Origin: Halorarius litoreus
GTDB lineage: Archaea; Halobacteriota; Halobacteria; Halobacteriales; Haloarculaceae
NCBI RefSeq assembly: GCF_024362405.1
Contig: NZ_CP101454.1
Location: forward strand, 744,001-808,000
Reading direction: 5' to 3'
Length of the DNA stretch: 64,000 bases
Below the pieces are notes generated by a model. The model was not told the DNA's origin. It did no database searches and saw nothing but the letters and a program-made list of their open reading frames with translations. Below are positions 1-64,000 of the stretch, piece by piece (position 1 is the first letter of the stretch; every line of letters starts with the position of its first letter). Position numbers and translations under genes: made by a program.

Positions 1-369
1 CGTCTCCTGATAGCGCTTGAGATAGCCCGGGCGGAACACGTCGTCGATGATACCACGAAACTCCGTGTGCTTCGGCGGGTCGACGCTCGCCAGTGTGTCT
101 GTCGTCTCCGTCTTTTCGTTGGCGTTGAGCAGCATGTCGATGGTGTTCGTCGCTCCGCTTTCGGAGGAGAACACGCTGTAATCCGAGATTACGCGCTCGA
201 CGTCGTCGTATCGGAACACGTCCCAGACACTCCGCTCCTCGTCGAACCGAACCGGGGCACGCTCCCGCATCTGGTCGTACCACGGATACGGGTTCAACTG
301 TCCGTCGTCGTCGGCCACCTCGTCTGGGATTTCGAATGCACCACGCTGGCCTGGCTTCGAGGTATCCAT
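1..369 (-). CDS. Cytochrome P450, N-terminal fragment (runs off the left edge)
   Basis: Heme monooxygenase, expected to hydroxylate a hydrophobic substrate with electrons from a ferredoxin. Only 123 codons are in the window, so the ExxR and heme-cysteine motifs lie outside. Visible are the N-terminal LNPYPWYDQMRERAPVRFD block (residues 25-43) and the C-helix motif SVDPPKHTEFR (95-105), both typical of soluble bacterial-type P450s and matched by the two complete P450s at 13.6 and 16.2 kb. The ATG at 369 was chosen because a TATA-like box lies about 26 nt upstream, giving a leaderless message. It is divergent from the transporter genes on the other strand. Family assignment is secure; the substrate is unknown. 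Confidence 0.85.
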   Translation of the reverse strand, partial: MDTSKPGQRGAFEIPDEVADDDGQLNPYPWYDQMRERAPVRFDEERSVWDVFRYDDVERVISDYSVFSSESGATNTIDMLLNANEKTETTDTLASVDPPKHTEFRGIIDDVFRPGYLKRYQET

Positions 370-390
370 AGCGTGATATTTGCAACTGTC

Positions 391-399
391 GATAAAATG
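391..399 (-). promoter_or_regulatory. TATA-like box of the partial P450
   Basis: Reads CATTTTATC on the minus strand. Its centre is about 26 nt from the ATG at 369, the distance expected from box to transcription start, so the transcript would be leaderless. No Shine-Dalgarno sequence is present. Position and sequence are seen; promoter activity is inferred. Confidence 0.5.
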
Positions 400-523
400 C
401 TTTGCTACTATCACACATGTCACATATCACCACGACAACGGCGGCTGTGGTCTAGGTACGTGCCGGGACACGGAAACGGCGGAGGAAACACTATACGTTG
501 GAGGTGGCATGGTATCTAGCGAC

Positions 524-1405
524 ATGGTCGATATCAGCGTCACGCTACAAGTACTGGTGAACGGGATCCTCGTGGGGTTGTTGTTGGCGTTAGCCGCAGT
601 CGGCCTCTCGCTCGTCTTCGGTGTAATGCGAATCGTCAACGTTGCACATGGGGAGTTCATCATGCTCGCGGCGTATGCGACCTTTTGGCTCTACACGTGG
701 TCCGGAATCAACCCCCTCCTGACGTTCGTGCCCATCGTGGCGCTGATGGGAGTCCTGGGGTATCTGATGTATCAGGGACTGTTCACCAAGATCATGGACC
801 GGGAGACGCTGGAGAACGACTCGCTGTTGATTACCTTCGGTGTGAGCATCATTTTGATCAACCTCGCACGCCTCGCGTGGGAGCCGAACAGACGCAGCTA
901 CGAGTTTCTCGTCGGGAGTTTCGAGGTTCTCGGGCTCCGGTTCGGCAAGGCGCTGCTGCTAGCCGGTGGGTTTGCAATCGCGCTCTACGTCGGGGTCTAT
1001 CTGATACTGAGTAGAACGCAGCTGGGGCGGGCGATTCGGGCGACTGCACAGAACCGGAAGCAGGCGAATCGCGTCGGCATCGACGTCAGGAGTATCGACG
1101 CGAAGACGTTCGTGCTCGCGAGTATGCTGGCTGCAAGCAGTGGCGTTCTCCTCTCGATGTTCCGGTCGATTACCCCGAACATGGGGTTCGAGTTCGTCCT
1201 GGACTCGTTCGTCGTGATGATTCTCGGCGGGCTCGGCAGTTTCTTCGGGGCCTTCGTGGGGGCACTCCTGTACAGTAGCGTCGACCACCTCGGCGGCCAT
1301 CTGTTCGACATCACGACGGGGAACATCCTCTCTCTCAGTATGGTGTTTCTCGTCCTCTTGCTCTCACCAAGTGGCCTGTTCGGGAGCCCGGGGAGGCGGG
1401 AGTGA
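524..1405 (+). CDS. livH: Branched-chain-amino-acid-type ABC transporter permease (LivH family), first system
   Basis: Integral membrane permease of a HAAT (Liv/Urt-like) importer, about 293 residues, which is the usual length. Hydrophobic helices fill most of the protein, and the family core GLSLVFGVMRIVNVAHGEF occurs near the N-terminus. A TATA-like ACTATACG at 489-496 places a transcript start near 519, which favours the ATG at 524. An in-frame ATG at 509, only a few bases after a GGAGGTG, is the alternative. The stop overlaps the livM start by one base, so the two are cotranscribed. The cargo is probably a carboxylic or amino acid, or an aromatic acid given the catabolic neighbourhood. 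Confidence 0.9.
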   Translation: MVDISVTLQVLVNGILVGLLLALAAVGLSLVFGVMRIVNVAHGEFIMLAAYATFWLYTWSGINPLLTFVPIVALMGVLGYLMYQGLFTKIMDRETLENDSLLITFGVSIILINLARLAWEPNRRSYEFLVGSFEVLGLRFGKALLLAGGFAIALYVGVYLILSRTQLGRAIRATAQNRKQANRVGIDVRSIDAKTFVLASMLAASSGVLLSMFRSITPNMGFEFVLDSFVVMILGGLGSFFGAFVGALLYSSVDHLGGHLFDITTGNILSLSMVFLVLLLSPSGLFGSPGRRE

Positions 1406-2385
1406 TGGGCGTGCGATCGCTCTTCGAGCCGATTCCCGAACGAAACCCGTTCAGCAGACGTCGTCTCGCGCTCGGGGTCGTACTCGTACTCGTGGGGCTG
1501 GTGATTCCGATACGCAGCAGCAACTATCTGATAACGGTGTTCTCGATCGCCTATTTCTACGTCGTTCTCTCGGAGTCCTGGAACCTCATCAGCGGCTATA
1601 CGGGCTATCTCTCCTTCGGGCACAGCATCTTCATCGGTATCGGTGCGTTCACGACGTTCATCCTCTTCGACGGGTACGGCATCCACTGGATACTCGCGCT
1701 GCTCGCTGCCGGAGTCCTCGCCGCGGCCTTCGCTGTCCTGGTGGGAATCCCATCACTACGAATCAAGGGGGTCTACTTCGCGATCGCGATGCTCGTTCTC
1801 AACGAAGTCGTGAAACTCATCGCTGAAGGCCCCCTGAGATTCCTGACCAACGGCACCCACGGACTGACTGTCTTCTCCGGGCCGAGCGTTACGACCACCT
1901 ACTACGCCTTCGGGGTCCTCGCACTCGTGACCGTCCTAGTGTCGACCTTCATCGTCAACAGCAAGATCGGACTGCACATGCGCGCCATCCGCGAGCGGGA
2001 GCGTGTGGCGGAGTCGATGGGCATCCACACGACCAGAACGAAACTGTTTGCCTTCGCCGTCAGCGCGTTCTTCCCGGCGATCGCTGGTGGCCTCTACGGG
2101 TTCACCATCTCGTACATCGACCCGAGCGTCGTCTTCGACCTGCGCTTTACTCTCGAGATGACCGTGATGACCATCATCGGTGGCATCGGCACGATCGCCG
2201 GGCCGCTCGTCGGGGCGTTCGTCTTCGGACTGCTCTCGGAGGTGCTGGTACTCAACGCCCCCGAAGTGTTCCAGGTCGCACTCGGGACGTTCCTCATCAT
2301 CGTCGTCCTGTTCAGTCCGGGCGGGCTCTACGAGGTCACGAGCTCCCCACGCGTCCAGCGACTCATCGACCGGTTCAGGACCTGA
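1405..2385 (+). CDS. livM: Branched-chain-amino-acid-type ABC transporter permease (LivM family), first system
   Basis: Second membrane permease of the first HAAT importer, 326 residues. It shows the LivM-type block SWNLISGYTGYLSFGHSIFI near residue 60 and several long hydrophobic segments. The ATG at 1405 overlaps the livH TGA (TGATG), which implies translational coupling; GTG at 1402 is a weaker alternative. Downstream, after 89 bases, it faces livF on the opposite strand. The permease half-operon and the ATPase/binding-protein half-operon are therefore convergent, unlike the usual single livKHMGF operon. Confidence 0.9.
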   Translation: MGVRSLFEPIPERNPFSRRRLALGVVLVLVGLVIPIRSSNYLITVFSIAYFYVVLSESWNLISGYTGYLSFGHSIFIGIGAFTTFILFDGYGIHWILALLAAGVLAAAFAVLVGIPSLRIKGVYFAIAMLVLNEVVKLIAEGPLRFLTNGTHGLTVFSGPSVTTTYYAFGVLALVTVLVSTFIVNSKIGLHMRAIRERERVAESMGIHTTRTKLFAFAVSAFFPAIAGGLYGFTISYIDPSVVFDLRFTLEMTVMTIIGGIGTIAGPLVGAFVFGLLSEVLVLNAPEVFQVALGTFLIIVVLFSPGGLYEVTSSPRVQRLIDRFRT

Positions 2386-2474
2386 CAGCGACGCGAGGTA
2401 GCAGTACGGACGAGTGGGGAACGGTGGGATGATCGACCACGACGAACGGTCGAATCGGTCGACGAGGACAACAC

Positions 2475-3209
2475 CTACCCACCGAGATACAGCTCCCGGA
2501 TTCGGGGGTTTTCGAGCAGCGCCTCGGCGTCGTCTTCGAGTTCGATTTCTCCGAGCGCGAGGACGTAGCCACGGTCGGAAATCGAGAGCGCCTGACGGGC
2601 GTTCTGCTCGATCATCAGGAACGAGGCACCGTTTCGGTTGAGCTCCTCGATCTTGTCGAAGATGTCGGACTGAACTGCCGGTGCGAGCCCCGCCGAGGGT
2701 TCGTCGAGTAAGAGTAAGTCGGGGTCGACCATCAGACCCATGCCCATCTCAAGCATCTGCTGTTCACCGCCACTCAGCATCTTCGCCTCGACTTTCAGGC
2801 GTTCCTGCAGTTGCGGAAAATGGGTGAGCACTCGGTCGATTGCGTCGTCTAACTCGGATTGCTGGAGTGTGTAGCCACCCATGAGTAGGTTCTCACGAAC
2901 CGTCATGTCCGGAAAGACGTTCCGCCCTTGTGCCTGATAGAGCAGCCCCAACTCCAGCAGTTCGTGGGTCTCCCGTCCCGTTATATCTTCGCCACGGTAG
3001 TAGAACTGGCCAGCACGAGGAGCGAGCGTCCCACCGATCGTCTTCAGGAGCGTGCTTTTTCCAGCGCCGTTGGGGCCGATGATCGTCACGATCTCGGTTT
3101 CCTCGACCGCCAGACTGACGCCTTTGATGATGTCCTGTGCGTTTCCGTAGCCAGCACGAATATCCTCGAGCCGAAGAATCGTCTCGGTCGTCGTCCGTTG
3201 GGCAGTCAT
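2475..3209 (-). CDS. livF: ABC transporter ATP-binding protein (LivF family), first system
   Basis: Cytoplasmic ATPase of the first HAAT importer, 244 residues. Walker A GPNGAGKS is at 45-52, the signature LSGGEQQ at 145-151 and Walker B LLLLDEP at 165-171. The switch position has Gln (IEQN), as is normal for LivF. Its start overlaps the stop of livG by four bases (ATGA), so the order of transcription is binding protein, livG, livF. It pairs with LivG to power the LivHM pore encoded convergently to the left. Confidence 0.92.
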   Translation of the reverse strand: MTAQRTTTETILRLEDIRAGYGNAQDIIKGVSLAVEETEIVTIIGPNGAGKSTLLKTIGGTLAPRAGQFYYRGEDITGRETHELLELGLLYQAQGRNVFPDMTVRENLLMGGYTLQQSELDDAIDRVLTHFPQLQERLKVEAKMLSGGEQQMLEMGMGLMVDPDLLLLDEPSAGLAPAVQSDIFDKIEELNRNGASFLMIEQNARQALSISDRGYVLALGEIELEDDAEALLENPRIRELYLGG

Positions 3210-3916
3210 GCCGACTCACCGAGATACGACTCGAGGACGATTTCGTCGTTTCTGACTTCCTCCGGCGTCCCTTCGGCGATGAGCCGCCCGTCGCTCAGCG
3301 CGAAGACGTAGTCGGTGAACTCCATGATGGCGTTGATGTCGTGTTCGATCATCACGAACGTGACCCCGTCCTCGTGCATGTCGTCGAGGTCGGACAGAAT
3401 CGTGCGCTGTAAGGTGGGATTGACACCTGCCAGCACTTCGTCCAGCAGGACGAACTCCGGCTGTGTCATGAGTGTTCGAATGAGCCCGATTACTTTCGTC
3501 TGGCCGCCGCTCAGGTCGCCCGCGGGCAGATCTCGAACGTGCAGCATCTCGAACTGTTCGAGGAGCGTCTCACCGTACTCGAGGCCGTCGTGAAGTGATC
3601 CCGACCACACTGCGAGGAGGTTTTCGATGACGGTCATGTCGTCGAAGACTTCCCCCTCCTGGAACGTTTTGGCAAGTCCTCGTTCGGTGATTACATGCGG
3701 TGGCTCGTTCGTAATCGGTGTGCCATCGTAGATGATTTCTCCTTCGTTGGGACGTTGGACACCCGAGATGAGGTCGAACAGCGTTGTCTTGCCCGCTCCG
3801 TTCGGACCGATGAGTCCGTACTTTTTCGTGGTGCCGAACTCTATGTCTATCGAATCGACGGCAGTCAGTGCTCCGTACCGTTTTGTCACCCCTTCGACCG
3901 AAAGTTTTGCAGACAT
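3206..3916 (-). CDS. livG: ABC transporter ATP-binding protein (LivG family), first system
   Basis: Partner ATPase of LivF, 236 residues. Walker A GPNGAGKTT is at 37-45, the signature LSGGQ at 135-139, Walker B FVLLDE at 155-160 and the switch His in MIEHD near 192. Two details differ from the common LivG pattern. The residue after the catalytic Glu is Val (DEVLAG instead of DEPxAG), and the signature is followed by TKVIGLIRTLM instead of a QRRLEIARAL-like run. The gene starts 57 bases after the binding-protein stop and overlaps livF. Family assignment is clear. Confidence 0.9.
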   Translation of the reverse strand: MSAKLSVEGVTKRYGALTAVDSIDIEFGTTKKYGLIGPNGAGKTTLFDLISGVQRPNEGEIIYDGTPITNEPPHVITERGLAKTFQEGEVFDDMTVIENLLAVWSGSLHDGLEYGETLLEQFEMLHVRDLPAGDLSGGQTKVIGLIRTLMTQPEFVLLDEVLAGVNPTLQRTILSDLDDMHEDGVTFVMIEHDINAIMEFTDYVFALSDGRLIAEGTPEEVRNDEIVLESYLGESA

Positions 3917-3973
3917 AGCTTAGCACTGAGAGACAGCCGATAGTCTGCACCGATCCCTGTAGCTCACAGGGAA

Positions 3974-5227
3974 TCAGACACCCCAATTCGGTTTCGGCCA
4001 GATGATTTCATCGGTCGTCGCCTTCGCTTCGGGTTGCAGGATCTCCTTTTTCCCGCCTTGCCACTGGGTTGTTAGCCAGTCGTAGCCGACCTGCCGGCGC
4101 TGGTCGTTGACCTCGAAGGTCCCCGTCAGGGTCCCTTCTATGGCGTTGTTCGCCAGATAATCACGGACGGCACCTTTCTCGGCCGAGCCGGCCCCTTCGA
4201 CTGCCATCTGGTACGCCTGTGCACTCGAGTAGCCGAGGGCGAAGTGGAACGTCGGTTGCATCGCGAACTCGCTCACGTAGGCGTCGATGAGGCTCGTCGC
4301 CTGTTCCGTCTCGAGGTCGGTACTCCACGGCGAGTGACCGAAGATTCCGTTGATGTTTCCGCCGATCGTATCTTGCAGCGTTTCGCCACCGGTCGTGACG
4401 CCCGTGATGTGGTCAGGGTCGACGTCCTGGTTGATCAGTTCGCGAAGTGCCGCGAGGGTCGTCCCACCATAGGTGATCAGGTAGATGGAATCGGGGTCGT
4501 ACCCAGCCATCTCGCTGACCTGTGTCGAGAGGTCTTCGGCACCGAACTGGTTCGTCCACGTCCGGTGCTCGATACCTTTCGCGTCGAGTTCCTCTTTCGC
4601 CCCCTCTGCTTCGAGTTCGTGGACTGCGACGTCCGTTCGGAGGATGGCAACCTTGCTCGCGCCCTTCTCGGCGAGTAGGTCCGCGTCCGGCCCCCAGCTC
4701 GTGCCGGCCATGGGATAGCCCATGAACGACCAGTCGTTGTCCGACGAGAAGATCGAGGGGCTACTGGCCATCGGGGCGATCATCGGGACGCCGAACTCCT
4801 CGACGACCCCCATCACGGCGGCGGTCACGCCGGAGGAATACGGGCCGAGAATCGCGTCTGCATCCTCCTGTTCGATTACACGCTGGACGGCCTTGACTGC
4901 GTTCTCGGTCTTGCTCTGGTCGTCCTGCATCTCGAGCCGAACCGGGCGTCCATCGATGCCCCCGTTTTCGTTGACCTGCTTCTCCCACAGGCGATAGGCG
5001 TTTCCGACGTGGATGGCGTTCGTCGAGAAGCTCCCGCTGAGAGACATCGATGCACCGACGACGATTTCGTCACCCGTATCTTGATTCGCCCCGCCGCCGC
5101 CACCGCCGCTATCACCACCGTCGCCGCCGTCGCCACCATCGCCACCGCCGTTCTGGCTCGTGCACCCCGCAACGGCTAATGTGCTGATTCCCGCTACACC
5201 TTTGATATAGTCTCGTCTGTCAACCAT
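3974..5227 (-). CDS. Substrate-binding lipoprotein of the first HAAT ABC importer
   Basis: Periplasmic-binding-protein type I (Leu/Ile/Val-binding family) of 417 residues, anchored outside the membrane. The N-terminus MVDRRDYIKG, followed by a hydrophobic stretch ending AVAGC (Cys22), is a Tat signal with a lipobox. A Gly/Asp-rich linker follows, then the binding fold beginning EIVVGASMSLSGSF. The ATG at 5227 was chosen over upstream codons because it gives a proper Tat signal and has GAGGTGG just upstream. A TATA-like GTATAAC lies at 5267-5274 with a CTAG element 13 nt further out. It is first in an operon with livG and livF. The ligand is unknown. Confidence 0.93.
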   Translation of the reverse strand: MVDRRDYIKGVAGISTLAVAGCTSQNGGGDGGDGGDGGDSGGGGGGANQDTGDEIVVGASMSLSGSFSTNAIHVGNAYRLWEKQVNENGGIDGRPVRLEMQDDQSKTENAVKAVQRVIEQEDADAILGPYSSGVTAAVMGVVEEFGVPMIAPMASSPSIFSSDNDWSFMGYPMAGTSWGPDADLLAEKGASKVAILRTDVAVHELEAEGAKEELDAKGIEHRTWTNQFGAEDLSTQVSEMAGYDPDSIYLITYGGTTLAALRELINQDVDPDHITGVTTGGETLQDTIGGNINGIFGHSPWSTDLETEQATSLIDAYVSEFAMQPTFHFALGYSSAQAYQMAVEGAGSAEKGAVRDYLANNAIEGTLTGTFEVNDQRRQVGYDWLTTQWQGGKKEILQPEAKATTDEIIWPKPNWGV

Positions 5228-5265
5228 TGGCAACCACCTCTGGCACAAAAAAATGTGTTAACAAC

Positions 5266-5292
5266 TGTTATACTTTCGGGTCAATCTAGGCC
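5266..5292 (-). promoter_or_regulatory. Promoter of the first binding-protein operon with a CTAG upstream element
   Basis: On the minus strand this reads CCTAGATTGAC, then seven bases, then TATAAC. The CTAG core is at 5286-5289 and the TATA element at 5267-5272, with 13 bases between them. The 11-base string GTCAATCTAGG (5280-5290) recurs exactly at 19960-19970 in front of the acyl-CoA synthetase promoter. Similar CTAG-to-TATA spacing occurs at 36.25 kb and 51.0 kb. An activator site is inferred from this recurrence. Confidence 0.45.
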
Positions 5293-5427
5293 GCAGTAGG
5301 TCTGAAAAGCCAGTTGTCGACACACCTCATTAGAATACCATCTGCACTATCGACCGAGCTACCTGCTGCCGCTGGCCACAGATGGCCAGGACAATACCTT
5401 TGGACAATGGCGTGCTCTGTTCGCTGA

Positions 5428-5841
5428 ATGCCGTACGAGAGCACCTGGACCATCTACGCGGGCGACACCGACTACTCGGGGCGCATCTACACGCCCGTCG
5501 TCATCGATTACGTCATCCGGACGCTGGCCGACTTTCGGACCAGCGTCGGCTTTCCGGACCGCCGGTTCGAGACCGGGCCGGTCGTCCCACCGGCGCGCCA
5601 CATCGACATCGAGTATCTCGGTGCGATTCGCGTCGACGACGAGCTGACCATCGCGCTGACGCCGACGGTCGGGTCGACCTCGGTCACGCACGCCTTCACG
5701 GGGACCGTGGACGGGACGGTCGTCGTCGACGGCGAACTCACGGTCGTCTTCATCGACACGGAGACCGAGGAGCCCGTCCCGGTGCCCGAGGACCTCGTCC
5801 CGGCGCTGCGGTCGATAGCGGCTGACGCTCCCGAAACGTGA
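5428..5841 (+). CDS. 4-hydroxybenzoyl-CoA thioesterase-family (hot-dog) acyl-CoA thioesterase
   Basis: Single hot-dog domain protein of 137 residues, expected to hydrolyse an acyl- or aroyl-CoA. The family motif AGDTDYSGRIYTPVVIDYV (about residues 11-29) carries the catalytic-type Asp of YbgC/4HBT enzymes, usually written DxxxxGHVxxxxY. A stop codon immediately precedes the ATG in the same frame, which fixes the start. An ACAATACC box about 30 nt upstream suggests a leaderless transcript. It lies alone between the divergent binding-protein operon and the converging LLM gene. It may release free acid from CoA intermediates of the surrounding pathway; the exact substrate is unknown. Confidence 0.8.
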   Translation: MPYESTWTIYAGDTDYSGRIYTPVVIDYVIRTLADFRTSVGFPDRRFETGPVVPPARHIDIEYLGAIRVDDELTIALTPTVGSTSVTHAFTGTVDGTVVVDGELTVVFIDTETEEPVPVPEDLVPALRSIAADAPET

Positions 5842-5880
5842 GGGAGATCGCCGCCGGCGGGACGGTTCCTCCGGCGGTCC

Positions 5881-6909
5881 TCAGGTGATCTCCGGGATGA
5901 CCTCCTGCCCGAACAGTTCGATGGAGTACTTGAAGTCCTCGTAGTCGAGGCTCGGGAACGCGGCCTGATAGATGAAGTGGATGTCGTCGCCGAAGATGTC
6001 CTTGTACTCCTCGATCTTCGCGACCATCTCGTCCGGGTCCGAGTAGAACATCGCGTTGGCGTCGTACGCGTCGTGCAGCGCACGGGGGTCGTCGATCTGG
6101 CCCGCCTCGTAGTACCAGTCGCCGTACTGGTCTTTGAACTGTTTCCAGTGTTTCCCGACGACCTCCTCGGGGTCTTTCTCGTCGTGGAGGAACGCGCAGT
6201 TCCAGACCACGAGCTCCTGGTCGTCCCGTGCTTTCCCCGCGTCGTCGACGGCGTTCCAGTAGACGTCGACGCAGTTCTGTGCCATCTCCAGGCCGGTCAG
6301 TGCCCCGACCGAGTAGCCGTCCCCGATACGGGCGGCGCGTTCGACGGCGGGTTCGGCGAAGCCACCCAGTACGATGTCCGGGCCGCCCTCCTGTACGGGC
6401 TTGGGCGTGACATCGATCCCGTCGAACTCCCACGCCTCGTCGAGCCGCTCGTGGCCCTCGTGGACCAGCGGCTCGTCGCGCCACGCCTTCCGGAGAATCT
6501 TCACCAGATGGTGGAGCCTGAGCGGCCGCTCCTCGAGTGGCACGCCCATCACCTCGAACTCCTCGACCCGATAGCCGTTGGCGACCCCGAACGTCAGGCG
6601 GCCGTCGGCGATGTTGTCGACGACCGCGAGATCCTCGGCGAGCCGGACGGGCTGTTTGTACATCGGCCCAAGCGCGACGTTACTGCCGAGCTGGATGTCC
6701 TCCGTCACGGCAGCGAGCGCCGCCAGCGTGCTGGTGACGGAGGGGTTGTACCCGCCCTCCGTGAAGTGGTGTTCCGAGACCCAGACCGAGTCGAAGTTGT
6801 TTCCTTCTGCGACCTGCGCCAGGTCGAGCACCTCGCCGTACAGTTCGCTGTGTGGTCGGTCGTCGTCCGGATGCCGGTCGGCGGTAAACGTCCCGAGTCC
6901 TACGTCCAT
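5881..6909 (-). CDS. Luciferase-like monooxygenase (LLM) family flavin/F420-dependent enzyme
   Basis: TIM-barrel oxidoreductase of 342 residues from the bacterial luciferase superfamily, which uses FMNH2 or reduced F420. Seen: N-terminal VGLGTFTADRHP, the family motif VWVSEHHFTEGGYNPS near residue 50, and GRLTFGVANGYRVEEFEVMG in the middle. The ATG at 6909 begins the barrel strand; upstream in-frame codons give a non-homologous tail. A TATA-like ATATCTATTTG at about 6944-6954 supports this start. It is divergent from the EthD-like gene. In bacterial catabolic clusters such enzymes oxygenate or dehydrogenate ring or ketone substrates; here the substrate is unknown. Confidence 0.85.
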   Translation of the reverse strand: MDVGLGTFTADRHPDDDRPHSELYGEVLDLAQVAEGNNFDSVWVSEHHFTEGGYNPSVTSTLAALAAVTEDIQLGSNVALGPMYKQPVRLAEDLAVVDNIADGRLTFGVANGYRVEEFEVMGVPLEERPLRLHHLVKILRKAWRDEPLVHEGHERLDEAWEFDGIDVTPKPVQEGGPDIVLGGFAEPAVERAARIGDGYSVGALTGLEMAQNCVDVYWNAVDDAGKARDDQELVVWNCAFLHDEKDPEEVVGKHWKQFKDQYGDWYYEAGQIDDPRALHDAYDANAMFYSDPDEMVAKIEEYKDIFGDDIHFIYQAAFPSLDYEDFKYSIELFGQEVIPEIT

Positions 6910-7014
6910 AGTATGTCCCCGCCGAGTGCAGAACGTGCTGATACAAATAGATATGTGCAGGTAACACATACCACACATTTAATATGCGGACTGTCGATAC
7001 GTCGACTGGTCACG

Positions 7015-7329
7015 ATGAAAATCGTATATCTGGCGAAGGCCGCCGAGGGGATGTCTCACGAGGAGTGTCTGGAGTACTGGAAGACCGAGCACGCCGAGAT
7101 CGTCAGGGAGCTCCCAGGCTTGCAGAAGTACACGCTCGGTGAGCCGCTCCAGCCGGAGGAGACGGAGTGGGACGGCGTCGCGGAGCTGTACTTCGACTCG
7201 CCGCAGGCAATGCAGGAGGCGTTCGAGTCGGAGGCCGGCCAGCGCATGCTGGAAGACGGGCCGAAGTTCACGATGGAGGAGCCGCAGATTAACGTCCCCT
7301 GCGAGGAGGTCGTCCTCCACGAGGAGTAG
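7015..7329 (+). CDS. EthD-domain (dimeric alpha-beta barrel) protein
   Basis: Small protein of 104 residues with the EthD/dimeric ferredoxin-like fold. The motif KAAEGMSHEECLEYWKTEH near residues 7-25 and LPGLQKYTLGEPL after it match the EthD family. That family is needed for P450-dependent ether degradation in bacteria and is common beside oxygenases and polyketide cyclases. The ATG at 7015 follows a TATA-like TTTAATA (6979-6985) by about 30 nt. It is divergently arranged with the LLM enzyme and upstream of a lipoate-ligase homologue. Its precise role is unknown; an auxiliary role for a neighbouring oxygenase is an inference. Confidence 0.8.
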   Translation: MKIVYLAKAAEGMSHEECLEYWKTEHAEIVRELPGLQKYTLGEPLQPEETEWDGVAELYFDSPQAMQEAFESEAGQRMLEDGPKFTMEEPQINVPCEEVVLHEE

Positions 7330-7407
7330 TGCGTCTCGGGGGCGTGAACGCACCGCGGTGGCAGCGCACGAAGGTTTAATGACGACTCGCGAAAGTGTCT
7401 ACTCGGT

Positions 7408-8568
7408 ATGGTACGACGTATCGATGTGAGCGGGGAGACCGTCGGGTACTGGGCCGCGATGGACGAGTTGATGGCCAAACAGATGTACGACGGCACGTTC
7501 GAGCCCACCGTCGTCGTGATGCACTGGGACGAGGAGACGCCGTGTCTCGACCTCGGGACCTACGAGGACGCGGCCCGCCTCGACGTCGACCTCGTCCGCG
7601 AGGAGGGGTTCGCGGTGGGGCGTCGGTACGCGTTCGCAGGGGGGACGGCCGTCCACACGCCTGACTTCCCGAACTACATGCTCTACTACCGTGCGGAGGA
7701 CACCGACATCGTCACCGAGGCGGACCGGAGCGGCTACGCCAACGTCGCGGCACTGGAGACGTTCGGACTCGAAGCGGAGTACGACTCCATCGGCGACGTG
7801 GAGATCGTCAAAGACGACCTGACGGTGAAGGTCATGGCCGGGGCGGCCGCGACGTACCACCACTCGGACCTCTGGGTGTCGACGGACTCGGTCATCTGGG
7901 ACTTCCCCCCGGAAGGACGAATCCTCGACGACGCCGTCAGCGTCCCCCCGGAGAAGTTCGAGGACAAGGACACCGACACGCTCACCGGCCGGATGCAGCC
8001 GCTCTCCGAGGTGCTCGAGGAACTCGGGGTCGAGACGACCCGGGAGGCCATCATCGACGAACTGGTCGCACAGAACGTCGCGGCGACCATCGGCGAGGAC
8101 GCCGAAATCACGCAGGAGGAGTGGTCCACCGAAGAGGAGACGTTCATCGAGACGCTCGCGCCCTACTTCGAGTCGGACACCTGGATCAACCGGGTCTCCT
8201 CGACGCGGATGTGTCACAACGTCGACCCCGAGTTCGGGTTCGGCGAGGCGGCGTACAAGGCACGGAAGCTCATCAACATCAGCCTCGTCCGGGACGACGA
8301 CGGCCTGATTCACGACATCACCATCTCCGGCGACATGTACGTCCGGCCCCAGCCGACCGCGACCGGGTCGGGCATCCTCTCGACGCTAGAGTACGAACTG
8401 ACGGGGCTCGACCCGACCGACGAGGACGCGCTCGTGACGACCATCGCCGACGTCTTCGACCGACCGAACCACGAAGCGCCGGGTATCGACCCTGAACACG
8501 TCGCCGACCCCATCGTCCGGGCCGCGGAGAACACCGTCCCGGTTCGTGAGCACCTGGCGGGGCGCTGA
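7408..8568 (+). CDS. lplA: Lipoate-protein ligase A homologue (catalytic plus C-terminal domains)
   Basis: 386-residue member of the biotin/lipoate ligase family. The substrate-binding block GRRYAFAGGTAVH (71-83) corresponds to the RRxSGGGAVxHD motif of LplA. Lys141 in LTVKVMAGAA fits the catalytic Lys of the KKVSGxA motif. The region ARKLINISLVRDDDGLIHD matches the LplA C-terminal accessory domain. A TATA-like GGTTTAATG at 7373-7381 implies a near-leaderless start. It is expected to attach lipoate to E2/GcvH-type domains; the island encodes such an E2 at 24.6 kb. The binding motif departs from the textbook sequence, so a different acyl acceptor or donor cannot be excluded. A second homologue lies at 34-35 kb. 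Confidence 0.75.
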   Translation: MVRRIDVSGETVGYWAAMDELMAKQMYDGTFEPTVVVMHWDEETPCLDLGTYEDAARLDVDLVREEGFAVGRRYAFAGGTAVHTPDFPNYMLYYRAEDTDIVTEADRSGYANVAALETFGLEAEYDSIGDVEIVKDDLTVKVMAGAAATYHHSDLWVSTDSVIWDFPPEGRILDDAVSVPPEKFEDKDTDTLTGRMQPLSEVLEELGVETTREAIIDELVAQNVAATIGEDAEITQEEWSTEEETFIETLAPYFESDTWINRVSSTRMCHNVDPEFGFGEAAYKARKLINISLVRDDDGLIHDITISGDMYVRPQPTATGSGILSTLEYELTGLDPTDEDALVTTIADVFDRPNHEAPGIDPEHVADPIVRAAENTVPVREHLAGR

Positions 8569-8570
8569 GT

Positions 8571-10229
8571 ATGCCCCCAACAGGCGAGAGTATCGACGCC
8601 GATGCCGACCGCGACGTCGTCGTCGTCGGGTCGGGCGTCGGCGGACTGGCCGGGGCCATCACTGCAGCCGTCGAAGGCGACTGCTCGGTGACCGTCCTCG
8701 AGAAGGCGCCGGTACTCGGCGGGTCGAGTGGGCTCTCCGGCGCACAGCTGTGGGTGCCGGCGAACCACCACATGCAGGCGCGCGGCATCGACGACTCCGT
8801 CGAGCAGGCCGTCGAGTATCTCTGCGACCTCGCGGGGTCGTTCTACGAGAACCCCGAAGCGGCCCGCTGGCTAGCCGAACACGCCAGCGAGGCCATCACG
8901 TACTTCGAGGACGTCGCCGACCTGAACGTCCAGGTCATCGCCGGAATCCCGGACTACCACTCCCACTCGTCAGGGGCCAAGGACGAAGGCCGGTATCTCG
9001 AACCGCGACCCCTCGCCCGCGACGAGATACCCGCGTGGGCCGAATTGCCGGACTCCCCCCACCTTCCCGGTGGTGTCACCACGACGGAGATTCTGGAGTG
9101 GGGCGGGGCGCTCACGCCCGGTGCCTGGGACTGGGACGTGATTCAGCAGCGCCGCGACGACGGCATCGTGACGATGGGGACGGCGCTCATCGGCTACTTC
9201 CTCCGGGCGAGCGAGTCACACGACGTCGAGGTGCGGACCGACGCCGGCGTCACCGGGCTCCTGACCGAGGGCAACCGGGTCGTCGGCGTCGAAGTCGACG
9301 CGTCGGGAGCGACCGAGCGCATCCGCGCTCGCAACGGCGTCCTGCTCAACACCGGCGCGTACGACTGGAACGACGCGATGGTCGAGAACTTCGAGGGAAC
9401 CCCAGCCGAGGACGTCGTCTCGGCGGCGATTCCCACCGCGACCGGTGACGGCCTCCGCATGGCGGCACTCGAAGGCGCGAAGCTGGGCGTCTACCCGCCC
9501 GTCGGCGGCGCGAAGGGCTTCTTCGTCGCCGTCCCGGACCGGGAGTTCCTCGGCGCGCCGCTGTACCGCTACTGCTACCACGTCGGGCTCCCGCACGCGC
9601 TGGCGATAAACAGCGACGGCGAGCGCTTCTGTGACGAGTCGTTCTACCCGAAGCAAGCGGGGGAGTTCTACGACCCGACCGGCGAGTACGAGGAGTTCCC
9701 GTTCTACATGGTGTTCGACGAGACCTACCGGCAGACGTACGGCATCGGGAACTACCGCCCCGGCGCGGACTACCCCGACGAGTTCCTCGCGGGCTCGGCC
9801 GAGACGCTGGCCGACCTCGCGGCCCAACTCGACGTTCCTCCAGAGTCGCTCGAAGCGACCGTCGAGCGGTTCAACGGGTTCGCTCGCGATGGGGCCGACC
9901 CCGACTTCGGCCGTGGAGAGAACGACTGGGCGCACGTCTGGTGCGGCGACCCGGACCACGAACCCAACCCGAACATGGGGCCGCTGACCGAGCCGCCGTA
10001 CTACGCGGTGCGGCTGTACGTCGGGCTCTCGAGCATGAGCAACACGGGGCTGGTGACCGACCGCGCGGGCCGCGTCGAGAACTGGAACGACGAGGCCATC
10101 GACGGGCTGTACGCGACCGGGTCGGTCATGGCCCCGGTCGAGTGGGGCGTCGGCTACCAGAGCGGCCTGCAGAACGCCCGCTCGTTGACCTACGGCTATC
10201 TCGCCGGGCTGGAGATGGCCGAGAAATAA
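8571..10229 (+). CDS. KstD-like FAD-dependent dehydrogenase (fumarate reductase flavoprotein superfamily)
   Basis: 552-residue flavoprotein. The dinucleotide motif GSGVGG is at 20-25, followed by SVTVLEKAPVLGGSSGLSG, the usual FAD pattern of 3-ketosteroid-delta1-dehydrogenase and related enzymes. The C-terminus DGLYATGSVMAPVEWGVGYQ with SLTYGYLAG closing the FAD domain resembles KstD, including a Tyr near the position of the KstD catalytic Tyr. It starts two bases after the lplA stop, so it is in the same operon. Likely reaction: flavin-linked desaturation of a cyclic ketone or CoA-linked ring. KstD versus other members (fumarate, tricarballylate or urocanate reductase types) cannot be settled by eye. 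Confidence 0.75.
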   Translation: MPPTGESIDADADRDVVVVGSGVGGLAGAITAAVEGDCSVTVLEKAPVLGGSSGLSGAQLWVPANHHMQARGIDDSVEQAVEYLCDLAGSFYENPEAARWLAEHASEAITYFEDVADLNVQVIAGIPDYHSHSSGAKDEGRYLEPRPLARDEIPAWAELPDSPHLPGGVTTTEILEWGGALTPGAWDWDVIQQRRDDGIVTMGTALIGYFLRASESHDVEVRTDAGVTGLLTEGNRVVGVEVDASGATERIRARNGVLLNTGAYDWNDAMVENFEGTPAEDVVSAAIPTATGDGLRMAALEGAKLGVYPPVGGAKGFFVAVPDREFLGAPLYRYCYHVGLPHALAINSDGERFCDESFYPKQAGEFYDPTGEYEEFPFYMVFDETYRQTYGIGNYRPGADYPDEFLAGSAETLADLAAQLDVPPESLEATVERFNGFARDGADPDFGRGENDWAHVWCGDPDHEPNPNMGPLTEPPYYAVRLYVGLSSMSNTGLVTDRAGRVENWNDEAIDGLYATGSVMAPVEWGVGYQSGLQNARSLTYGYLAGLEMAEK

Positions 10230-10242
10230 TCGGGGTCGCCGT

Positions 10243-11418
10243 CTACTCGTTGTACGACCGCGGCAGCCCGAGCGAGTGCTGGCCGATGTGGTTGAGGATC
10301 ATCTCCTCGGAGACGGGGCCCGTGCGCTGGTGGCGGGCGACGCCCCACGCGGCGGAGACGCCCATCTCCGAGCTCGCGGACATCCCACCGAGCGTCGACA
10401 TCGCCGCCTCGCACGCCTCCCAGGCGGCCTTGCAGGCGAGGTAGTTCGCGATGTTGGAGACTTCACCCACGTCGCCGACCTGGTTGTCGTACTGCCAGGC
10501 GGCCTTGCGGAGGTCCGTGCGTGACGACTCCAGCTTCGCGTGCGCTTCGGCCAGCGGGTGCTGGATCGCCTGATGGGCGCCGATGGGCTCCGACCAGACC
10601 TCGCGGTCCTTGGCGTACTGGACTGCGGTGTCGAGCGCCTCCTTGCCGGCACCCCACCCAGAGAGCGCCGCGGTAATGCGCTCGACGTTCAGCATCCCGA
10701 AGATCTGGTACATCCCGTTGCCGACCTCGCCGAGCACTTGGTCCTCGTCGACGCGCAGGTCCTCGATGAACAGGTCGTACGTCGGCTCCGTGTAGTAGAT
10801 GTCGAGGGGAATCTCGCTGTACTCGATGCCGTCGGCCTCGGGGTCGACGATGAACATCGTGATGCCGTCGAACTTGCGGTCCACCTCGTCGAACGGCGTC
10901 GTGCGGGCGACGAGCAGGAGGTGGTCGGCGAACTCCATCCCCGAGATCCACTGCTTGCGGCCGTCGATGACGTACTCGTCGCCGTCCTTCTCGGCGAACG
11001 TGGAGATGCGCGAGGAGTTCAGCCCCGCGTCGGGCTCGGTCATCCCCAGCGCCCACACGTCCTCGCCGTGGGCGATGCCGGGGATGTATGTCTCCTTCTG
11101 TGCCTCGGTGCCGTTCTCGACGAGGCTGATGCCCCCGAAGACGGTGCTCATCGTGAAGCGGAACGTCGTCTCCCAGGCGTGGCCCTCACACAGCGCCTCC
11201 AGGATGACGACCGTGTCGAGTAGGTCGAGCCCCTGCCCACCGTACTCCTCGGGGAGGGGCGCACCGAACCAGCCCCCCTCGGCGAGGTCCTCGAAGATTT
11301 CTTCGGGCGGGCGCCGCTTCTCGTGGACGTCCTGCCAGTAGGCCTTGTCGTACTCCGCGGTGATATCTCGAACCGCACTCTGCATCATCTCGTGCTCCTT
11401 GCTCAGGCCGAACTCCAT
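10243..11418 (-). CDS. Acyl-CoA dehydrogenase
   Basis: 391-residue flavoprotein that introduces a 2,3-double bond into an acyl-CoA. Seen: an N-terminal helical domain with EEYGGQGLDLLD, the FAD/substrate motif ALGMTEPDAGLNSS in the middle and IDGRKQWISGMEFADHLLL after it. The C-terminal TGPVSEEMILNHIGQHSLG block (366-384) contains the Glu pair near the catalytic-base region. The start at 11418 is supported by a GATTAATAC box at about 11440-11450, giving a leaderless message. The 3' end faces the KstD-like gene. It acts with the adjacent acyl-CoA synthetase and hydratases; the chain type is unknown. Confidence 0.9.
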   Translation of the reverse strand: MEFGLSKEHEMMQSAVRDITAEYDKAYWQDVHEKRRPPEEIFEDLAEGGWFGAPLPEEYGGQGLDLLDTVVILEALCEGHAWETTFRFTMSTVFGGISLVENGTEAQKETYIPGIAHGEDVWALGMTEPDAGLNSSRISTFAEKDGDEYVIDGRKQWISGMEFADHLLLVARTTPFDEVDRKFDGITMFIVDPEADGIEYSEIPLDIYYTEPTYDLFIEDLRVDEDQVLGEVGNGMYQIFGMLNVERITAALSGWGAGKEALDTAVQYAKDREVWSEPIGAHQAIQHPLAEAHAKLESSRTDLRKAAWQYDNQVGDVGEVSNIANYLACKAAWEACEAAMSTLGGMSASSEMGVSAAWGVARHQRTGPVSEEMILNHIGQHSLGLPRSYNE

Positions 11419-11482
11419 CGTACCCGGACGTCGGTGGGCGGAGTATTAATCGTTGGCGTGGCCGGCGGCGCTGGAAGTCGGT

Positions 11483-13117
11483 TCAGACCTCCCGAACGCG
11501 CTCGTCGTCGTCGATGGGCCACTCCTCGATCTCCGCTCGAACGATCTTCCCCGTCGCCGACCGGCCGAACTCGTCGGCGTCGACGAACTTGATGTAGTGC
11601 GGGAGCTTGTACCGCGCGAGTTCGGCCTCGACGAGCGCCAGCAGCTCAGCTCGGAGTTCGTCGGGGTCCGCGACGTCGTGAACACCGACGATCGCACGGG
11701 GCACCTCCCCCCAGTCCGGGTCGTCGGCGCGCACGACGACGACCTCCTCGACGGCGTCGTGGGTGATGAGGATCTCCTCGAGCTCCGCGGGATAGACGTT
11801 CTCTCCACCGGGTTTGATGAGGTACTTCCGGCGGCTGACGAACGAGTAGGTGCCGTCGCCGTGGCGCTCGAACACGTCGCCCGTCCGGAACCACCCGTCG
11901 CGGAAGTCCTCGCCGTTCGCCTCGGGGTTGCGGATGTAGCCGCTACACAGCGACGGCCCACGCACGGCCATCTCGGCCTCCTCGGCGTCGCTGTCGTTCC
12001 AGCGCTCGTCGATGAACTTCACGTCGATGAGCGACGTCTCATGTTTCCGGAGCGTCTCCTTGTCGGGTGCGACACCGACCGGGATCTTGCTCCCGGAGGC
12101 GGCGTGACCGTCCTCGGCGGCGCCGTAGGTGTTCTGGAACGGCGCGTCGAACAGTTCGGTGATGCGCTTGATGCGCTCGGGTTCGATCATGTCCGGGAGC
12201 GCGCCCATGGTCCGAATCTCGGGGAAGTCGTCGGGACCGAGCCCCCGCTCCTCGACGTGGTCGGCGAGGCGTTCGACGACGCCGGGCACGAGGAACAGCC
12301 AGCTGATCGGACGGTCGGAATCGAGCACGACGTCGGTGATGCGCTCGGGGGCGAAGCCGTCGATGGGGTAGAACGTCCCGCAGTGGACGGCAGTGAGCCC
12401 GATCCAGGTGACACCCGCGGGGTGAAACATCGGTCCCCACGCCGGGTAGTTGTCGCCGCGTTCGAGCCCGTAGTCGATGGTGATCTGCACCACGCGGCTC
12501 AGGATGGCGCGGTGACTGACGACGACGCCTTTGGGTAGCCCGGTGGTTCCCGAGGTGTTGAGGACGGCGAAGCCCTGTTCGGGGTCGACCCGGTCGTCGG
12601 GCAGGGGGTCGGTCGCCGCCCCCGCGTCGACGAGCGCGTCGTAGGCGACGTCGCCGTCACCGTCGTAGCCGACGAGTTCGGGCGTCGCCTCGCCGTCGGC
12701 GACGGCCCAGTCGGCCTGTTCGGTGAAGCGCTCGGAGACGAACAGTACGTCGGCGGTCACGAGGTCCGCACAGTGGACGAGCTCCTCGCGTTCGAGCCGC
12801 CAGTTCAGCGTCGCCAGCAGACAGCCGAGCTTCGCACAGGCGTACGCGAGCGTGACCGTCTCCCCACGGTTCTCCGAGAGGACGGCGACGGTCGACTCGC
12901 CGGGGACGTACCCCCGGTCGCGCAGCGCGTTCGCGAGGCGGTCCGAGCGGGCATCGAGTTCGGCGTAGGTGAGCGCCGTCGAGCCGTCGTCGACGGCGAG
13001 GCGGTCGGGGTACATCCGCGCGGACTTGCGGAGCTGGTCGCCGAGCGTAAAGGAGCGGGTCTGCCGGACGAACGCCTCCGTGTCGTCGAGGCCGAGGTCG
13101 AAGTTGAACTCTGTCAT
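11483..13117 (-). CDS. AMP-forming acyl-CoA synthetase (first of a paralogous pair)
   Basis: 544-residue ANL-superfamily ligase that activates a carboxylic acid to its CoA thioester via an acyl-AMP. The A3 loop NTSGTTGLPKGVVVSH, the A8-type motif FRTGDVFERHGDGTYSFVSR and the A10 Lys in GRSATGKIVR are all present. It begins nine bases after the SnoaL-like gene stop, so both are probably one transcript, and precedes the acyl-CoA dehydrogenase by 64 bases. The enzyme at 18.3 kb is a close paralogue (same length, same N-terminal FNFDLG and C-terminal ERVREV). The aliphatic, aromatic or steroid nature of the acid is not evident. Confidence 0.92.
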   Translation of the reverse strand: MTEFNFDLGLDDTEAFVRQTRSFTLGDQLRKSARMYPDRLAVDDGSTALTYAELDARSDRLANALRDRGYVPGESTVAVLSENRGETVTLAYACAKLGCLLATLNWRLEREELVHCADLVTADVLFVSERFTEQADWAVADGEATPELVGYDGDGDVAYDALVDAGAATDPLPDDRVDPEQGFAVLNTSGTTGLPKGVVVSHRAILSRVVQITIDYGLERGDNYPAWGPMFHPAGVTWIGLTAVHCGTFYPIDGFAPERITDVVLDSDRPISWLFLVPGVVERLADHVEERGLGPDDFPEIRTMGALPDMIEPERIKRITELFDAPFQNTYGAAEDGHAASGSKIPVGVAPDKETLRKHETSLIDVKFIDERWNDSDAEEAEMAVRGPSLCSGYIRNPEANGEDFRDGWFRTGDVFERHGDGTYSFVSRRKYLIKPGGENVYPAELEEILITHDAVEEVVVVRADDPDWGEVPRAIVGVHDVADPDELRAELLALVEAELARYKLPHYIKFVDADEFGRSATGKIVRAEIEEWPIDDDERVREV

Positions 13118-13126
13118 GAGGGGAGT

Positions 13127-13543
13127 TCAGGTGTGGTAGCCGGCGGTGTCGTAGCCGATGCCCATGTCCATCCTGGAAATCTTCCACGTGCCGTCGATAC
13201 GGCGGTACTCGTCCTCGTACCAGCCCATGACGTGGCCCGACCTGCCGTCGGGGGCGACGTAGAAGACGAGCATGTACCACTTGCCAGTGGCTTCGTCGCC
13301 GTCGACCTCGATCTCGGGCATCTGGACGGTGTGGAGGCTGAACTGGTACTCGACGTGGTCCCGCCAGTACTCGTACACCTCCTGGGCGCCGTGTTTGTCG
13401 CCGGTTCGGTACTTCACGACCGCGTCTTCGGTGAAGATGTCGTGGGCGCGTTCGAAGTCCTCGTAGTCGAGGGCGCGACTGTACGCCCCTCGTAGCTCGT
13501 GGATTTCGTGGCGGTCGAGCAGCTCACGTGCTAGGTCACTCAT
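13127..13543 (-). CDS. SnoaL-like/NTF2-fold protein
   Basis: 138-residue alpha+beta cone-fold protein of the nuclear transport factor 2/SnoaL/ketosteroid-isomerase superfamily. Seen: HEIHELRGAYSRALDYEDF, FTEDAVVKYRTGDKHGAQ and MGWYEDEYRRIDGTWKIS, the standard order of helices and sheet. Family members act as cyclases, dehydratases, isomerases or small-subunit-like binding proteins, so the reaction is open. The ATG at 13543 lies about 26 nt from a GTGTTTATG box (13567-13576), giving a leaderless start. It leads the acyl-CoA synthetase operon. A close paralogue sits at 62.9 kb beside the amidohydrolase. Confidence 0.8.
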   Translation of the reverse strand: MSDLARELLDRHEIHELRGAYSRALDYEDFERAHDIFTEDAVVKYRTGDKHGAQEVYEYWRDHVEYQFSLHTVQMPEIEVDGDEATGKWYMLVFYVAPDGRSGHVMGWYEDEYRRIDGTWKISRMDMGIGYDTAGYHT

Positions 13544-13596
13544 AGCTCGAATAGCTCTCGACACGGGCATAAACACTTCGCCGCGGGGCTCAGTCG

Positions 13597-14808
13597 CTAG
13601 CTGACGACGCGAATCGGGAGCCGCCGCGGGCCGTAGATCTCGGAGCTGACGAACGGGTCGATCTCGTCCGTGGCCACCTCCCAGTCGTCGACGCGGTCGA
13701 GGAACTTCTCGAAGAACACCCGCGCCTCCATGTCCGCCAGCGGGGCGCCGAGACAGTAGTGGATGCCCTTGCCGAACGGGATGGGCTCTTTCGTGTACTC
13801 CCGGAACGGGTCGAACTGGTCGGGGTTCTCGAACACGTCCGGGTCCCGGTTGGCGGCGCTGAGCCAGCCCACGACGCGCTGTCCCTCCTCGATTCTCACG
13901 CCCGCGATTTCGGTGTCGCTGGTCGCGATGCGCTTGCCGGGCATCACCGGTGACCGGTACCGGAGTACCTCCTTGAGCGCGTCCATCAGTGGTATCTCGC
14001 CGCTCTGGAGTTCGTCGATGACGTCCTCCTCCTCGAACGTCCAGACGGCGTTCGCGAGATACTGCGTCGTGGTGACGTTGCCGGCGATGAGCAGCATCGA
14101 GAGGTTCGCGAGGACGTTGCTCCGGTCGACCAGCTCGGAGTCGCGCTCGCCCCGGATATGGTTCATGATGATGTCCTCCGTCGGGCTCGCTTCCCGGCGG
14201 TCGATCTCGGCGTCGAACAGCTCCTGGAGTTCACCCATGGCCGTGGCCTGTTTCTCCTCAAGGGCCGCGAACGCCTCGGGACTGTTCTCCGACGGGGCGG
14301 TCGCGAGCGTCGCCGACCACTTGCGGAACGTCTCCATCTTCTCCGAGGGAACGTTCAGCAGCTCCGCGATGATGAGGATGGGCAGCGGCTTGGCGAACTC
14401 CTCGACGAAGTCGATGTGGTCGTCGCCCTGGAGTGCCCTGTCGAGCAGTTCGTCGACCCGCGCTTTGATCTTCGGCTCGTACACCTCCTTGAGGAACCCC
14501 GGCTGGAAGTAGTCCTGGGCCATCCCCCGCAGTTCGGAGTGGATCGGCTCGTCGGTGCTCAGAAGCGAGCCGTTGATGTACGAGGTGTTCCGCCGGGTGA
14601 ACCGCTCGTGTTGCGTGATGGACTCCACGACCGCGTCGTAGCCGACGACGTCGTAGGTGTCGCGCCGCGGGTCGTACCGCAACGGTGCTTCGTCGCGGAT
14701 CTCCTTGAAGAACGGATACGGGTCCAGCTGCCCCTCCCGACTCGCGATCTCGTGGGGAATCCACGGTTTCTCACCGCCAGCCTCGCCTCGCTCATCAGTT
14801 TGTGACAT
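13597..14808 (-). CDS. Cytochrome P450
   Basis: 403-residue soluble P450. The ExxR motif is KEVLRYRSP and the heme loop is PFGKGIHYCLG with ligand Cys352. The I-helix reads LLIAGNVTTTQ: the Glu or Asp that normally precedes the catalytic Thr is Val, a feature shared with the P450 at 16.2 kb. The ATG at 14808 follows a GATTTATTACC box (14831-14841), giving a leaderless start. The stop is a TAG inside CTAG. No ferredoxin or reductase partner is encoded nearby. Expected role: hydroxylation of a hydrophobic pathway intermediate; the substrate is unknown. Confidence 0.93.
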   Translation of the reverse strand: MSQTDERGEAGGEKPWIPHEIASREGQLDPYPFFKEIRDEAPLRYDPRRDTYDVVGYDAVVESITQHERFTRRNTSYINGSLLSTDEPIHSELRGMAQDYFQPGFLKEVYEPKIKARVDELLDRALQGDDHIDFVEEFAKPLPILIIAELLNVPSEKMETFRKWSATLATAPSENSPEAFAALEEKQATAMGELQELFDAEIDRREASPTEDIIMNHIRGERDSELVDRSNVLANLSMLLIAGNVTTTQYLANAVWTFEEEDVIDELQSGEIPLMDALKEVLRYRSPVMPGKRIATSDTEIAGVRIEEGQRVVGWLSAANRDPDVFENPDQFDPFREYTKEPIPFGKGIHYCLGAPLADMEARVFFEKFLDRVDDWEVATDEIDPFVSSEIYGPRRLPIRVVS

Positions 14809-14894
14809 GCCAACATACTCACAACAGGACGGTAATAAATCTACTTCCCAGGTGTCAACGCCGGGGAAAACCAGCCGTACACGCGCCGGAACCG

Positions 14895-14937
14895 CCCCAC
14901 GAGGGTCGGCTAGAACCACCCCACCAGGCTCGGCTAG
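14895..14937. repeat. Two imperfect direct copies with 24-base period in the P450/MFS divergent promoter region
   Basis: CCCCACGAGGGTCGGCTAG (14895-14913) is followed by CCCCACCAGGCTCGGCTAG (14919-14937), differing at two positions. Each copy ends in CTAG. They lie between the divergent start codons at 14808 and 14999, upstream of both TATA boxes, where a paired operator would be expected. Function is inferred from position only. Confidence 0.5.
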
Positions 14938-14998
14938 GTGCACGGGTGGGCACCGAGACGTGCGACTCTTTTATATCTCGTCGACGAGGTATCAGCCC

Positions 14999-16177
14999 GT
15001 GGCATCCGACACGGGCGACGGTCGGCGGCGCACGCTGTACGCCCTCGCCAGTGGGAACTTCGCGCAGTTCGGCACGCGAATCCTCATCAGCGCGCTCGTG
15101 CCGTTCATCCTGCTCGAGTTCGAGACGACGAAAGCCGGCATCGGGCTGGCGCTGACCGGCATGTGGGCCATCTACGCCCTCTGTCAGTTTCCCAGCGGCA
15201 TCCTCGCCGACCAGTACGGGGAACGCCAACTGCTGTTGCTCGGGTTGACTGGCGCGACCGCGGGGCTCGTGTTCGTCGCCCTCGCGCCGTCGCTCGTCGC
15301 CTTCGCCCTGTGTCTGCTCCTCCTCGGTGCCGGCGCCGGGCTGTACTACCCGCCCGCGTCGGTTCTCGTCACCCGACTGTACGAGGACCACGGGAGTTCG
15401 ATCAGCATCCTCGCCGCCTTCGGGACGCTCGCGGGACTGGTCTACCCCGCCATCGGCGGGCTGGCCGCAGAGCACTTCGGCTGGCGCCCCGTCCTCGCGC
15501 TGGCGGCGCTGTTCACCGTCGGCGTCATCGGCACCATCGCGAGGGTCGTCCCGCGCGTTCCGCCGGTCAACGACGACGGCCTTCGCGACAGCATCAAGCT
15601 CACCGAGTACCGGAACCTCCTCACTCGGCCACCGCTGCTGTACACCATCGTCCTGGCGATCACGTTCATCTTCACGTTCCAGGGGCTCTCGTCGTTTTAT
15701 CCGACGTTTCTCGTCGAGTACCACGGCATCGACCGCGGCATCGCGGGCGCGATACTCGGCGGCGTCCTCGGCGTCTCGTCGGTCGCCCAGCCCATCGCGG
15801 GCCGGCTCTCCGATACGTTCTCACGGGACAGCGCGCTCGTCGTGAGCATCGCGCTCATCGTCACCAGCCTCGCCGTGTTGCTCGGCGTGCAGTCGGTCGT
15901 CGGTGCGATGGTCGGGTCGTTCGTCCTCGGCACGGGACTCTCCTTTCCCGGCCCGTTACAGGCACGCTTCATCGACCGGCTCGACGAAGCCGAACGCGGC
16001 TACGGCTTCGGGCTCGTCCGGACGGTCTACATGTTCGGTGGCGCCTCGGGCAGCGTCGTCGTCGGGACGCTCGCCGACACGAGCGGCTGGGTCACTGCCT
16101 ACGGCGTCGTCGCCGCCTGTCTCGTCGGCTGTCTCGTGCTGTTCGGCGTGAACCGCCTGGGCGCGTTCGACCTCTAG
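14999..16177 (+). CDS. Major facilitator superfamily transporter
   Basis: 392-residue membrane protein with about twelve hydrophobic segments. The MFS motif between helices 2 and 3 is present as FPSGILADQYGERQLLL, and its half-repeat as QPIAGRLSDTFSRDSALV. The GTG start at 14999 lies about 26 nt from a CTTTTATATC box (14968-14977) and behind a short GAGGT, giving a leaderless or nearly leaderless start. It is divergent from one P450 and convergent with another, overlapping its stop codon within a shared CTAG. Probable efflux or uptake of a small organic compound; the direction and cargo are unknown. Confidence 0.9.
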   Translation: MASDTGDGRRRTLYALASGNFAQFGTRILISALVPFILLEFETTKAGIGLALTGMWAIYALCQFPSGILADQYGERQLLLLGLTGATAGLVFVALAPSLVAFALCLLLLGAGAGLYYPPASVLVTRLYEDHGSSISILAAFGTLAGLVYPAIGGLAAEHFGWRPVLALAALFTVGVIGTIARVVPRVPPVNDDGLRDSIKLTEYRNLLTRPPLLYTIVLAITFIFTFQGLSSFYPTFLVEYHGIDRGIAGAILGGVLGVSSVAQPIAGRLSDTFSRDSALVVSIALIVTSLAVLLGVQSVVGAMVGSFVLGTGLSFPGPLQARFIDRLDEAERGYGFGLVRTVYMFGGASGSVVVGTLADTSGWVTAYGVVAACLVGCLVLFGVNRLGAFDL

Positions 16178-17367
16178 GTCCGGAGCGTGACCGGCAGTTC
16201 GGCGGCGCCGTAGATCTCGGGGCTGAAGTACGGCGTGATCTCGTCGGTCGCGAGCGTCGCCCCGTCGATGCGGTCCAGCAGTTCGGTGAACAGCGTCTGC
16301 GCCTCCAGGTTCGCCAGCGGCGCACCCAGACAGTAGTGGATGCCCTTGCCGAACGGGATGGGCGTCTCGTCGTAGCTCCGGGTGGGGTCGAACTCGTCGG
16401 GGTTCTCGAACACCGCCTCGTCGCGGTTCGCAGAGCTGAGCCAGCCGGTGACGAGCGAACCTTCCGGAACCTCGACGCCACCGAGTTCGGTGTCCTCGCG
16501 GGCGATACGCTTCTGTGGCATCACCGGCGTCCGGTACCTGAGCACCTCCTCGAGCGCGTCTCCGAGGTCGACCGTCTCGCCCTGGAGTTCCGGGATGGTC
16601 CCCTCCTCGATGAACGTCCAGAGCGCACTCGTCATGTACGCCGTCGTCGTCACGTTGCCGGCGACGAGTAGCATCCCACAGCACGCGACGGTGTTCTCCC
16701 GCTCGATGTGTTCGTACGCCGATTCGGCCTGGACGAACTTCGTGATGAGGTCGTCTTTCGGCTCGTCCTCGCGGCGTTCGATGGCGTCCCTGAAGAAGTC
16801 GTTGAGGCTGTCGATGGCCGCCAGCATCCGCTCCTGGACGTCCTGTTTCGCCGCCTCGGTCGGCTCCGTGGGGGCGCCGATGAGCGCGGTCGACCACTCC
16901 CGGAACGTGTCCAGCTTCTCGGACGGAACGCCCAGCATCTCCGCGATGACGAGAATCGGGAGCGGTTTCGCCACCGCCTCCACGAAGTCGAACGGGCCGT
17001 CTCTGGCGACCGCCTCGTCGACGAGCCGCTCGACGTGTCGCTCGACGGCCGGGCCGTAGTGCTCCTGAACATACGACGGGCGGAAGTAGTTCTCGGCCAT
17101 GCTCCGCAGGTCCGTGTGGATGGGTGGGTCGCGGCTCATCCACGCGCCGTCGAGAAACGAGGTCCCCTCCTTGCCGAACCGCTCGTACTCGACGCTCAGT
17201 TCGACGACCTCGTCGTAGTGGAACGCGTCGTACGTGCCACGGGCATCGTCGTACCGGACCGCCCCCTGCGCTCGCATCTCCCTGAACCACGGATACGGGT
17301 CGAGCTGGCGCGCTTTCGTCGCCAGCTCGCCGGGCATGACCGCCAGCGCCCTGCTATCGTCTCCCAT
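16174..17367 (-). CDS. Cytochrome P450 (paralogue of the 13.6 kb gene)
   Basis: 397-residue soluble P450. The ExxR motif is EEVLRYRTP and the heme loop PFGKGIHYCLG gives Cys346. The I-helix reads LLVAGNVTTTAY, again with Val in place of the usual acidic residue. Much of the sequence runs parallel to the 13.6 kb P450 (KPLPILVIAEMLGVPSEK, ANRDEAVFENPDEFDP), so the two are recent paralogues. The ATG at 17367 starts at the conserved N-terminal region; a clear TATA box was not found. The stop TAG is shared in CTAG with the converging MFS gene. Confidence 0.92.
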   Translation of the reverse strand: MGDDSRALAVMPGELATKARQLDPYPWFREMRAQGAVRYDDARGTYDAFHYDEVVELSVEYERFGKEGTSFLDGAWMSRDPPIHTDLRSMAENYFRPSYVQEHYGPAVERHVERLVDEAVARDGPFDFVEAVAKPLPILVIAEMLGVPSEKLDTFREWSTALIGAPTEPTEAAKQDVQERMLAAIDSLNDFFRDAIERREDEPKDDLITKFVQAESAYEHIERENTVACCGMLLVAGNVTTTAYMTSALWTFIEEGTIPELQGETVDLGDALEEVLRYRTPVMPQKRIAREDTELGGVEVPEGSLVTGWLSSANRDEAVFENPDEFDPTRSYDETPIPFGKGIHYCLGAPLANLEAQTLFTELLDRIDGATLATDEITPYFSPEIYGAAELPVTLRT

Positions 17368-17479
17368 ACCCGAACTCGCTCCGCAGCTGTCATCAACGTA
17401 CCGGCGAGGGGGACGCTGCCGACGGCCCGCCGCATCTAGGTCGGGGAACTGGCAAGTAACTCCCCGCGGATGGACCGGT

Positions 17480-18262
17480 ATGGACGACGTGGAGTTCACC
17501 ATCGAGGACGGGGTCGCCGAGGTCACGGTCCACCGCGAGGCGAAGAAAAACGCGATGGAGTCGGCGCTGCGGAAAGAGACCATCGCGCCGTTCGTGCGCG
17601 ACTGTCGAGACGACGACGACGTTCGCGTCCTCGTGTTTCGAACGGGGGGCGACGAGGTGTTCTCGACCGGCGGCGACTTACAGGAGCTACTGGACAACGA
17701 CTTCGACGCGGAGGCCATCAAACGCATCGGCGAGAGCTGGGAGGAGCTGCACTTCCAGCTCGAGAACCTGCGGAAGCCGACCATCGCCGTCGTCGACGGA
17801 CTCGCGCTCGCGGGGGCGGCCAACCTGCTGCTGTACATGGACATCGTCGTCGCGTCGACCGACGCGAAGATCGGCTGGGCGGGCGTCAATCGCGGCATCG
17901 TCGAGTGGTTCAGCTCGACCCGGCTCCAGCACTACATCGGCCCCCGGAAGGCGATGTACTACCTCCTGACGGGCGAGCTCATCGACGCCGCCGACGCCGC
18001 GGAGATGGGGCTCGTGACGACGGCCGTTTCGCCGGCGGACCTCGACGAAACCGTCGACGACATCGTCGACTCGCTCACGAACAAACACCCGGAGACGCTC
18101 GCACGCATGCGAGAAGCGGTGTACCGGAGCATGGAGATGAGCCCGTCCTCGGCGCTGGAGGTGACGAAACGCGACGTGTACGACCTGAACAGCGGCGACC
18201 CACCACTACGAGAGGGCATCGAGGCGTTCCTCGAAGACAGAGACCCGGAGTGGGTCGAGTGA
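17480..18262 (+). CDS. Enoyl-CoA hydratase/isomerase (crotonase) family protein
   Basis: 260-residue crotonase-fold protein acting on CoA thioesters. The oxyanion-hole strands FSTGGDLQEL (61-70) and LAGAANLLLYMDI (110-122) are present. The two Glu residues used by classical hydratases (in GGGCE and QPE) are Asn115 and a Gly, so simple hydration is doubtful. Isomerase, hydrolase or C-C bond reactions of the family are possible. The ATG at 17480 is preceded by TCTAGGTC at 17435-17442. The 3' end meets the acyl-CoA synthetase on the opposite strand after 25 bases. Confidence 0.85.
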   Translation: MDDVEFTIEDGVAEVTVHREAKKNAMESALRKETIAPFVRDCRDDDDVRVLVFRTGGDEVFSTGGDLQELLDNDFDAEAIKRIGESWEELHFQLENLRKPTIAVVDGLALAGAANLLLYMDIVVASTDAKIGWAGVNRGIVEWFSSTRLQHYIGPRKAMYYLLTGELIDAADAAEMGLVTTAVSPADLDETVDDIVDSLTNKHPETLARMREAVYRSMEMSPSSALEVTKRDVYDLNSGDPPLREGIEAFLEDRDPEWVE

Positions 18263-18287
18263 TGGACGAGCGACGGTCGACCGTGAC

Positions 18288-19922
18288 CTAGACCTCCCGA
18301 ACCCGCTCCTCGTCGTCCAGTTCCCACTCCTCGATGTCCTCACGGACGAGCTTCCCGGTCGCACTCCGTGGAAGCTCCCCCGGCGCGACGATGTCGATGT
18401 AGTGTGGAAGCTTGTAGCCAGCGAGCCGGTCACGGAGCAGCGCCATCAGTTCGTCCTTCTCGAGGTCCTCGGGGTGGTTCGTGCTCACGACCGCACGGGG
18501 CACCTCGCCCCACTTCTCGTCCGGGACGCGCACCGTAATCGCGTCCTCGACCAGTTCGTGGCTGATGAGCACTTCCTCGAGCTCTGCGGGATAGATGTTC
18601 TCGCCACCGCTCTTGATGAGGTACTTCCGACGGTTGAGGAAGCTGTAGGTGCCGTCGTCGTGGCGGCGGAAGATGTCCCCAGTCCGAAACCACCCGTTGT
18701 TGAAGTCCTCGCGGTTCGCCTCCGGGTTCTTGATGTACCCGCTGCAGACCGACGGGCCGCGGACCGCGAGTTCGCCGTGGTTGCCGTCGATGTCGTTCCA
18801 GTCCTCGTCGATGAGCTTCATGTCGATGAACGAGGACTCGACCTTGCGGTACTCCTCTTGCCCCGGTCGGACGCCCACGGGAACGTCGTGACCGCCGCTG
18901 AGTGCGTTGTCGTTCTCAGTCGCGCCGTAGGAGTTCTTGAACGGCATGTCGAACTTCTTCGTCACGCGTTCGACCTTCTTCGGATCGACGAGGTCGACCA
19001 GTGCGCCGATGTTGCGCAGTTCGCGGATGTCATCGCGGCCGATGTCGTGTTCCTCGGCGTAGTCGAGGAACTGCTCGACGACGCCCGGCAAGAGGACCAT
19101 CCACGCGATAGGGCTCCCTTCGGAGGTGAGGATGTCGTAGACGCGCTCGACGTCGAAGCTGTCCATCGGGTAGTAGGTGCCGCCGAGCGTCGCGATGGTC
19201 GGGATGAAGTCGGCCGAGATCATGTGGAACATGGGCGGCCAGATGAGCTGGTCGTCGTGCTCTTCGAGCCCGAAGTCGATGATGTTCTTGTACGCCCGCG
19301 CCAGCCAGCAGCGGTGGCTGATGACGACTGCCTTCGGCAAGCCGGTCGTCCCGGAGGTGTTCAACACGACGAGTCCCTGTTCGGGGTCGATACGGCGGTC
19401 GGGCAGCGGCTCGGTCGTCGCCCCCGCCGCGACCAGGTCCTCGTAGTCCAGTTCGTCGTCGTCCGGGTCGTCGAGGAAGACGTACTCGGGGTCGGACTCC
19501 GCGTCCGCATCAAGCCACGCGAGTTTGTCGCGATACTGCTCGGAGACGATCAGGATGTCGGGTTCGACGAGGTCTACGCAGTGGACGAGCTCCTCGCGGT
19601 TGAGCCGCCAGTTCAGCGCCGGGACGAGCCAGCCGCCTTTCGCGCCCGCGTACATCACCTCGGCCACCTCGCCGCGGTTCTCGGCGAGCACCGCGACGGT
19701 CGCCGCCTCCGGCGCACAGCCCCGGTCGAGCAGCGCGTTCGTCAGGCCGTTCACCCGCTCGTTCAGTTCCCGGTAGGTCACCTCTCGGCCGGGCTCGGCG
19801 ATGGCCGTCCGGTCGCCGTACTTCCGGACCGCCTTCCGGAGGAGGTCGCCGACGTTGAACTGGCGCGTCTCGCGGACGAACTGCGCCTGGTCGTCGATGC
19901 CGAGGTCGAAATTGAACTCCAT
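18288..19922 (-). CDS. AMP-forming acyl-CoA synthetase (second of a paralogous pair)
   Basis: 544-residue ANL ligase. The phosphate loop NTSGTTGLPKAVVISH, FRTGDIFRRHDDGTYSFLNR and the C-terminal Lys in RSATGKLVRED show a complete and probably active enzyme. It aligns nearly end to end with the 11.5 kb synthetase. The stop TAG is within GACCTAGA. The start at 19922 follows a CACTTAACA TATA-like box (19948-19956), itself preceded by the CTAG element, so a nearly leaderless transcript is likely. It is divergent from the aldolase. The substrate acid is unknown. Confidence 0.92.
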   Translation of the reverse strand: MEFNFDLGIDDQAQFVRETRQFNVGDLLRKAVRKYGDRTAIAEPGREVTYRELNERVNGLTNALLDRGCAPEAATVAVLAENRGEVAEVMYAGAKGGWLVPALNWRLNREELVHCVDLVEPDILIVSEQYRDKLAWLDADAESDPEYVFLDDPDDDELDYEDLVAAGATTEPLPDRRIDPEQGLVVLNTSGTTGLPKAVVISHRCWLARAYKNIIDFGLEEHDDQLIWPPMFHMISADFIPTIATLGGTYYPMDSFDVERVYDILTSEGSPIAWMVLLPGVVEQFLDYAEEHDIGRDDIRELRNIGALVDLVDPKKVERVTKKFDMPFKNSYGATENDNALSGGHDVPVGVRPGQEEYRKVESSFIDMKLIDEDWNDIDGNHGELAVRGPSVCSGYIKNPEANREDFNNGWFRTGDIFRRHDDGTYSFLNRRKYLIKSGGENIYPAELEEVLISHELVEDAITVRVPDEKWGEVPRAVVSTNHPEDLEKDELMALLRDRLAGYKLPHYIDIVAPGELPRSATGKLVREDIEEWELDDEERVREV

Positions 19923-19948
19923 ATGTCGGTTCGAACGCGAGAGCCGCT

Positions 19949-19972
19949 GTTAAGTGTTCGTCAATCTAGGTC
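19949..19972 (-). promoter_or_regulatory. Promoter of the second acyl-CoA synthetase with CTAG upstream element
   Basis: On the minus strand: GACCTAGATTGAC, then a short gap, then CTTAACAG. CTAG is at 19966-19969 and the TATA element at 19949-19954. The 11-base GTCAATCTAGG is identical to the copy at 5280-5290. The element is also upstream of the divergent aldolase gene, whose ACAGTTTAGAC box lies near 19988-19998, so one site could serve both promoters. Regulation is inferred. Confidence 0.45.
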
Positions 19973-20021
19973 GTGAGCGACCCCCACTACAGTTTAGACG
20001 AACTCGCCCGTCTGCCCCGAT

Positions 20022-20795
20022 ATGGACGAGCGCCTGCGAGCTGCGTTTCGAGCGCGAGAGCCGGTAGTCGGTTCCTGGATACTCATCGGGCACCCGACCA
20101 TCGCCGAGGTGACGGCCGGCCTCGGGTTCGACTTCGTCGTACTGGACACCGAACATCCGTCGTATTCGCTCGAGACGCTCGACACGATGATTGCGGGGGT
20201 GGCGGCTGCCGACGGCGACGCCCGGCCCATCGTCCGGGTCCCGCTCGACGAGCGCAACCGGATCACGCGCGTCCTCAACATGGGGGCCGGCGGCATCCTC
20301 TTTCCCGTCATCGAGACGGCCGAGCAGGCGCGGGAAGCAGCCGCGGCGACGGCCTACCCACCGGAGGGCACCCGGACGATTGCGCCCGGTCGCGGTTCCA
20401 ACTACCTCCAGAACTTCGAGACGTACGTCGAGACTGCCAACGACGCCATCGTGACCATCGTGATGATCGAGACCGAACAGGGCGTCGAGAACGCGGCCGA
20501 CATCGCGGCCGTCGACGGCGTTGACGCGATACTCGTCGGGCACGAAGACCTCTCGGCGAGCCTCGGCGTGTTCGCCCAGTGGGAGCACGAGCGCCTCCAG
20601 TCGGCCATCGACCGGGTCATCGGGGCCGCCCACGACAACGGGACGGCGGTGGGCCGGGTGACGCCGGACTCCGAAGCGATCACGGCCACGCTCGACCGCG
20701 GGTTCGACTTCCTCATCACGGGCGTCGACCTCTGGCAGCTCACGCAGATGGGCCAGCGCGCGAAAGCCGAGTTCGACGCCGCGGTCGACCGGTGA
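20022..20795 (+). CDS. HpcH/HpaI-family aldolase
   Basis: 257-residue TIM-barrel class II aldolase, which cleaves or forms a C-C bond with pyruvate-type enolates. Seen: VGSWILIGHPTIAEVTAGLG, VVLDTEHPSYSLETLDTM, the metal-binding Glu in MIETEQGVEN and the Asp of VGHEDLSASLGVF, all in family order. A TATA-like CAGTTTAGA lies about 30 nt before the ATG at 20022. Followed 88 bases later by an Ldh2-type dehydrogenase and then a 2-oxoacid dehydrogenase, it probably releases pyruvate or another 2-oxoacid plus an aldehyde. Confidence 0.9.
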   Translation: MDERLRAAFRAREPVVGSWILIGHPTIAEVTAGLGFDFVVLDTEHPSYSLETLDTMIAGVAAADGDARPIVRVPLDERNRITRVLNMGAGGILFPVIETAEQAREAAAATAYPPEGTRTIAPGRGSNYLQNFETYVETANDAIVTIVMIETEQGVENAADIAAVDGVDAILVGHEDLSASLGVFAQWEHERLQSAIDRVIGAAHDNGTAVGRVTPDSEAITATLDRGFDFLITGVDLWQLTQMGQRAKAEFDAAVDR

Positions 20796-20883
20796 GCGGT
20801 TCCGATCTAGGTGAGACGGCGAGCCACCTACAGCGCCGGTCCGAGACCAACTGTTATTGTACGGGTCATCGTCTGTCCGCGAA

Positions 20884-22005
20884 ATGACGACCGTAGAGCC
20901 AGCGGAGTTGCGGACGTTCGCGACCCGATTGCTCGCCGACCTCGGCGCACCGGACGACGTGGCTGAGATGGTCGCAGCCTCGCTCGTCGACGCCGACCTG
21001 AAGGGCCACACGTCCCACGGCGTCCTTCGGATTCCCACCTACCAGGACATGATCGACGACGACGCGCTCGTCCCCGACGAAACACCGGCCATCATCCGGG
21101 AGGACGAGACCACAGCCGTCGTCGACGGACGGTTGGCCTACGGACAGGTCGTGGGTCGCCTAGCCACCCACGTCCTGGTCGAGAAAGCCCACCGGGCTGG
21201 GCTGGCTGCCGTCGGCATCAGGAACGGGACGCACCTCGGACGGATGGGCGAGTGGGCGGAACGCGCCACGGAGGACGGGCTCATCTTTTCGTCGTTCGTC
21301 CACTCCTCGGGCGGGGGGCTCGTCACGGCGCTCGCCGGGACCGCAGACAGAACGTTCTCGACGAACCCCGTCACCTACGGCGTGCCGACGTTCGACCGCC
21401 TCCCGTTCCCGCTCGTCCTCGACATGGCGAGTTCGCAGGTCGCACACGGGAAGATTCAGGAGTACGAGGCTGCGGGCCGCACCCTGCCGGGCGAATGGGC
21501 GCTGTCACCCGACGGCGAGCCGCTGACCGACCCGGAAGAACTCAGCGAGTTCCAGGAAGCCGAAGACTGGGGTGCGCTCCGACCCCTCGGGGGGACGACG
21601 GCCGGCTACAAGGGAACGGGACTGGCGGTCATCGTCGAGATGCTGGCAGGCCTGCTCGGCGGCGGGCCGGTCATCGGCCAACGGGACCCGAGTTCGTGGT
21701 TCTCCAACGGGGCGACGTTCCTCGCCATCGACCCCGAACGCTTCAGCGACCGGGCGACGATGGCGGCGAAAGTCGAGTCGATGGCGACGCAGTTCCGCGC
21801 GGCCGAATCGCTCCCGAACGTCCCGGTCGGCGATGGGGCTCGGGGCGACGACCCACTGTTACCAGGCGAAGCCGAGTACCTGACCGCACAGGAGCGGGCC
21901 GACGGCGGCGTCCCCCTCCCCGAGCGCGTGGTCGAGGCGCTGACGGCGGTGGCCGCCGACCTGGATATCGAGCCGCCGTTCGACGACGCGGCGGCCAACA
22001 GTTAA
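20884..22005 (+). CDS. Malate/L-lactate dehydrogenase family (Ldh2) NAD(P)-dependent oxidoreductase
   Basis: 373-residue member of the Ldh2/MdhB family, distinct from Rossmann-type LDH. The signature DADLKGHTSHGVLRIPTYQ (residues 39-57) contains the catalytic His. Further family blocks are LVLDMASSQVAHGKIQEY and GYKGTGLAVIVEMLAGLLGG. It would interconvert a 2-oxoacid and a 2-hydroxyacid (or an imine and an amine). A TTATTGTAC box at about 20850-20858 supports the ATG at 20884. A CTAG element is at 20807-20810. Together with the aldolase and the E1/E2 genes it forms a 2-oxoacid-handling block. Confidence 0.9.
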   Translation: MTTVEPAELRTFATRLLADLGAPDDVAEMVAASLVDADLKGHTSHGVLRIPTYQDMIDDDALVPDETPAIIREDETTAVVDGRLAYGQVVGRLATHVLVEKAHRAGLAAVGIRNGTHLGRMGEWAERATEDGLIFSSFVHSSGGGLVTALAGTADRTFSTNPVTYGVPTFDRLPFPLVLDMASSQVAHGKIQEYEAAGRTLPGEWALSPDGEPLTDPEELSEFQEAEDWGALRPLGGTTAGYKGTGLAVIVEMLAGLLGGGPVIGQRDPSSWFSNGATFLAIDPERFSDRATMAAKVESMATQFRAAESLPNVPVGDGARGDDPLLPGEAEYLTAQERADGGVPLPERVVEALTAVAADLDIEPPFDDAAANS

Positions 22006-22030
22006 TCCGCCAGCGCGACATCGAGGAGCC

Positions 22031-22399
22031 ATGACCGGGAACGCCGACCCCGAGGCGGTTCGGAGCTACTACGAGTACGTCGACAGCGAGGCGTACGAGG
22101 CGCTGTTCGACCTGTTCTCGCCAGACATCACCTACGTTCGCTCTGGGCCACGCGAACTGGACGGCATCGACGAACTCCGCGAGTTCTACCTGCAGGAACG
22201 ACCGCTCAGGGGCGAACACACGGTCGATGACCTGCTCGTCGACGGCGACCGCGTCGCCGTCCGTGGCCGCTACGAGGGGAGAAAGCTGACCGACGGCGAG
22301 GAGATAACCTTCGGCTTCGCCGACTTCCTCCGGTTCGACGACGACGGGAAGATCGTCGAGCGAAACACGTTCAACAACATGCTCGCCGAGCAGCTGTAG
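22031..22399 (+). CDS. SnoaL-like/NTF2-fold protein
   Basis: 122-residue cone-fold protein: YYEYVDSEAYEALFDLFSPD, LDGIDELREFYLQERPL and ITFGFADFLRFDDDGKIVE show the NTF2/SnoaL pattern. It is not closely similar to the two other SnoaL-like proteins in the window and is shorter. It begins 25 bases after the Ldh2-type gene with a GAGGAG just before the ATG, so it is probably in that transcript. A ketosteroid-isomerase-like or dehydratase role is possible, but no catalytic residues can be assigned with confidence. Confidence 0.75.
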   Translation: MTGNADPEAVRSYYEYVDSEAYEALFDLFSPDITYVRSGPRELDGIDELREFYLQERPLRGEHTVDDLLVDGDRVAVRGRYEGRKLTDGEEITFGFADFLRFDDDGKIVERNTFNNMLAEQL

Positions 22400-22446
22400 G
22401 CAGCCGGAGACCCGAATTTATGGTCACGTAGTGTGGTGTATGGGCT

Positions 22447-24645
22447 ATGACCACGTGGCACGCGGACCCGCCGCCGGACGGCTATCACCAGCTCCTCGCG
22501 CCCGACGGCACACTGACGGCGGACCCGCCAGACCTTGACGACGCGACCCTGCTCGACCTGTATCGCGTCTTCGTCCAGACCCGCCGGTACGAACAGCAGG
22601 TGAACCGCATGCAGCGGCGGGGTGAGATCAGCGTCGCCGCCGACTCCGTCGGAGAGGAGGCGGTGGGGCTCGGCACCGCCGCCGCGCTCGACGCTGGCGA
22701 CTGGTACTACCCGAGTTACCGCCAGACGTCGGGGCTGTTTCACCTCGGCGTTCGGATGGAGGGGATTCTCGCGAAACTGATGGGGACGGAGCCGGAGACG
22801 CGAAACGACCACCTCCACGTCGACGAGGACGACGCGCCAACGGTGACGGTGACGCCGGGGTCGACGCCGCTGGCGGTCAACGTCGGGAACGCCGTCGGGA
22901 CGGCGATGGTCGACGCCTTCGTCGCCGAGGAGACCGGCGAGGACCCGGAGGCGGTGACGATGGTCTACATCGGCGACGGCGCCACGTCAGAGGGGGATTT
23001 CCACGAGGCGCTGAACTTCGCCGGCGTGTTCGACGCGCCGGTCGTCGTCGTCTGTCAGAACAACCAGTGGGCCATCTCCGTGCCCGCACACCGACAGACC
23101 GCCGCCGAGACGTTCGCACAGAAGGCCGAGGCGCACGGCGTTCCACACACGCGCGTCGACGGCAACGACGTGTTCGCCGTCTACGAGGCTGCGACGACGG
23201 CCGTCGACCGGGCTCGCTCGGGAGGCGGGCCGACGCTCATCGAGGCGGTGACCTACCGGCGAACGGACCACAACACCGCCGACGACCAGTCCGTCTACCG
23301 TGACGAGACGGCGACCGCCGACTGGGAAGCACGCGACCCCGTCGACCGGTTCGAGACGTACCTGCGCGAGCGTGGCCTGCTCGACGACGAGACCGTCGAG
23401 CGAATCACGACCGACGTGGACGCGCGCATCGCGGACGCGGTGGCCGCTGCACGCGCCGTCCCGCGGTCGGACCCGATGGAGATGTTCGAACACCACCTCC
23501 ACGACGAGGGGTGGAGCCATCGGCGCCACCGCTGGGAACTCCAGCAAGAGCTCGACGGCGAGAACCCGTTTGCCGACCACGGAGGGACGGGGACGCTCGG
23601 GGCCCGACGGTCGACGACCGACGCGACAGGGGCGAGCGCGGCCGAACCGACCGCGGCCGACGCATCCGAGACCCGAGACCGAACGCTCATCGAAGCCATC
23701 AGAGAGGGCCTAGAGGGCGAACTGGAACGCGACGACACCGTTCGCCTGCTCGGCTACGACATCGGCCCCATCGGCGGGGTGTTCCGGACGACAGAGGGGC
23801 TCTACGACCGCTTCGGCCCGACCAGGGTGGTCGACACGCCGCTGTCGGAGAACGCGCTCGTGGGGACGGCCGTCGGGATGGCGATGCGTGGCGAGCGACC
23901 GGTCGTCGAGATTCAGTTCATGGGCTTTCTCTATCCGGCGTTCGGCCAGCTCCAGTACACGCTCGCGAAGATGCACGAGCGAACCGCTGGTGCGTTCGAC
24001 GTGCCGGTGACGCTCAGAGTGCCCTACGGCGGCGGCATCAAAGCCAGCGAGTTCCACTCCGAGTCGACAGAGACGTATCTCGTCCACACCCCGGGCGTTC
24101 GCGTGGTCGTCCCGTCGACGCCCGCCGACGCGAAGGGCCTCCTCGCCGCGAGCATCCGGTGTGACGACCCTGTCGTCTTCCTCGAACCCAAGCGCCGCTA
24201 CCGGGGGCGCCGAGAACCCGTGCCGGTGGCGGCGACCCCGGTCCCGCTGGACGAGGCGCGGACGGTCCGGACGGGGACGGACGTGACCCTGCTCGCGTGG
24301 GGCGCGATGGTCCAGCCGGCGGTCGAAGCGGCCGACGCCGTCGACGCCGACGTGGAGGTGCTGGACCTGCGAACGCTCTCGCCGCTCGACGTCGAGACGA
24401 TTCTGGCGTCCGTCAGAAAGACGGGCCGATGTGTCGTCCTGCACGAGGCGCGTCGCACGGCGGGGCTCGGAGCAGAGCTCGCCGCGCTGGTGGCGGAGTA
24501 CGCCACCGACCGGCTGAAAGCGCCCGTCAAGCGAGCGACGGGGTTCGACGTCCACTTCCCCGGCCATCAGGTCGAGGATGACTACCTGCCGGACGCAACC
24601 AGAGCACGAAACGCCATCGAGGCGGTGATGGACTATGCCTACTGA
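22447..24645 (+). CDS. 2-oxoacid dehydrogenase E1, alpha and beta subunits fused
   Basis: 732-residue ThDP-dependent decarboxylase/dehydrogenase component. Residues 1-376 are E1alpha, with the ThDP/Mg motif [18 protein letters not shown] from 176 and QNNQWAIS at 204-211. A Thr/Ala/Gly-rich linker spans about 377-410. Residues 411-732 are E1beta, with [20 protein letters not shown] and a C-terminal transketolase-like domain. Separate pdhA/pdhB-type genes are the common arrangement, so the fusion is notable. A GAATTTATGG box at 22413-22422 supports the ATG at 22447. The E2 gene overlaps its end by 11 bases. Substrate (pyruvate, branched or aromatic 2-oxoacid) is undecided; no E3 gene is present here. 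Confidence 0.93.
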
Positions 24646-25906
24646 CCCGACGCGCTTCGAGTTCCCGCTGCCGGACGTCGGCGAGGGGACCACCGAGGCA
24701 GAACTCCTCGAGTGGCACGTCGCCCCCGGCGACGACGTCGCGGAGGACGACCCGCTGTGTACGGTCGAGACCGACAAGGCAGTCGTCGAAATCACCTCGC
24801 CCTGCCCCGGGACGGTCACGGCACTGCACGGCGACCCGGGTGACGTCTGTGTGGTCGGTGCGATTCTCGCAGTTATCGAGACGACCGAGCCACCCCAGCA
24901 CATCGGCGAGACGGCGCCAGTCGAGGCCGACACAGGGGAGGACCGAGTCGACGAGTCGTCGGTCGAGCCACCGAACCCGGTGAAGCCAGACGACACACCG
25001 CCGGTCGAGACGGAAGACCACACACCGTCGGCCGAAGCGGACCGAGTCTTCGCCGCACCGAGCACGCGGCGATACGCTCGCGAACAGGGCGTCGACATCA
25101 CGCGCGTCGCCGGGTCCGGCCCCAACGGTCGTGTCCTGCGGGCGGACATCGACGCCCACAGTGCGTCGGCCGAGCAGCCACCCCGTTCGGCGGGCGACGA
25201 GCGCCGAGAGGTGGTCAGACGCCCGCTGTCACCGACTCGCCGGACCATCGCGGAAAACATGGTGCAGTCGCGTCGCGAGATTCCCCACGCGACCTCCGTG
25301 TTCGAGGCCGACGCGGAGGCGCTGGTGGCAGCGAAAGAGCGCCTCGACGCCGAACACGACGTCCACGTCACCTACACGCCGCTGTTTCTGAAGGCCGTGG
25401 TCGCCGGACTGCAGGCGGTGCCGGTCATGAACGCCGAACTGGACAGCGAGACCGACGAGGTGCTCGAAAAGCGGTTTTACAACGTCGGTGTGGCCATCCA
25501 CACCGACCACGGGCTGCTCGTCCCCGTCATCGAGGACGTCGACGAGAAGTCGGTCGTCGACCTGGCCGTCGAACTCGAGTCGCTCGTCGAGCGGGCGCGC
25601 GACCGCTCGCTCACACCCGCAGCGTTCACGGACGGCACGTTCACGCTGACGAACACCGGGAGCCACGGCGGCCACAGCCTGTTCGGCACCCCGATAATCA
25701 ACCCGCCACAGACGGGCATCCTCGGCGTCAGCGGCATCCGGAACGAGCCGGTCGCCGTCGACGACCGGACCATCGCCGTCCGCAAGCGCCTGTACCTCTC
25801 GCTGTCGTACGACCACCGGCTCGTCGACGGCGTCACCGCTGGGGAGTTCATGGAACGGGTCATCGACCGTATCGAGTCCCCTGAGAAGCTGGTTCGCGAG
25901 CGGTAG
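24635..25906 (+). CDS. 2-oxoacid dehydrogenase E2 (dihydrolipoamide acyltransferase)
   Basis: 423-residue acyltransferase core of the multienzyme complex. One N-terminal lipoyl domain carries the attachment Lys48 in [11 protein letters not shown] Pro/Glu/Thr-rich linker follows, then the peripheral-subunit-binding domain ([17 protein letters not shown], then [11 protein letters not shown]) and the catalytic domain ending in SYDHRLVDG, with His394 and Asp398. It overlaps the fused E1 gene by 11 bases, so E1 and E2 are translationally linked. Lipoylation could be supplied by one of the two LplA-like proteins in the window. The E3 partner must come from elsewhere in the genome. Confidence 0.94.
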
Positions 25907-25947
25907 CGCACAGCTGCCGGGCGCTTCGTCGCGTGGCAGTCGTCTCT

Positions 25948-25976
25948 CGGGCGGCCGGGGTGACACCGGCCGCCCG
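25948..25976 (+). terminator. Perfect 11-bp GC hairpin after the E2 gene
   Basis: CGGGCGGCCGG (25948-25958) pairs with CCGGCCGCCCG (25966-25976) around a seven-base loop. It lies between the E2 stop and the MaoC start, immediately upstream of the CGTTTAAGG box of the next gene. There is no T-run, so it could be a structural terminator, a processing site or a dyad operator for the MaoC promoter. Confidence 0.4.
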
Positions 25977-26014
25977 GACACACGTTTAAGGCGATGACCT
26001 CCAACAGTTCACGC

Positions 26015-26473
26015 ATGGTAGCGACCGAGCTAGAAGGAACCGAGATTCCCAGCGGGGAGTTCGGCGTCGAGGGGTGGAAGGCGTACCTCTGGGCCGACGC
26101 GACCCGTGACGAGGAAGCCGCGTTTCGATACGACGAGGACGCCGAAGCCGTCGGCGAGCCGGGCCAGCTCGTCCCGCACTCGATGTGCCAGCACATTGTC
26201 TTCGAGGCCACCGGCGGCATCGAGGCGACGATGAGCCGCCTCACCGACGACTGGAAGAGCGGGGCCGCACTCGGCGGCCTACGCGTCGAATTCCACGCAC
26301 CCATCGAGACCGGGACGACCCTCACCGTCGACGGCGCGATTACCAGCGTCGTCGAGAAGGAGGGCTCGTCCGGGGGCCTCACCATCGTCACCCACGAGTA
26401 CGCCGTCTCCACGCCCGACGGCGACGCAGTGTACGACCTCGAAGCCGACATGGTGCTGCTGGAGGACCTCTGA
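26015..26473 (+). CDS. MaoC-like hot-dog dehydratase subunit (non-catalytic-type partner)
   Basis: 152-residue hot-dog protein: WKAYLWADATRDEEAAFRYD near the start and VEFHAPIETGTTLTVDGAIT in the middle resemble the N-terminal FAS1-like dehydratase family. It lacks the DxxxxH active-site motif found in the following gene, so the two probably form a heteromeric enoyl-CoA hydratase. The ATG at 26015 is leaderless behind a CGTTTAAGG box (25982-25990). It is clearly paralogous to the 152-residue protein at 45.2 kb, as its downstream partner is to the one at 45.6 kb, so the pair has been duplicated as a unit. Confidence 0.82.
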   Translation: MVATELEGTEIPSGEFGVEGWKAYLWADATRDEEAAFRYDEDAEAVGEPGQLVPHSMCQHIVFEATGGIEATMSRLTDDWKSGAALGGLRVEFHAPIETGTTLTVDGAITSVVEKEGSSGGLTIVTHEYAVSTPDGDAVYDLEADMVLLEDL

Positions 26474-26474
26474 G

Positions 26475-26888
26475 ATGCGGTTCGACGACCTCTCGGTCGG
26501 TGACGAACTGGTCCGAACCGTCGAGGACCTGCGCGGCGACGACATGAAGCTGATCGCCGCCCTCTTGCAGGACCCGTATCCCCCCCACTACGACCCGCGT
26601 CGGGCCGAGGAGTTGGGCTACCCCGGGCTACTGAACCAGGGGCCGGCGAACCTCGCGTACATGCTCCAGCCCATCGTCCGGGAGCTCGGTGCGCCGTCGG
26701 ACCTCGCGAGCTTCGACACACGCTTTCACGACATGGTGTTCGAAGACGAGACCGTCACCGTTACCGCCACGGTCGAGGAGAAACGCCCGGCCGACGACGA
26801 CGGCCTCGTCGAGTTCAGTGTCGTGCTCGCGAAGGAGAACGGTGAGACCGCCGTCGACGGGACGGTGACGGCACGGTTCAGCGACTAA
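26475..26888 (+). CDS. MaoC-like enoyl-CoA hydratase subunit (catalytic-type partner)
   Basis: 137-residue hot-dog protein with the MaoC/R-hydratase active-site pattern LLQDPYPPHYDPRRAEELGY, in which the Asp and His of the DxxxxH motif are retained, followed by LLNQGPANLAYM. It starts one base after the preceding stop, so it is cotranslated with the first subunit. Expected reaction: hydration of a 2-enoyl-CoA, possibly one too bulky for a crotonase because heteromeric MaoC pairs are used for steroid side chains in actinobacteria (ChsH1/ChsH2). The substrate is not evident. Confidence 0.85.
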   Translation: MRFDDLSVGDELVRTVEDLRGDDMKLIAALLQDPYPPHYDPRRAEELGYPGLLNQGPANLAYMLQPIVRELGAPSDLASFDTRFHDMVFEDETVTVTATVEEKRPADDDGLVEFSVVLAKENGETAVDGTVTARFSD

Positions 26889-26960
26889 CCGGTCCGAGCA
26901 CGGCGGCCGATGTGCCACAATCACCCAAGCATTAATGCCCGATTCTCCCGAGTCGGTGGT

Positions 26961-28286
26961 ATGAGCAACCAGCAGCCCCACGCGGAGTCCGCGGCACTCA
27001 TCGAGCGGGCGAAGCGGGTGACGCCCGGAGGCATCAACTCCACCTCTCGGACGCAGATGATGGAGGACAGACAGGGGAATCCCGTCTGCTTCGAGGAGGC
27101 CAGCGGGGCCGAGCTCGTTGACCGGAGCGGGAACCGCTACGTCGACTACAACAACGGGTGGGGCCCCATCATCCTCGGGCACTGTGACCCGGACGTGAAC
27201 GAGGCGGTCGCACAGGCGACGGCGAAACGCGACATCGTCGGGATGAGCACGAGTGAACTCGAAGTGCGGGCGGCCGAACTCGTCGCCGAGCGCGTCCCGA
27301 GCGCCGACAAGGTGCAGTTCGGGACGACGGGGTCGGAGGTGGTCGCCCACGCCATCCGCACCGCCCGTGCCGTGACGGGGCGGGAGAAGATCATCAAGTT
27401 CCAGGGGAACTACCACGGCTGGTACGACCCGGTCGCGCTCAACTACATCTCCGAGCCCGAGAACCTCGGCCAGCACGACCTCATCACGACCGGGATGCTC
27501 CCGGAGGCCACCGAGGAGACCATCGTCCTCCCGTACAACGACCTCGCCGCGGTCGAGGCGGCGTTCGAAGAACACGGCGACGATATCGCGGGCGTCATCC
27601 TCGAACCGGTCGCGCACGACATGGGCTGTGTGCCGCCGGTCGACGGCTACCTGCAGGGACTGCGTGACGTGACGGACGACCACGGTGCGCTCCTCATCTT
27701 CGACGAGATCATCACGGGCTTTCGTCACGGTATGGGCGGCGTCCAGGAGCGCGAGGGGGTCGAGCCCGACCTGACCACGATGGCGAAGGCCGTCGCGAAC
27801 GGCTATCCGGTCTCGCTGCTCTGCGGGAAAGACGAGTACATGCGCCAGTTCGGCCCCGGAGCCCGTGGCGGGAGCGTCTACTTCGCTGGCACGTACAACG
27901 CCCACACCGGCGGGATGGCGGCCGTCGTCGAGACCATCACCCAACTCGAAGAGCGGAACGTCCACGAGCGGTTCGAGGAGGTCCGTACGACGCTGACCGA
28001 CGCCATCCGTGACCACCTCGCGGACGCGGGCGTCGAGGGGTTCGTCCAGGAGTACGGCGGCGTCTTCGCGACCTACTTCGGCGAGGGCCCCGTGACGAAG
28101 TACCGGGACCTGCTCGACCTCGACGACGAGAAGTTCACCGAGTACCGTTGGGAGATGATCGACCGCGGCATCCTGATGGTCTCGAAGTTCCCGCGGGCGA
28201 ACCTCTTGAACGCGAGCCTCACGGACGAACAGGTACAAGAGACCATCGACGCCGCCGGGGAAGCGATCCGCGCGGTCTCGGAGTGA
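26961..28286 (+). CDS. Class III pyridoxal-phosphate aminotransferase (glutamate-1-semialdehyde aminomutase-like)
   Basis: 441-residue fold-type I PLP enzyme. Schiff-base Lys276 is in TTMAKAVANGYP and the PLP-pyridine Asp248 in LLIFDEIITGFR. The N-terminal RVTPGGINSTSR and YNNGWGPIILGH blocks are typical of the GSAM/omega-aminotransferase subgroup. It is not the housekeeping hemL by context: the neighbours are MaoC and SDR genes, and no other tetrapyrrole genes are present. A GCATTAATG box at 26929-26937 makes the ATG at 26961 leaderless. The next gene starts nine bases after its stop, so both are one transcript. Likely transaminates an aldehyde or 2-oxoacid of the pathway. Confidence 0.88.
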   Translation: MSNQQPHAESAALIERAKRVTPGGINSTSRTQMMEDRQGNPVCFEEASGAELVDRSGNRYVDYNNGWGPIILGHCDPDVNEAVAQATAKRDIVGMSTSELEVRAAELVAERVPSADKVQFGTTGSEVVAHAIRTARAVTGREKIIKFQGNYHGWYDPVALNYISEPENLGQHDLITTGMLPEATEETIVLPYNDLAAVEAAFEEHGDDIAGVILEPVAHDMGCVPPVDGYLQGLRDVTDDHGALLIFDEIITGFRHGMGGVQEREGVEPDLTTMAKAVANGYPVSLLCGKDEYMRQFGPGARGGSVYFAGTYNAHTGGMAAVVETITQLEERNVHERFEEVRTTLTDAIRDHLADAGVEGFVQEYGGVFATYFGEGPVTKYRDLLDLDDEKFTEYRWEMIDRGILMVSKFPRANLLNASLTDEQVQETIDAAGEAIRAVSE

Positions 28287-28295
28287 GCGACCGAG

Positions 28296-29078
28296 ATGCC
28301 AACGACACAGTACAGCGTCGCCGACCGGACGGCCATCGTAACCGGCGGCTCCAGCGGCATCGGCCGCACCATCGCGGAGCGGTTCGTCGCCGACGGCGCA
28401 GACGTCGTCGTCTGCTCGCGCGAGCAGGAGCGCGTCGACGAGGTCGCAACGGCACTCGCCGATGCGGACGGGGAGGTCCACCCCGTCGAGTGTGACGTTC
28501 GCGACCGGGATGCGGTCGACGCGCTCGTCGACGCAACCGTCGACACCTTCGGTGGCGTCGACATCCTGCTCAACAACGCCGGGGCGAACTTCTACAGCGA
28601 GTTCGACGACATCAGCGAGAACGGCTGGCAGACGATCCTCGACATCAATCTCACGGGGACGGTCAACTGTCTGCAGGCCGCAAGCGAGGCGCTCCGCGCC
28701 GGCTCCGGCGGGGCCGTCGTCAACCTCTCGAGTTTCGTCACGCACTTTCCCAGCCCCAACCAGAGCCACTACGGCGCGGCGAAAGCCGCCGTTTCACACC
28801 TCACCAAGACGGTCGCGTTCGAGTGGGCGTCGGCCAATATCCGGGTCAACGCAGTCGCTCCCGGCGTCGTGCTCACCCCCGGCGTGAAGCACGTCCTCGA
28901 CAAGGACGTCGACGCCGTCCCGGGCCGGGAGACGGTCGATCGGCAGGTCGGCTATCCCGAGGAGGTCGCGGACCTCGTCCAGTTCCTCGTCAGTCCCGCG
29001 GCGTCGTACATGACCGGCGAGGTCGTCGACATCCGGGGCGTCCCGCAGAGCCTGAACCTCGACGACCGGTTCCCCTGA
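28296..29078 (+). CDS. Short-chain dehydrogenase/reductase
   Basis: 260-residue Rossmann enzyme. Cofactor motif TGGSSGIG is at 16-23, NNAGANF near 93-99 and the catalytic set Ser146, Tyr159 and Lys163 lies in SSFVTHFPSPNQSHYGAAK. The closing motif SYMTGEVVDIRG is also normal. It interconverts a hydroxy and an oxo group with NAD(P)H. Nine bases separate it from the aminotransferase, and the converging crotonase ends nine bases beyond its stop. Substrate unknown; oxidation of a 3-hydroxyacyl-CoA formed by the MaoC pair is a plausible inference. Confidence 0.9.
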   Translation: MPTTQYSVADRTAIVTGGSSGIGRTIAERFVADGADVVVCSREQERVDEVATALADADGEVHPVECDVRDRDAVDALVDATVDTFGGVDILLNNAGANFYSEFDDISENGWQTILDINLTGTVNCLQAASEALRAGSGGAVVNLSSFVTHFPSPNQSHYGAAKAAVSHLTKTVAFEWASANIRVNAVAPGVVLTPGVKHVLDKDVDAVPGRETVDRQVGYPEEVADLVQFLVSPAASYMTGEVVDIRGVPQSLNLDDRFP

Positions 29079-29086
29079 GACGGGGC

Positions 29087-29890
29087 CTACCGGTCGTACT
29101 CGGGGTCGCGCCCCTCGCGCAGCGCGGCGACGGCCTCCTCGTGTTCAGGGTCGTTCACGCACTCCCACTGGTAGTCGATAGCTCGCTCGCAGTGTTCGTC
29201 GAAGGAGGCGCCAGCGCCGACCAGTCGATTGGTCCGCTGGACGGCGACGGCGGGCTTGTTCGTCACCGTCTCGGCGAACTCGTGGGCGGCCGCGACGACG
29301 TCGTCTGCGACGCCGCTCACCAGCCCCAGGTCCTCGGCCGCCTCGGGCTGAATTTTCTTGCCCGTCAGGAGGAACTCGCGGGCTTTCGACTCGCCGATGA
29401 GCTTCGGGAGCAGCCACGCGCCGCCGTCGCCGGGGACGAGCCCGACGTTGACGAACCCCTCCGTGAGATAGGCGTTCGGGCCGATGTACCGGACGTCACA
29501 GGCGAGCGCGAAATCACAGCCCGCACCGACTGCGGGGCCGTTGACCGCGGCGACGCTCGGTTTGCCGAGCGAGCGAAGCTGGCGAACCACGTCCTGGACC
29601 TCGCCGAGGAACGCCCCGTACTCCGCTTTGGACTGGGCGGCCCAGTCGGGCATCGTCGAGACATCGGCACCGGTACAGAAGCCGTCGCCGGCACCGGTCA
29701 GCAGGAGCGAGTAGACGGCGTCGTCCCGTTTGACACGCCCCAGGGCGTCGTTCATCTCGGCGATCATCGCCTCGTTGAACGCGTTGTACACGTCCGGGCG
29801 GTCGAGCGTCAGCGTCGCGATTCCGTCGGCGACGTCGTAGGAGATGTGATCGTACACGTAGACGGCTACTCGGGCCGTGGTCTTTGTCAT
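29087..29890 (-). CDS. Enoyl-CoA hydratase/isomerase, PaaG-like
   Basis: 267-residue crotonase. Oxyanion-hole strands FCTGADVS and AVGAGCDFALACDVR are present. The first acidic residue is Asp in GCDFALACD, and the second region reads YLTEGFVNVGLVPGDGG with WLLPKLIGESKAREF after it. That pattern is closest to PaaG-type CoA isomerases/hydratases of phenylacetate and related pathways. The ATG at 29890 gives the normal length. It lies 59 bases downstream of the acyl-CoA mutase stop on the same strand, so it is probably cotranscribed with it. Confidence 0.87.
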   Translation of the reverse strand: MTKTTARVAVYVYDHISYDVADGIATLTLDRPDVYNAFNEAMIAEMNDALGRVKRDDAVYSLLLTGAGDGFCTGADVSTMPDWAAQSKAEYGAFLGEVQDVVRQLRSLGKPSVAAVNGPAVGAGCDFALACDVRYIGPNAYLTEGFVNVGLVPGDGGAWLLPKLIGESKAREFLLTGKKIQPEAAEDLGLVSGVADDVVAAAHEFAETVTNKPAVAVQRTNRLVGAGASFDEHCERAIDYQWECVNDPEHEEAVAALREGRDPEYDR

Positions 29891-29949
29891 TACGGAGGGG
29901 CTGTGTGTTGCCCGCTGGAGCTGGGGAACAGTTGCGACCGCTGGGTCCG

Positions 29950-31647
29950 TCAGGCCTTGAGGAGGCTGTGTCGGTAGGTGCCGTGGTGGTCCTCGAGGAC
30001 GCGCATGATCTCCTCCATCGTCGCGTAGGCCTTCACGGCGTCGATGATGGGGGGCATGACGTTCTCGTCGTTCTCGATGGCCTCGGAGAGCGCATCGAGC
30101 GTCGCCTGCACCGCCTCGTCGTCGCGCTCTTCCTTGACCTGTTCGAGCCGGTCGAGCTGGGTTTCGGCCACCTCGTCGCTGACGTGCAGCAGGTCCGGGT
30201 CCGCCTCGTCGTCGATGGTGTACTGGTTGACCCCGACGACGGTCTCCTCGCCCGCCTCGACCCGCTGCAGGTGTTCGTACGCCGAGTCCTGTATCTCGCG
30301 GTCGAAGTAGCCCTCGTCGATGCCCTTGAGCACGCCGTCGCGGACGGAGCCCTCGCCCATCTCCTTGATCTCGTCGATGTACCCCATGATCTCGTCTTCC
30401 ATCTCGTCGGTGAGCGCCTCGATGGCGAAGCTCCCGCCGAGCGGGTCGACGATGTCCGCGGCCCCCGACTCCTCGGCGATGATCTGCTGGGTACGGAGCG
30501 CCACGCGAACGGCCTCTTCGGATGGAAGCGCGAGCGCCTCGTCGTAGCTGTTCGTGTGGAGACTCTGTGTGCCGCCGAGCACGCCCGCGAGCGCCTGAAT
30601 CGTCACCCGGACGATGTTGTTCAGGGGTTGCTGCGCGGTGAGTGACTGGCCGGCCGTCTGCGTGTGGAACTTCAGCCGCTTCGATTCGGGGTTGTCGGCG
30701 TCGTACCACTCGTCCATCACGCGGGCGTACACCCGGCGAGCGGCCCGGAACTTCGCGACCTCCTCGAAGATGGAGTTGTGTGAGTTGAAGAAGAAGGAGA
30801 GCTGTGGCCCGAACTCGTCGACGTCGAGCCCGCGGTCGATGGCGTCCTCAACGTACGCGAAGCCGTCGGCGAGAGTGAACGCAGCCTCCTGCGCGGCGGT
30901 CGACCCGGCCTCACGGATGTGGTAGCCGGAGATGGAGACGGGATGGAACCGCGGCGTCTCCTCGATGGCGAACTCGATGGTGTCGGTGACGACGTCGAGC
31001 GAGGCTTCGGGCGGGAGGACCCACTCCTTCTGCGCGATGAACTCCTTCAGCATGTCGTTCTGGAGGGTGCCGCGAACCTCCTCCCTGGGGACGCCCTGCT
31101 GGTCTGCGAGCGCGATGTACATGGCGTAGATGACCGCCGCAGAGGGGTTGATGGTGAACGACGTAGAGACCTCGCCGACGTCGATGCCGTCGAACAGCAC
31201 CTCCATGTCGCGGAGGGTGTCGACCGCGACGCCCTCTTTGCCGATCTCGCCCTCGCTCATCGGGTTGTCCGAGTCGATTCCCATCAACGAGGGCATGTCG
31301 AACGCGGTCGAGAGGCCGGTCTGCCCCTCGTCGATCAGATAGTGGAACCGCTCGTTGGTCTGCTCGGCCGTGCCGAAGCCGGCGAACTGCCGCATCGTCC
31401 ACGTCCGCCCACGGTACATCGTCGGGTACGGCCCTCTCGTGTACGGCTCCTCACCGGGGAACCCGAGGTCGTCCTCGAAGTCCACGTCAGCGATGTCTTC
31501 GGGGGTGTACAGCCGGTCGACCTCGTGGTTCGAGACAGTCGCGAATCGCTCCTTCCGCTCCCCACGCTCGAGAAACGGTGCCAGCGTCTCGTCTTCCCAC
31601 TCCTCGCGAGACGCTCGAATCGCTGCTAGCTCTTCTTCGTCGAACAT
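29950..31647 (-). CDS. Adenosylcobalamin-dependent acyl-CoA mutase, large subunit (isobutyryl/2-hydroxyisobutyryl-CoA mutase-like)
   Basis: 565-residue catalytic TIM-barrel subunit of the methylmalonyl-CoA mutase family, without the B12-binding domain, which must be a separate protein encoded outside this window. Seen: RGPYPTMYRGRTWTMRQFAG, TAEQTNERFHYLIDEGQTG, SVSISGYHIREAG-type blocks and the C-terminal GTYRHSLL. Two substrate-specificity positions differ from true methylmalonyl-CoA mutase: Tyr in RQYAGF is Phe88, and the Arg after KEFMV is Gln206. That is the Phe/Gln pair described for isobutyryl-CoA mutase. The start at 31647 is near-leaderless behind ATGCTTTTG (31674-31683). Carbon-skeleton rearrangement of a branched acyl-CoA is inferred. 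Confidence 0.88.
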   Translation of the reverse strand: MFDEEELAAIRASREEWEDETLAPFLERGERKERFATVSNHEVDRLYTPEDIADVDFEDDLGFPGEEPYTRGPYPTMYRGRTWTMRQFAGFGTAEQTNERFHYLIDEGQTGLSTAFDMPSLMGIDSDNPMSEGEIGKEGVAVDTLRDMEVLFDGIDVGEVSTSFTINPSAAVIYAMYIALADQQGVPREEVRGTLQNDMLKEFIAQKEWVLPPEASLDVVTDTIEFAIEETPRFHPVSISGYHIREAGSTAAQEAAFTLADGFAYVEDAIDRGLDVDEFGPQLSFFFNSHNSIFEEVAKFRAARRVYARVMDEWYDADNPESKRLKFHTQTAGQSLTAQQPLNNIVRVTIQALAGVLGGTQSLHTNSYDEALALPSEEAVRVALRTQQIIAEESGAADIVDPLGGSFAIEALTDEMEDEIMGYIDEIKEMGEGSVRDGVLKGIDEGYFDREIQDSAYEHLQRVEAGEETVVGVNQYTIDDEADPDLLHVSDEVAETQLDRLEQVKEERDDEAVQATLDALSEAIENDENVMPPIIDAVKAYATMEEIMRVLEDHHGTYRHSLLKA

Positions 31648-31806
31648 CGATACTGGATGTCGCACTCGTCCGGACAAAAGCATTTGCGCTCCGGCGGTAC
31701 CTAGCAAGCTGCGAGAGCGGACGACGCTGTGACAGCGGGGCCGACCCACCGCGTCAGTTGTGCCGGCTAGGCATTCTTTAGTTGGCGTGCGGACCGAGGT
31801 GGAGCT

Positions 31807-32477
31807 ATGCGACTCGCCCTACTGGGTGGTACTGGCGATATCGGCGAAGGACTGGCGCTTCGGTTCGCCGCAGACACCGACCACGAGCTAGTCATCGGCT
31901 CGCGTGACGCGGCGAAAGCCGTCGCTCGCGCCGAGGACTACGAGACGTATCTCGCCGACCACGGCATCGACCGCGAGCTCGACGGCGACGACAACGCCGC
32001 CGCTGCGGCGGACGCGGACGTCGTCGTCCTCGCGATTCCGCCCAACCACGTCGCCGACACCGTCGAACAGCTCACCGACGCCGACGTCCTCTCCGACCAG
32101 TTGCTCGTCAGCCCGGCCGTCGGGATGAAAGGCGACAAGGATGGGCTCCACTACAACCCGCCGTCGACCGGCAGCGTGACCGAATACGTCGCCGAGCGTG
32201 CGCCCGACGGCGTCTCCGTCGCGGGCGCGTTCCACAACCTCGCGGCCGACCGCCTGGCCGACCTGGACGCGACGCTCGAGTCGACACGCTGGTCGTCGCC
32301 GACGAGAGAGCCGTCTGCGAGCGTGTCGTCGACCTCGAGAACGAACTCGACGGAATCAGAGCACTCGCCGCTGACCAGCTCGCGAACGCGACCGAGGTGG
32401 AGAGCGTGACGCCGCTCGTCATCAACATCGCCCGCTACAACGACGAGATGCACGACGTCGGCGTAACGTTCCACTGA
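31807..32477 (+). pseudogene. npdG: NADPH-dependent F420 reductase (Fno/NpdG), frameshifted
   Basis: Cytoplasmic enzyme that exchanges hydride between NADP and coenzyme F420. The N-terminal part (MRLALLGGTGDIGEGLALRF, GSRD, VVVLAIPPNHV, LLVSPAVGMKGD, GAFHNLAADRLADLDATLE) is intact to about 32280. The rest of the protein (DTLVVADERAVCERVVDLEN, then ALAADQLANATEVE and TPLVINIARYNDEMHDVG) continues in another frame to the TGA at 32475-32477. One missing base at about 32280 (CTCGAG-TCGAC for CTCGAGGTCGAC) restores a single 223-codon frame. This is either a recent inactivating deletion or an assembly error. The ATG is leaderless behind TTCTTTAGTT. Confidence 0.8.
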
Positions 32478-33955
32478 CCGACTCGGCGACCGGTGTGGCC
32501 GCGCTCTACCAGCGGGCACGTTCGTTCCTGTCGGGGACGGTGGCAGTATACGGCGCGGCATTGGTGCGGACGCCTCCGAACGCGGAGGCACCGCTCCCAG
32601 TGAAACGATGTACCTAGACGCCAGCGTTCGCCTAGCGTAGCGTATACCCGATTCGTCGGGGTACGAGGGACCACCTGGAACGTGACGGCCACAGGATGAC
32701 TAACGGTGAACCCCACTGCGCGTCGTGCACCAGGAGGACCCAACTGTCCACGAACCGGCCCCGTCGGGGGAGGATTCAGGACATTGTTGCTGCATCTAGT
32801 GCGTTGGTTTCCGGATAACGCGAACAGCCTACCGCCACGCGATTCCTCGTTCGTGCAGTTCTCGAGGTATTTTCCTGTGTCGGTTTCTTGTGTGAGAAGT
32901 GGTACCACACCGAGTAGTTTCGCTCCGTCCACCGAGTAGATTCCGACATAACCGGAGGATTGCAGGCAAACCCCGTAGAATGCGCCGGTTAACCGGTCGT
33001 ACTTGCCACATGTGAGGTAGTCGTAGTACTCGGCTTCCCGAAAGTGAACGCTTCGGGGGAAGTAATCGTGACTGTGAGCAGTTCCAGGCATACGACCAGA
33101 GGAGAAGTCCCGATATCGAGAGACAGGTCCCGCACTGACCCACTCCAGAGCTCGGGTTCCCGAGATCCAGCGGTAGCGATTATTGTCTCTCCGATCACGA
33201 CCTGACGCAAAAATCGACCAACCAAACGCCTCCGGTATTAACGGATTATTGCAGATGGTAGCAGGCCGCTGCAGTCGAAACAAGGGAGACCCAAAGTAGA
33301 AATAATAGATGTACAGTTGTTATTTTAATTGGACCATACACGAGAACCGAGGGACCACTTCAATGATTCATTGCCAACACAACACCCGTACGAACGGCCG
33401 ACAGCCCCAGTTGTATGCGCATGATTCCCAACGGTTCCGGAATGGCCGGAAAGTTGTTTGCTAACAATACACACAGAATCATGCCGAAAAAATGCATTCT
33501 ACCGGCTACAAGAGCTATCGCGCATGAGTTCGGGAATTGAAGCGGTTCGTACAGAGCCGAGTAGCTCCGGTATTACCGAACAGACCGGCTGCACGCGGAG
33601 CACTCTCGGCGATTCCGCCGGGGACAGCACCACCGTTCCGCATCACCGGAGATCGGCCAGTCGCATTTCAGCGCCGTTCACAAGCGATACAGATCCGGGG
33701 AGACCGCATCCAGATTTCGAAGGGTAGATACGTATATTCCCCACCGCCAAGAGGTAGCGAGTAGCGGGGTACGTCCTTACCCATCGGATTCCGTGGTGGC
33801 ACAGTTCTCCGAGGGGAACAGACACTGTCCCGAGAACTCGCTCGCCACGTACGAGACACGTGGTTTCGACCCAGCAGGAGAGTCAACCGTGGGAGACGGC
33901 CGGGAGTACACCCACTCGCGGTGCCCGGTTCGGACGGAGCCGACCGACGTCGCCG
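32478..33955. other. 1.5 kb region with no recognisable gene; lower GC than its flanks
   Basis: Codon and base composition here depart from the GC-rich flanks, and A/T-rich patches occur at about 33297-33340. A minus-strand open frame covers 32435-33283, and its part at about 32816-33166 looks protein-like (HSHDYFPRSVHFREAEYYDY, then GAFYGVCLQSSGYVGIYSVD), but I recognise no family and its 3' part runs into the F420 reductase. A 7-bp hairpin GCCTCCG/CGGAGGC sits at 32572-32589. It may be a decayed gene or the remains of a mobile element; no transposase motif or terminal repeats were found. Confidence 0.4.
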
Positions 33956-35095
33956 TCAGTCCCGCTGGAAGTCGGCGACAGGGACGAGATTGTTCCGGGC
34001 GCGCTTGAGCGGCTGGAGGAAGTCCGTGGCCGGGAGCCACGGCATCTCGAAGTCGTCGGCGTCGAATTCGGTCTCGAGGGCCGACAGCAACGCGTCGTCG
34101 TCCTCGATGGCCTCGCCCTTGACGGCGGTGCTGAGGCGCTCGAAGGCACCGAACCCCGGCTTGTGGAAGGCGTCGCCGGTGAACTGCGCCGACTGGATGG
34201 TGCCGTCAGCACCGACCACGACGCTGGCCTTGATGAGTTTCCGGCCCTTGTAGGCCACCTCCGCGACGCGGTCGTCGTCATCGGCGGTTTCGAACAGGCG
34301 AGCCGTGCTGTACTTCTCGAACCACTCGTCGCTCCCGTAGTACTCCGCGTGCGTGTCGATGGTGTCCAGTTCCTGTTCGGTGAGCGAGCCGGGTTCCGGC
34401 TCGCCGCCGACGAGGCTGGCGAGGTTGTCCGCCGACTCCGCGACGATGGCCTCCAAGTCGACGTCGGGCGCCTCGTCCTGGAGCGAGGTCATCCGGCCGG
34501 CCGCGCTGTCAGTCTCCTTGTCCTCGAACTTCTCCTTCGGGAGCTGGAGCACCTCGTCGATGGTACCGAACACCTCCGGCTCGAACGTCCAGTTGATGAG
34601 GTTAGTGAACACACCCCAGACACCGTCCTGGTAGCCGGCGCCCGAAACACCGATCTTGCCGAACTGGCCACCGGGCTCGTCGGGTGCGAGTTCGACGTCG
34701 CCGCCGTCGCGGTAGACGGCGTCCTCGACGCCGGCGTCCCGGAGGGACTTGGCCATGGCCTCGCCGGCCAGGTCGATATACTCGGTCATAGTGTGCTCGC
34801 CCCGGTCCTTGAAGAACATGTACAGCACGGGGGAGTTGTCGCCCTGGAAGAAGCCTGTGCCACCGCTGACGTTGTACCGCCGGCCGTAGTTGACGCCGGC
34901 GGCGGCGGCGGCCTCACGGTCGATCAGCGATGCGTCCTCGACGGGGCCGAGTTCGAGAAACAGATCGTCGTCGAACGTCCAGTGCATCACGGTCGGCGGT
35001 GCCTCGTCCGCCGCGATGGCGTCCACCAGCGTCCGCTCGACTGCGGGATAGGTACTCGGCGCGACTTCCAGCTCGAGTTGGCGTACTGTCGTCAT
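33956..35095 (-). CDS. lplA: Lipoate-protein ligase A homologue (second copy)
   Basis: 379-residue two-domain ligase. GRRYNVSGGTGFFQGD (71-86) corresponds to the lipoyl-AMP-binding motif, Lys147 in FGKIGVSGAGY to the catalytic Lys, and KGRKLIKASVVVGADGTIQ to the C-terminal accessory domain. EKFEDKETDSAAGRMTSL matches EKFEDKDTDTLTGRMQPL in the 7.4 kb homologue, so the two are paralogues with diverged active-site loops. The ATG at 35095 follows a ACTTATATC box (35125-35133). It probably lipoylates the island's E2 or an H-protein; a specialised target is possible. Confidence 0.75.
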   Translation of the reverse strand: MTTVRQLELEVAPSTYPAVERTLVDAIAADEAPPTVMHWTFDDDLFLELGPVEDASLIDREAAAAAGVNYGRRYNVSGGTGFFQGDNSPVLYMFFKDRGEHTMTEYIDLAGEAMAKSLRDAGVEDAVYRDGGDVELAPDEPGGQFGKIGVSGAGYQDGVWGVFTNLINWTFEPEVFGTIDEVLQLPKEKFEDKETDSAAGRMTSLQDEAPDVDLEAIVAESADNLASLVGGEPEPGSLTEQELDTIDTHAEYYGSDEWFEKYSTARLFETADDDDRVAEVAYKGRKLIKASVVVGADGTIQSAQFTGDAFHKPGFGAFERLSTAVKGEAIEDDDALLSALETEFDADDFEMPWLPATDFLQPLKRARNNLVPVADFQRD

Positions 35096-35318
35096 AGAGT
35101 CGTCCGGAATCTCGCTCGAATCGTGATATAAGTACCGACCACAGGGGATATGGGGCGTATCGACCGGCGGACAGGGCCGACGTCAGTCCGACCGGCAGCC
35201 TTCGGGTGGCGACGCACGAGCTACTGGCGCTCGCTCGGGGTGACGCCTAGGTCGAACGCGTCAGTCACGTTCGCACTCGAAACTGTCGGGCCCGAACGCC
35301 CGAGCGTCAACGCGAGTG

Positions 35319-36074
35319 CTACTGGCTGAGGTAGCCGCCGTCGACGTCGACCGCCTCGCCCGTGACGAACGAGGCGTCGTCGCTCGCCAGCCACGTCACG
35401 GTCGTCGCGACCTCGTCCGCCGAGGCCAGCCGTTTCATGGGGTGGAGCTCCTCGACCTGGGAGACCATCTCCTCGTCGAGGCCCTTCCGGAGCAACGGCG
35501 TGTCGACGAAGCCGGGACAGATCGCGTTCACGCGGACGCCCGTCTCACCGTTCTCGAGGGCCGCAGTTTTGGTCAACCCGAGCACGCCGTGTTTGGCCGC
35601 GACGTACGCCGCCGAGTTGGCGAACCCGACCTTGCCCAGCACCGACGCGTTGTTGATGATCGCGCCGCCGCCGTCCTGAGCTTGCATCTGGGCGAGTTCG
35701 GCCTTCATACACCGGTAGACGCCCGAGAGGTTCACGTCGAGCACGGCGTCCCAGTCGTCGTCGGGGTAGTCGACGACCGGCGCCAGCTCGCCATCGATGC
35801 CGGCGTTGTTGAACGCGACGTCCAGCCGGCCGTAGGCGTCGACGGCCGTCTCGACCATCGCCGCGGCGTCGTCGCCGTCCGTGACGTCGGCCTCGACGAA
35901 CGTTGCTTCGCCGCCGTCTGCCTCGATCGTCTCGACTGTCTCGCGGCCCGCCTCGACCGAAACGTCCGCGACGACGACGCTCGCCCCGCGGTCCGCGAAC
36001 TCGTAGGCCGTGCGTTCGCCGATTCCACTGCCCGCACCTGTGACTACCGTAACTGCCTCGTCGATGGCCACCAT
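35319..36074 (-). CDS. Short-chain dehydrogenase/reductase
   Basis: 251-residue classical SDR. TGAGSGIG is at 12-19 and NNAG at 89-92, and the catalytic Ser144, Tyr157 and Lys161 are in NASVLGKVGFANSAAYVAAK. Asp37 at the end of strand 2 (VVVADVS) favours NAD over NADP. The C-terminal SFVTGEAVDVDGGYLSQ is typical. The ATG at 36074 is near-leaderless behind CGCTATACC (36101-36109); upstream in-frame codons are ignored for that reason. It converts an alcohol to a ketone or the reverse. It stands alone between the lplA homologue and the second transporter. Confidence 0.9.
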   Translation of the reverse strand: MVAIDEAVTVVTGAGSGIGERTAYEFADRGASVVVADVSVEAGRETVETIEADGGEATFVEADVTDGDDAAAMVETAVDAYGRLDVAFNNAGIDGELAPVVDYPDDDWDAVLDVNLSGVYRCMKAELAQMQAQDGGGAIINNASVLGKVGFANSAAYVAAKHGVLGLTKTAALENGETGVRVNAICPGFVDTPLLRKGLDEEMVSQVEELHPMKRLASADEVATTVTWLASDDASFVTGEAVDVDGGYLSQ

Positions 36075-36251
36075 ACCGCGAGGACGTTCGCGGAGCCACG
36101 GTATAGCGTTTGGGTGCCGTGAGCTGGCGGCGCTGGCAGCCCCCACCGGGCCCGTGGTCAGTCACCGGTCGGTAGCCCGTCGGCGTGGGCTCCGTGGTCC
36201 GGCACGACGTGGCGGCGTGTGCTGTCGGGCGACCGGGCGTTCTCACGGGTT

Positions 36252-36274
36252 CTAGGGCATGGGAAAGATATAAA
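36252..36274 (+). promoter_or_regulatory. Promoter of the second transporter operon with CTAG upstream element
   Basis: TCTAGGGC begins at 36251, and TATAAA lies at 36269-36274, 13 bases after the CTAG. The predicted transcript start is about 36297, ten bases before the livH-like ATG. The CTAG-to-TATA spacing is the same as in the first binding-protein promoter at 5.27 kb. Regulatory meaning is inferred. Confidence 0.45.
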
Positions 36275-36306
36275 CGACAATCAACCACATCGGGAAACGG
36301 ATTTCA

Positions 36307-37179
36307 ATGGCAGCATCCGCATTAATCGAGTATCTCGTGTTCGGGATCACGATAAGTTCCTTGTACGCGCTGGTTGCGATCGGGTTCACACTGATTTTCA
36401 GCATCCGAGGAATCGCCAACCTGGCCCACGGTGCGCTCCTGATGGCCGGTGGCTACTCGGTGTTCCTGCTGGTGAGTAGCGGTGTGCCGGTCACACTGGC
36501 GCTGCTCATCACCATCCCCATCGGATTCCTCATAGCCGTGGTCCTCTACAGAGGGATGGTCAAACCGATCGAGAACCAGCCATTGACCGCGATGATGGTC
36601 ACGTTACTGATCGCGTTCCTCGCCGAGGAGTTCGTCAGGAACTTCATTAGCGACTCGACCCGGACGGTGCCGCCAATCATCGAGGGCGTGACAGCCATCG
36701 CTGGCACGCCGATAACCTACAACCGGATACTGGCGTTCGTGGTCTCGGTCGTGCTGGTCGTGGGCGTCTGGTACTTCGTCACGCGGACCTACACCGGCCA
36801 GGCCATCCTCGCGGTGAGTATCGACGAGAAAGGGGCGGCCTCCGCGGGCATCAACATCGACCGGACGAACCTGCTCGTCTGGGGGATCGCCGGCGCGCTG
36901 GCTGTCGTCGCAGGCTACTTCTGGGGGTCGCTGAACACGCTGGCGCCGGGAATGGGGCTCGACCCGCTGCTGTCGGCGTTCGTCATCGTGGTCATCGGCG
37001 GCCTCGGCAGCGTCTCCGGGTCGGTCCTCGCGGCCTACATCATCGGCCTGCTCGAGACCAGCGCCGCGTTCCTCATCGACCCCGGGGCACAGGGCCTGTT
37101 CAGCTTCGGCGTCCTCATCCTCGTGTTGCTGTTCCGGCCACAGGGGCTGTTCGGCAACCGCAGTCTGGAGTTCGATTAG
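36307..37179 (+). CDS. livH: Branched-chain-amino-acid-type ABC transporter permease (LivH family), second system
   Basis: 290-residue polytopic permease. The LivH core IGFTLIFSIRGIANLAHGAL is near residues 25-44, and the C-terminal LLFRPQGLFGNRSLEFD is typical. A TATA box at 36269-36274 supports the ATG at 36307. The livM-like gene starts two bases after its stop. This second HAAT system is not a close copy of the first, so the two probably import different ligands. Both sit in the same island, which suggests uptake of pathway substrates. Confidence 0.92.
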   Translation: MAASALIEYLVFGITISSLYALVAIGFTLIFSIRGIANLAHGALLMAGGYSVFLLVSSGVPVTLALLITIPIGFLIAVVLYRGMVKPIENQPLTAMMVTLLIAFLAEEFVRNFISDSTRTVPPIIEGVTAIAGTPITYNRILAFVVSVVLVVGVWYFVTRTYTGQAILAVSIDEKGAASAGINIDRTNLLVWGIAGALAVVAGYFWGSLNTLAPGMGLDPLLSAFVIVVIGGLGSVSGSVLAAYIIGLLETSAAFLIDPGAQGLFSFGVLILVLLFRPQGLFGNRSLEFD

Positions 37180-37180
37180 C

Positions 37181-38278
37181 ATGAGTGGAGAACAAGCTGC
37201 TGACGACGTGACGTTGAGTGGACGCGTGCCCCACCCCAAGTACATCCTGGCGGCAGTGGGGCTGGCCAGCCTGTTCGTGATGCCGGCGGTCCTGTCGACG
37301 TTCCACCTGTTCGTCCTGGGCTCGATCTGCTTTATGGTGACGTTCACCATCTCCTGGGATTTCTTCACCGGAAGTACCGGCTACTTCAACTTCGCGCACA
37401 TGGTGATCGTCGGGTTAGCCGGCTACTCCAGTGCACTGTTGCACACCGAACTTGGCTACGGCCTGATAATCTCCATACTGGCGGCGACAGCCATCGCTGG
37501 CGCCTTCGGGACCATCGTCATCGCGGGGCCCACCCTCCGGCTCTCGGGCATCTACTTCGCGGCGCTGACGTTCATCCTGCCAGTGTACGCCAAGGAGGTC
37601 GTGGTCCTGTTCGGCGACATCACCGGGGGGCTGCCGGGCTACCTGTACATCAGCCCGCTCGGACCGAGGCTGAGCGAACTCGTCCCCCTGAACGTCAGCG
37701 GGGACCTGTTGCTGTACTACACGTCGGTGATACTGTTCACCCTCGCGCTCGCCGGCTTCGTCGTCCTGTCAAAGTCCCAGTTCGGGAGCGTGCTGCGGGC
37801 CATCCGCCAAGACGAACTGCTGCTGTCGTCGATCGGCATCAACCCCACCAAGTTCAAGATCGCCGGCTTCGCCATCACGGCGGTGGTCGCCGGCTTCGCG
37901 GGGTCGGTCTGGACGCACTTCCTGGTGACGCTGACGCCCGCGACGCAGCTCTCGATCCAGAACATGGTCGACATCGTCATCGCGGCGACGATCGGTGGCA
38001 TCGGAACGATCGTCGGTCCGGCGATCGGGATGTTCCTCATCAAGTTCATCGACCAGGGCGTCGTCATCCTCCAGAACGAGGTTATCGGCCAACCGTTCGG
38101 AATCGCGCTGGTCGAGTACCGCCGTGGGTTCACGCTGATCGTCGCGCTGCTGTTCTTCTACGTGTATCCGAGCGGTCTCTACCCCGCGATCCGCAGGCAG
38201 CTGGACAAGCTGACGTCCGGTAGCGGGGACGGGCAGTTGGACAGACTGACATCCAGTAGCGGAGAGGGGGAGGACTGA
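37181..38278 (+). CDS. livM: Branched-chain-amino-acid-type ABC transporter permease (LivM family), second system
   Basis: 365-residue polytopic permease with the LivM block TISWDFFTGSTGYFNFAHMV. A hydrophilic C-terminal tail carries a short internal repeat (DKLTSGSGDGQLDRLTSSSG). It is cotranscribed between livH and livG, with stop-to-start gaps of one to two bases. It forms the transmembrane pore with LivH. The tail is longer than usual for the family and its function is unknown. Confidence 0.92.
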   Translation: MSGEQAADDVTLSGRVPHPKYILAAVGLASLFVMPAVLSTFHLFVLGSICFMVTFTISWDFFTGSTGYFNFAHMVIVGLAGYSSALLHTELGYGLIISILAATAIAGAFGTIVIAGPTLRLSGIYFAALTFILPVYAKEVVVLFGDITGGLPGYLYISPLGPRLSELVPLNVSGDLLLYYTSVILFTLALAGFVVLSKSQFGSVLRAIRQDELLLSSIGINPTKFKIAGFAITAVVAGFAGSVWTHFLVTLTPATQLSIQNMVDIVIAATIGGIGTIVGPAIGMFLIKFIDQGVVILQNEVIGQPFGIALVEYRRGFTLIVALLFFYVYPSGLYPAIRRQLDKLTSGSGDGQLDRLTSSSGEGED

Positions 38279-38280
38279 CC

Positions 38281-39033
38281 GTGACCGGCTCGACGCTCCT
38301 GTCGGTCGAGGAAGTCTCCAAGCGGTTCGGCGGCCTGGTCGCGCTCGACGGTGTCAACCTGACGGTGAACGAGGGCGAGATCCTCGGGCTGATCGGGCCC
38401 AACGGCGCCGGCAAGAGTACGCTGATGAACGTGATCTCCAGCGTCTACCCGGTCAGCGGCGGCCGGATCGTGTTCGAGGACACCGACATCACGTCGGACT
38501 CGGTCCACACCAACGCCAAGCGCGGCATCGTCAGGACCTTCCAGGACTCGCGGCATTTCGAGGAGATCACCGGCTACGAGAACATCCGGCTGGCGGAGAT
38601 CCCCGACAAGCTCCTTTCGTGGGACATGTACCTCTCGGTGCTGACGCAGCGTGAGGAGTCCCCGGGCGTCGCCCGTGCCATCGAGGAAGTCGGGCTGTCG
38701 CGGGAGACGCTGGCGAAGACGCCGACGGATATGACCCACCTGGAGCGCATCCAGCTGGCCATCGCCCGCGCGCTGACCCACGACCCCGAGTTGCTGATGC
38801 TCGACGAGCCGTTCGCCGGCCTCAGCAAGGAGGAGGTCGATATCGTCGCGGAACTCGTCACGCATCTCAACGACCTCGGCATCACCATCCTGCTGATCGA
38901 CCACAACGTGGGGAAGGTGACTGCCGTCGCCAACCGGGTGGCGGTGCTCCACCAGGGCAGCATCCTCACGAAGGGAAGCCCCGAGGAGATCATCGAAGAC
39001 GAGCAGATGCGGGCGGCGTACCTGGGCGAGTAG
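38281..39033 (+). CDS. livG: ABC transporter ATP-binding protein (LivG family), second system, degenerate signature motif
   Basis: 250-residue ATPase with a GTG start directly after livM. Walker A GPNGAGKST (39-47) and Walker B LLMLDEP (171-177) are intact, and the switch His is in LLIDHNVG. The signature motif, normally LSxGQ followed by RRLEIARAL, reads MTHLERIQLAIARAL (151-165), so the Ser-Gly pair that contacts ATP across the dimer is missing. In the heterodimer with LivF, one of the two composite ATP sites may therefore be non-hydrolytic. The gene converges with livF on the other strand. Confidence 0.9.
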   Translation: MTGSTLLSVEEVSKRFGGLVALDGVNLTVNEGEILGLIGPNGAGKSTLMNVISSVYPVSGGRIVFEDTDITSDSVHTNAKRGIVRTFQDSRHFEEITGYENIRLAEIPDKLLSWDMYLSVLTQREESPGVARAIEEVGLSRETLAKTPTDMTHLERIQLAIARALTHDPELLMLDEPFAGLSKEEVDIVAELVTHLNDLGITILLIDHNVGKVTAVANRVAVLHQGSILTKGSPEEIIEDEQMRAAYLGE

Positions 39034-39230
39034 CTGTCGGTCTCCTTCTTCGGTGGGTTCCCTGGAATCGTCGTCCGATGCTCGGCTCTATCTGCTGAGC
39101 GTTCGGTCGTCCGTACTCCACCGGCTACCGGCTCGGGTGACCGCCGGCCACCGACGCCCGAGACGGTGACAGATGGACCGGCGTTGCAAAGGAAGCGGCA
39201 CCGAGTCCGTGGACCGCCAGGGGCGGCCGG

Positions 39231-39968
39231 TTACTCGAAGTAGGTTTCGCTGATGCGGTCGTCGGCCTCGAACTCCGCGGGCGTCCCGCGGGCCTCGATG
39301 GACCCGTTCTCGAGGAGCATGATGCGGTCGGCCAGGTCCATCGCCAGGCTGACGTCCTGTTCGGCGACCAGCACCGTCACGCCGGTGTCGATGATGTCCT
39401 CCAGCGCCGCCTTGATGTCCTTGACGATGGTCGGAGCTAGCCCCAGCGACGGCTCGTCGAGCAGCAGCAACTCGGGGTCAGCCATCAGGCTCCGCCCGAT
39501 GGCCAGCATCTTCTGCTCGCCGCCGCTGAGCGTCCGAGCGCGCTGCCTCGTCCGTTCCTCGAGGCGTGGAAACAGCTCGAAGACGCGCTCGAGATTGGCG
39601 TCGATGTCGTCCTGGCAGTCGTAGCTCCCAAGCCGGAGGTTCTGGAGGACGGTCATGTCCTCGAACAGGTTGCTTTTCTCCGTGCAGTAGCCGATTCGGT
39701 CGCCACCGAGTTCCCACGGGGGGCAACCGGCGATGGATTCGTCGGCGTAGGTGATCGTCCCGGAGTACTCCTTGAACCCGGTGAGACAGTCCAGCAGCGT
39801 CGTCTTCCCGGCGCCGTTGGGCCCGATAATCGCCGTCACGCTGCCCCGGTCGACGCCGAAGGAGACGCCGAACAGCGCCTGGGCCTGGCCGTAGTACGAC
39901 TCGACGCCGTCGATCCTGACGAGCTGGTCCGTGTCTACCTCCCGCGCCGGCTCCGTATTCACACCCAT
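39231..39968 (-). CDS. livF: ABC transporter ATP-binding protein (LivF family), second system
   Basis: 245-residue ATPase with Walker A GPNGAGKTT, signature LSGGEQKMLAIGRSL and Walker B ELLLLDEPSLGLAP, all canonical, plus Gln in the switch (VAEQD). The ATG at 39968 lies inside the end of the binding-protein gene, overlapping by ten bases, so it is translationally linked to it. It supplies the regular ATP site to pair with the degenerate LivG encoded convergently. Confidence 0.92.
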   Translation of the reverse strand: MGVNTEPAREVDTDQLVRIDGVESYYGQAQALFGVSFGVDRGSVTAIIGPNGAGKTTLLDCLTGFKEYSGTITYADESIAGCPPWELGGDRIGYCTEKSNLFEDMTVLQNLRLGSYDCQDDIDANLERVFELFPRLEERTRQRARTLSGGEQKMLAIGRSLMADPELLLLDEPSLGLAPTIVKDIKAALEDIIDTGVTVLVAEQDVSLAMDLADRIMLLENGSIEARGTPAEFEADDRISETYFE

Positions 39969-41290
39969 GGGGGCAGCTGGTACTCGTCCTCGCCGTCGTG
40001 GCCCTCCCACTGGTCGGGGCCGACGACCTTGTTCTTCAGATCGCCGCCCTCCTGCTGGTACTGGAGCATGGAGTACCAGACACCGTCGTCGGGGTCCATA
40101 CGAGCGTTGTGGGGGTAATCGGATTCTTCGACGGTCATGTAGTCGAGCATTCCCATCGTCCCGGGCATCACGAGCTCCTCGAGAGACGCGACTACCTCGT
40201 CCGGGTCGATCGTGCCGGCCTCTTCGGCGGCGGCCATCATCGACGTGAAGGCGTCGTAGGTCTGCCAGGCGGTCGTGCCGGGTGTGGAGTCGAACCGCTC
40301 CCGATACCCTTCGACGAACGGCAGCGAGACCTCAGTGATGGGTGCCGCTGCGCCGAGTTGCTGCTGGGAGACGTAGTGGGCCGCCTCGCCCACCTGCTCC
40401 TTGAAGTTCGGCGCGTTCGCGGCGACGAGGATGCCGGTCATCCCAGCGGGCACCTCGTTGTCGGCCCACTGCGTGACGAAGCCGGCGCCGTTGGCCACGG
40501 CGATGCCGAGCATCATCAGATCCGCTCCGGAGTCACGCACCTTGCTGAACACCGGCGAGAAGTCCGTGGTGTCGACCGAGAACCGCACGGGGTCCTCGAC
40601 GTTCATCTCCGTGGACTGCTTGAGCCGGTCGACGAAGCCCTTGGTCCAGGCATGGTCCTCGATGACGGGGACGACGTTTTCGACCCCCGTCTGGGGCTGG
40701 ATGACGTTGTCCATGTTCGCGGCCATCGTACTGACCACGAGTGGGCCGACCGGCACCGGCGAGAAGAAGTACTTGTGTTGTTCGTAGTTATTGGCAATCC
40801 GGTCGAGGGGCTGGGTGCCACCCACCGAAGAGGCGTTGAACACTGGGCCGCTCCCGGCGATGTGCTGCTGGATGGCCAGGATCGGACCGGTCGCATACCC
40901 GCCCGTGAGGAAGTCGACGTCCTCCTGTTCGACGAGACGACGACCCTCCTGGCCGGCCGTCTCGGGGTCCAGTTTGGTGTCGGCTGTGACGATCTCGATT
41001 TCTCGGCCCAGCACGCCGCCGTCGTCGTTCAGCTGGTCCCTGACGTACTTCGCGGCGTTGGTCGTCAGTTCCCCGTCCGGAATGACGCCCGGATAGAACA
41101 CGCCCACCGTGATCGGTTCGTCCGTGGCCGAGCCCGTCACCGTGCCGTTGTCGCTGCCGTCCGAACCGTCAGTCCCGCCGCCGCCGTCGCTGCCGTCCGA
41201 GCCGTCGCCACCACCATTGCTCGTACAGCCTGCCGCCAGTAGTGCCGTTGCGATGCTCCCCGTTTCGATAAACCGTCGTCGGCTAACCAT
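39959..41290 (-). CDS. Substrate-binding lipoprotein of the second HAAT ABC importer
   Basis: 443-residue type I periplasmic-binding protein. MVSRRRFIETG, a hydrophobic stretch and LLAAGC (Cys22) form a Tat lipoprotein signal. A Gly/Ser/Asp linker follows, then the domain starting PITVGVFYPGVIPDGEL. That core, ELTTNAAKYVRDQLNDDGG, recalls Urt/amide-binding (AmiC/FmdD-like) members rather than LivJ. A strong TATA-like TTTTATATAG box (41328-41338) lies 40 nt before the ATG. It is transcribed with livF only; the permeases and LivG are on the opposite strand. The ligand is unknown. Confidence 0.93.
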   Translation of the reverse strand: MVSRRRFIETGSIATALLAAGCTSNGGGDGSDGSDGGGGTDGSDGSDNGTVTGSATDEPITVGVFYPGVIPDGELTTNAAKYVRDQLNDDGGVLGREIEIVTADTKLDPETAGQEGRRLVEQEDVDFLTGGYATGPILAIQQHIAGSGPVFNASSVGGTQPLDRIANNYEQHKYFFSPVPVGPLVVSTMAANMDNVIQPQTGVENVVPVIEDHAWTKGFVDRLKQSTEMNVEDPVRFSVDTTDFSPVFSKVRDSGADLMMLGIAVANGAGFVTQWADNEVPAGMTGILVAANAPNFKEQVGEAAHYVSQQQLGAAAPITEVSLPFVEGYRERFDSTPGTTAWQTYDAFTSMMAAAEEAGTIDPDEVVASLEELVMPGTMGMLDYMTVEESDYPHNARMDPDDGVWYSMLQYQQEGGDLKNKVVGPDQWEGHDGEDEYQLPPWV

Positions 41291-41710
41291 GAGTGTGACT
41301 CACAACGTTACGGTTCATCGAACACCCTATATAAAACTGTTTTCCCGCCGCTCACCATCGCGTTCGGCCAGAACCAAGAGAGACGCCCCAACGGAATCCC
41401 CTCAAACCCTCTATTGGAGCGCCTTGGGCGTTTAAACCCGGGATTCTCGGAATTCAATCACAGAGTTGGGGAGGTCGATCGATCCCCTTCGTACTCAGTC
41501 AGACCCACAAATTCGACATAGTGGACCGTTCTCGAGACGATTTGTTCCCCTCATGCGTCTCTGAACACGACCACGCCCATCCAACTCGCGTGTCGGTCCC
41601 GCACGCGGGTATCACTGGATTCAGGTGCGGCGTCCCACTGCATGGCCAGGGCCTATCCGGACCGACCGAACGAATCTTTAAGAGCGGAGAGATTGATGTG
41701 CTTGACATTC
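41291..41710. other. Divergent intergenic region between the second binding protein and the CoA ligase
   Basis: Holds the minus-strand TATA box of the binding-protein operon (41328-41338) and the plus-strand box TCTTTAAG (41675-41682) of the CoA ligase. In between is about 330 bases in which I see no conserved ORF, CTAG promoter element or strong inverted repeat. Confidence 0.5.
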
Positions 41711-43420
41711 ATGACCGGAGAGGGGTATATCACCGAGTTCGACGACCGGCCGCTGCACGAGTTGACGACCCCGGACGTGCTGGCGAACCGTGCGAGGGCG
41801 ATAGGTGAGAAGACCTTCGCCGCGTACGGACCGACCGACGAGCGGGTCAGCTTCGCCGAGATGTGGGACGAAACCAGGTCGATCGCCACCGGCCTAGTCG
41901 AGCTAGGTGTCGACGACTTGGAACACGTGAGTTTCTTCGGCAGCCACTCGCTGTACACGGTGCGCTCGTTGTACGGCATCCACGCTGCGGGGGCGGTGTT
42001 CGCTCCGATCAACTACGAGTACGAGGGCGCCGAACTCGCCTATCAGATCAACGACCTCACCCCACGGTACCTGATCCTGGAGGATCGGTACGCCGCCCGG
42101 TTTAACGCAGTCGTCGACGACCTCGATGACCCCCCTCACATCGTCCTCGTCGAGACGGATGCCGAGAGCGAGCCACTCGCCGACGAGTTCGAGGTGACGC
42201 CGTTTTCGACGCTCCGAGACCACCCACCCGAGCGGCCCGATCGGACACCCTCCTGGGACGACCCGGCGGTCGTGCTGTACACCTCTGGGACCACGGGCGA
42301 TCCGAAGGGTGTGGTCTGTGCCCACCGCGTGCTGTTGGCGAACCACGCGGTGTTGCAAGCCACACTGTGCAATCGGGGGGACACGGCCCACAACCCGCTG
42401 CCACTGTACCACATCGGCGGGCTGAGCTTCTGTAACTCAATGCTGCTCTGTGGCGGGACGGTCGCGCTCTGGGACGGCTTCTCGGCCTCGGAGTTCTGGG
42501 CCCGGATCGACCGGTACGACGCGACGGCGACGCTCATCCTGTCGGTGATGACCGACTTCCTGGTCGACCAGCCCGAGCGTCCTGCCGACCGGGAGAACTC
42601 GCTGAAGCTGGTCTCGATCCAGCCGATGCCCGACGACTGCCTCGAGATCGCGGAGCGGTTCTCTTGGGAGTTACTCGTCGCCGGCTACGGCCAGACCGAG
42701 ACCGGGTCGCCCATCTTCGGGCTGATCGACGCCGGCGCTGGCCACGACGGCATTCCCGAGGCCTACCGGTACGGGACCGACTCCGAGACGATGAAAGCGC
42801 GCGCCGGCCAGTTGGGCATCCCGGTCGAGCCCGAACCCAGGGGCGACCGCTGGATGGGCAAGCCGATTGCACCCAACGCCACGGTAACGATCCTCGATGC
42901 GGACGACGAGCAACTCCCCCCCGGCTCGACCGGGCAGCTCGCCATCCGGCCGAACCGGCCGTCGATCATTCTGGACGGCTACCTCGGCCGGCCCGAACAG
43001 ACGCTCGAAGCCGTCGAGAACCTGTGGTTCCACACCGGCGACGTCGCCCGGCTCGACGAGGAGGGCCACTACTACTTCGTCGACCGGATGGCCAACGTCA
43101 TCCGGCGCCGTGGGGAGAACATCTCGCCGTCGCAGATCCAGGGTGGAGCCACCAGGCACGACGCCATCGGGACCGCAGTGGCGTTCCCGGTCCCCGCCGA
43201 GAAGGGTGGCGAAGACGAGATCGCGGTCGTGGTCCAGCCCGCGGCGGACGCGACCCTCGACGAAGCGACGGTGCGCGACCACCTCGAGGCGGAGCTGCCC
43301 GGGTTCATGCACCCCAAATACATCGAAATTCGCGACGAGCTCCCGACGACGTCGACCAACAAGGTGGCAGTCTCGACGGTCAGAGACGAGTTCATGGCCG
43401 ACCACCCAGACTTCGACTGA
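41711..43420 (+). CDS. AMP-forming CoA ligase, CaiC/long-chain-acyl-CoA synthetase type
   Basis: 569-residue ANL ligase distinct from the other two in the window. The phosphate loop is YTSGTTGDPKGVVCAH, followed by PLPLYHIGGLSFCNSMLLCG, VAGYGQTETGSPIFG, FHTGDVARLDEEGHYYFVDR and the C-terminal Lys in LPTTSTNKVAVST. The pattern resembles crotonobetaine/carnitine-CoA ligases and FadD-type enzymes of steroid clusters. The ATG at 41711 is near-leaderless behind TCTTTAAG; ATG at 41696 is an alternative. It lies just upstream of the thiolase operon and probably makes the CoA substrate that operon consumes. Confidence 0.92.
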   Translation: MTGEGYITEFDDRPLHELTTPDVLANRARAIGEKTFAAYGPTDERVSFAEMWDETRSIATGLVELGVDDLEHVSFFGSHSLYTVRSLYGIHAAGAVFAPINYEYEGAELAYQINDLTPRYLILEDRYAARFNAVVDDLDDPPHIVLVETDAESEPLADEFEVTPFSTLRDHPPERPDRTPSWDDPAVVLYTSGTTGDPKGVVCAHRVLLANHAVLQATLCNRGDTAHNPLPLYHIGGLSFCNSMLLCGGTVALWDGFSASEFWARIDRYDATATLILSVMTDFLVDQPERPADRENSLKLVSIQPMPDDCLEIAERFSWELLVAGYGQTETGSPIFGLIDAGAGHDGIPEAYRYGTDSETMKARAGQLGIPVEPEPRGDRWMGKPIAPNATVTILDADDEQLPPGSTGQLAIRPNRPSIILDGYLGRPEQTLEAVENLWFHTGDVARLDEEGHYYFVDRMANVIRRRGENISPSQIQGGATRHDAIGTAVAFPVPAEKGGEDEIAVVVQPAADATLDEATVRDHLEAELPGFMHPKYIEIRDELPTTSTNKVAVSTVRDEFMADHPDFD

Positions 43421-43501
43421 CGGACATCGCCTGATAGCGGTCGTCCGCGGCCTTTCCCCGAGGGCACTCGGCCGAGCGCGTGGGGGAGATGTTGCAGCAG
43501 G

Positions 43502-43508
43502 TTTAATA
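43502..43508 (+). promoter_or_regulatory. TATA-like box of the thiolase operon
   Basis: TTTAATA, predicted transcript start about 43531. This is 50 nt ahead of the thiolase ATG but only about 12 nt ahead of the small upstream ORF at 43543. Confidence 0.5.
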
Positions 43509-43542
43509 ATTCGTGTGCCGACTCGACTGTAGTACGATTCCG

Positions 43543-43584
43543 ATGAGAGTACACGCTGTCACTACGGAGGACGAGTATCGATGA
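43543..43584 (+). CDS. 13-codon upstream ORF overlapping the thiolase start (ATGA)
   Basis: MRVHAVTTEDEYR followed by TGA. The stop and the thiolase ATG share the bases ATGA at 43581-43584. The ORF begins about 12 nt after the predicted transcript start, so it would be translated first and its ribosome could re-initiate on the thiolase gene. A GGAGG at 43566-43570 inside the ORF may help re-initiation. Reality is supported by the same layout at four other genes in this window. No function for the peptide itself is visible. Confidence 0.45.
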   Translation: MRVHAVTTEDEYR

Positions 43585-44762
43585 GTGCGACCACGGGAGG
43601 GTCGATCGTCGGCTGGGCCGAAACCGAGAGGTTCGGTCGGATTCCCGAGAAAGACCTCGAGGAACTCAACCAGCAGGTGGCCTACGACGCCATCGCGGAC
43701 GCCGGCCTCGAACTGGACGACGTCGACGGGCTGGTGGCGTCGGCCCCCACCGACGAACCGGCGGGGCTGTACGTCAGCGAACTCGCCGAGGAGCTCGGGC
43801 TCGTCGACGGGCTCAGACACGGCTCGACCGGCGGCATCGGCGGCGCCAGCACGCTGCAGAACCTGCACGTGGCCTGCCAACAGGTCGCCAGTGGCCAGTG
43901 TGAGAACATCCTGGTGATCGGCTGTGGCAAGCTCGCGACGGGCAGCTGGGGCGACGAGGCCGACGCCGTCGAGCAGATGGCGTCGATCGGCCACGCCCAG
44001 TTCGAGACGCCCTACGGGCCGTTCATCCCGTCGATGTACGCCCTGCCGGCCCGTCGGCACATGCACGACCACGGGACGACGCCCGAACAGCTCGCGAAGC
44101 TCACCGCGATCCACTACGACCACGCGGCGATGCAACCGGACGAGCGGTCGTTCACCAACGAGACCAAGACGCCCGAGGAGATCCTCGAGTCGCCGATGAT
44201 CGCCTCGCCGCTGACGCTCGACCAGTGTTCGCTGGTCACCGACGGTGGCTGTGGGATCGTCGTCACCAGCGAGGAGCGCGCCCACGCCGACTACGACGTC
44301 CCGGTTGACGTCGTGAGCTTCGGCGAGCACGCCACCCACGAGAAGGTCCACCAGATGCAGGACCTCACGCGGACGGGGGCACGCGAGGCCAGTCAGGCGG
44401 CGTTCGAGGCCGCCGACCTCGACCACGACGACATCGACGTGGTGGAGCTGTACGACTGCTTCTCGATTACGGTGTTACAGGTGCTCGAGGACCTGGGCTT
44501 CTGTGAGTACGGCGAGGGCGGTGCGCTCGTCGACAGCGGCGAGCTGGAGCTCGATGGCAAGTGGCCGCTCAACACCCACGGCGGCGAGCTCGCCCAGAGC
44601 CACCACGGTCCCTCGGGCCTGTTGCACGTCGTCGAGGCCGTTCGCCAACTGCGTGGCGAAGGCGGCCCGACGCAGGTCGAGGACGCCGAACACGCACTGG
44701 TCCACGGCAACGGCGGCGTGCTGTCCTGCCAGAACGTCGCCATCCTGGAGCGAGGTGACTGA
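43581..44762 (+). CDS. Thiolase-family protein lacking the nucleophilic Cys (Ltp2/SCP-2 thiolase-like, probable retro-aldolase)
   Basis: 393-residue thiolase fold. The helix that carries the acyl-accepting Cys in true thiolases reads GSTGGIGGASTLQNL (81-95), with no Cys. The C-terminal blocks VVELYDCFSITVLQVLEDLG, NTHGGELAQSHHGPSG and VHGNGGVLSCQNVAIL follow the lipid-transfer/SCP-2 thiolase pattern. Ltp2 enzymes of this kind cleave steroid side-chain acyl-CoAs by retro-aldol chemistry together with a DUF35 protein. Here a DUF35 gene follows after two bases and two MaoC genes after that. Assignment to the family is firm; the retro-aldolase role is inferred. Confidence 0.85.
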   Translation: MSATTGGSIVGWAETERFGRIPEKDLEELNQQVAYDAIADAGLELDDVDGLVASAPTDEPAGLYVSELAEELGLVDGLRHGSTGGIGGASTLQNLHVACQQVASGQCENILVIGCGKLATGSWGDEADAVEQMASIGHAQFETPYGPFIPSMYALPARRHMHDHGTTPEQLAKLTAIHYDHAAMQPDERSFTNETKTPEEILESPMIASPLTLDQCSLVTDGGCGIVVTSEERAHADYDVPVDVVSFGEHATHEKVHQMQDLTRTGAREASQAAFEAADLDHDDIDVVELYDCFSITVLQVLEDLGFCEYGEGGALVDSGELELDGKWPLNTHGGELAQSHHGPSGLLHVVEAVRQLRGEGGPTQVEDAEHALVHGNGGVLSCQNVAILERGD

Positions 44763-44764
44763 CG

Positions 44765-45172
44765 ATGGAGACAGCCTGGTATACGCCGGAACCCACCGAC
44801 GCGACCGAGGAGTACTGGAACGCGACCGCCGAGGAGCGCCTCGTCGTGCCCTACTGCAGGGACTGCGAGGACTACTTCTTCTACCCCAGACACCGGTGTC
44901 CGGAGTGTATGTCGGAGTCGATCGAGCACCGGGAGTCGAGCGGCGAGGCGACGCTGGAGTCCTACACCACGGTCTACCGACCCCCGGTGGAACAGCTCCA
45001 GGCGGAGGCGCCCTACATCAACGCGCTCGTCCGGCTCGAGGAGGGAGTCCAGTTGATGACCAACATCGTCGCCGACAGCGAGGACGACCTCTCCGTCGGG
45101 ATGGATCTAGCGCTGACCTGGCGGCCGACGGACGGAGACTACAACCTGCCGTACTGGGAGGCCAACGAATGA
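44765..45172 (+). CDS. DUF35 OB-fold/zinc-ribbon protein
   Basis: 135-residue protein with a rubredoxin-like zinc ribbon, CRDC (31-34) and CPEC (45-48), followed by an OB-fold part containing TLESYTTVYRPP and YINALVRLEEGVQ. DUF35 proteins are obligate partners of thiolase-type and HMG-CoA-synthase enzymes, and in actinobacterial ChsH2 the same domain is fused to a MaoC subunit. Here it is a separate gene lying between the Cys-less thiolase and the MaoC pair, overlapping the next gene by four bases (ATGA). Role inferred: channelling CoA thioester between hydratase and aldolase. Confidence 0.88.
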   Translation: METAWYTPEPTDATEEYWNATAEERLVVPYCRDCEDYFFYPRHRCPECMSESIEHRESSGEATLESYTTVYRPPVEQLQAEAPYINALVRLEEGVQLMTNIVADSEDDLSVGMDLALTWRPTDGDYNLPYWEANE

Positions 45173-45627
45173 GCGAGACGACGTACGACCATCTGGAAGG
45201 CACCGATATCGGCGAGGGAGAACTGACGGTCGAGAGCTGGGAGGCGTTCCTCTGGGCCGACGCGACCGACAACGACGAGGACGCGTTCCGGTGGGCCGAC
45301 GAGGCCGAGGCGTACGACGTCGACCGCCAACTCGTGCCGCCGGAGTACGGCCTCAACGTCGCCAACACCGCCATCGACGCCGACCTCGACGACCTGGGGC
45401 TCGACCCCGACATGGAGAAAGGCACGTTCCACGCGGGCCAGAGCTTCGAGATTCACCAACCGCTCGTGGTCGACGAGACCTACACGGTCTCGGGCACGCT
45501 GTCGCGCGTCGAGCGCAAGGAGGGCGGCTCCGGCACGTTCGACCTGGTGACACAGACCTTCGAGATAACCGACGAGGCCGGCGAGCCCGTCATGGAGACC
45601 GAGACCAGCGCCATCCTGATGCGATAA
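45169..45627 (+). CDS. MaoC-like hot-dog subunit (non-catalytic-type partner), second pair
   Basis: 152-residue hot-dog protein paralogous to the 26.0 kb gene of the same length: WEAFLWADATDNDEDAFRWA against WKAYLWADATRDEEAAFRYD, and VSGTLSRVERKEGGSG in the core. It lacks the DxxxxH motif. It overlaps DUF35 by ATGA and precedes the catalytic-type partner by two bases. Predicted to form a heteromeric enoyl-CoA hydratase that feeds the thiolase-like enzyme, as ChsH2 does with ChsH1 and Ltp2; the bacterial parallel is established, its use here is inferred. Confidence 0.82.
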   Translation: MSETTYDHLEGTDIGEGELTVESWEAFLWADATDNDEDAFRWADEAEAYDVDRQLVPPEYGLNVANTAIDADLDDLGLDPDMEKGTFHAGQSFEIHQPLVVDETYTVSGTLSRVERKEGGSGTFDLVTQTFEITDEAGEPVMETETSAILMR

Positions 45628-45629
45628 CC

Positions 45630-46049
45630 ATGCACCACGACGACATCACCATCGGCGAGGAGGTAGCGACGCTAGAGTTCACCGACGTCGACCCGGCGAA
45701 TATGAAGATCGTCTCGGCGGTCATGGGTGACCCCAACCCGATCCACTACGACGAGCGGGCCGTCGACCGGATGGGCCACCCCGGCCTCATCAATCAAGGT
45801 CCGATCAACATGGGCTACGGCACCCAGGCCGCGCTCGCCGTCGCCGAGTCGCCACTGGGCATCGAGTCCATGGAATTTCGGTTCGAGGACAACGTCTACG
45901 AGGGCGAGGACGTGACGGCCGTGGCCGAGGCGACCGACACCTACGTCGAGGACGGGCAGAGCTTCGCCGACCTGGAGGTCCGCCTAGAGAAGACCGACGG
46001 CACCGTGCCGGTCACCGGGACCGCGACCGTCCGGACCGAGAACGACTGA
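45630..46049 (+). CDS. MaoC-like enoyl-CoA hydratase subunit (catalytic-type partner), second pair
   Basis: 139-residue hot-dog protein with a complete R-hydratase motif MGDPNPIHYDERAVDRMGH (Asp and His of DxxxxH present), then LINQGPINMGYG and a C-terminal VTGTATVRTEND. It is last in the thiolase-DUF35-MaoC-MaoC operon. It should add water across a 2-enoyl-CoA to give the 3-hydroxyacyl-CoA on which a retro-aldolase would act. Its closest visible relative is the 26.5 kb gene. Confidence 0.87.
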   Translation: MHHDDITIGEEVATLEFTDVDPANMKIVSAVMGDPNPIHYDERAVDRMGHPGLINQGPINMGYGTQAALAVAESPLGIESMEFRFEDNVYEGEDVTAVAEATDTYVEDGQSFADLEVRLEKTDGTVPVTGTATVRTEND

Positions 46050-46205
46050 ACTCGGACCCCGTTCCCGCCGACGAGCTCGTTTCCCCTCTCACGACCCCCA
46101 CCCCGGCACGTCTCAGACGATGTAGACGAGGGAGTCGCGTCGCTGATCGGGACCAGACCAGGACTATCGAAAAAGTGATCGACTACCTGCCAGCGTCGGG
46201 CGCAG

Positions 46206-46388
46206 TCAGTCTTGGTGGGCGTGTTCGATGTGGTGTTCGATCAACTCCCGGATGCGGTACAGATGATTGTTCGTCTTCTGTGTCTTATCGGAAGAGTTCG
46301 CCTCTATCGCCCAGCGAACGTTCTTCAGTGCTTTCTCGAGTTCGTCATCGAAGTCCGCGGACTCGATCGAATTTTGCTTCGCGTCCAT
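46206..46388 (-). CDS. Small acidic hypothetical protein (60 aa)
   Basis: Sixty residues beginning MDAKQNSIESADFDDELEKA, predicted mainly helical, with a heptad-like run and a His-rich end (IEHHIEHAHQD). No family recognised. In its favour: acidic haloarchaeal composition, and a TATA-like GGTATTTTC box (46416-46424) placed for a near-leaderless start. It lies alone between the MaoC operon and the BVMO gene. It could be a small regulatory or partner protein; no DNA-binding motif is evident. Confidence 0.5.
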   Translation of the reverse strand: MDAKQNSIESADFDDELEKALKNVRWAIEANSSDKTQKTNNHLYRIRELIEHHIEHAHQD

Positions 46389-46578
46389 ACCTGTCTGTTA
46401 GCATCCAGTCTAATGAAAATACCGCCTCCCCGTACCCGAACCACGTCCCTAGGAGCCCCCAGTTCAGGCGCCAGGAACCTAGTCGAGTTCGTGGTAGCGT
46501 GGCAACACGGATGGTGACGTGGAGCGCCCGACTGAAAAACAGAAGCCAGCGAGAAGACGCGGGTCGAGGAGTTCGGTG

Positions 46579-48261
46579 TCAGTCCGCGGCCTGGGACTCC
46601 TCCGCCTCGGCGAGGGTGAAGCCCTCGTAGTTTTCCGCGGCAACCGCCTCGATCCGGTCGTTGTAGAGGTTGATCCCGCCGGGGTAGATGAGGAACGTCT
46701 GGTCTTTGCCCGGGATGTTGTCGCCACGATACCAGGACGCCGAGTCGGGATACAGCGTCTGGCTGGCGACCTCTTCGTTGTGGGCAGCCCACTCCTCTTC
46801 CGCGTCTTCCTGGGCCTCGATGTGCTGATAGCCGTTCTCGAGCATGTAGTCGAGACACTCCGTGATCCATTCGACGTGCTGCTGGATCGGGACCACCATG
46901 TTCGTGAGCACCGACGGGCTCTGCGGGCCGGTGATCATGAACATGTTGGGGAACCCGTGGGTGCCGAGGCCGAGGTAGGTCCGCGGGCCGGCCTCCCACT
47001 TGTCTTCGAGGTTCTGGCCGTTGCGGCCGGTGATGTTCAGCGACTCCAGCGTCCCGGTCACGGCGTCGAACCCTGTCGCCATACAGAGGACATCGATTTG
47101 ATGTTCGGTGCCGTCCTCGAGGACGATGCTGTCCGCGTTGAACCGGGCGATGGGGTTGTCGCCCACGTCGACGAGTTCGACGTCGTCCCGGTTGAACCGC
47201 TCGTAGTAGCCGTTGTACGCAAGCGGCGGACGCTTGGCGGCGTACCAGTGTTCGGGGTTACCGTCTTCGTCCATCGGAATCAGCTTCTCGGCGAGTTCCG
47301 GGTCGTCGATGGTCTCGCGGATCTTCTCGGCGATGAACTCGCACACGAGCGTGTTCGTGTCCTTGTTGATCAGCGTGTCCTCGAACACCGACAGCAGCGG
47401 GCCGCCTTCCTCCCACCGCTCCTCGAGTGACTCCCAGGCCTCCTCCCTCGAGAGGTCGTCTGCCGTGGGATGCGTGAACTCGATGTCGAGGCCCCCGTCG
47501 GAGTTGCGTGCGGCCTCCCACAGCTCGTCGTAGTTGGCCTTGAGCTCCTGCCACTCCTCTTCCTCGAGCGGCCGGTTCCGGGCCGGAACGGCCCAGTTGG
47601 GGGTGCGCTGGAACACTTTGAGGTGTTCGCTTTCCTCGGCGAGGTGTGGCATCGTCTGGATTCCCGTCGAGCCAGTGCCGATCAGGCCGACGGTCTTGCC
47701 CTCCATGTCGACGCCGTCTGCCGGCCAGCTGGACGTGTGGTACCACGTGCCCTCGAAGTCTTCGAGCCCGTCGAAGTCGGGAATGAACGGCTTCGAGAGG
47801 TTGCCAACAGCGGGGATGAAGTACTGCGTCGTGTAGCTGGACCCGTCCTCGGTCTCGATCTCCCAGATGCCGCTGTCCTCGTCGAACGTCGCGGACGTGA
47901 CCTTCGTCTCGAATTCGATGTCCTTGTAGAGGTCGTGACTCTCAGCCACGAACGAAATGTAGTCCTGAATCTCCGGCTGATGGGGGTATCGCTCGGTCCA
48001 CTCCCACTCCTCTTGGACGTCGTCACACCAGTCGTAGCAGTACAGCCAACTGTCACTGTCACACCGGGCCCCGGGGTACTTGTTGTGGTACCAGGTCCCG
48101 CCGACGTCGTCGGCCATCTCGAGGCCTTGCACCGACAACCCGAGGTCGTCCCGCAGTTTCTTCAGCATATAAATCCCGGAGAAGCCCGCACCGACCACGA
48201 GGGCGTCGAAATCTGTATCTTTGGCTAACGCTGCATCCCGGCCTTGCTCACTGGCACTCAT
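46579..48261 (-). CDS. Baeyer-Villiger-type flavin monooxygenase
   Basis: 560-residue FAD/NADPH enzyme. Two Rossmann motifs, GAGFSG (24-29) and GTGSTG (195-200), flank the Baeyer-Villiger fingerprint FEGTWYHTSSWP (169-180, pattern FxGxxxHxxxW). GGTWYHNKYPGARCDSDS near residue 54 is also typical of cyclohexanone/steroid/phenylacetone-type BVMOs. It inserts oxygen next to a ketone to give an ester or lactone. The esterase-like hydrolase gene directly upstream on the same strand would open that product. The ATG at 48261 lies behind a TCTTTAATAG box (48296-48304). Confidence 0.92.
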   Translation of the reverse strand: MSASEQGRDAALAKDTDFDALVVGAGFSGIYMLKKLRDDLGLSVQGLEMADDVGGTWYHNKYPGARCDSDSWLYCYDWCDDVQEEWEWTERYPHQPEIQDYISFVAESHDLYKDIEFETKVTSATFDEDSGIWEIETEDGSSYTTQYFIPAVGNLSKPFIPDFDGLEDFEGTWYHTSSWPADGVDMEGKTVGLIGTGSTGIQTMPHLAEESEHLKVFQRTPNWAVPARNRPLEEEEWQELKANYDELWEAARNSDGGLDIEFTHPTADDLSREEAWESLEERWEEGGPLLSVFEDTLINKDTNTLVCEFIAEKIRETIDDPELAEKLIPMDEDGNPEHWYAAKRPPLAYNGYYERFNRDDVELVDVGDNPIARFNADSIVLEDGTEHQIDVLCMATGFDAVTGTLESLNITGRNGQNLEDKWEAGPRTYLGLGTHGFPNMFMITGPQSPSVLTNMVVPIQQHVEWITECLDYMLENGYQHIEAQEDAEEEWAAHNEEVASQTLYPDSASWYRGDNIPGKDQTFLIYPGGINLYNDRIEAVAAENYEGFTLAEAEESQAAD

Positions 48262-48582
48262 GTGTTACAACCACACACAGGTAACGAACCGACTCTATTA
48301 AAGATACCGGGGGAGGGGGGTGCCTCCTGCCGCTCCGTCGTACAGAAATCGATACCGGTCACCAGGCAAGAACCTCGCTGCACTCACGCTCCCAGTCGGT
48401 CGGCCGTGTGCACCGACAGTGGGCCGAGAGACTGACCATTCCGGCTGCGCCCACGCGCTCCGGGGCCCACCTGCTGACCGGCACAGAAGAGAGAGCCTGT
48501 TTGGTCGGCCGACGGCCCGGCTGCCAATTCGGCAACGGCTCTCACGGCGGCGGCGGCTCAAAAAAAGCGAGTGGTGGTCCCG
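48262..48582. other. Intergenic region between the BVMO and hydrolase genes
   Basis: Contains the BVMO promoter (TATA-like box 48296-48304, minus strand) and the hydrolase terminator tract near 48560. About 240 bases in between show no gene, repeat or CTAG element that I can support. Confidence 0.5.
48560..48566 (-). terminator. T-run terminator of the hydrolase gene
   Basis: Seven consecutive T on the minus strand, 17 bases after the hydrolase stop codon. Oligo-T tracts after stop codons are the usual archaeal termination signal. Confidence 0.5.
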
Positions 48583-49542
48583 TTATAAGTCGGCAGCGGC
48601 GTCGGCGATGATGTCGGCGCCGCGCTCGATGGCCATCGGTGGGATGACCATCTGCGCGATGCCGTGGATCGCGTCGTCGTAGTGGATGTGGTTGACGTCG
48701 TTGCCGGCCTCCTCGACCGCCTGGGCGTAGGCAGCGCCTTCGTCGCGCAGCGGGTCGAACCCGCACGTCATCACCGTCGTCGCCGGGAGGTCGCTGAAGT
48801 CGCTGTCCTGCAGCGGTGCCGCGTAGGGGTTGCGGGCGTCGGTGTCGTCGCGCAGGTACGCGTCCCAGAAGTGCTCCATGTCGGCCTTCGAGAGCAAGTA
48901 CCCCTCGGCGTTCTCCTCGTAGGACGCCGTGTCGAAGTTGGTGTCCGTGACCGGGTACAGCAGCACCTGACGCGAGATGTGGAGGTCACCACGGTCCCGC
49001 GCGAGGTGGGAGACGCCGGCAGCGAGGTTCCCACCGGCGCTGTCACCGGCGATCGCCAGGTCGTTCGGGTCGACCTGGAGCGCCTCGGCGTTGTCCTGGA
49101 CCCACTTGGCGGCCCCGTAGACGTCTTCGAGGGGGGCGGGGAACTTCGCCTCGGGCGAGAGGCGGTAGTCCACCGACACGGTCAGCCGGTCGGTGGCTGC
49201 GGTCAGCTGCCGGCAGGTCTCCTCGAACGTGTCGAGGCTACCGGTAGCCCAGCCACCGCCGTGGACGTACACCAGCGGGTCGAACGGCGGTTCCGCCTCC
49301 GGAACGTACACGCGAACCGTGATGTCGGCCTCGCCCGCGTCGATCACGAGTTCCATCGTGTCGGCGACCTCGGTCGGATTCTCGGCTTCGGGGAACATCC
49401 CATCGACGAACGCCCGGGCGCCCTCGACGCCGAGCGACGGCAGCGGGGGCATCGGTGCGGCGCCCATCTGCTGAAGGAGGCCGGCGATCTCCGGGTGTGG
49501 CTCGTCCGCTCGAGATACTACTTCTGGGTTTATGGAAGCCAT
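48583..49542 (-). CDS. Alpha/beta hydrolase (hormone-sensitive-lipase family carboxylesterase/lactonase)
   Basis: 319-residue esterase. Oxyanion motif HGGGW is at 94-98 and the nucleophile Ser168 in GDSAGG. The acid is in the FDPLRDEGAAYA block and the His in DDAIHGIAQM near the C-terminus. All HSL-family elements are present. The ATG at 49542 was chosen because a GGTTTATCTATT box lies at 49565-49576, making a leaderless start; ATG at 49554 is possible. Coupled with the downstream BVMO, it most likely hydrolyses the ester or lactone that enzyme makes. Confidence 0.9.
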   Translation of the reverse strand: MASINPEVVSRADEPHPEIAGLLQQMGAAPMPPLPSLGVEGARAFVDGMFPEAENPTEVADTMELVIDAGEADITVRVYVPEAEPPFDPLVYVHGGGWATGSLDTFEETCRQLTAATDRLTVSVDYRLSPEAKFPAPLEDVYGAAKWVQDNAEALQVDPNDLAIAGDSAGGNLAAGVSHLARDRGDLHISRQVLLYPVTDTNFDTASYEENAEGYLLSKADMEHFWDAYLRDDTDARNPYAAPLQDSDFSDLPATTVMTCGFDPLRDEGAAYAQAVEEAGNDVNHIHYDDAIHGIAQMVIPPMAIERGADIIADAAADL

Positions 49543-49939
49543 CGAGAACGACATATTCTGGAAAATAGATAAACCTACGGGTGGCAGGGGTGGGGACACG
49601 GGAGGCCCCGAGACACACCGAGGCGAGAGCGCCGGCCACCTACCGGAGTACGGCCGAAACGCTGCCCTGGGGGCAGTTGCCCCCGCAGACACGGCCCTGG
49701 AGAGCGCGAACCCTCTGGCCGAAGCCCTAGACCGCCCGAATTGACGACCACCTAGACAGTCACATCTGGGGACTTACCGCCCGCAAGAGCGGGGGGATCG
49801 ACGCAGGGAACGGACGACGGCCGACGGCCCGAACCATTACACACCTAAGCCAGTAACTGTCTGCAAGTATGACCTAGAAAAATACACCCCGAACCCAGTA
49901 ACTGGTGGCAAGTATGACCTAGAAACGTGGTAGCAACCC
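49543..49939. other. Intergenic region upstream of the hydrolase holding a tandem repeat
   Basis: Carries the hydrolase TATA-like box (49565-49576), scattered CTAG sites (49727-49730 and 49754-49757) and the two-copy 45-base-period repeat at 49850-49925. No coding frame is supported. Confidence 0.5.
49850..49925. repeat. Two direct 31-base copies, period 45, each with a GACCTAGA site
   Basis: Copies at 49850-49880 and 49895-49925. Each is CCAGTAACTG, three variable bases, then GCAAGTATGACCTAGAAA. The second copy's left half is a perfect palindrome, CCAGTAACTGG (49895-49905). Both contain GACCTAGA, the reverse complement of the TCTAGGTC motif found elsewhere in the island. They lie 15 bases beyond the stop of the LLM gene and about 310 bases upstream of the hydrolase start. 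Confidence 0.75.
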
Positions 49940-50974
49940 TCAGAGCGAATGGAGGTCCTCGACCAGTCCCTCCCAGGTCTCGTCACCGGTGAAGACGTGC
50001 TGGAGCTGAATCCGGTCGGCCAGGTCGCCGTACGATCGGTCGATCTCCTCGGCCAGGTCGTCGATGTGGGCCTCGATCGCGAACGCATCCACCATCTCGT
50101 CGGTCACGAGGTGTGTCATCTCCGCCCAGGTGTGGTCGTCGGCGAGTTCGTGTAACCGCTCGCCGACGTCCTCCCAGCCGTGTAGCTCGAGGACGTCGTG
50201 GTAGGTGCGCGTGTGACCGCCGTAGAAGGCGATCTCCGTCTTGACGCGTTCGCGCTGGGCCGCGAGTTCCTCCTCGGACGTGCCGGTGATGGTGAAGGGG
50301 ATCGCCACGATCTCGACGTCGTCGAGCGACCGGCCGGTGCGCTCTGCACCCTCGCTGACCGTCGGGCGGATCACCTCTTCCACGTAGCGCGGCGTGTTGA
50401 ACGAGTGCATCGCCAATCCGTCGGCGAGTTCTCCCGTGAGCCGGAGGTTGCGCTCGTTGGTAGCTGCCAGGTGAATCGGGATGTCGGGGTGGTCGATCGG
50501 CCCCGGGTCGAACAGGTCCGACATCAGGTCGAACGAGTAGTGCTCGCCCTGGTAGTCGAGTTCGTCCGCCTCGCCCTGCCAGACGTCCCAGATGTGCTGG
50601 ACCGACTCGACGACCTCGCGGAGGCGCTGGTTGGGCGCCGTCCACTCGACGGAGAACCGCCTCTCGTTGTGGGACTTGACCTGCGTGCCCAGCCCCAGGG
50701 AGAACCGCCCGTCGGAGTACTGCGCGAGGTCCCAGGCCTTGTAGGCCAGCACCATCGGACTCTGAGTGAACGACAGGGCGATCCGCGTCCCGATGTCGAC
50801 CTCGTCGGTGTGTTCGGCGATCAGTGGCAAGGGCAGGAAGGCATCGTTGTCGACCATCGGCGTGAACACGCCGTCGACGCCCATGGCCTCGGCCTGTTCG
50901 GCCATCTCGACGATCCCCTCGGAGAGCGCGTGCTCGCGGTCGGGTCTGAACAGTGTTAACGTATCTATTTTCAT
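49940..50974 (-). CDS. F420-dependent LLM-class oxidoreductase
   Basis: 344-residue TIM-barrel enzyme of the luciferase-like superfamily. Seen: MAEQAEAMGVDGVFTPMVDN near the start, VDIGTRIALSFTQSPMVLAY, then GRFSLGLGTQVKSHNERRFS and IPIHLAATNERNLRLTGELA. This matches actinobacterial F420-dependent LLM proteins more than the 5.9 kb enzyme does. The ATG at 50974 follows TTTAAC (51001-51006) by about 30 nt, with CTAG 12 bases beyond that box. Reduced F420 would have to come from a functional F420 reductase, whose local copy is frameshifted. Confidence 0.88.
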   Translation of the reverse strand: MKIDTLTLFRPDREHALSEGIVEMAEQAEAMGVDGVFTPMVDNDAFLPLPLIAEHTDEVDIGTRIALSFTQSPMVLAYKAWDLAQYSDGRFSLGLGTQVKSHNERRFSVEWTAPNQRLREVVESVQHIWDVWQGEADELDYQGEHYSFDLMSDLFDPGPIDHPDIPIHLAATNERNLRLTGELADGLAMHSFNTPRYVEEVIRPTVSEGAERTGRSLDDVEIVAIPFTITGTSEEELAAQRERVKTEIAFYGGHTRTYHDVLELHGWEDVGERLHELADDHTWAEMTHLVTDEMVDAFAIEAHIDDLAEEIDRSYGDLADRIQLQHVFTGDETWEGLVEDLHSL

Positions 50975-51000
50975 CTGTTCGGCAGTTTGTGCAGCCAGCA

Positions 51001-51022
51001 GTTAAAGCTTGAGTCAGTCTAG
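51001..51022 (-). promoter_or_regulatory. Promoter of the LLM gene with CTAG upstream element
   Basis: Minus strand: CTAGACTGAC, five bases, CTTTAAC. CTAG is at 51019-51022, TATA element 51001-51006, 12 bases between. CTAGACTGAC differs by one base from CTAGATTGAC in the promoters at 5.28 kb and 19.96 kb. Confidence 0.45.
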
Positions 51023-51089
51023 AAAACGGGGCGTCGCCGCGACGAGAGAAAACAGCAGAGTACGCCGTTGCGGGCAGCGGTCGGCGTCC

Positions 51090-53492
51090 TCAGTTCCCGT
51101 CGGCTTCGTTGATTGCCGACCAGACGGTCTCGTTGTCGAGGGGCATCTCCAGGTGGTCGATGCCCCACGGTTCGAGCGCGTCGAGGACGGCGTTGACGAC
51201 CGCCGGCGTCGAGCCGATGGTCGCGGATTCGGCGACGCCCTTGACGCCCATCGGGTTGTGCGGCGAGGGGGTCACCGTCTCGTCCAGTTCCATCTCGGGG
51301 ATGTGGTTGGCCCGCGGGACGGCGTAGTCCTGCATCGACGCCGTCTCGAGCGTTCCGTTCTCGTTGTACTGCTCGCCCTCGTAGAGCGCCTGGCCGATGC
51401 CCTGGGCGGCGCCACCCATCACCTGCCCCGCGACCAGCTTGGGGTTTATCTGGACGCCGCAGTCGTCGACGGCGACGTACCGTTCGAAGTCGACTTCGCC
51501 GGTGTCGGGGTCGACCTCGACGATGGCGATGTGGGTGCCGAAGGCGAACGTGAAGTTCACCGGGTCGTAGAACGCGGAGGCCTCGAGGCCCGGCTCCATG
51601 TCGTCGGGCAGCTGGTGGCCCTGGTGGGCCTCGTGGGCGACCTCCTGGAACGTCATCGACCGGTCAGGCGCGCCGGCGACGTGGAACTCGCCCTCCTCCT
51701 GGACGATATCCTCCTCGGCCGCCTCGAGCTGGTGGGCGACGATCTTGCGTGCCTTGTCGACGACCTTCTCGGCACTCTTCTTGATAGCCGAGCCGCCGAC
51801 CGGCGCGCTGTGGCTCCCCATCGTCCCGGAGCCGTCTGGAGTGTACTCGGTGTCGCCGTCCATGATCTCGATCGAATCGAACGGGACGCCGAGTTCGTCG
51901 GAGATGATCTGGGTGAACGACGTCATGTTCCCCTGGCCGTGGTCGGCTGTGCCGGCGTAGGCGGTGATGGTGCCGCCGGGGTTGACGCGGATCTGGCCAC
52001 TGGCGGTGAACGTCCCCATCGTCCCGGTGGTGACGCTGGCTTCGGCCGGGGCCGGGCCGGCGTTCTCGACGAAACAGCCGATGCCGATGCCGAGATACCG
52101 CCCCTCTTCACGGGCTGCCTCCTGGCGCTCTTTGAAGCTCTCGTAGTCGACGATGTCGAGCGCCTTGTCCAGGTTATCGTCGTAGTTCCCGCTGTCGTAC
52201 ACCAGCCCAGTGGCGACCTCGTAGGGGAACTCGTCTTCCTTGATGAAGTTCTTCCGCCGGATCTCGGTCCGGTCCATGCCGATCTCGCGGGCGGCCTTGT
52301 CCATCAGCCGCTCGACGACGTAGCAGGCCTCCGGCCGGCCGGCGCCCCGGTAGGCGTCGACGGGCGTCTTGTTGGTGAAGACGCCGGTGACCCACGCCTC
52401 GATCGCCGGAATCTTGTAGTTCATCGACAGCATCGGCGCGAAGTAGCCGGTCGGGCCGGCCGAGGCGAACGAGGAGACGTAGCCGCCCAGGTCGACCTTC
52501 GAGTCGACGCGCAGCCCCTGGACGCTGCCGTCGTCGTCGACGGCCATGCTGCAGTCGATGTGATGGCCACGGCCGGGCGTGTCCGTCTGATAGGCCTCCG
52601 TCCGCGTCGACACCCACTTGACCGGCCGCTTGAGTTCCTTGGCCGCCCACGCCGTGATCAGCTCGTCGGGGTACGCGGCCGCCTTCATCCCGAAGCCCCC
52701 ACCGACGTCGGGCGCGTTCAGGTGGATCTTGTGTTCCGGCATGTTGAGGGTGTCCGTGAACACGGTCCGGTGGTTGTGCGGCATTTGGGAGGTGAAGTCC
52801 ACCCGAAGCTTGTTCTCCGAGGCCTTGTACTGGGCCAGCGCCGCCCGGGGCTCCATCGAGTTGGCGACCAGCCGCTGGTTCACCATCTCGAGTTCGACCG
52901 TGTTGTCGGCCGCCTCGAAGATCTCGTCCATCGCGTCTTCGTCGCCGAATCCCCAGTAGTAGGCCGTGTTGTCGGGCGCCTCGTCGTGGATGGTCACCGA
53001 GTCGTCCTCGAGCGACTCGAAGGGGTCGACGACTGCATCGAGGCGGTCGTACTCGACCTCGACGCGGTCGGCAGCCTGGTGGGCCGTGTAGCGGTCCTCG
53101 GCGATGACGGTCGCCAGCGCCTCACCTGCGTAGTACACCCTGTCTCTGGCCATCAGCGGCCGCTCGACCTCCGGGAGTTCGATGCCAGGGGCGATGTTCA
53201 TCTCCGCCATCGTCCCTTTTGCGTCCGAGGCGTCGATGTCTGCCTGGGTGATTACGGCGATGACGCCGTCCATCGCTTCGGCCGCGCTCGTGTCGATGTC
53301 GAGGATGTCGGCGTGTGCGTAGCGGCTGCGCGCCATCGCCGCGTGTGTCATATGCGGCGCCGTAATGTCGTCGGTGAACTGGGCGTCGCCGGTGAGCAGT
53401 GCCGGGTCCTCGCGCCTGTCGACCTCAGCACCGACGAGCGTCCCGGTCTCGCTTTTCATCGTCTCCGAGCCGGGCGCGTTTTCCGAACTCAT
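51090..53492 (-). CDS. Molybdenum hydroxylase large subunit, form II CODH-like (xanthine dehydrogenase family)
   Basis: 800-residue molybdopterin subunit. The active-site loop is AYRGAGR (380-386), the form II signature; authentic CO dehydrogenase has AYxCSFR. The Mo-cofactor glycine loop DVGGGFG is at 262-268, and the conserved catalytic Glu755 is in GVKGVAESATIGST. So this is a Mo hydroxylase of unknown substrate, not a proven CODH. The start at 53492 overlaps an 18-codon upstream ORF by ATGA. It is divergent from coxG-S-M-D-E, unlike the usual MSL operon order. Confidence 0.92.
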   Translation of the reverse strand: MSSENAPGSETMKSETGTLVGAEVDRREDPALLTGDAQFTDDITAPHMTHAAMARSRYAHADILDIDTSAAEAMDGVIAVITQADIDASDAKGTMAEMNIAPGIELPEVERPLMARDRVYYAGEALATVIAEDRYTAHQAADRVEVEYDRLDAVVDPFESLEDDSVTIHDEAPDNTAYYWGFGDEDAMDEIFEAADNTVELEMVNQRLVANSMEPRAALAQYKASENKLRVDFTSQMPHNHRTVFTDTLNMPEHKIHLNAPDVGGGFGMKAAAYPDELITAWAAKELKRPVKWVSTRTEAYQTDTPGRGHHIDCSMAVDDDGSVQGLRVDSKVDLGGYVSSFASAGPTGYFAPMLSMNYKIPAIEAWVTGVFTNKTPVDAYRGAGRPEACYVVERLMDKAAREIGMDRTEIRRKNFIKEDEFPYEVATGLVYDSGNYDDNLDKALDIVDYESFKERQEAAREEGRYLGIGIGCFVENAGPAPAEASVTTGTMGTFTASGQIRVNPGGTITAYAGTADHGQGNMTSFTQIISDELGVPFDSIEIMDGDTEYTPDGSGTMGSHSAPVGGSAIKKSAEKVVDKARKIVAHQLEAAEEDIVQEEGEFHVAGAPDRSMTFQEVAHEAHQGHQLPDDMEPGLEASAFYDPVNFTFAFGTHIAIVEVDPDTGEVDFERYVAVDDCGVQINPKLVAGQVMGGAAQGIGQALYEGEQYNENGTLETASMQDYAVPRANHIPEMELDETVTPSPHNPMGVKGVAESATIGSTPAVVNAVLDALEPWGIDHLEMPLDNETVWSAINEADGN

Positions 53493-53545
53493 CGCACTCC
53501 ACCACGGCGATACGTATCCCGAGAAATCTTGCTGATGTCTATCAT
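53489..53545 (-). CDS. 18-codon upstream ORF overlapping the Mo-hydroxylase large-subunit start
   Basis: Encodes MIDISKISRDTYRRGGVR; its TGA overlaps the large-subunit ATG (ATGA at 53489-53492). The ATG at 53545 is about 9 nt from the transcript start predicted from the TTTATAAC box at 53577-53584, so it is the first start codon of the message. The long gene is 60 nt from that start and has only GGTGGAG before it. Translational coupling is inferred; same layout as at 43.5, 54.6, 56.2 and 63.4 kb. Confidence 0.45.
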   Translation of the reverse strand: MIDISKISRDTYRRGGVR

Positions 53546-53977
53546 GGTCGTACGCCCTATTGTGATGGAACCAATTGTTATAAAAATTGAGGTACTCCCG
53601 GATCGGCGACCTCTGTCCGCCGCAGACGACGGGTTCCGGGACAGCGAACCGTGAGATGCCGGCGGGCAACCCCTGACGAGATTCAGGGCCTAGACCGATT
53701 GCCTAGGTCAGAGCACCACGCTCGCCGTCCTCGACGCCCGGCCACTGTACAGAGAGGGTGGTCGCCTTGTGGTGTAGATTCGCCAAGGCACGGGATGGCG
53801 GTCAAAGGGTCGCACAGCCCCGGAGATGCCGGATAGGCTGTCGACCGTGGGATGTCGACCGCGGGAAGGGCCGGGCCCCGCCACGCTCTCGTCGTCCCAG
53901 GCAGTCGTCGTTGGGCACGTACTGGTTCACGACGAAGAAATATTAATGGGAGCGGGAGTGGTTGGTTGTGCTGGACA
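53546..53977. other. Divergent promoter region of the Mo-hydroxylase cluster
   Basis: Holds the large-subunit TATA box (53577-53584, minus), two CTAG sites 13 bases apart (53690-53693 and 53703-53706, within GCCTAGACC and GCCTAGGTC) and a tandem 14-base repeat, TGTCGACCGTGGGA followed by TGTCGACCGCGGGA (53839-53866). It also holds the coxG box AAATATTAATG (53937-53947, plus). No gene is supported here. Confidence 0.55.
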
Positions 53978-54586
53978 ATGGACTTTGAGGGCACATTCAA
54001 ACTAGAAGACAGGACTATGGAGGAGGTCTGGCTCGGGTTATCCGATCCGGTCCTCATCCGGAATTCGCTTCCTGGCTGTCAGTTTCTGCTCGAGGTCGAC
54101 GACGAGTCGCCGGACTTCGAGGAACTCCGCGACCGCGCGGCCGAGATCGACGACGAGGACGTCGACCTGGACCCCGAGGCCGTCGCCGAACGGGCATTCC
54201 AGGAGGGGTCGCGGTACGTCGCGCTGATGGAGATCAGCATCGGCCCGGTGAATCCGTCCTTCGAGACCACCGTCGAGAACCTCCATCGGGAGTTCCCGGA
54301 GATGCGCGCCGAGGGCGAGGGGAGTGCCTCGAACAGTTCCTTCGACGTGGAGGCGGGGATGAGACTGTCTCAGGACGGCGACGACGTCATCGTCGAGTGG
54401 TGGGCCGAGGCCGACGTCTTCGGGCGAATCGCCCAGATGGGCCAGCGGATGATCAACCCGGTTGCCAACCGCGTCATCAACCAGTTTTTCAACAGCGTCG
54501 AGGCCCAGCTCGACGGCCTCGACCCCGAGACGTCCTCCTCGAGCGGGGGCCTCACCACCTCGATCAAGAGCAGGTTGGGAATGTGA
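53978..54586 (+). CDS. coxG: CoxG-like SRPBCC-fold protein
   Basis: 202-residue START/SRPBCC-domain protein. MDFEGTFKLEDRTMEEVWLG, then LSDPVLIRNSLPGCQFLLEV and a C-terminal NQFFNSVEAQLDGL region match CoxG, which in bacterial CODH clusters anchors the enzyme to the membrane or handles quinone. An acidic insertion (DEDVDLDPEAVAERAFQEG) near residue 70 lengthens it. A TATA-like AAATATTAATG box lies about 30 nt before the ATG. It starts the plus-strand arm of the cluster, with the small-subunit gene 75 bases downstream. Confidence 0.85.
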   Translation: MDFEGTFKLEDRTMEEVWLGLSDPVLIRNSLPGCQFLLEVDDESPDFEELRDRAAEIDDEDVDLDPEAVAERAFQEGSRYVALMEISIGPVNPSFETTVENLHREFPEMRAEGEGSASNSSFDVEAGMRLSQDGDDVIVEWWAEADVFGRIAQMGQRMINPVANRVINQFFNSVEAQLDGLDPETSSSSGGLTTSIKSRLGM

Positions 54587-54587
54587 C

Positions 54588-54665
54588 ATGAACCAAGGTA
54601 AAGATTCAGTAGGTTGGAGTGTGGATTGCGAACGAACGACACGCTGTCCGGAGCGACACCAATGA
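54588..54665 (+). CDS. 25-codon ORF bridging coxG and coxS
   Basis: Starts one base after the coxG stop (MNQGKDSVGWSVDCERTTRC, then PERHQ) and stops at a TGA that overlaps the coxS ATG (ATGA at 54662-54665). It therefore fills the coxG-coxS gap exactly, which chance would rarely give. Two Cys residues (14 and 20) are present. It may encode a small protein of the complex or exist only to couple translation; neither can be decided from sequence. Confidence 0.5.
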   Translation: MNQGKDSVGWSVDCERTTRCPERHQ

Positions 54666-55159
54666 CAGAAGATATCACCCTTACGATAAACGGAACGGAA
54701 CACGAGCTGTCGGTCCCGCCGAACAAACTCCTCGTCCACGCCATCAGGGACGACCTCGGGCTGACGGGGACCAACGTGGGCTGTGAGACCAGCCAGTGTG
54801 GCGCCTGTACGGTCAACATGGACGGCGATGCTGTCAAGTCCTGCACCGTCCTGGCCGTCCAGGCCGACGACACGGAGATCAACACGGTCGAGGGGCTCGC
54901 CGACGAGGACGGTGAGTTCCACCCGATTCAGGAAGGGTTCCACCGCGAGCACGGCCTCCAGTGTGGGTACTGTACGCCCGGTATGATGATCACCGCCCAG
55001 GAGATACTCGAGGAGAACCCCGACCCCACGGACGAGGAGATCCGCGAGGGACTCGAGGGCAACCTCTGTCGGTGTACCGGCTACCAGAACATCGTCAGCG
55101 CGGTCCAGCACGCCGCCGAAGAGCTGGGGCGAGCAGCCCCACAATCGGGTGACGACTGA
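54662..55159 (+). CDS. coxS: Molybdenum hydroxylase small subunit, [2Fe-2S] protein
   Basis: 165-residue iron-sulfur subunit. The ferredoxin-type cluster uses Cys41, 46, 49 and 61 (CETSQCGAC, then SC), and the second cluster Cys101, 104, 136 and 138 (CGYC, CRC). Both clusters are complete. It transfers electrons from the molybdopterin subunit to the FAD subunit. The ATG at 54662 is preferred over an upstream TTG because of the ATGA overlap with the preceding small ORF. The FAD-subunit gene begins immediately after its stop. Confidence 0.95.
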
Positions 55160-56059
55160 ATGTTCCCCGAAGAGTTCGACTACTACCGGGCCGGGTCGAT
55201 AGACGAAGCCATCTCGCTGCTGGGCGAGCACAGTGACGGCGACACGGAGATCCTCGCGGGCGGCCACAGCCTCCTGCCGACGATGAAGTCGGGGCTGTCC
55301 TCGCCGGACAGCGTGATCGACATCAGCCGCGTCGACGAGATGAGCGGCATCTCCGTCGACGGCGACACGGTCACCATCGGTGCGACCACCAACTACGCGG
55401 CGGTCGCCGACTCCGACGAGGTCTGGGAGTCTGCGACCTGCCTCGCGGAGGCCGTCAGCAAGATCGGCGACAAGCAGGTGCGCAACCGCGGCACCGTCGG
55501 CGGAAACATCGCCCACGCCGACCCCGCGTCCGACCTCACCGGCGCGTTCCTTGCCTCGAACGGCACGGTCGTCGTCCAGGGCCCCGACGGCGAGCGCCGG
55601 GTTGCCGCCGACGACTTCTTCCTGGGCATGTACGCGACGGCTGTCGAGCCCGACGAGATCGTCACGAAGATCGAAGTCCCGAAGACGGGGGAAGACACCG
55701 TCGGCGCCTACGTCAAGAAGCCGAGCCCAGCTTCGGGCTACCCGATCGTCGGCGTCGGCGCGGTCGTCGATATCGACGGCGACACGATCCAGTCAGCCCG
55801 AATCGCCGCCAACAACCTGATGGACCACGCCGTCAGGCTCACCCCGACCGAGGACGCCCTGGCAGGCGAGCCCGCGACCGAGGAGTCCGTGGCCGCCGCA
55901 GCCGAGATTGCCACCGACGACCTCGACGAGATGATGATGATGGAGGACATCGAGGCCTCCCCCGAGTTCCGTGCCCAGCTCGCCAACGTCTTCACCGAGC
56001 GCGCGCTCAACGCCGCCCTCGACCGCGTCGAGTCGCCGACGCCCGCCGCGGCCGACTGA
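55160..56059 (+). CDS. coxM: Molybdenum hydroxylase medium subunit, FAD-binding
   Basis: 299-residue FAD subunit of the xanthine dehydrogenase/CODH family. The two FAD-contact motifs are AGGHSLLP (33-40) and TVGGNIAHADPASD in the middle, followed by a C-terminal CO_deh_flav_C-like domain. It passes electrons from the [2Fe-2S] subunit to an acceptor such as the quinone pool. It starts directly after coxS with no intergenic base. The assembly genes follow after 233 bases with their own promoter. Confidence 0.94.
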   Translation: MFPEEFDYYRAGSIDEAISLLGEHSDGDTEILAGGHSLLPTMKSGLSSPDSVIDISRVDEMSGISVDGDTVTIGATTNYAAVADSDEVWESATCLAEAVSKIGDKQVRNRGTVGGNIAHADPASDLTGAFLASNGTVVVQGPDGERRVAADDFFLGMYATAVEPDEIVTKIEVPKTGEDTVGAYVKKPSPASGYPIVGVGAVVDIDGDTIQSARIAANNLMDHAVRLTPTEDALAGEPATEESVAAAAEIATDDLDEMMMMEDIEASPEFRAQLANVFTERALNAALDRVESPTPAAAD

Positions 56060-56189
56060 CGGCCGCCGCTCCGCGACCGACTGACGGCTCGCACCGGTCG
56101 CCGTACCGTTCCTGACCGCCACGTGGCCGCCGGGGCACCGTGAGCTGCGTCCGACAGCGCCACGACGAACCCGCCCGACAGTCCGGAGA

Positions 56190-56196
56190 TTTTAAT
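56190..56196 (+). promoter_or_regulatory. TATA-like box of the moxR-coxE operon
   Basis: TTTTAAT; predicted transcript start about 56219, nine bases before the small ORF at 56228 and about 74 before moxR. Confidence 0.5.
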
Positions 56197-56227
56197 GTAC
56201 GTAGTCTCTAATCGCAGCCAACGTACG

Positions 56228-56296
56228 ATGTCAAGTCATGGACCGATGATGCAACCGACAGGGAAGGGCTGCCCCACTGACGGGATGGTGCGATGA
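56228..56296 (+). CDS. 22-codon upstream ORF overlapping the moxR start
   Basis: Begins MSSHGPMMQP and ends GMVR with a TGA at 56294-56296 that overlaps the moxR ATG (ATGA at 56293-56296). It is the first start codon after the predicted transcript start, and moxR has only a weak GGGATGG before its ATG. Translation of moxR probably depends on ribosomes finishing this ORF. One Cys is present; no family recognised. Confidence 0.45.
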   Translation: MSSHGPMMQPTGKGCPTDGMVR

Positions 56297-57234
56297 GCGA
56301 CAAGACGTTCGGCGGCCTGCCCGAGGTGACTGCCGAGGACATCGAGGCGATGTTCGACAGCGCCGACTACGTCGCCCAGGAGAACATCGTCACGACCGTG
56401 TTGCTGTCGCTCCGGCTGGGGAAGCCCCTGCTGGTCGAGGGCGCACCGGGCACCGGGAAGACGGAGCTGGCGAAGGTGCTCGCGACCGGCTTCGACACCG
56501 AACTGATCCGGTTGCAGTGTTACGAGGGACTGACCGCACAGGACGCCCTCTACGAGTGGAACTACACGAAACAGTTGCTGTCGGTCCAGTCCGACGAGCG
56601 CGGCGTCGAGGATGGGGCGGCCGCCGGGTCGGTGTTCGACGACGACTTCCTGCTCGAGCGGCCGCTGCTCCAGGCGCTGACCTACGAGGGTGACGCCCCA
56701 CCCGTCCTGCTTATCGACGAGGTCGACCGGGCCGACGAGGAGTTCGAGGCCCTCCTACTGGAGGTGCTGTCGGACTTCCAGGTGACGGTGCCCGAGCTGG
56801 GGACGATCGCCGCCTCCCAGCCGCCGATCGTCGTCATCACGTCCAACCGGACCCGCGGGCTATCGGACGCGCTGAAGCGCCGGTGTCTGTACCTCTACAT
56901 CGATCCGCCGTCCTACGACAAGGAGTGGGACATCGTCCGGCGGAAGGTGCCCGAACTCGACGGCGCCGTCGCCGCCGAGCTCTGTGGTGCCATCCAGCGC
57001 TTCCGCCAGGAGCCGCTGATGAAACAGCCGGGCGTCTCCGAGACGCTGGACTGGGCCCGGGCGGTCGCCGCCCTCCGGGCCGACGGCGACGAGGAACTCT
57101 CGCTCGAGGAGATCGAGCAGACGCTCTCGACGCTCCTGAAGGAGGTCGAAGACGTCCAGCGCGTCGACGACGAACTCCTCGAGAACCTGCTCGAGGCCGC
57201 TCGCGACGCGCGGGCCGAGGCCGCCGAAGCCTGA
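56293..57234 (+). CDS. coxD: MoxR-family AAA+ ATPase (CoxD-like)
   Basis: 313-residue AAA+ chaperone-like ATPase. Walker A GAPGTGKT is at 50-57, Walker B VLLIDEVDRADEEFEA in the middle, and a sensor region VVITSNRTRGLSDALKRRC follows. In bacterial cox clusters CoxD, with the VWA protein CoxE, matures the Mo-Cu active site. For form II enzymes the equivalent step is thought to be cofactor insertion or sulfuration. It is followed one base later by the CoxE gene, a standard MoxR-VWA pair. Confidence 0.93.
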   Translation: MSDKTFGGLPEVTAEDIEAMFDSADYVAQENIVTTVLLSLRLGKPLLVEGAPGTGKTELAKVLATGFDTELIRLQCYEGLTAQDALYEWNYTKQLLSVQSDERGVEDGAAAGSVFDDDFLLERPLLQALTYEGDAPPVLLIDEVDRADEEFEALLLEVLSDFQVTVPELGTIAASQPPIVVITSNRTRGLSDALKRRCLYLYIDPPSYDKEWDIVRRKVPELDGAVAAELCGAIQRFRQEPLMKQPGVSETLDWARAVAALRADGDEELSLEEIEQTLSTLLKEVEDVQRVDDELLENLLEAARDARAEAAEA

Positions 57235-57235
57235 G

Positions 57236-58507
57236 ATGAGCGAGGAGCCACCCGACGTCGCCGGCACGCGCGACCGACTGCTGACCCACCTGCTGCTGTT
57301 CTCGCGGGCGCTGCACGAGCAGGGCGTCCGGGTGCCGACCAACGCCGGCGTGGAGGCCGCCCGGGCGCTCGTCGCCGTCGGCGTCCACGACAAGGGGATC
57401 GCCAGAGCGGCGCTGAAGGCAGCGCTGGTCACGGACCCGACCGACATCGCCACCTTCGACTCGATGTTCGAGGAGTTCTGGCGCGCCGTCCAGGACCACC
57501 TCGACCCGGAGGACGACGACGGCGAGGACATCGAGGGTGGACTCGAGCCCTTCGGCGAGACCGACGAGGACGACGACCGCGACACGGTGGAGACGACCGA
57601 GAGTGACGACGAGAGCGAGGGCGGCGCGACGATCACCTCCGCGGTCTCGAGCGGCACCGAGGACCGACTCGTCGGCGACGAAACCACCGAAACCGCCCTC
57701 TATAGCCCGACCGGTGTCTCCGAGCGCATCGCGGTCGGCGACCCGTCGATCGTCGGCCAGTCCGACCTGGAACTCGCCGTCGAGGGACTGACGCGAGCGA
57801 TCGCCGACCAGCCGGGCCGCCGCTGGGGTCGCGACGGGTCGAGAGCCGTCGACGGCCGGAAGACGCTCCGGCGCAGCTTCGCCACCGGCGGGACGGTGCT
57901 CTCTATCGAGGAACACGACCGCAAGGAGACCGAAGTCGAGTGCGTGCTGTTCGTCGACGTCAGCCGGTCGGTGCTGGATACGGTCGACCGCGACTTCCTC
58001 GTCCGGTTCCTCCGGACGCTCGCCCGGACCTGGCGGTCGATTCGCGTGTTCATCTTCGATACCGAGATCCAGGAGATAACGGAGGAGCTGAACGCACCGA
58101 CCCGTGCGGCGACGATGCGGGCCCTCGAGAACGCCGAGGCCGAGTGGGGCGGCGGCACCAGGATCGGCAACGCCATCCGGGAGATACGGACCGACGACCC
58201 GACTGCGATCAGCCGCCGGACGGTGGTGTTCGTCGTCAGCGACGGCCTGGAGATGGGCGACGTCGACGTCCTCGAGGAGGAGATGGCGACGCTGTCGCGC
58301 ACCGCGATGTGGACGCTCTGGCTCAACCCCCTTGCGGCCTCACCCAACTACCAGCCGTCGTGTCGCGGAATGGAGGTCTCGTTGCCGTTCGTCGACGGGC
58401 TCGCGCCGTTCACTGGTCCCGACGACATCACCGCTCTGGCCCGTCAGATCGAACTCCACGGTCTGCGCTCCGTGGGTCGAGAGTACCGCACGGGTTCGAC
58501 GCCGTAG
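57236..58507 (+). CDS. coxE: CoxE-like VWA-domain protein
   Basis: 423-residue partner of MoxR. The N-terminal half contains a long Asp/Glu-rich low-complexity stretch (about 90-135). The C-terminal von Willebrand A domain has a complete MIDAS motif, DVSRS (241-245), in VLFVDVSRSVLDTVDRDF, and VVFVVSDGLEMGDVD for the third metal-binding loop. It serves as an adaptor between MoxR and the immature hydroxylase. The 3' end converges with the XdhC gene after 20 bases. Confidence 0.92.
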   Translation: MSEEPPDVAGTRDRLLTHLLLFSRALHEQGVRVPTNAGVEAARALVAVGVHDKGIARAALKAALVTDPTDIATFDSMFEEFWRAVQDHLDPEDDDGEDIEGGLEPFGETDEDDDRDTVETTESDDESEGGATITSAVSSGTEDRLVGDETTETALYSPTGVSERIAVGDPSIVGQSDLELAVEGLTRAIADQPGRRWGRDGSRAVDGRKTLRRSFATGGTVLSIEEHDRKETEVECVLFVDVSRSVLDTVDRDFLVRFLRTLARTWRSIRVFIFDTEIQEITEELNAPTRAATMRALENAEAEWGGGTRIGNAIREIRTDDPTAISRRTVVFVVSDGLEMGDVDVLEEEMATLSRTAMWTLWLNPLAASPNYQPSCRGMEVSLPFVDGLAPFTGPDDITALARQIELHGLRSVGREYRTGSTP

Positions 58508-58527
58508 CCGGTGTCGGCGGTGTACCG

Positions 58528-59649
58528 TCAGTCGTTTCCGGCGACGACGCGGGGGTGAATCGGCCCCTCGCGCTCCTCGAGGTGCGCCGGCTCGCGGTCG
58601 TTGTGGACCGCCAGAAGCTCGGCGACGATACTGTGGGCGATGCCGTAAGGCGTCCCCGACCCCAGGTCGAGCCCGACCGGCGTCTGGATGCGGTCGAGTT
58701 CCGCTTGCGAGAACGTCCGACCCTCGTCGGCGAAGGCTTCCTGCATCTCCTCGAACCGTTTCCGGGGGCCGAGCAACCCGATGTAGGGAACGTCGGTGTC
58801 GAGCAACGCGTCGAGCGAGAGGCGGTCGTCGACGAAGTTGTGGGTCATCGTCACGACGTAGGTCGAGTCGTCGAAGTCGTGGGCGTCGGCCAGCTGTGCC
58901 GGTGAGGTCGAGAGCACGTTGTCGGCCCGGGGGAACCGCTCAGCTCGGGCGTTGCCGCCCCGGAAACCGATGACGGTGACCTCGAAGTCGACGTTCTTGG
59001 CGAGTTCGACGACCGGGCCGACGTCCGGCCCGGTACCCAACACCACGAGCTTTGGCGAGGGGACGAGCGCCTCCACGAACAGGTCGGCCTCCTTGCCGTC
59101 GGCCGTGACGCTGATCGTCCGGCTCTTGCCTGCCTCGAGCAGCGTCCGCACGTCGGCCTCGGCGCCGCGCTCGACCCAGGATGGCAGGTCACCGGCGAAC
59201 CCCGACTCGGGGTCGTACTGGCCGGTTGCGAACCGCGGCCCGTCGCCGTCGAGGAGGACGAGGCTCGCGAGGCGGTCGCCGTCGGGGAACAGCGGCCGCT
59301 CGACCCCGGTCAGCGGCTCGAGCAGGATGTCGATGACGCCGTTGCAGCCGACGCCAAGCCCCCAGATATCGTCGTCATCTTCCATCAAGTCGTAGGTCTC
59401 GACGCGGGGCTCGCCCGCCGCGACGACGTCGGCAGCCAGCTGGCGGACTTCGTCCTCGAGACAGCCCGCGGTGACGTTACCGAAGCTGTCATCCTGGGTG
59501 ATGACCATCCGCGCACCGGGTCGGCGGTACGCGCTCCCGCGGACGCCGACCACCGTCGCGAGGACGCCGTTGCCGTCCTCGTCGGCGAGCAGCCCGCGGA
59601 TACGTTCGCGAACGTCCTGTTCGGGAACGCTCCAGTTTTGTTGGCTCAT
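58528..59649 (-). CDS. XdhC/CoxI-family Mo-cofactor insertion protein
   Basis: 373-residue protein with an N-terminal XdhC domain (ATVVGVRGSAYRRPGARMVI, VTAGCLEDEVRQLA, containing the conserved Cys) and a C-terminal Rossmann XdhC_C domain (LVVLGTGPDVGPVVELAKN, ending PIHPRVVAGND). XdhC proteins bind molybdopterin, promote its sulfuration and deliver it to xanthine-dehydrogenase-type enzymes. The ATG at 59649 is leaderless behind CGTTTTATCG (59663-59672). It lies next to the Mo-hydroxylase genes, as expected for a dedicated chaperone. Confidence 0.92.
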   Translation of the reverse strand: MSQQNWSVPEQDVRERIRGLLADEDGNGVLATVVGVRGSAYRRPGARMVITQDDSFGNVTAGCLEDEVRQLAADVVAAGEPRVETYDLMEDDDDIWGLGVGCNGVIDILLEPLTGVERPLFPDGDRLASLVLLDGDGPRFATGQYDPESGFAGDLPSWVERGAEADVRTLLEAGKSRTISVTADGKEADLFVEALVPSPKLVVLGTGPDVGPVVELAKNVDFEVTVIGFRGGNARAERFPRADNVLSTSPAQLADAHDFDDSTYVVTMTHNFVDDRLSLDALLDTDVPYIGLLGPRKRFEEMQEAFADEGRTFSQAELDRIQTPVGLDLGSGTPYGIAHSIVAELLAVHNDREPAHLEEREGPIHPRVVAGND

Positions 59650-59740
59650 ACGATAGAAAGAGGCGATAAAACGTATTAACCTTCTGTCGACAGTCCGATA
59701 TTCCTCCGTCCCGGGCCGCCAGGGCAGACCGAGCCGGGGC

Positions 59741-60427
59741 TCAGAGATCCTCGGGCCGGTCGACGTCGTACCGGACCCCCGGGTCGCCGGTCTCGACGGC
59801 CACGGCCCGGTCGTCGGTGTGGAATATCTCCCGACCGCCGACGTCGCCGTCGATGTCCAGCAGTACGTCGAAGTAGCTGCTGTCGAACAGCGTCGGGTTG
59901 CCTCTGGTTCCGTCGTAGGCAGCAGCGATGGCCTTCCCCACCCCGAGTTTGTAAGCCCGTGTGAGGCGGTCGACCGTCGCGGCGTCCACGGTCGGCATGT
60001 CCCCCAATGACAGGACGACGGCGTCGGCGTCGCGCTCGGCCGCGGCGGCGACACCCGTCGCGACGGACGTGCTCTGCCCCTCGGCGTATCGTTCGTTCGT
60101 GCGAACGATAACGTCGAGTTCCGCGAGCGCGTCCCGCACTCGGTCGGCCTCGTGGCCCACGACGACGGTGACGCCGGCGAGGTCGGCATCCAGCAGCGTC
60201 GACGCGGCGTGGTAGACCAGCGGTCGGCCGTCGAGTTCCGCGAGGAGTTTGTTGTCGTCACCGTACCGGCTGCTGGTCCCCGCGGCGAGGACGACGCCGT
60301 GGATTTCGGGGTCGTCGGTACGGGCAGCATCGTGTCCGGCGTTTCGGTCGGCCCCGGCCTCGATGTGGGCGTCACGGTCGGCGTCGGCGTCGAGGTCGAC
60401 GACGGTGATGTCCTGGGGGTCGTACAT
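59741..60427 (-). CDS. MobA/MocA-like molybdopterin nucleotidyltransferase
   Basis: 228-residue NTP transferase. The nucleotide-binding loop GVVLAAGTSSRYGDDNKLL begins near residue 44 and VVLSLGDMPTVDAATVDRL follows. This is the MocA type, which links CMP to molybdopterin to give the MCD cofactor used by xanthine-dehydrogenase-family enzymes. An Asp/Ala-rich N-terminal extension of about 40 residues precedes the core. Its ATG overlaps the moeA stop by one base (TGATG), so it is translated in the moeA operon. Cytidylyl specificity is inferred from context. Confidence 0.88.
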   Translation of the reverse strand: MYDPQDITVVDLDADADRDAHIEAGADRNAGHDAARTDDPEIHGVVLAAGTSSRYGDDNKLLAELDGRPLVYHAASTLLDADLAGVTVVVGHEADRVRDALAELDVIVRTNERYAEGQSTSVATGVAAAAERDADAVVLSLGDMPTVDAATVDRLTRAYKLGVGKAIAAAYDGTRGNPTLFDSSYFDVLLDIDGDVGGREIFHTDDRAVAVETGDPGVRYDVDRPEDL

Positions 60428-61638
60428 CAGCGTTCGACCGAGGCGTAGGGGACGACGTCGACGGGCTCCCCCTCGGTGAGGTCAGTCTCGGTGAGGACGA
60501 AGCCATCAGCGCGGGTCGCTCTGGTGCTCGAAGACAGCACGCTCGGGTCGAAGGTGTCCTCGTAGACATCGATGGGCGAGTCGGTGTGGCCGAAGGGTCT
60601 GGCGACGCCGTCCGTGAGCGTCACGGGGACGGCGTACTCGAAGCCGTCGGGGCCCATCGCGAGGTCGGTCGAGACGGTGGCCTCGACCGCCGGCAGCGCC
60701 GTTTCGCCGGTGAAGAAGGGCCGCATCACCAGCGTGGAAATCGTATGGGCACCCAGCGGCTTGCCGGGGATGGCGAAGGCCACGGCGTCGGGCAGCGTCG
60801 CCAGCGCAATCGGTTTGCCTGGGCGGACCCGTACGCGGTGGAACTCGACAGTGCCCAGATCCGCGAGCGACCGGATGACGTAGTCCTTGTGCCCGACGCT
60901 GGTGCCGCCGGTCGTCACCACGACGTCGTACTCCGCCGCGAGGTCGGCGATGGCGTCCGTGACGCGGTCGGACTCGTCGGGGACGGTTCCCTCGTAGGTC
61001 GCGTCGTGGCCCCACGACCGGACCAGCCCCATCAGCATCGGCGAATCCAGGTCCGACTGCCGCCCCTCGTGGATCTCGGTGCCCGTCGCGAGGACACCGA
61101 CGGAGAGGCGTTCGGTGACGTCGACCTGCTCGCGCCCGAGGTCCCCCAGCAGGATGGCGTCGATGGGCGAGAGCCGCTCACCGGCGGCGAACAACTGCTC
61201 GCCCTCGCGGACGTTGCTGCCCTTCTCGTAGGTGTAGGTTCCGGGTTCGAGCGTCGTCCCCCGGAGCTGGTCGTCCTCGACCTCGGACTCCTCGCGCTTG
61301 AGGACGGCGTTGGCTTCCGGTGGAAGGGGTGCCCCGGTGGCTATCTCGACGGCCTGGCCGGGTTCGATCGACGGTGGTTCGTCCTCGGGATATATCTCGA
61401 CGTCGGTGACAGTCAACGGGTAGTCGTCGGTCGCGTCGAAGGCGTAGCCGTCCATCGTCGCGTGGTCGTAGTTCGGGATGTCGGCCTGTGCGACGACCGG
61501 GCTGGCGAGCGTCCGGCCAGCGATCTGATCGAGGCTGACGGACTCGGTGGGCCGGGCAGCGAGCGCCCGCTCACGGGCGTCGAGTACCTGCTCGACCGCA
61601 TCGCGCCGCCAGACCATGTCCTCGTGGTCGTGTGCCAT
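60427..61638 (-). CDS. moeA: Molybdopterin molybdenumtransferase MoeA
   Basis: 403-residue enzyme that inserts molybdate into adenylylated molybdopterin. Seen: the N-terminal IPNYDHATMDGYAFDA block, VEIATGAPLPPEANAV, the MoCF domain VVVTTGGTSVGHKDYV and AFAIPGKPLGAHTI, in the expected order. The ATG at 61638 was chosen over an upstream TTG because a TCTTTTACC box at 61665-61674 lies about 30 nt away. It is probably an island-specific second MoeA for the neighbouring hydroxylase. It is cotranscribed with the MocA-like gene. Confidence 0.94.
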   Translation of the reverse strand: MAHDHEDMVWRRDAVEQVLDARERALAARPTESVSLDQIAGRTLASPVVAQADIPNYDHATMDGYAFDATDDYPLTVTDVEIYPEDEPPSIEPGQAVEIATGAPLPPEANAVLKREESEVEDDQLRGTTLEPGTYTYEKGSNVREGEQLFAAGERLSPIDAILLGDLGREQVDVTERLSVGVLATGTEIHEGRQSDLDSPMLMGLVRSWGHDATYEGTVPDESDRVTDAIADLAAEYDVVVTTGGTSVGHKDYVIRSLADLGTVEFHRVRVRPGKPIALATLPDAVAFAIPGKPLGAHTISTLVMRPFFTGETALPAVEATVSTDLAMGPDGFEYAVPVTLTDGVARPFGHTDSPIDVYEDTFDPSVLSSSTRATRADGFVLTETDLTEGEPVDVVPYASVER

Positions 61639-61842
61639 TCTCGTGTGCAACGAGGGCGAAACACGGTAAAAGAATGTCGTCCGCTACGGACTCTCCGAGG
61701 CATTGCGCGGGAGCGGGACGGACAGTGGCCTGTCCCGGGCGACGAACGTACCGCACCGAGCCCCGGCCAGTCGAACGGCCGGGAGCGTTCATGCGGTTGC
61801 TCCCAACCGTTGGCCGAAAATCGTCCCGAGCAACGGGAGTCC

Positions 61843-62739
61843 CTAGCGACGAACTTGATGAATGATGTGGTCGAGTTGGGGCAACAGCAGGTCCTCGACG
61901 CCAAGGCGGACGGCGTTCTCGCTGCCTGGCAGCGCCACCACCGGCGTCCCCGCGACCACGCCCGCCGTCGTGCGCGAGAGCATCCCCGGCAGACCGATCT
62001 CCGCGACGCTCCGGCGGCGGAACTCCTCGCCGAAGCCCGGCAACTCCCGGTCGAACAGTGGCTCCAGGGCCTCGACCGTCACGTCGTCCGGCGTGATTCC
62101 CGTTCCGCCCGTCGTCACGACCACGTCGACACCGCTCTCGATCGCGTCCGTAACAGCTGCCCGAATGTCGTCGACGTCGTCCGGTACGACTGTCCGCTGT
62201 GCGACAGTGTACCCCGCCGACTCGGCCAGCGATGCGATAGCGTCGCCGCTTTCGTCGGGCGTCGCTGTGTCGCTCTCGGACCGCGAGGTGGAGATGGTGA
62301 CGACCGCGAAGGTGCTGTCGGCGGCCTCGCCCGAATGGTCGTGGGGCGTGTCGAAGTCGCCGCTGTGGTCGTGACTGTGGCCGTGGTCGTGGCCATGGCT
62401 GTGGCCAGAATCGGACTTCGGGTGGTGGTCACGGGCCATCAGCACGAAGGTCCGGAGCCGTCCCTCGGAGTCGTTCCTGACACCGTGGCGCTCGCCGGCG
62501 GGCGCTATGACGGCCTGGCCGGCCGCGAGGGTCCGCTCCTCGTCGCCGACGATGAACGTCCCGGACCCCTCGAGCACCTTGTACACCTTGTCGGCGTCGC
62601 CGTGGGTGTGGGGCGTCTGTTCCTGGCCGGGTTCGAAGCAGTAGACGTCCGCGAACAGCCGGTCGGTCTCGAAGAGGTTGTGTTTCTGAAACTCCTCGGC
62701 GGCGAACCCGTCCAGGTCGGGGACATCGACGACGTCCAT
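61843..62739 (-). CDS. Cupin-MoaB fusion with a His-rich linker
   Basis: 298-residue two-domain protein. Residues 1-103 are a cupin: metal-binding pattern TPHTHGDADKVYKVLEGSG with His44 and His46, and His85 in GERHG. Residues 105-135 are a His/Asp-rich linker (GHSHGHDHGHSHDHSG within it). From about 144 to the end is a MoaB/MogA molybdopterin adenylyltransferase domain: VVVTTGGTGITPDDVTVEAL, ELPGFGEEFRRRSVAEIG and GVVAGTPVVALPGSENAV. The adenylyltransferase primes molybdopterin for MoeA, encoded just upstream in the map. The cupin and linker suggest metal or molybdate sensing or delivery. The ATG at 62739 is probably leaderless. Confidence 0.9.
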   Translation of the reverse strand: MDVVDVPDLDGFAAEEFQKHNLFETDRLFADVYCFEPGQEQTPHTHGDADKVYKVLEGSGTFIVGDEERTLAAGQAVIAPAGERHGVRNDSEGRLRTFVLMARDHHPKSDSGHSHGHDHGHSHDHSGDFDTPHDHSGEAADSTFAVVTISTSRSESDTATPDESGDAIASLAESAGYTVAQRTVVPDDVDDIRAAVTDAIESGVDVVVTTGGTGITPDDVTVEALEPLFDRELPGFGEEFRRRSVAEIGLPGMLSRTTAGVVAGTPVVALPGSENAVRLGVEDLLLPQLDHIIHQVRR

Positions 62740-62924
62740 AGCTGAACGTCGCCCAGAACGGTCTTAGTTCTTGGTGGCGGGCCCGGAGTCGACCCCGGAC
62801 GAGTGGTAGTGGCGACTGACTAGCGTATCTGCGCTCGACCGGAGACTCGCTGTCAGGGACCGGGTGGACGCTTGCTCCCCGAAATACGGCGTCGGACCGA
62901 ACCACCCAGGTGTGGGAGAGTGAC

Positions 62925-63341
62925 TCAGGTGTGGACGTTGCCCGTGTCGTACTCGATCGACATATCGAGGTGGTCGATCTGCCACTCGCCGTCGACTCGG
63001 CGGTACTCGTCCTCGTACCAGCCGAACACCCAGCCCTCGGTCCCATCCGGCATCACGTAGAACTGCATGAGGTACCAGTGGCCCCAGGCCGTGTCGCCGT
63101 CGACGTCGATCTGGGGCAGCAGCATCGTGTGCATGCTGAAGCGGTAGTCGACGTTGTCCCGCCAGTACTCGTAGACGGCCTCGGCGCCGTGGAACGTCCC
63201 CTCGCGGTACTCGACGACGGCGTCATCGGTGAACACCTCGAAGGCAGCGTCCCACTCCTCGTAGTCGATCGCGCGGGCGTACGTCGCCCGAAGCTCGCCG
63301 ATCTCGAGTCTGTCCAGCGCGACCCGTCCAGGGCTGGTCAT
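62925..63341 (-). CDS. SnoaL-like/NTF2-fold protein (paralogue of the 13.1 kb gene)
   Basis: 138-residue cone-fold protein: LEIGELRATYARAIDYEEWD, FTDDAVVEYREGTFHGAEAV, VFGWYEDEYRRVDGEWQID. Same length and the same order of motifs as the 13.1 kb protein, so they are paralogues about 50 kb apart. The start at 63341 overlaps a 15-codon upstream ORF by ATGA. It precedes nothing on its strand before the MoaB gene and follows the amidohydrolase gene, from which it may be separately transcribed. The enzymatic role (dehydratase, isomerase or cyclase) is unknown. Confidence 0.8.
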   Translation of the reverse strand: MTSPGRVALDRLEIGELRATYARAIDYEEWDAAFEVFTDDAVVEYREGTFHGAEAVYEYWRDNVDYRFSMHTMLLPQIDVDGDTAWGHWYLMQFYVMPDGTEGWVFGWYEDEYRRVDGEWQIDHLDMSIEYDTGNVHT

Positions 63342-63385
63342 GCACGTCCCTCTCGGTGCCATCCGTCGGTGTCCGGTCGGTTCAT
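63338..63385 (-). CDS. 15-codon upstream ORF overlapping the SnoaL-like start
   Basis: Encodes MNRPDTDGWHREGRA and ends in a TGA overlapping the next ATG (ATGA at 63338-63341). The AATTAATC box at 63409-63416 predicts a transcript start at about 63386, so this ORF would itself be leaderless. This is the clearest of the five leader-ORF cases. A TGGCT/AGCCA dyad (63391-63404) lies between the box and the start. Confidence 0.5.
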   Translation of the reverse strand: MNRPDTDGWHREGRA

Positions 63386-63501
63386 ACGCGTGGCTGTCTA
63401 GCCACGGGATTAATTCTACCGCCGCGAACACGCCGACCCAGAGCTCCCGGACGAATGTATACAGCAATCGCGAGTGAGGGTGCCGACCGGCGACGGGTCG
63501 C

Positions 63502-64000
63502 CTAGACGTCGAAAACCGTCCGGGCGTTGTCGCTGAGCAGTTTCTGGACGACGGACTCGTCGAAGCCGTACTCCTCGATCTGGGAGAGCGACTCCTCGTA
63601 GTCGAGGACGGGCCAGTCAGTGCCGAACAGGGACTTGTCCTGGCCACGCGTCCGGATGAACTGGACGACGTTCTCCTCCCAGTATTTCGGCGCGTGAGCG
63701 GTCGTCGCCATATAGACGTTGTCGTGCTTCCAGGCGATGGCCTCGAGTTCCTGGGACCACGGCCAGCCGGTGTGACTCGCCACGATGTCGAGGCCGGGGA
63801 AGTCGATGGCGAGGTCGTCGACGAGGAGGGGTTTGCCGTGTTTGCTGGGCATCTTCATCGCCGAGTGGCCCACCTGCATCACGACCGGGACGCCGAGTTC
63901 GGCACACTTGGCGTAAAAGGGGTACAGCTTGCGGTGGTTCAGCGGGAGGTCCCAGCCGTAGGGTTCGAGGTGGCCCGCAATGAAGCCGTGGTCCTCGACG
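63502..64000 (-). CDS. Amidohydrolase-family (Amidohydro_2/ACMSD-like) protein, C-terminal part
   Basis: TIM-barrel metal-dependent hydrolase or decarboxylase that runs off the right edge; 165 C-terminal residues are visible. Seen: KCAELGVPVVMQVGHSAMKM with a metal-binding His, VASHTGWPWSQELEAIAWKH, and LFGTDWPVLDYEESL containing the catalytic Asp. The C-terminal KLLSDNARTVFDV is typical of PF04909 members, which include aromatic-acid decarboxylases and lactonases. The frame stays open to position 64000, so an internal Met at about 63879 is not a start. Substrate unknown. Confidence 0.85.
   Translation of the reverse strand, partial: VEDHGFIAGHLEPYGWDLPLNHRKLYPFYAKCAELGVPVVMQVGHSAMKMPSKHGKPLLVDDLAIDFPGLDIVASHTGWPWSQELEAIAWKHDNVYMATTAHAPKYWEENVVQFIRTRGQDKSLFGTDWPVLDYEESLSQIEEYGFDESVVQKLLSDNARTVFDV

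Follow-up and report, generated by a model that had tools for sequence, protein, structure and literature searches.

A compact unit of four genes in Halorarius litoreus most likely encodes a hydration and retro-aldol cleavage module, probably for a non-steroid substrate, as a variant of a type widespread in bacteria. Biochemically it is apparently new for archaea: a sequence-only reading had noted no archaeal system of this type, and the literature search yielded no account of an archaeal example. The unit lies in a 64,000-nucleotide stretch of DNA (the window; contig NZ_CP101454.1, positions 744,001 to 808,000). In the favoured reading, with a probability of about 0.6, a HadAB-like hydratase and a retro-aldolase held by a DUF35 protein constitute a two-enzyme module, with an acyl-CoA ligase, a Baeyer-Villiger monooxygenase (BVMO) and an esterase operating in the same pathway. 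To our knowledge, bacterial steroid side chains are the only substrates on which hydration and retro-aldol cleavage by DUF35-bound thiolase-fold enzymes have been demonstrated. If the favoured reading is correct, the haloarchaeal unit, whose aldolase belongs to a different clade, would extend DUF35-aldolase chemistry beyond steroids and offer a compact four-protein test system.

Organisation of the four-gene unit

The unit and its neighbours in the window are as follows.

41711..43420, + strand: acyl-CoA ligase (AMP-forming; PRK06155-like); translation may instead begin upstream, at the in-frame ATG 41642
43421..43580, + strand: gap of 160 bases; TTTAATAA lies in it, about 77 bases upstream of the thiolase start codon
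43581..44762, + strand: putative thiolase-fold aldolase subunit, 393 aa, with Gly87/88, Y291-D-C293-F, NTHGG and His341
44765..45172, + strand: DUF35 protein, a separate gene; zinc ribbon followed by an OB fold
45169..45627, + strand: inert hot-dog hydratase subunit (FAS1_DH_region, HadA-like), without the Asp/His dyad
45630..46049, + strand: putative catalytic MaoC subunit, with the dyad in GDPNPIHYD
46579..48261, - strand: type I BVMO, PAMO-like (PAMO 1w4x, 562 bits; steroid monooxygenase, 490 bits)
48583..49542, - strand: LipP1-family alpha/beta hydrolase (LipP1, 380 bits, above the cut-off)
49940..50974, - strand: neighbouring F420-type luciferase-like oxidoreductase (TIGR03617)

The four genes (43581-46049) are separated by a 2-base gap, a 4-base overlap and a second 2-base gap, and the tight arrangement described earlier is borne out by coordinates, spacing and coding signal alike. 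All four frames have the character of haloarchaeal coding sequences: GC at third codon positions is 0.90-0.92, and the encoded proteins have a marked excess of acidic residues. In gene order, the products match the Pfam families Thiolase_C_1, zf-ChsH2 plus OB_ChsH2_C, FAS1_DH_region and MaoC_dehydratas. The ligase had been described as lying directly upstream; the 160-base gap with TTTAATAA, a candidate promoter, separates it from the thiolase-like gene. Because the ligase ends 160 bases upstream and the gap contains this sequence, the four genes may have a promoter of their own. The ligase would probably serve in substrate priming.

The thiolase-fold protein

In an alignment with solved relatives, the position of the nucleophilic cysteine, which thiolases carry in ACASG, is occupied by Gly87/88 (IGGAST), confirming that the protein is a thiolase homologue devoid of this residue. 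The term "Cys-less" holds only in this sense, as the protein contains eight cysteines (99, 107, 115, 216, 224, 293, 308 and 383), including Cys293 of the YDCF motif. None of the eight falls in the nucleophile column, and thus no cysteine from elsewhere takes this position in the alignment, which is a comparison of sequences rather than of model coordinates. YDCF (Tyr291, Cys293) stands where thiolases carry HDCF, while His341 occupies the site of Ltp2 Tyr344 and Sal Gln352, with the thiolase His position being kept. In the bile-acid aldolase Sal of Comamonas testosteroni (CtSal), which has Gly at the nucleophile position, Tyr302 and Cys304 of the YDCY motif are essential (PMC12329534). Cys293 is retained, probably as a catalytic residue. 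None of Gln161, Gln347 and Gln352 of CtSal is kept in the window aldolase.

With 181 bits, CtSal is also the closest characterised sequence, followed by acetoacetyl-CoA thiolase (134 bits) and TcLtp2 (130 bits), and the predicted fold (pLDDT 85) resembles CtSal (9myr, TM 0.89) and TcLtp2 (6ok1, TM 0.84). Further fold matches include acetoacetyl-CoA thiolase, TbSLP and the top match, 4u4e from Sphaerobacter, a YDSF protein labelled only as a putative thiolase in its PDB deposit. The Sal-Shy system of C. testosteroni (9myr, PMC12329534) shares with the haloarchaeal unit the nucleophile Gly, YDC, NTHGG, a DUF35 partner and a MaoC hydratase, as well as the fold. However, the two aldolases belong to separate clades with about 33% identity and differ in His341 versus Gln352; the window DUF35 protein is of the four-Cys type and unfused to MaoC, whereas that of the Sal system has a Cys3His ribbon, and the window hydratase is a two-gene pair.

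Phylogeny was assessed with a careful tree of 63 sequences, which supersedes a larger quick tree that raised long-branch warnings. The Cys-less DUF35-coupled proteins, including the window aldolase, are split from the acetoacetyl-CoA thiolases by a branch with 100/100 support, so that the protein does not group with the biosynthetic enzymes; a role as a biosynthetic acetoacetyl-CoA thiolase is ruled out by the active-site residues together with this tree. The archaeal complex of acetoacetyl-CoA thiolase, DUF35 and HMG-CoA synthase (6esq) likewise combines a thiolase fold with a DUF35 scaffold, but its thiolase is biosynthetic, has the nucleophile Cys and HDCF, and lies across the 100/100 branch. 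The window aldolase groups with proteins of Haladaptatus, Halomicrococcus and the sampled Halobacteria genomes G123 and G277 (100/99), followed by Natrinema caseinilyticum and Halobacteriales archaeon YIM A00010 (94/96). It falls within neither the Ltp2 clade (100/99) nor the Sal clade (100/100), and is therefore related to both without belonging to either. We know of no assayed member of its own clade, Sal and Ltp2 being outside. Thiolase-DUF35 pairs of the YDSF form, about 40% identical, are widespread in haloarchaea; they were rejected as close orthologs because they form another clade, with NTDGG or NTQGG.

A possible, though doubtful, alternative is that the thiolase-fold protein performs other chemistry, for instance a decarboxylation, the transfer of an acyl group or, with a different partner, a Claisen-type step, and that DUF35 is a scaffold only. 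The Cys-less YDxF family, with YDSF, YDAF and YDCF forms, is very large and mostly uncharacterised, the thiolase His position is kept as His341, and most members have no MaoC gene nearby (present in 20 of 80 loci of relatives). The related TbSLP showed only weak malonyl-CoA decarboxylase activity and has no firm function (PMC12329534), which also agrees with this alternative. On the other hand, the usual acyl-enzyme is impossible in a protein lacking the nucleophile Cys, the protein has both residues of the proven Sal dyad, Tyr and Cys, and the operon continues with a MaoC pair, matching the order of hydration and then retro-aldol cleavage. Of the genes annotated as acetyl-CoA acetyltransferase or thiolase, many probably encode other proteins.

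The DUF35 partner, the hydratase pair and related units

The zinc ribbon of the DUF35 protein is of the ordinary four-Cys type (C-x2-C-x10-C-x2-C), and the Cys3His1 ribbon of Sal's DUF35 is not present in it. Its best PDB matches, the DUF35 part of ChsH2 (6ok1_B) and Shy DUF35 (9myr_B), are both aldolase-bound. DUF35 is indeed a gene of its own here, as pointed out earlier, but this does not distinguish the unit, since a separate DUF35 gene lies beside the aldolase in nearly all of the 80 relatives' loci and is normal in the superfamily. The MaoC and DUF35 parts of C. testosteroni ChsH2, when expressed apart, still gave both activities (PMC12502768).

As had been noted from the sequence, the D-x4-H dyad occurs in only one of the two hot-dog proteins, the last of the unit (GDPNPIHYD, D34/H39). 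The profiles of both match HadA, HadB and itaconyl-CoA hydratase, with only marginal matches to ChsH1 and ChsH2, and the inert protein has a HadA-like predicted fold (TM 0.77). With one inert and one active subunit and HadA/HadB-type profiles, the pair is therefore like ChsH1-ChsH2 in plan and not specifically related to it. The actinobacterial Ltp2-ChsH2-ChsH1 system (6ok1, 4w78) shares with the window a DUF35-coupled thiolase-fold aldolase, inert and active MaoC subunits and a four-Cys zinc ribbon. The window aldolase differs in its position outside the Ltp2 clade, in YDCF instead of YDHF and in His341 instead of Tyr344, and the MaoC proteins are nearer to HadA/HadB. The earlier proposal that the unit is a haloarchaeal version of this particular system is thus not upheld. 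Its broader part, a DUF35-linked thiolase-fold aldolase with a heteromeric MaoC hydratase, remains the best reading, and withstood the checks by phylogeny and cysteine alignment.

The layout is not new, because a plasmid of Azospirillum brasilense (NZ_CP059451.1; L178:9052-11394) carries the identical order of thiolase-like protein, DUF35, inert MaoC and active MaoC, a related set is found in Rhodococcus, and a separate DUF35 gene is usual. The Azospirillum aldolase is 41% identical and the active MaoC has DFNPIHVD; in contrast to the window, the motif is YDSF rather than YDCF and an enoyl-CoA hydratase gene follows. This unit is uncharacterised. On a Rhodococcus rhodochrous plasmid (NZ_CP083975.1; L160:1020-3652), MaoC_N, MaoC, a stand-alone DUF35 and an adjoining aldolase are encoded, but the aldolase belongs to the Ltp2 clade and the hydratase genes come first, with the aldolase last.

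Of the 392 sampled Halobacteria genomes, 3 yielded the YDCF form, namely that of the window, G123 and G277. Further matches came from G401 and G402, of the same family as H. litoreus (candidate YDCF cases), and from plasmids, while G411, the one other listed genome of the genus, had no match to the aldolase. Relatives of the inert MaoC protein occur in 8 of the 392 genomes, and among the archaeal genomes examined only that of the window has all four genes side by side. In the closest haloarchaeal relatives (Haladaptatus, Halomicrococcus, G123 and G277; 46-49% identical) the thiolase and DUF35 genes stand alone, with no MaoC, ligase or BVMO gene next to them. The link with the hydratase is thus not conserved within the clade.

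This absence of MaoC genes would also be expected if the two pairs were unrelated neighbours and the MaoC pair served ordinary beta-oxidation. The same view may draw on a paralogous second MaoC pair in the window (26015-26888), as neither this pair nor its haloarchaeal relatives have an adjacent Sal-like aldolase. Mere adjacency is nevertheless improbable: all four genes are tightly spaced, and the succession thiolase, DUF35, inert and active MaoC recurs in Azospirillum, as MaoC_N, MaoC, DUF35 and Ltp2 do in Rhodococcus.

Substrate and proposed pathway

The least probable explanation, and a very improbable one, is an archaeal steroid side-chain system functionally equivalent to Ltp2-ChsH2-ChsH1 and acting on sterol or bile-acid CoA esters. 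The catalytic motif is common to the window aldolase and the bile-acid aldolase Sal, the BVMO close by is similar to steroid monooxygenase and PAMO, and the surrounding 144 kb, which is rich in catabolic genes, includes KstD-like flavoproteins, P450s and many CoA ligases, in addition to branched-chain-type ABC transporters and a molybdenum hydroxylase. However, the aldolase belongs to neither the Sal nor the Ltp2 clade, the KstD-like proteins score under all curated steroid cut-offs, and the first of them is best matched by 4-oxocyclohexanecarboxylate dehydrogenase. The C-terminal domain of KshA (KshA_C) had no match in the genome, although the control set was weak, and the HsaD-like matches are generic hydrolases far below the cut-off, both in contrast to the actinobacterial system. 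Steroid use is not indicated, since KshA was not detected (with these weak controls). A survey of more than 8,000 genomes also found no archaeal steroid degraders (PMC4810484). A search of the genome for CoA-transferase families gave no specific match, and a CoA-transferase pair lies far off, at 602-604 kb. A steroid substrate is thus unlikely, and a better fit is an acid with a branch or a ring, of isoprenoid or alicyclic type.

For the hydratase-aldolase module we infer complex formation, both reactions, the order of the steps and a ketone product. The acid would be primed by the CoA ligase, and the inert and active MaoC proteins, as a HadAB-like heteromeric hydratase, would hydrate the alpha,beta-unsaturated acyl-CoA. 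Retro-aldol cleavage of the beta-hydroxyacyl-CoA would then fall to the thiolase-fold protein, held in place by the separate DUF35 protein, and would give a ketone or aldehyde together with acetyl-CoA (or propionyl-CoA). In this step Tyr291 may act as the base taking the proton of the beta-hydroxyl, and Cys293, perhaps with His341, may give a proton back to the enolate. The BVMO and then the esterase would process the ketone, the latter hydrolysing the ester or lactone formed by the former. Tentatively, this may be extended to an archaeal route for beta-branched or alicyclic acids, comprising ligation, dehydrogenation, heteromeric hydration, cleavage by the DUF35-aldolase to a ketone, and conversion by BVMO and esterase. 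If such a route exists, Tyr291, Cys293 and His341, without the Tyr of Ltp2 or the Gln residues of Sal, would represent a third active-site solution within the superfamily.

The BVMO and hydrolase genes are located directly downstream of the unit on the opposite strand. Their adjacency, which is also seen in Oceanobacillus, suggests by analogy that the cleavage product is a ketone, which would be oxidised to an ester or lactone and then hydrolysed. In Oceanobacillus rekensis (L064:4737-13524) the genes for a related YDCF aldolase and DUF35 have as neighbours those for CoA ligases, a LipP1-type hydrolase and a BVMO, the latter two being 34% and 46% identical, respectively, to their counterparts in the window; this cluster differs in having no adjacent MaoC pair and an extra Zn alcohol dehydrogenase. 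A BVMO gene occurs within 8 kb of the aldolase in only 4 of the 80 relatives, too few for it to count as a partner of the family in general. A Sphingomonas bin combines the aldolase gene with a BVMO gene and a couple of MaoC-like genes; the protein encoded by the second of these is without the usual Asp.

Cys-less thiolase-like proteins and a second MaoC pair

Among haloarchaea, thiolase-like proteins that lack the nucleophile Cys and carry YDSF make up a large family (loci L003 and L016-L042), which is related to the Sphaerobacter structure 4u4e and in most members is adjoined by a DUF35 gene. At an E-value of 1e-60, matches were present in 41 of the 392 sampled Halobacteria genomes, three of the 41 being of the YDCF type.

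26015-26888: second inert and active MaoC pair, beside an aminotransferase
L010:7834-10680 (731834-734680 of contig C1, which holds the window): second DUF35 gene, then two thiolase-like genes

The MaoC pair is a paralogue of that in the four-gene unit and is kept more widely among haloarchaea. The trio is located approximately 9-12 kb before the window, and both of its thiolase-like proteins lack the nucleophile Cys and likewise the HD/YD motif, having MATYAPSF and TFNPYIPF instead. Conservation of these genes reaches 65-89% in a number of other haloarchaea, and their counterparts there sit close to a MaoC pair of the second type. This trio is perhaps stranger than the four-gene unit itself.

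Other genes in the surroundings

8571-10229: KstD-like FAD enzyme
L009:27-1721: KstD-like FAD enzyme
7426-8568 and 33956-35095: two proteins, each roughly 380 aa long, whose lipoate-ligase-like domains are weak
51090-56059: cluster for a molybdenum hydroxylase, with the large subunit encoded on the - strand and, to judge from how the sequences start, the 2Fe-2S and FAD-type subunits on the + strand

Both KstD-like enzymes score under every steroid cut-off; the best score of the L009 enzyme is to 4-oxocyclohexanecarboxylate dehydrogenase, which suggests a role in alicyclic ring breakdown. The lipoate-ligase-like proteins recur within catabolic clusters of other haloarchaea, and the molybdenum hydroxylase cluster lies close to the Baeyer-Villiger monooxygenase gene.
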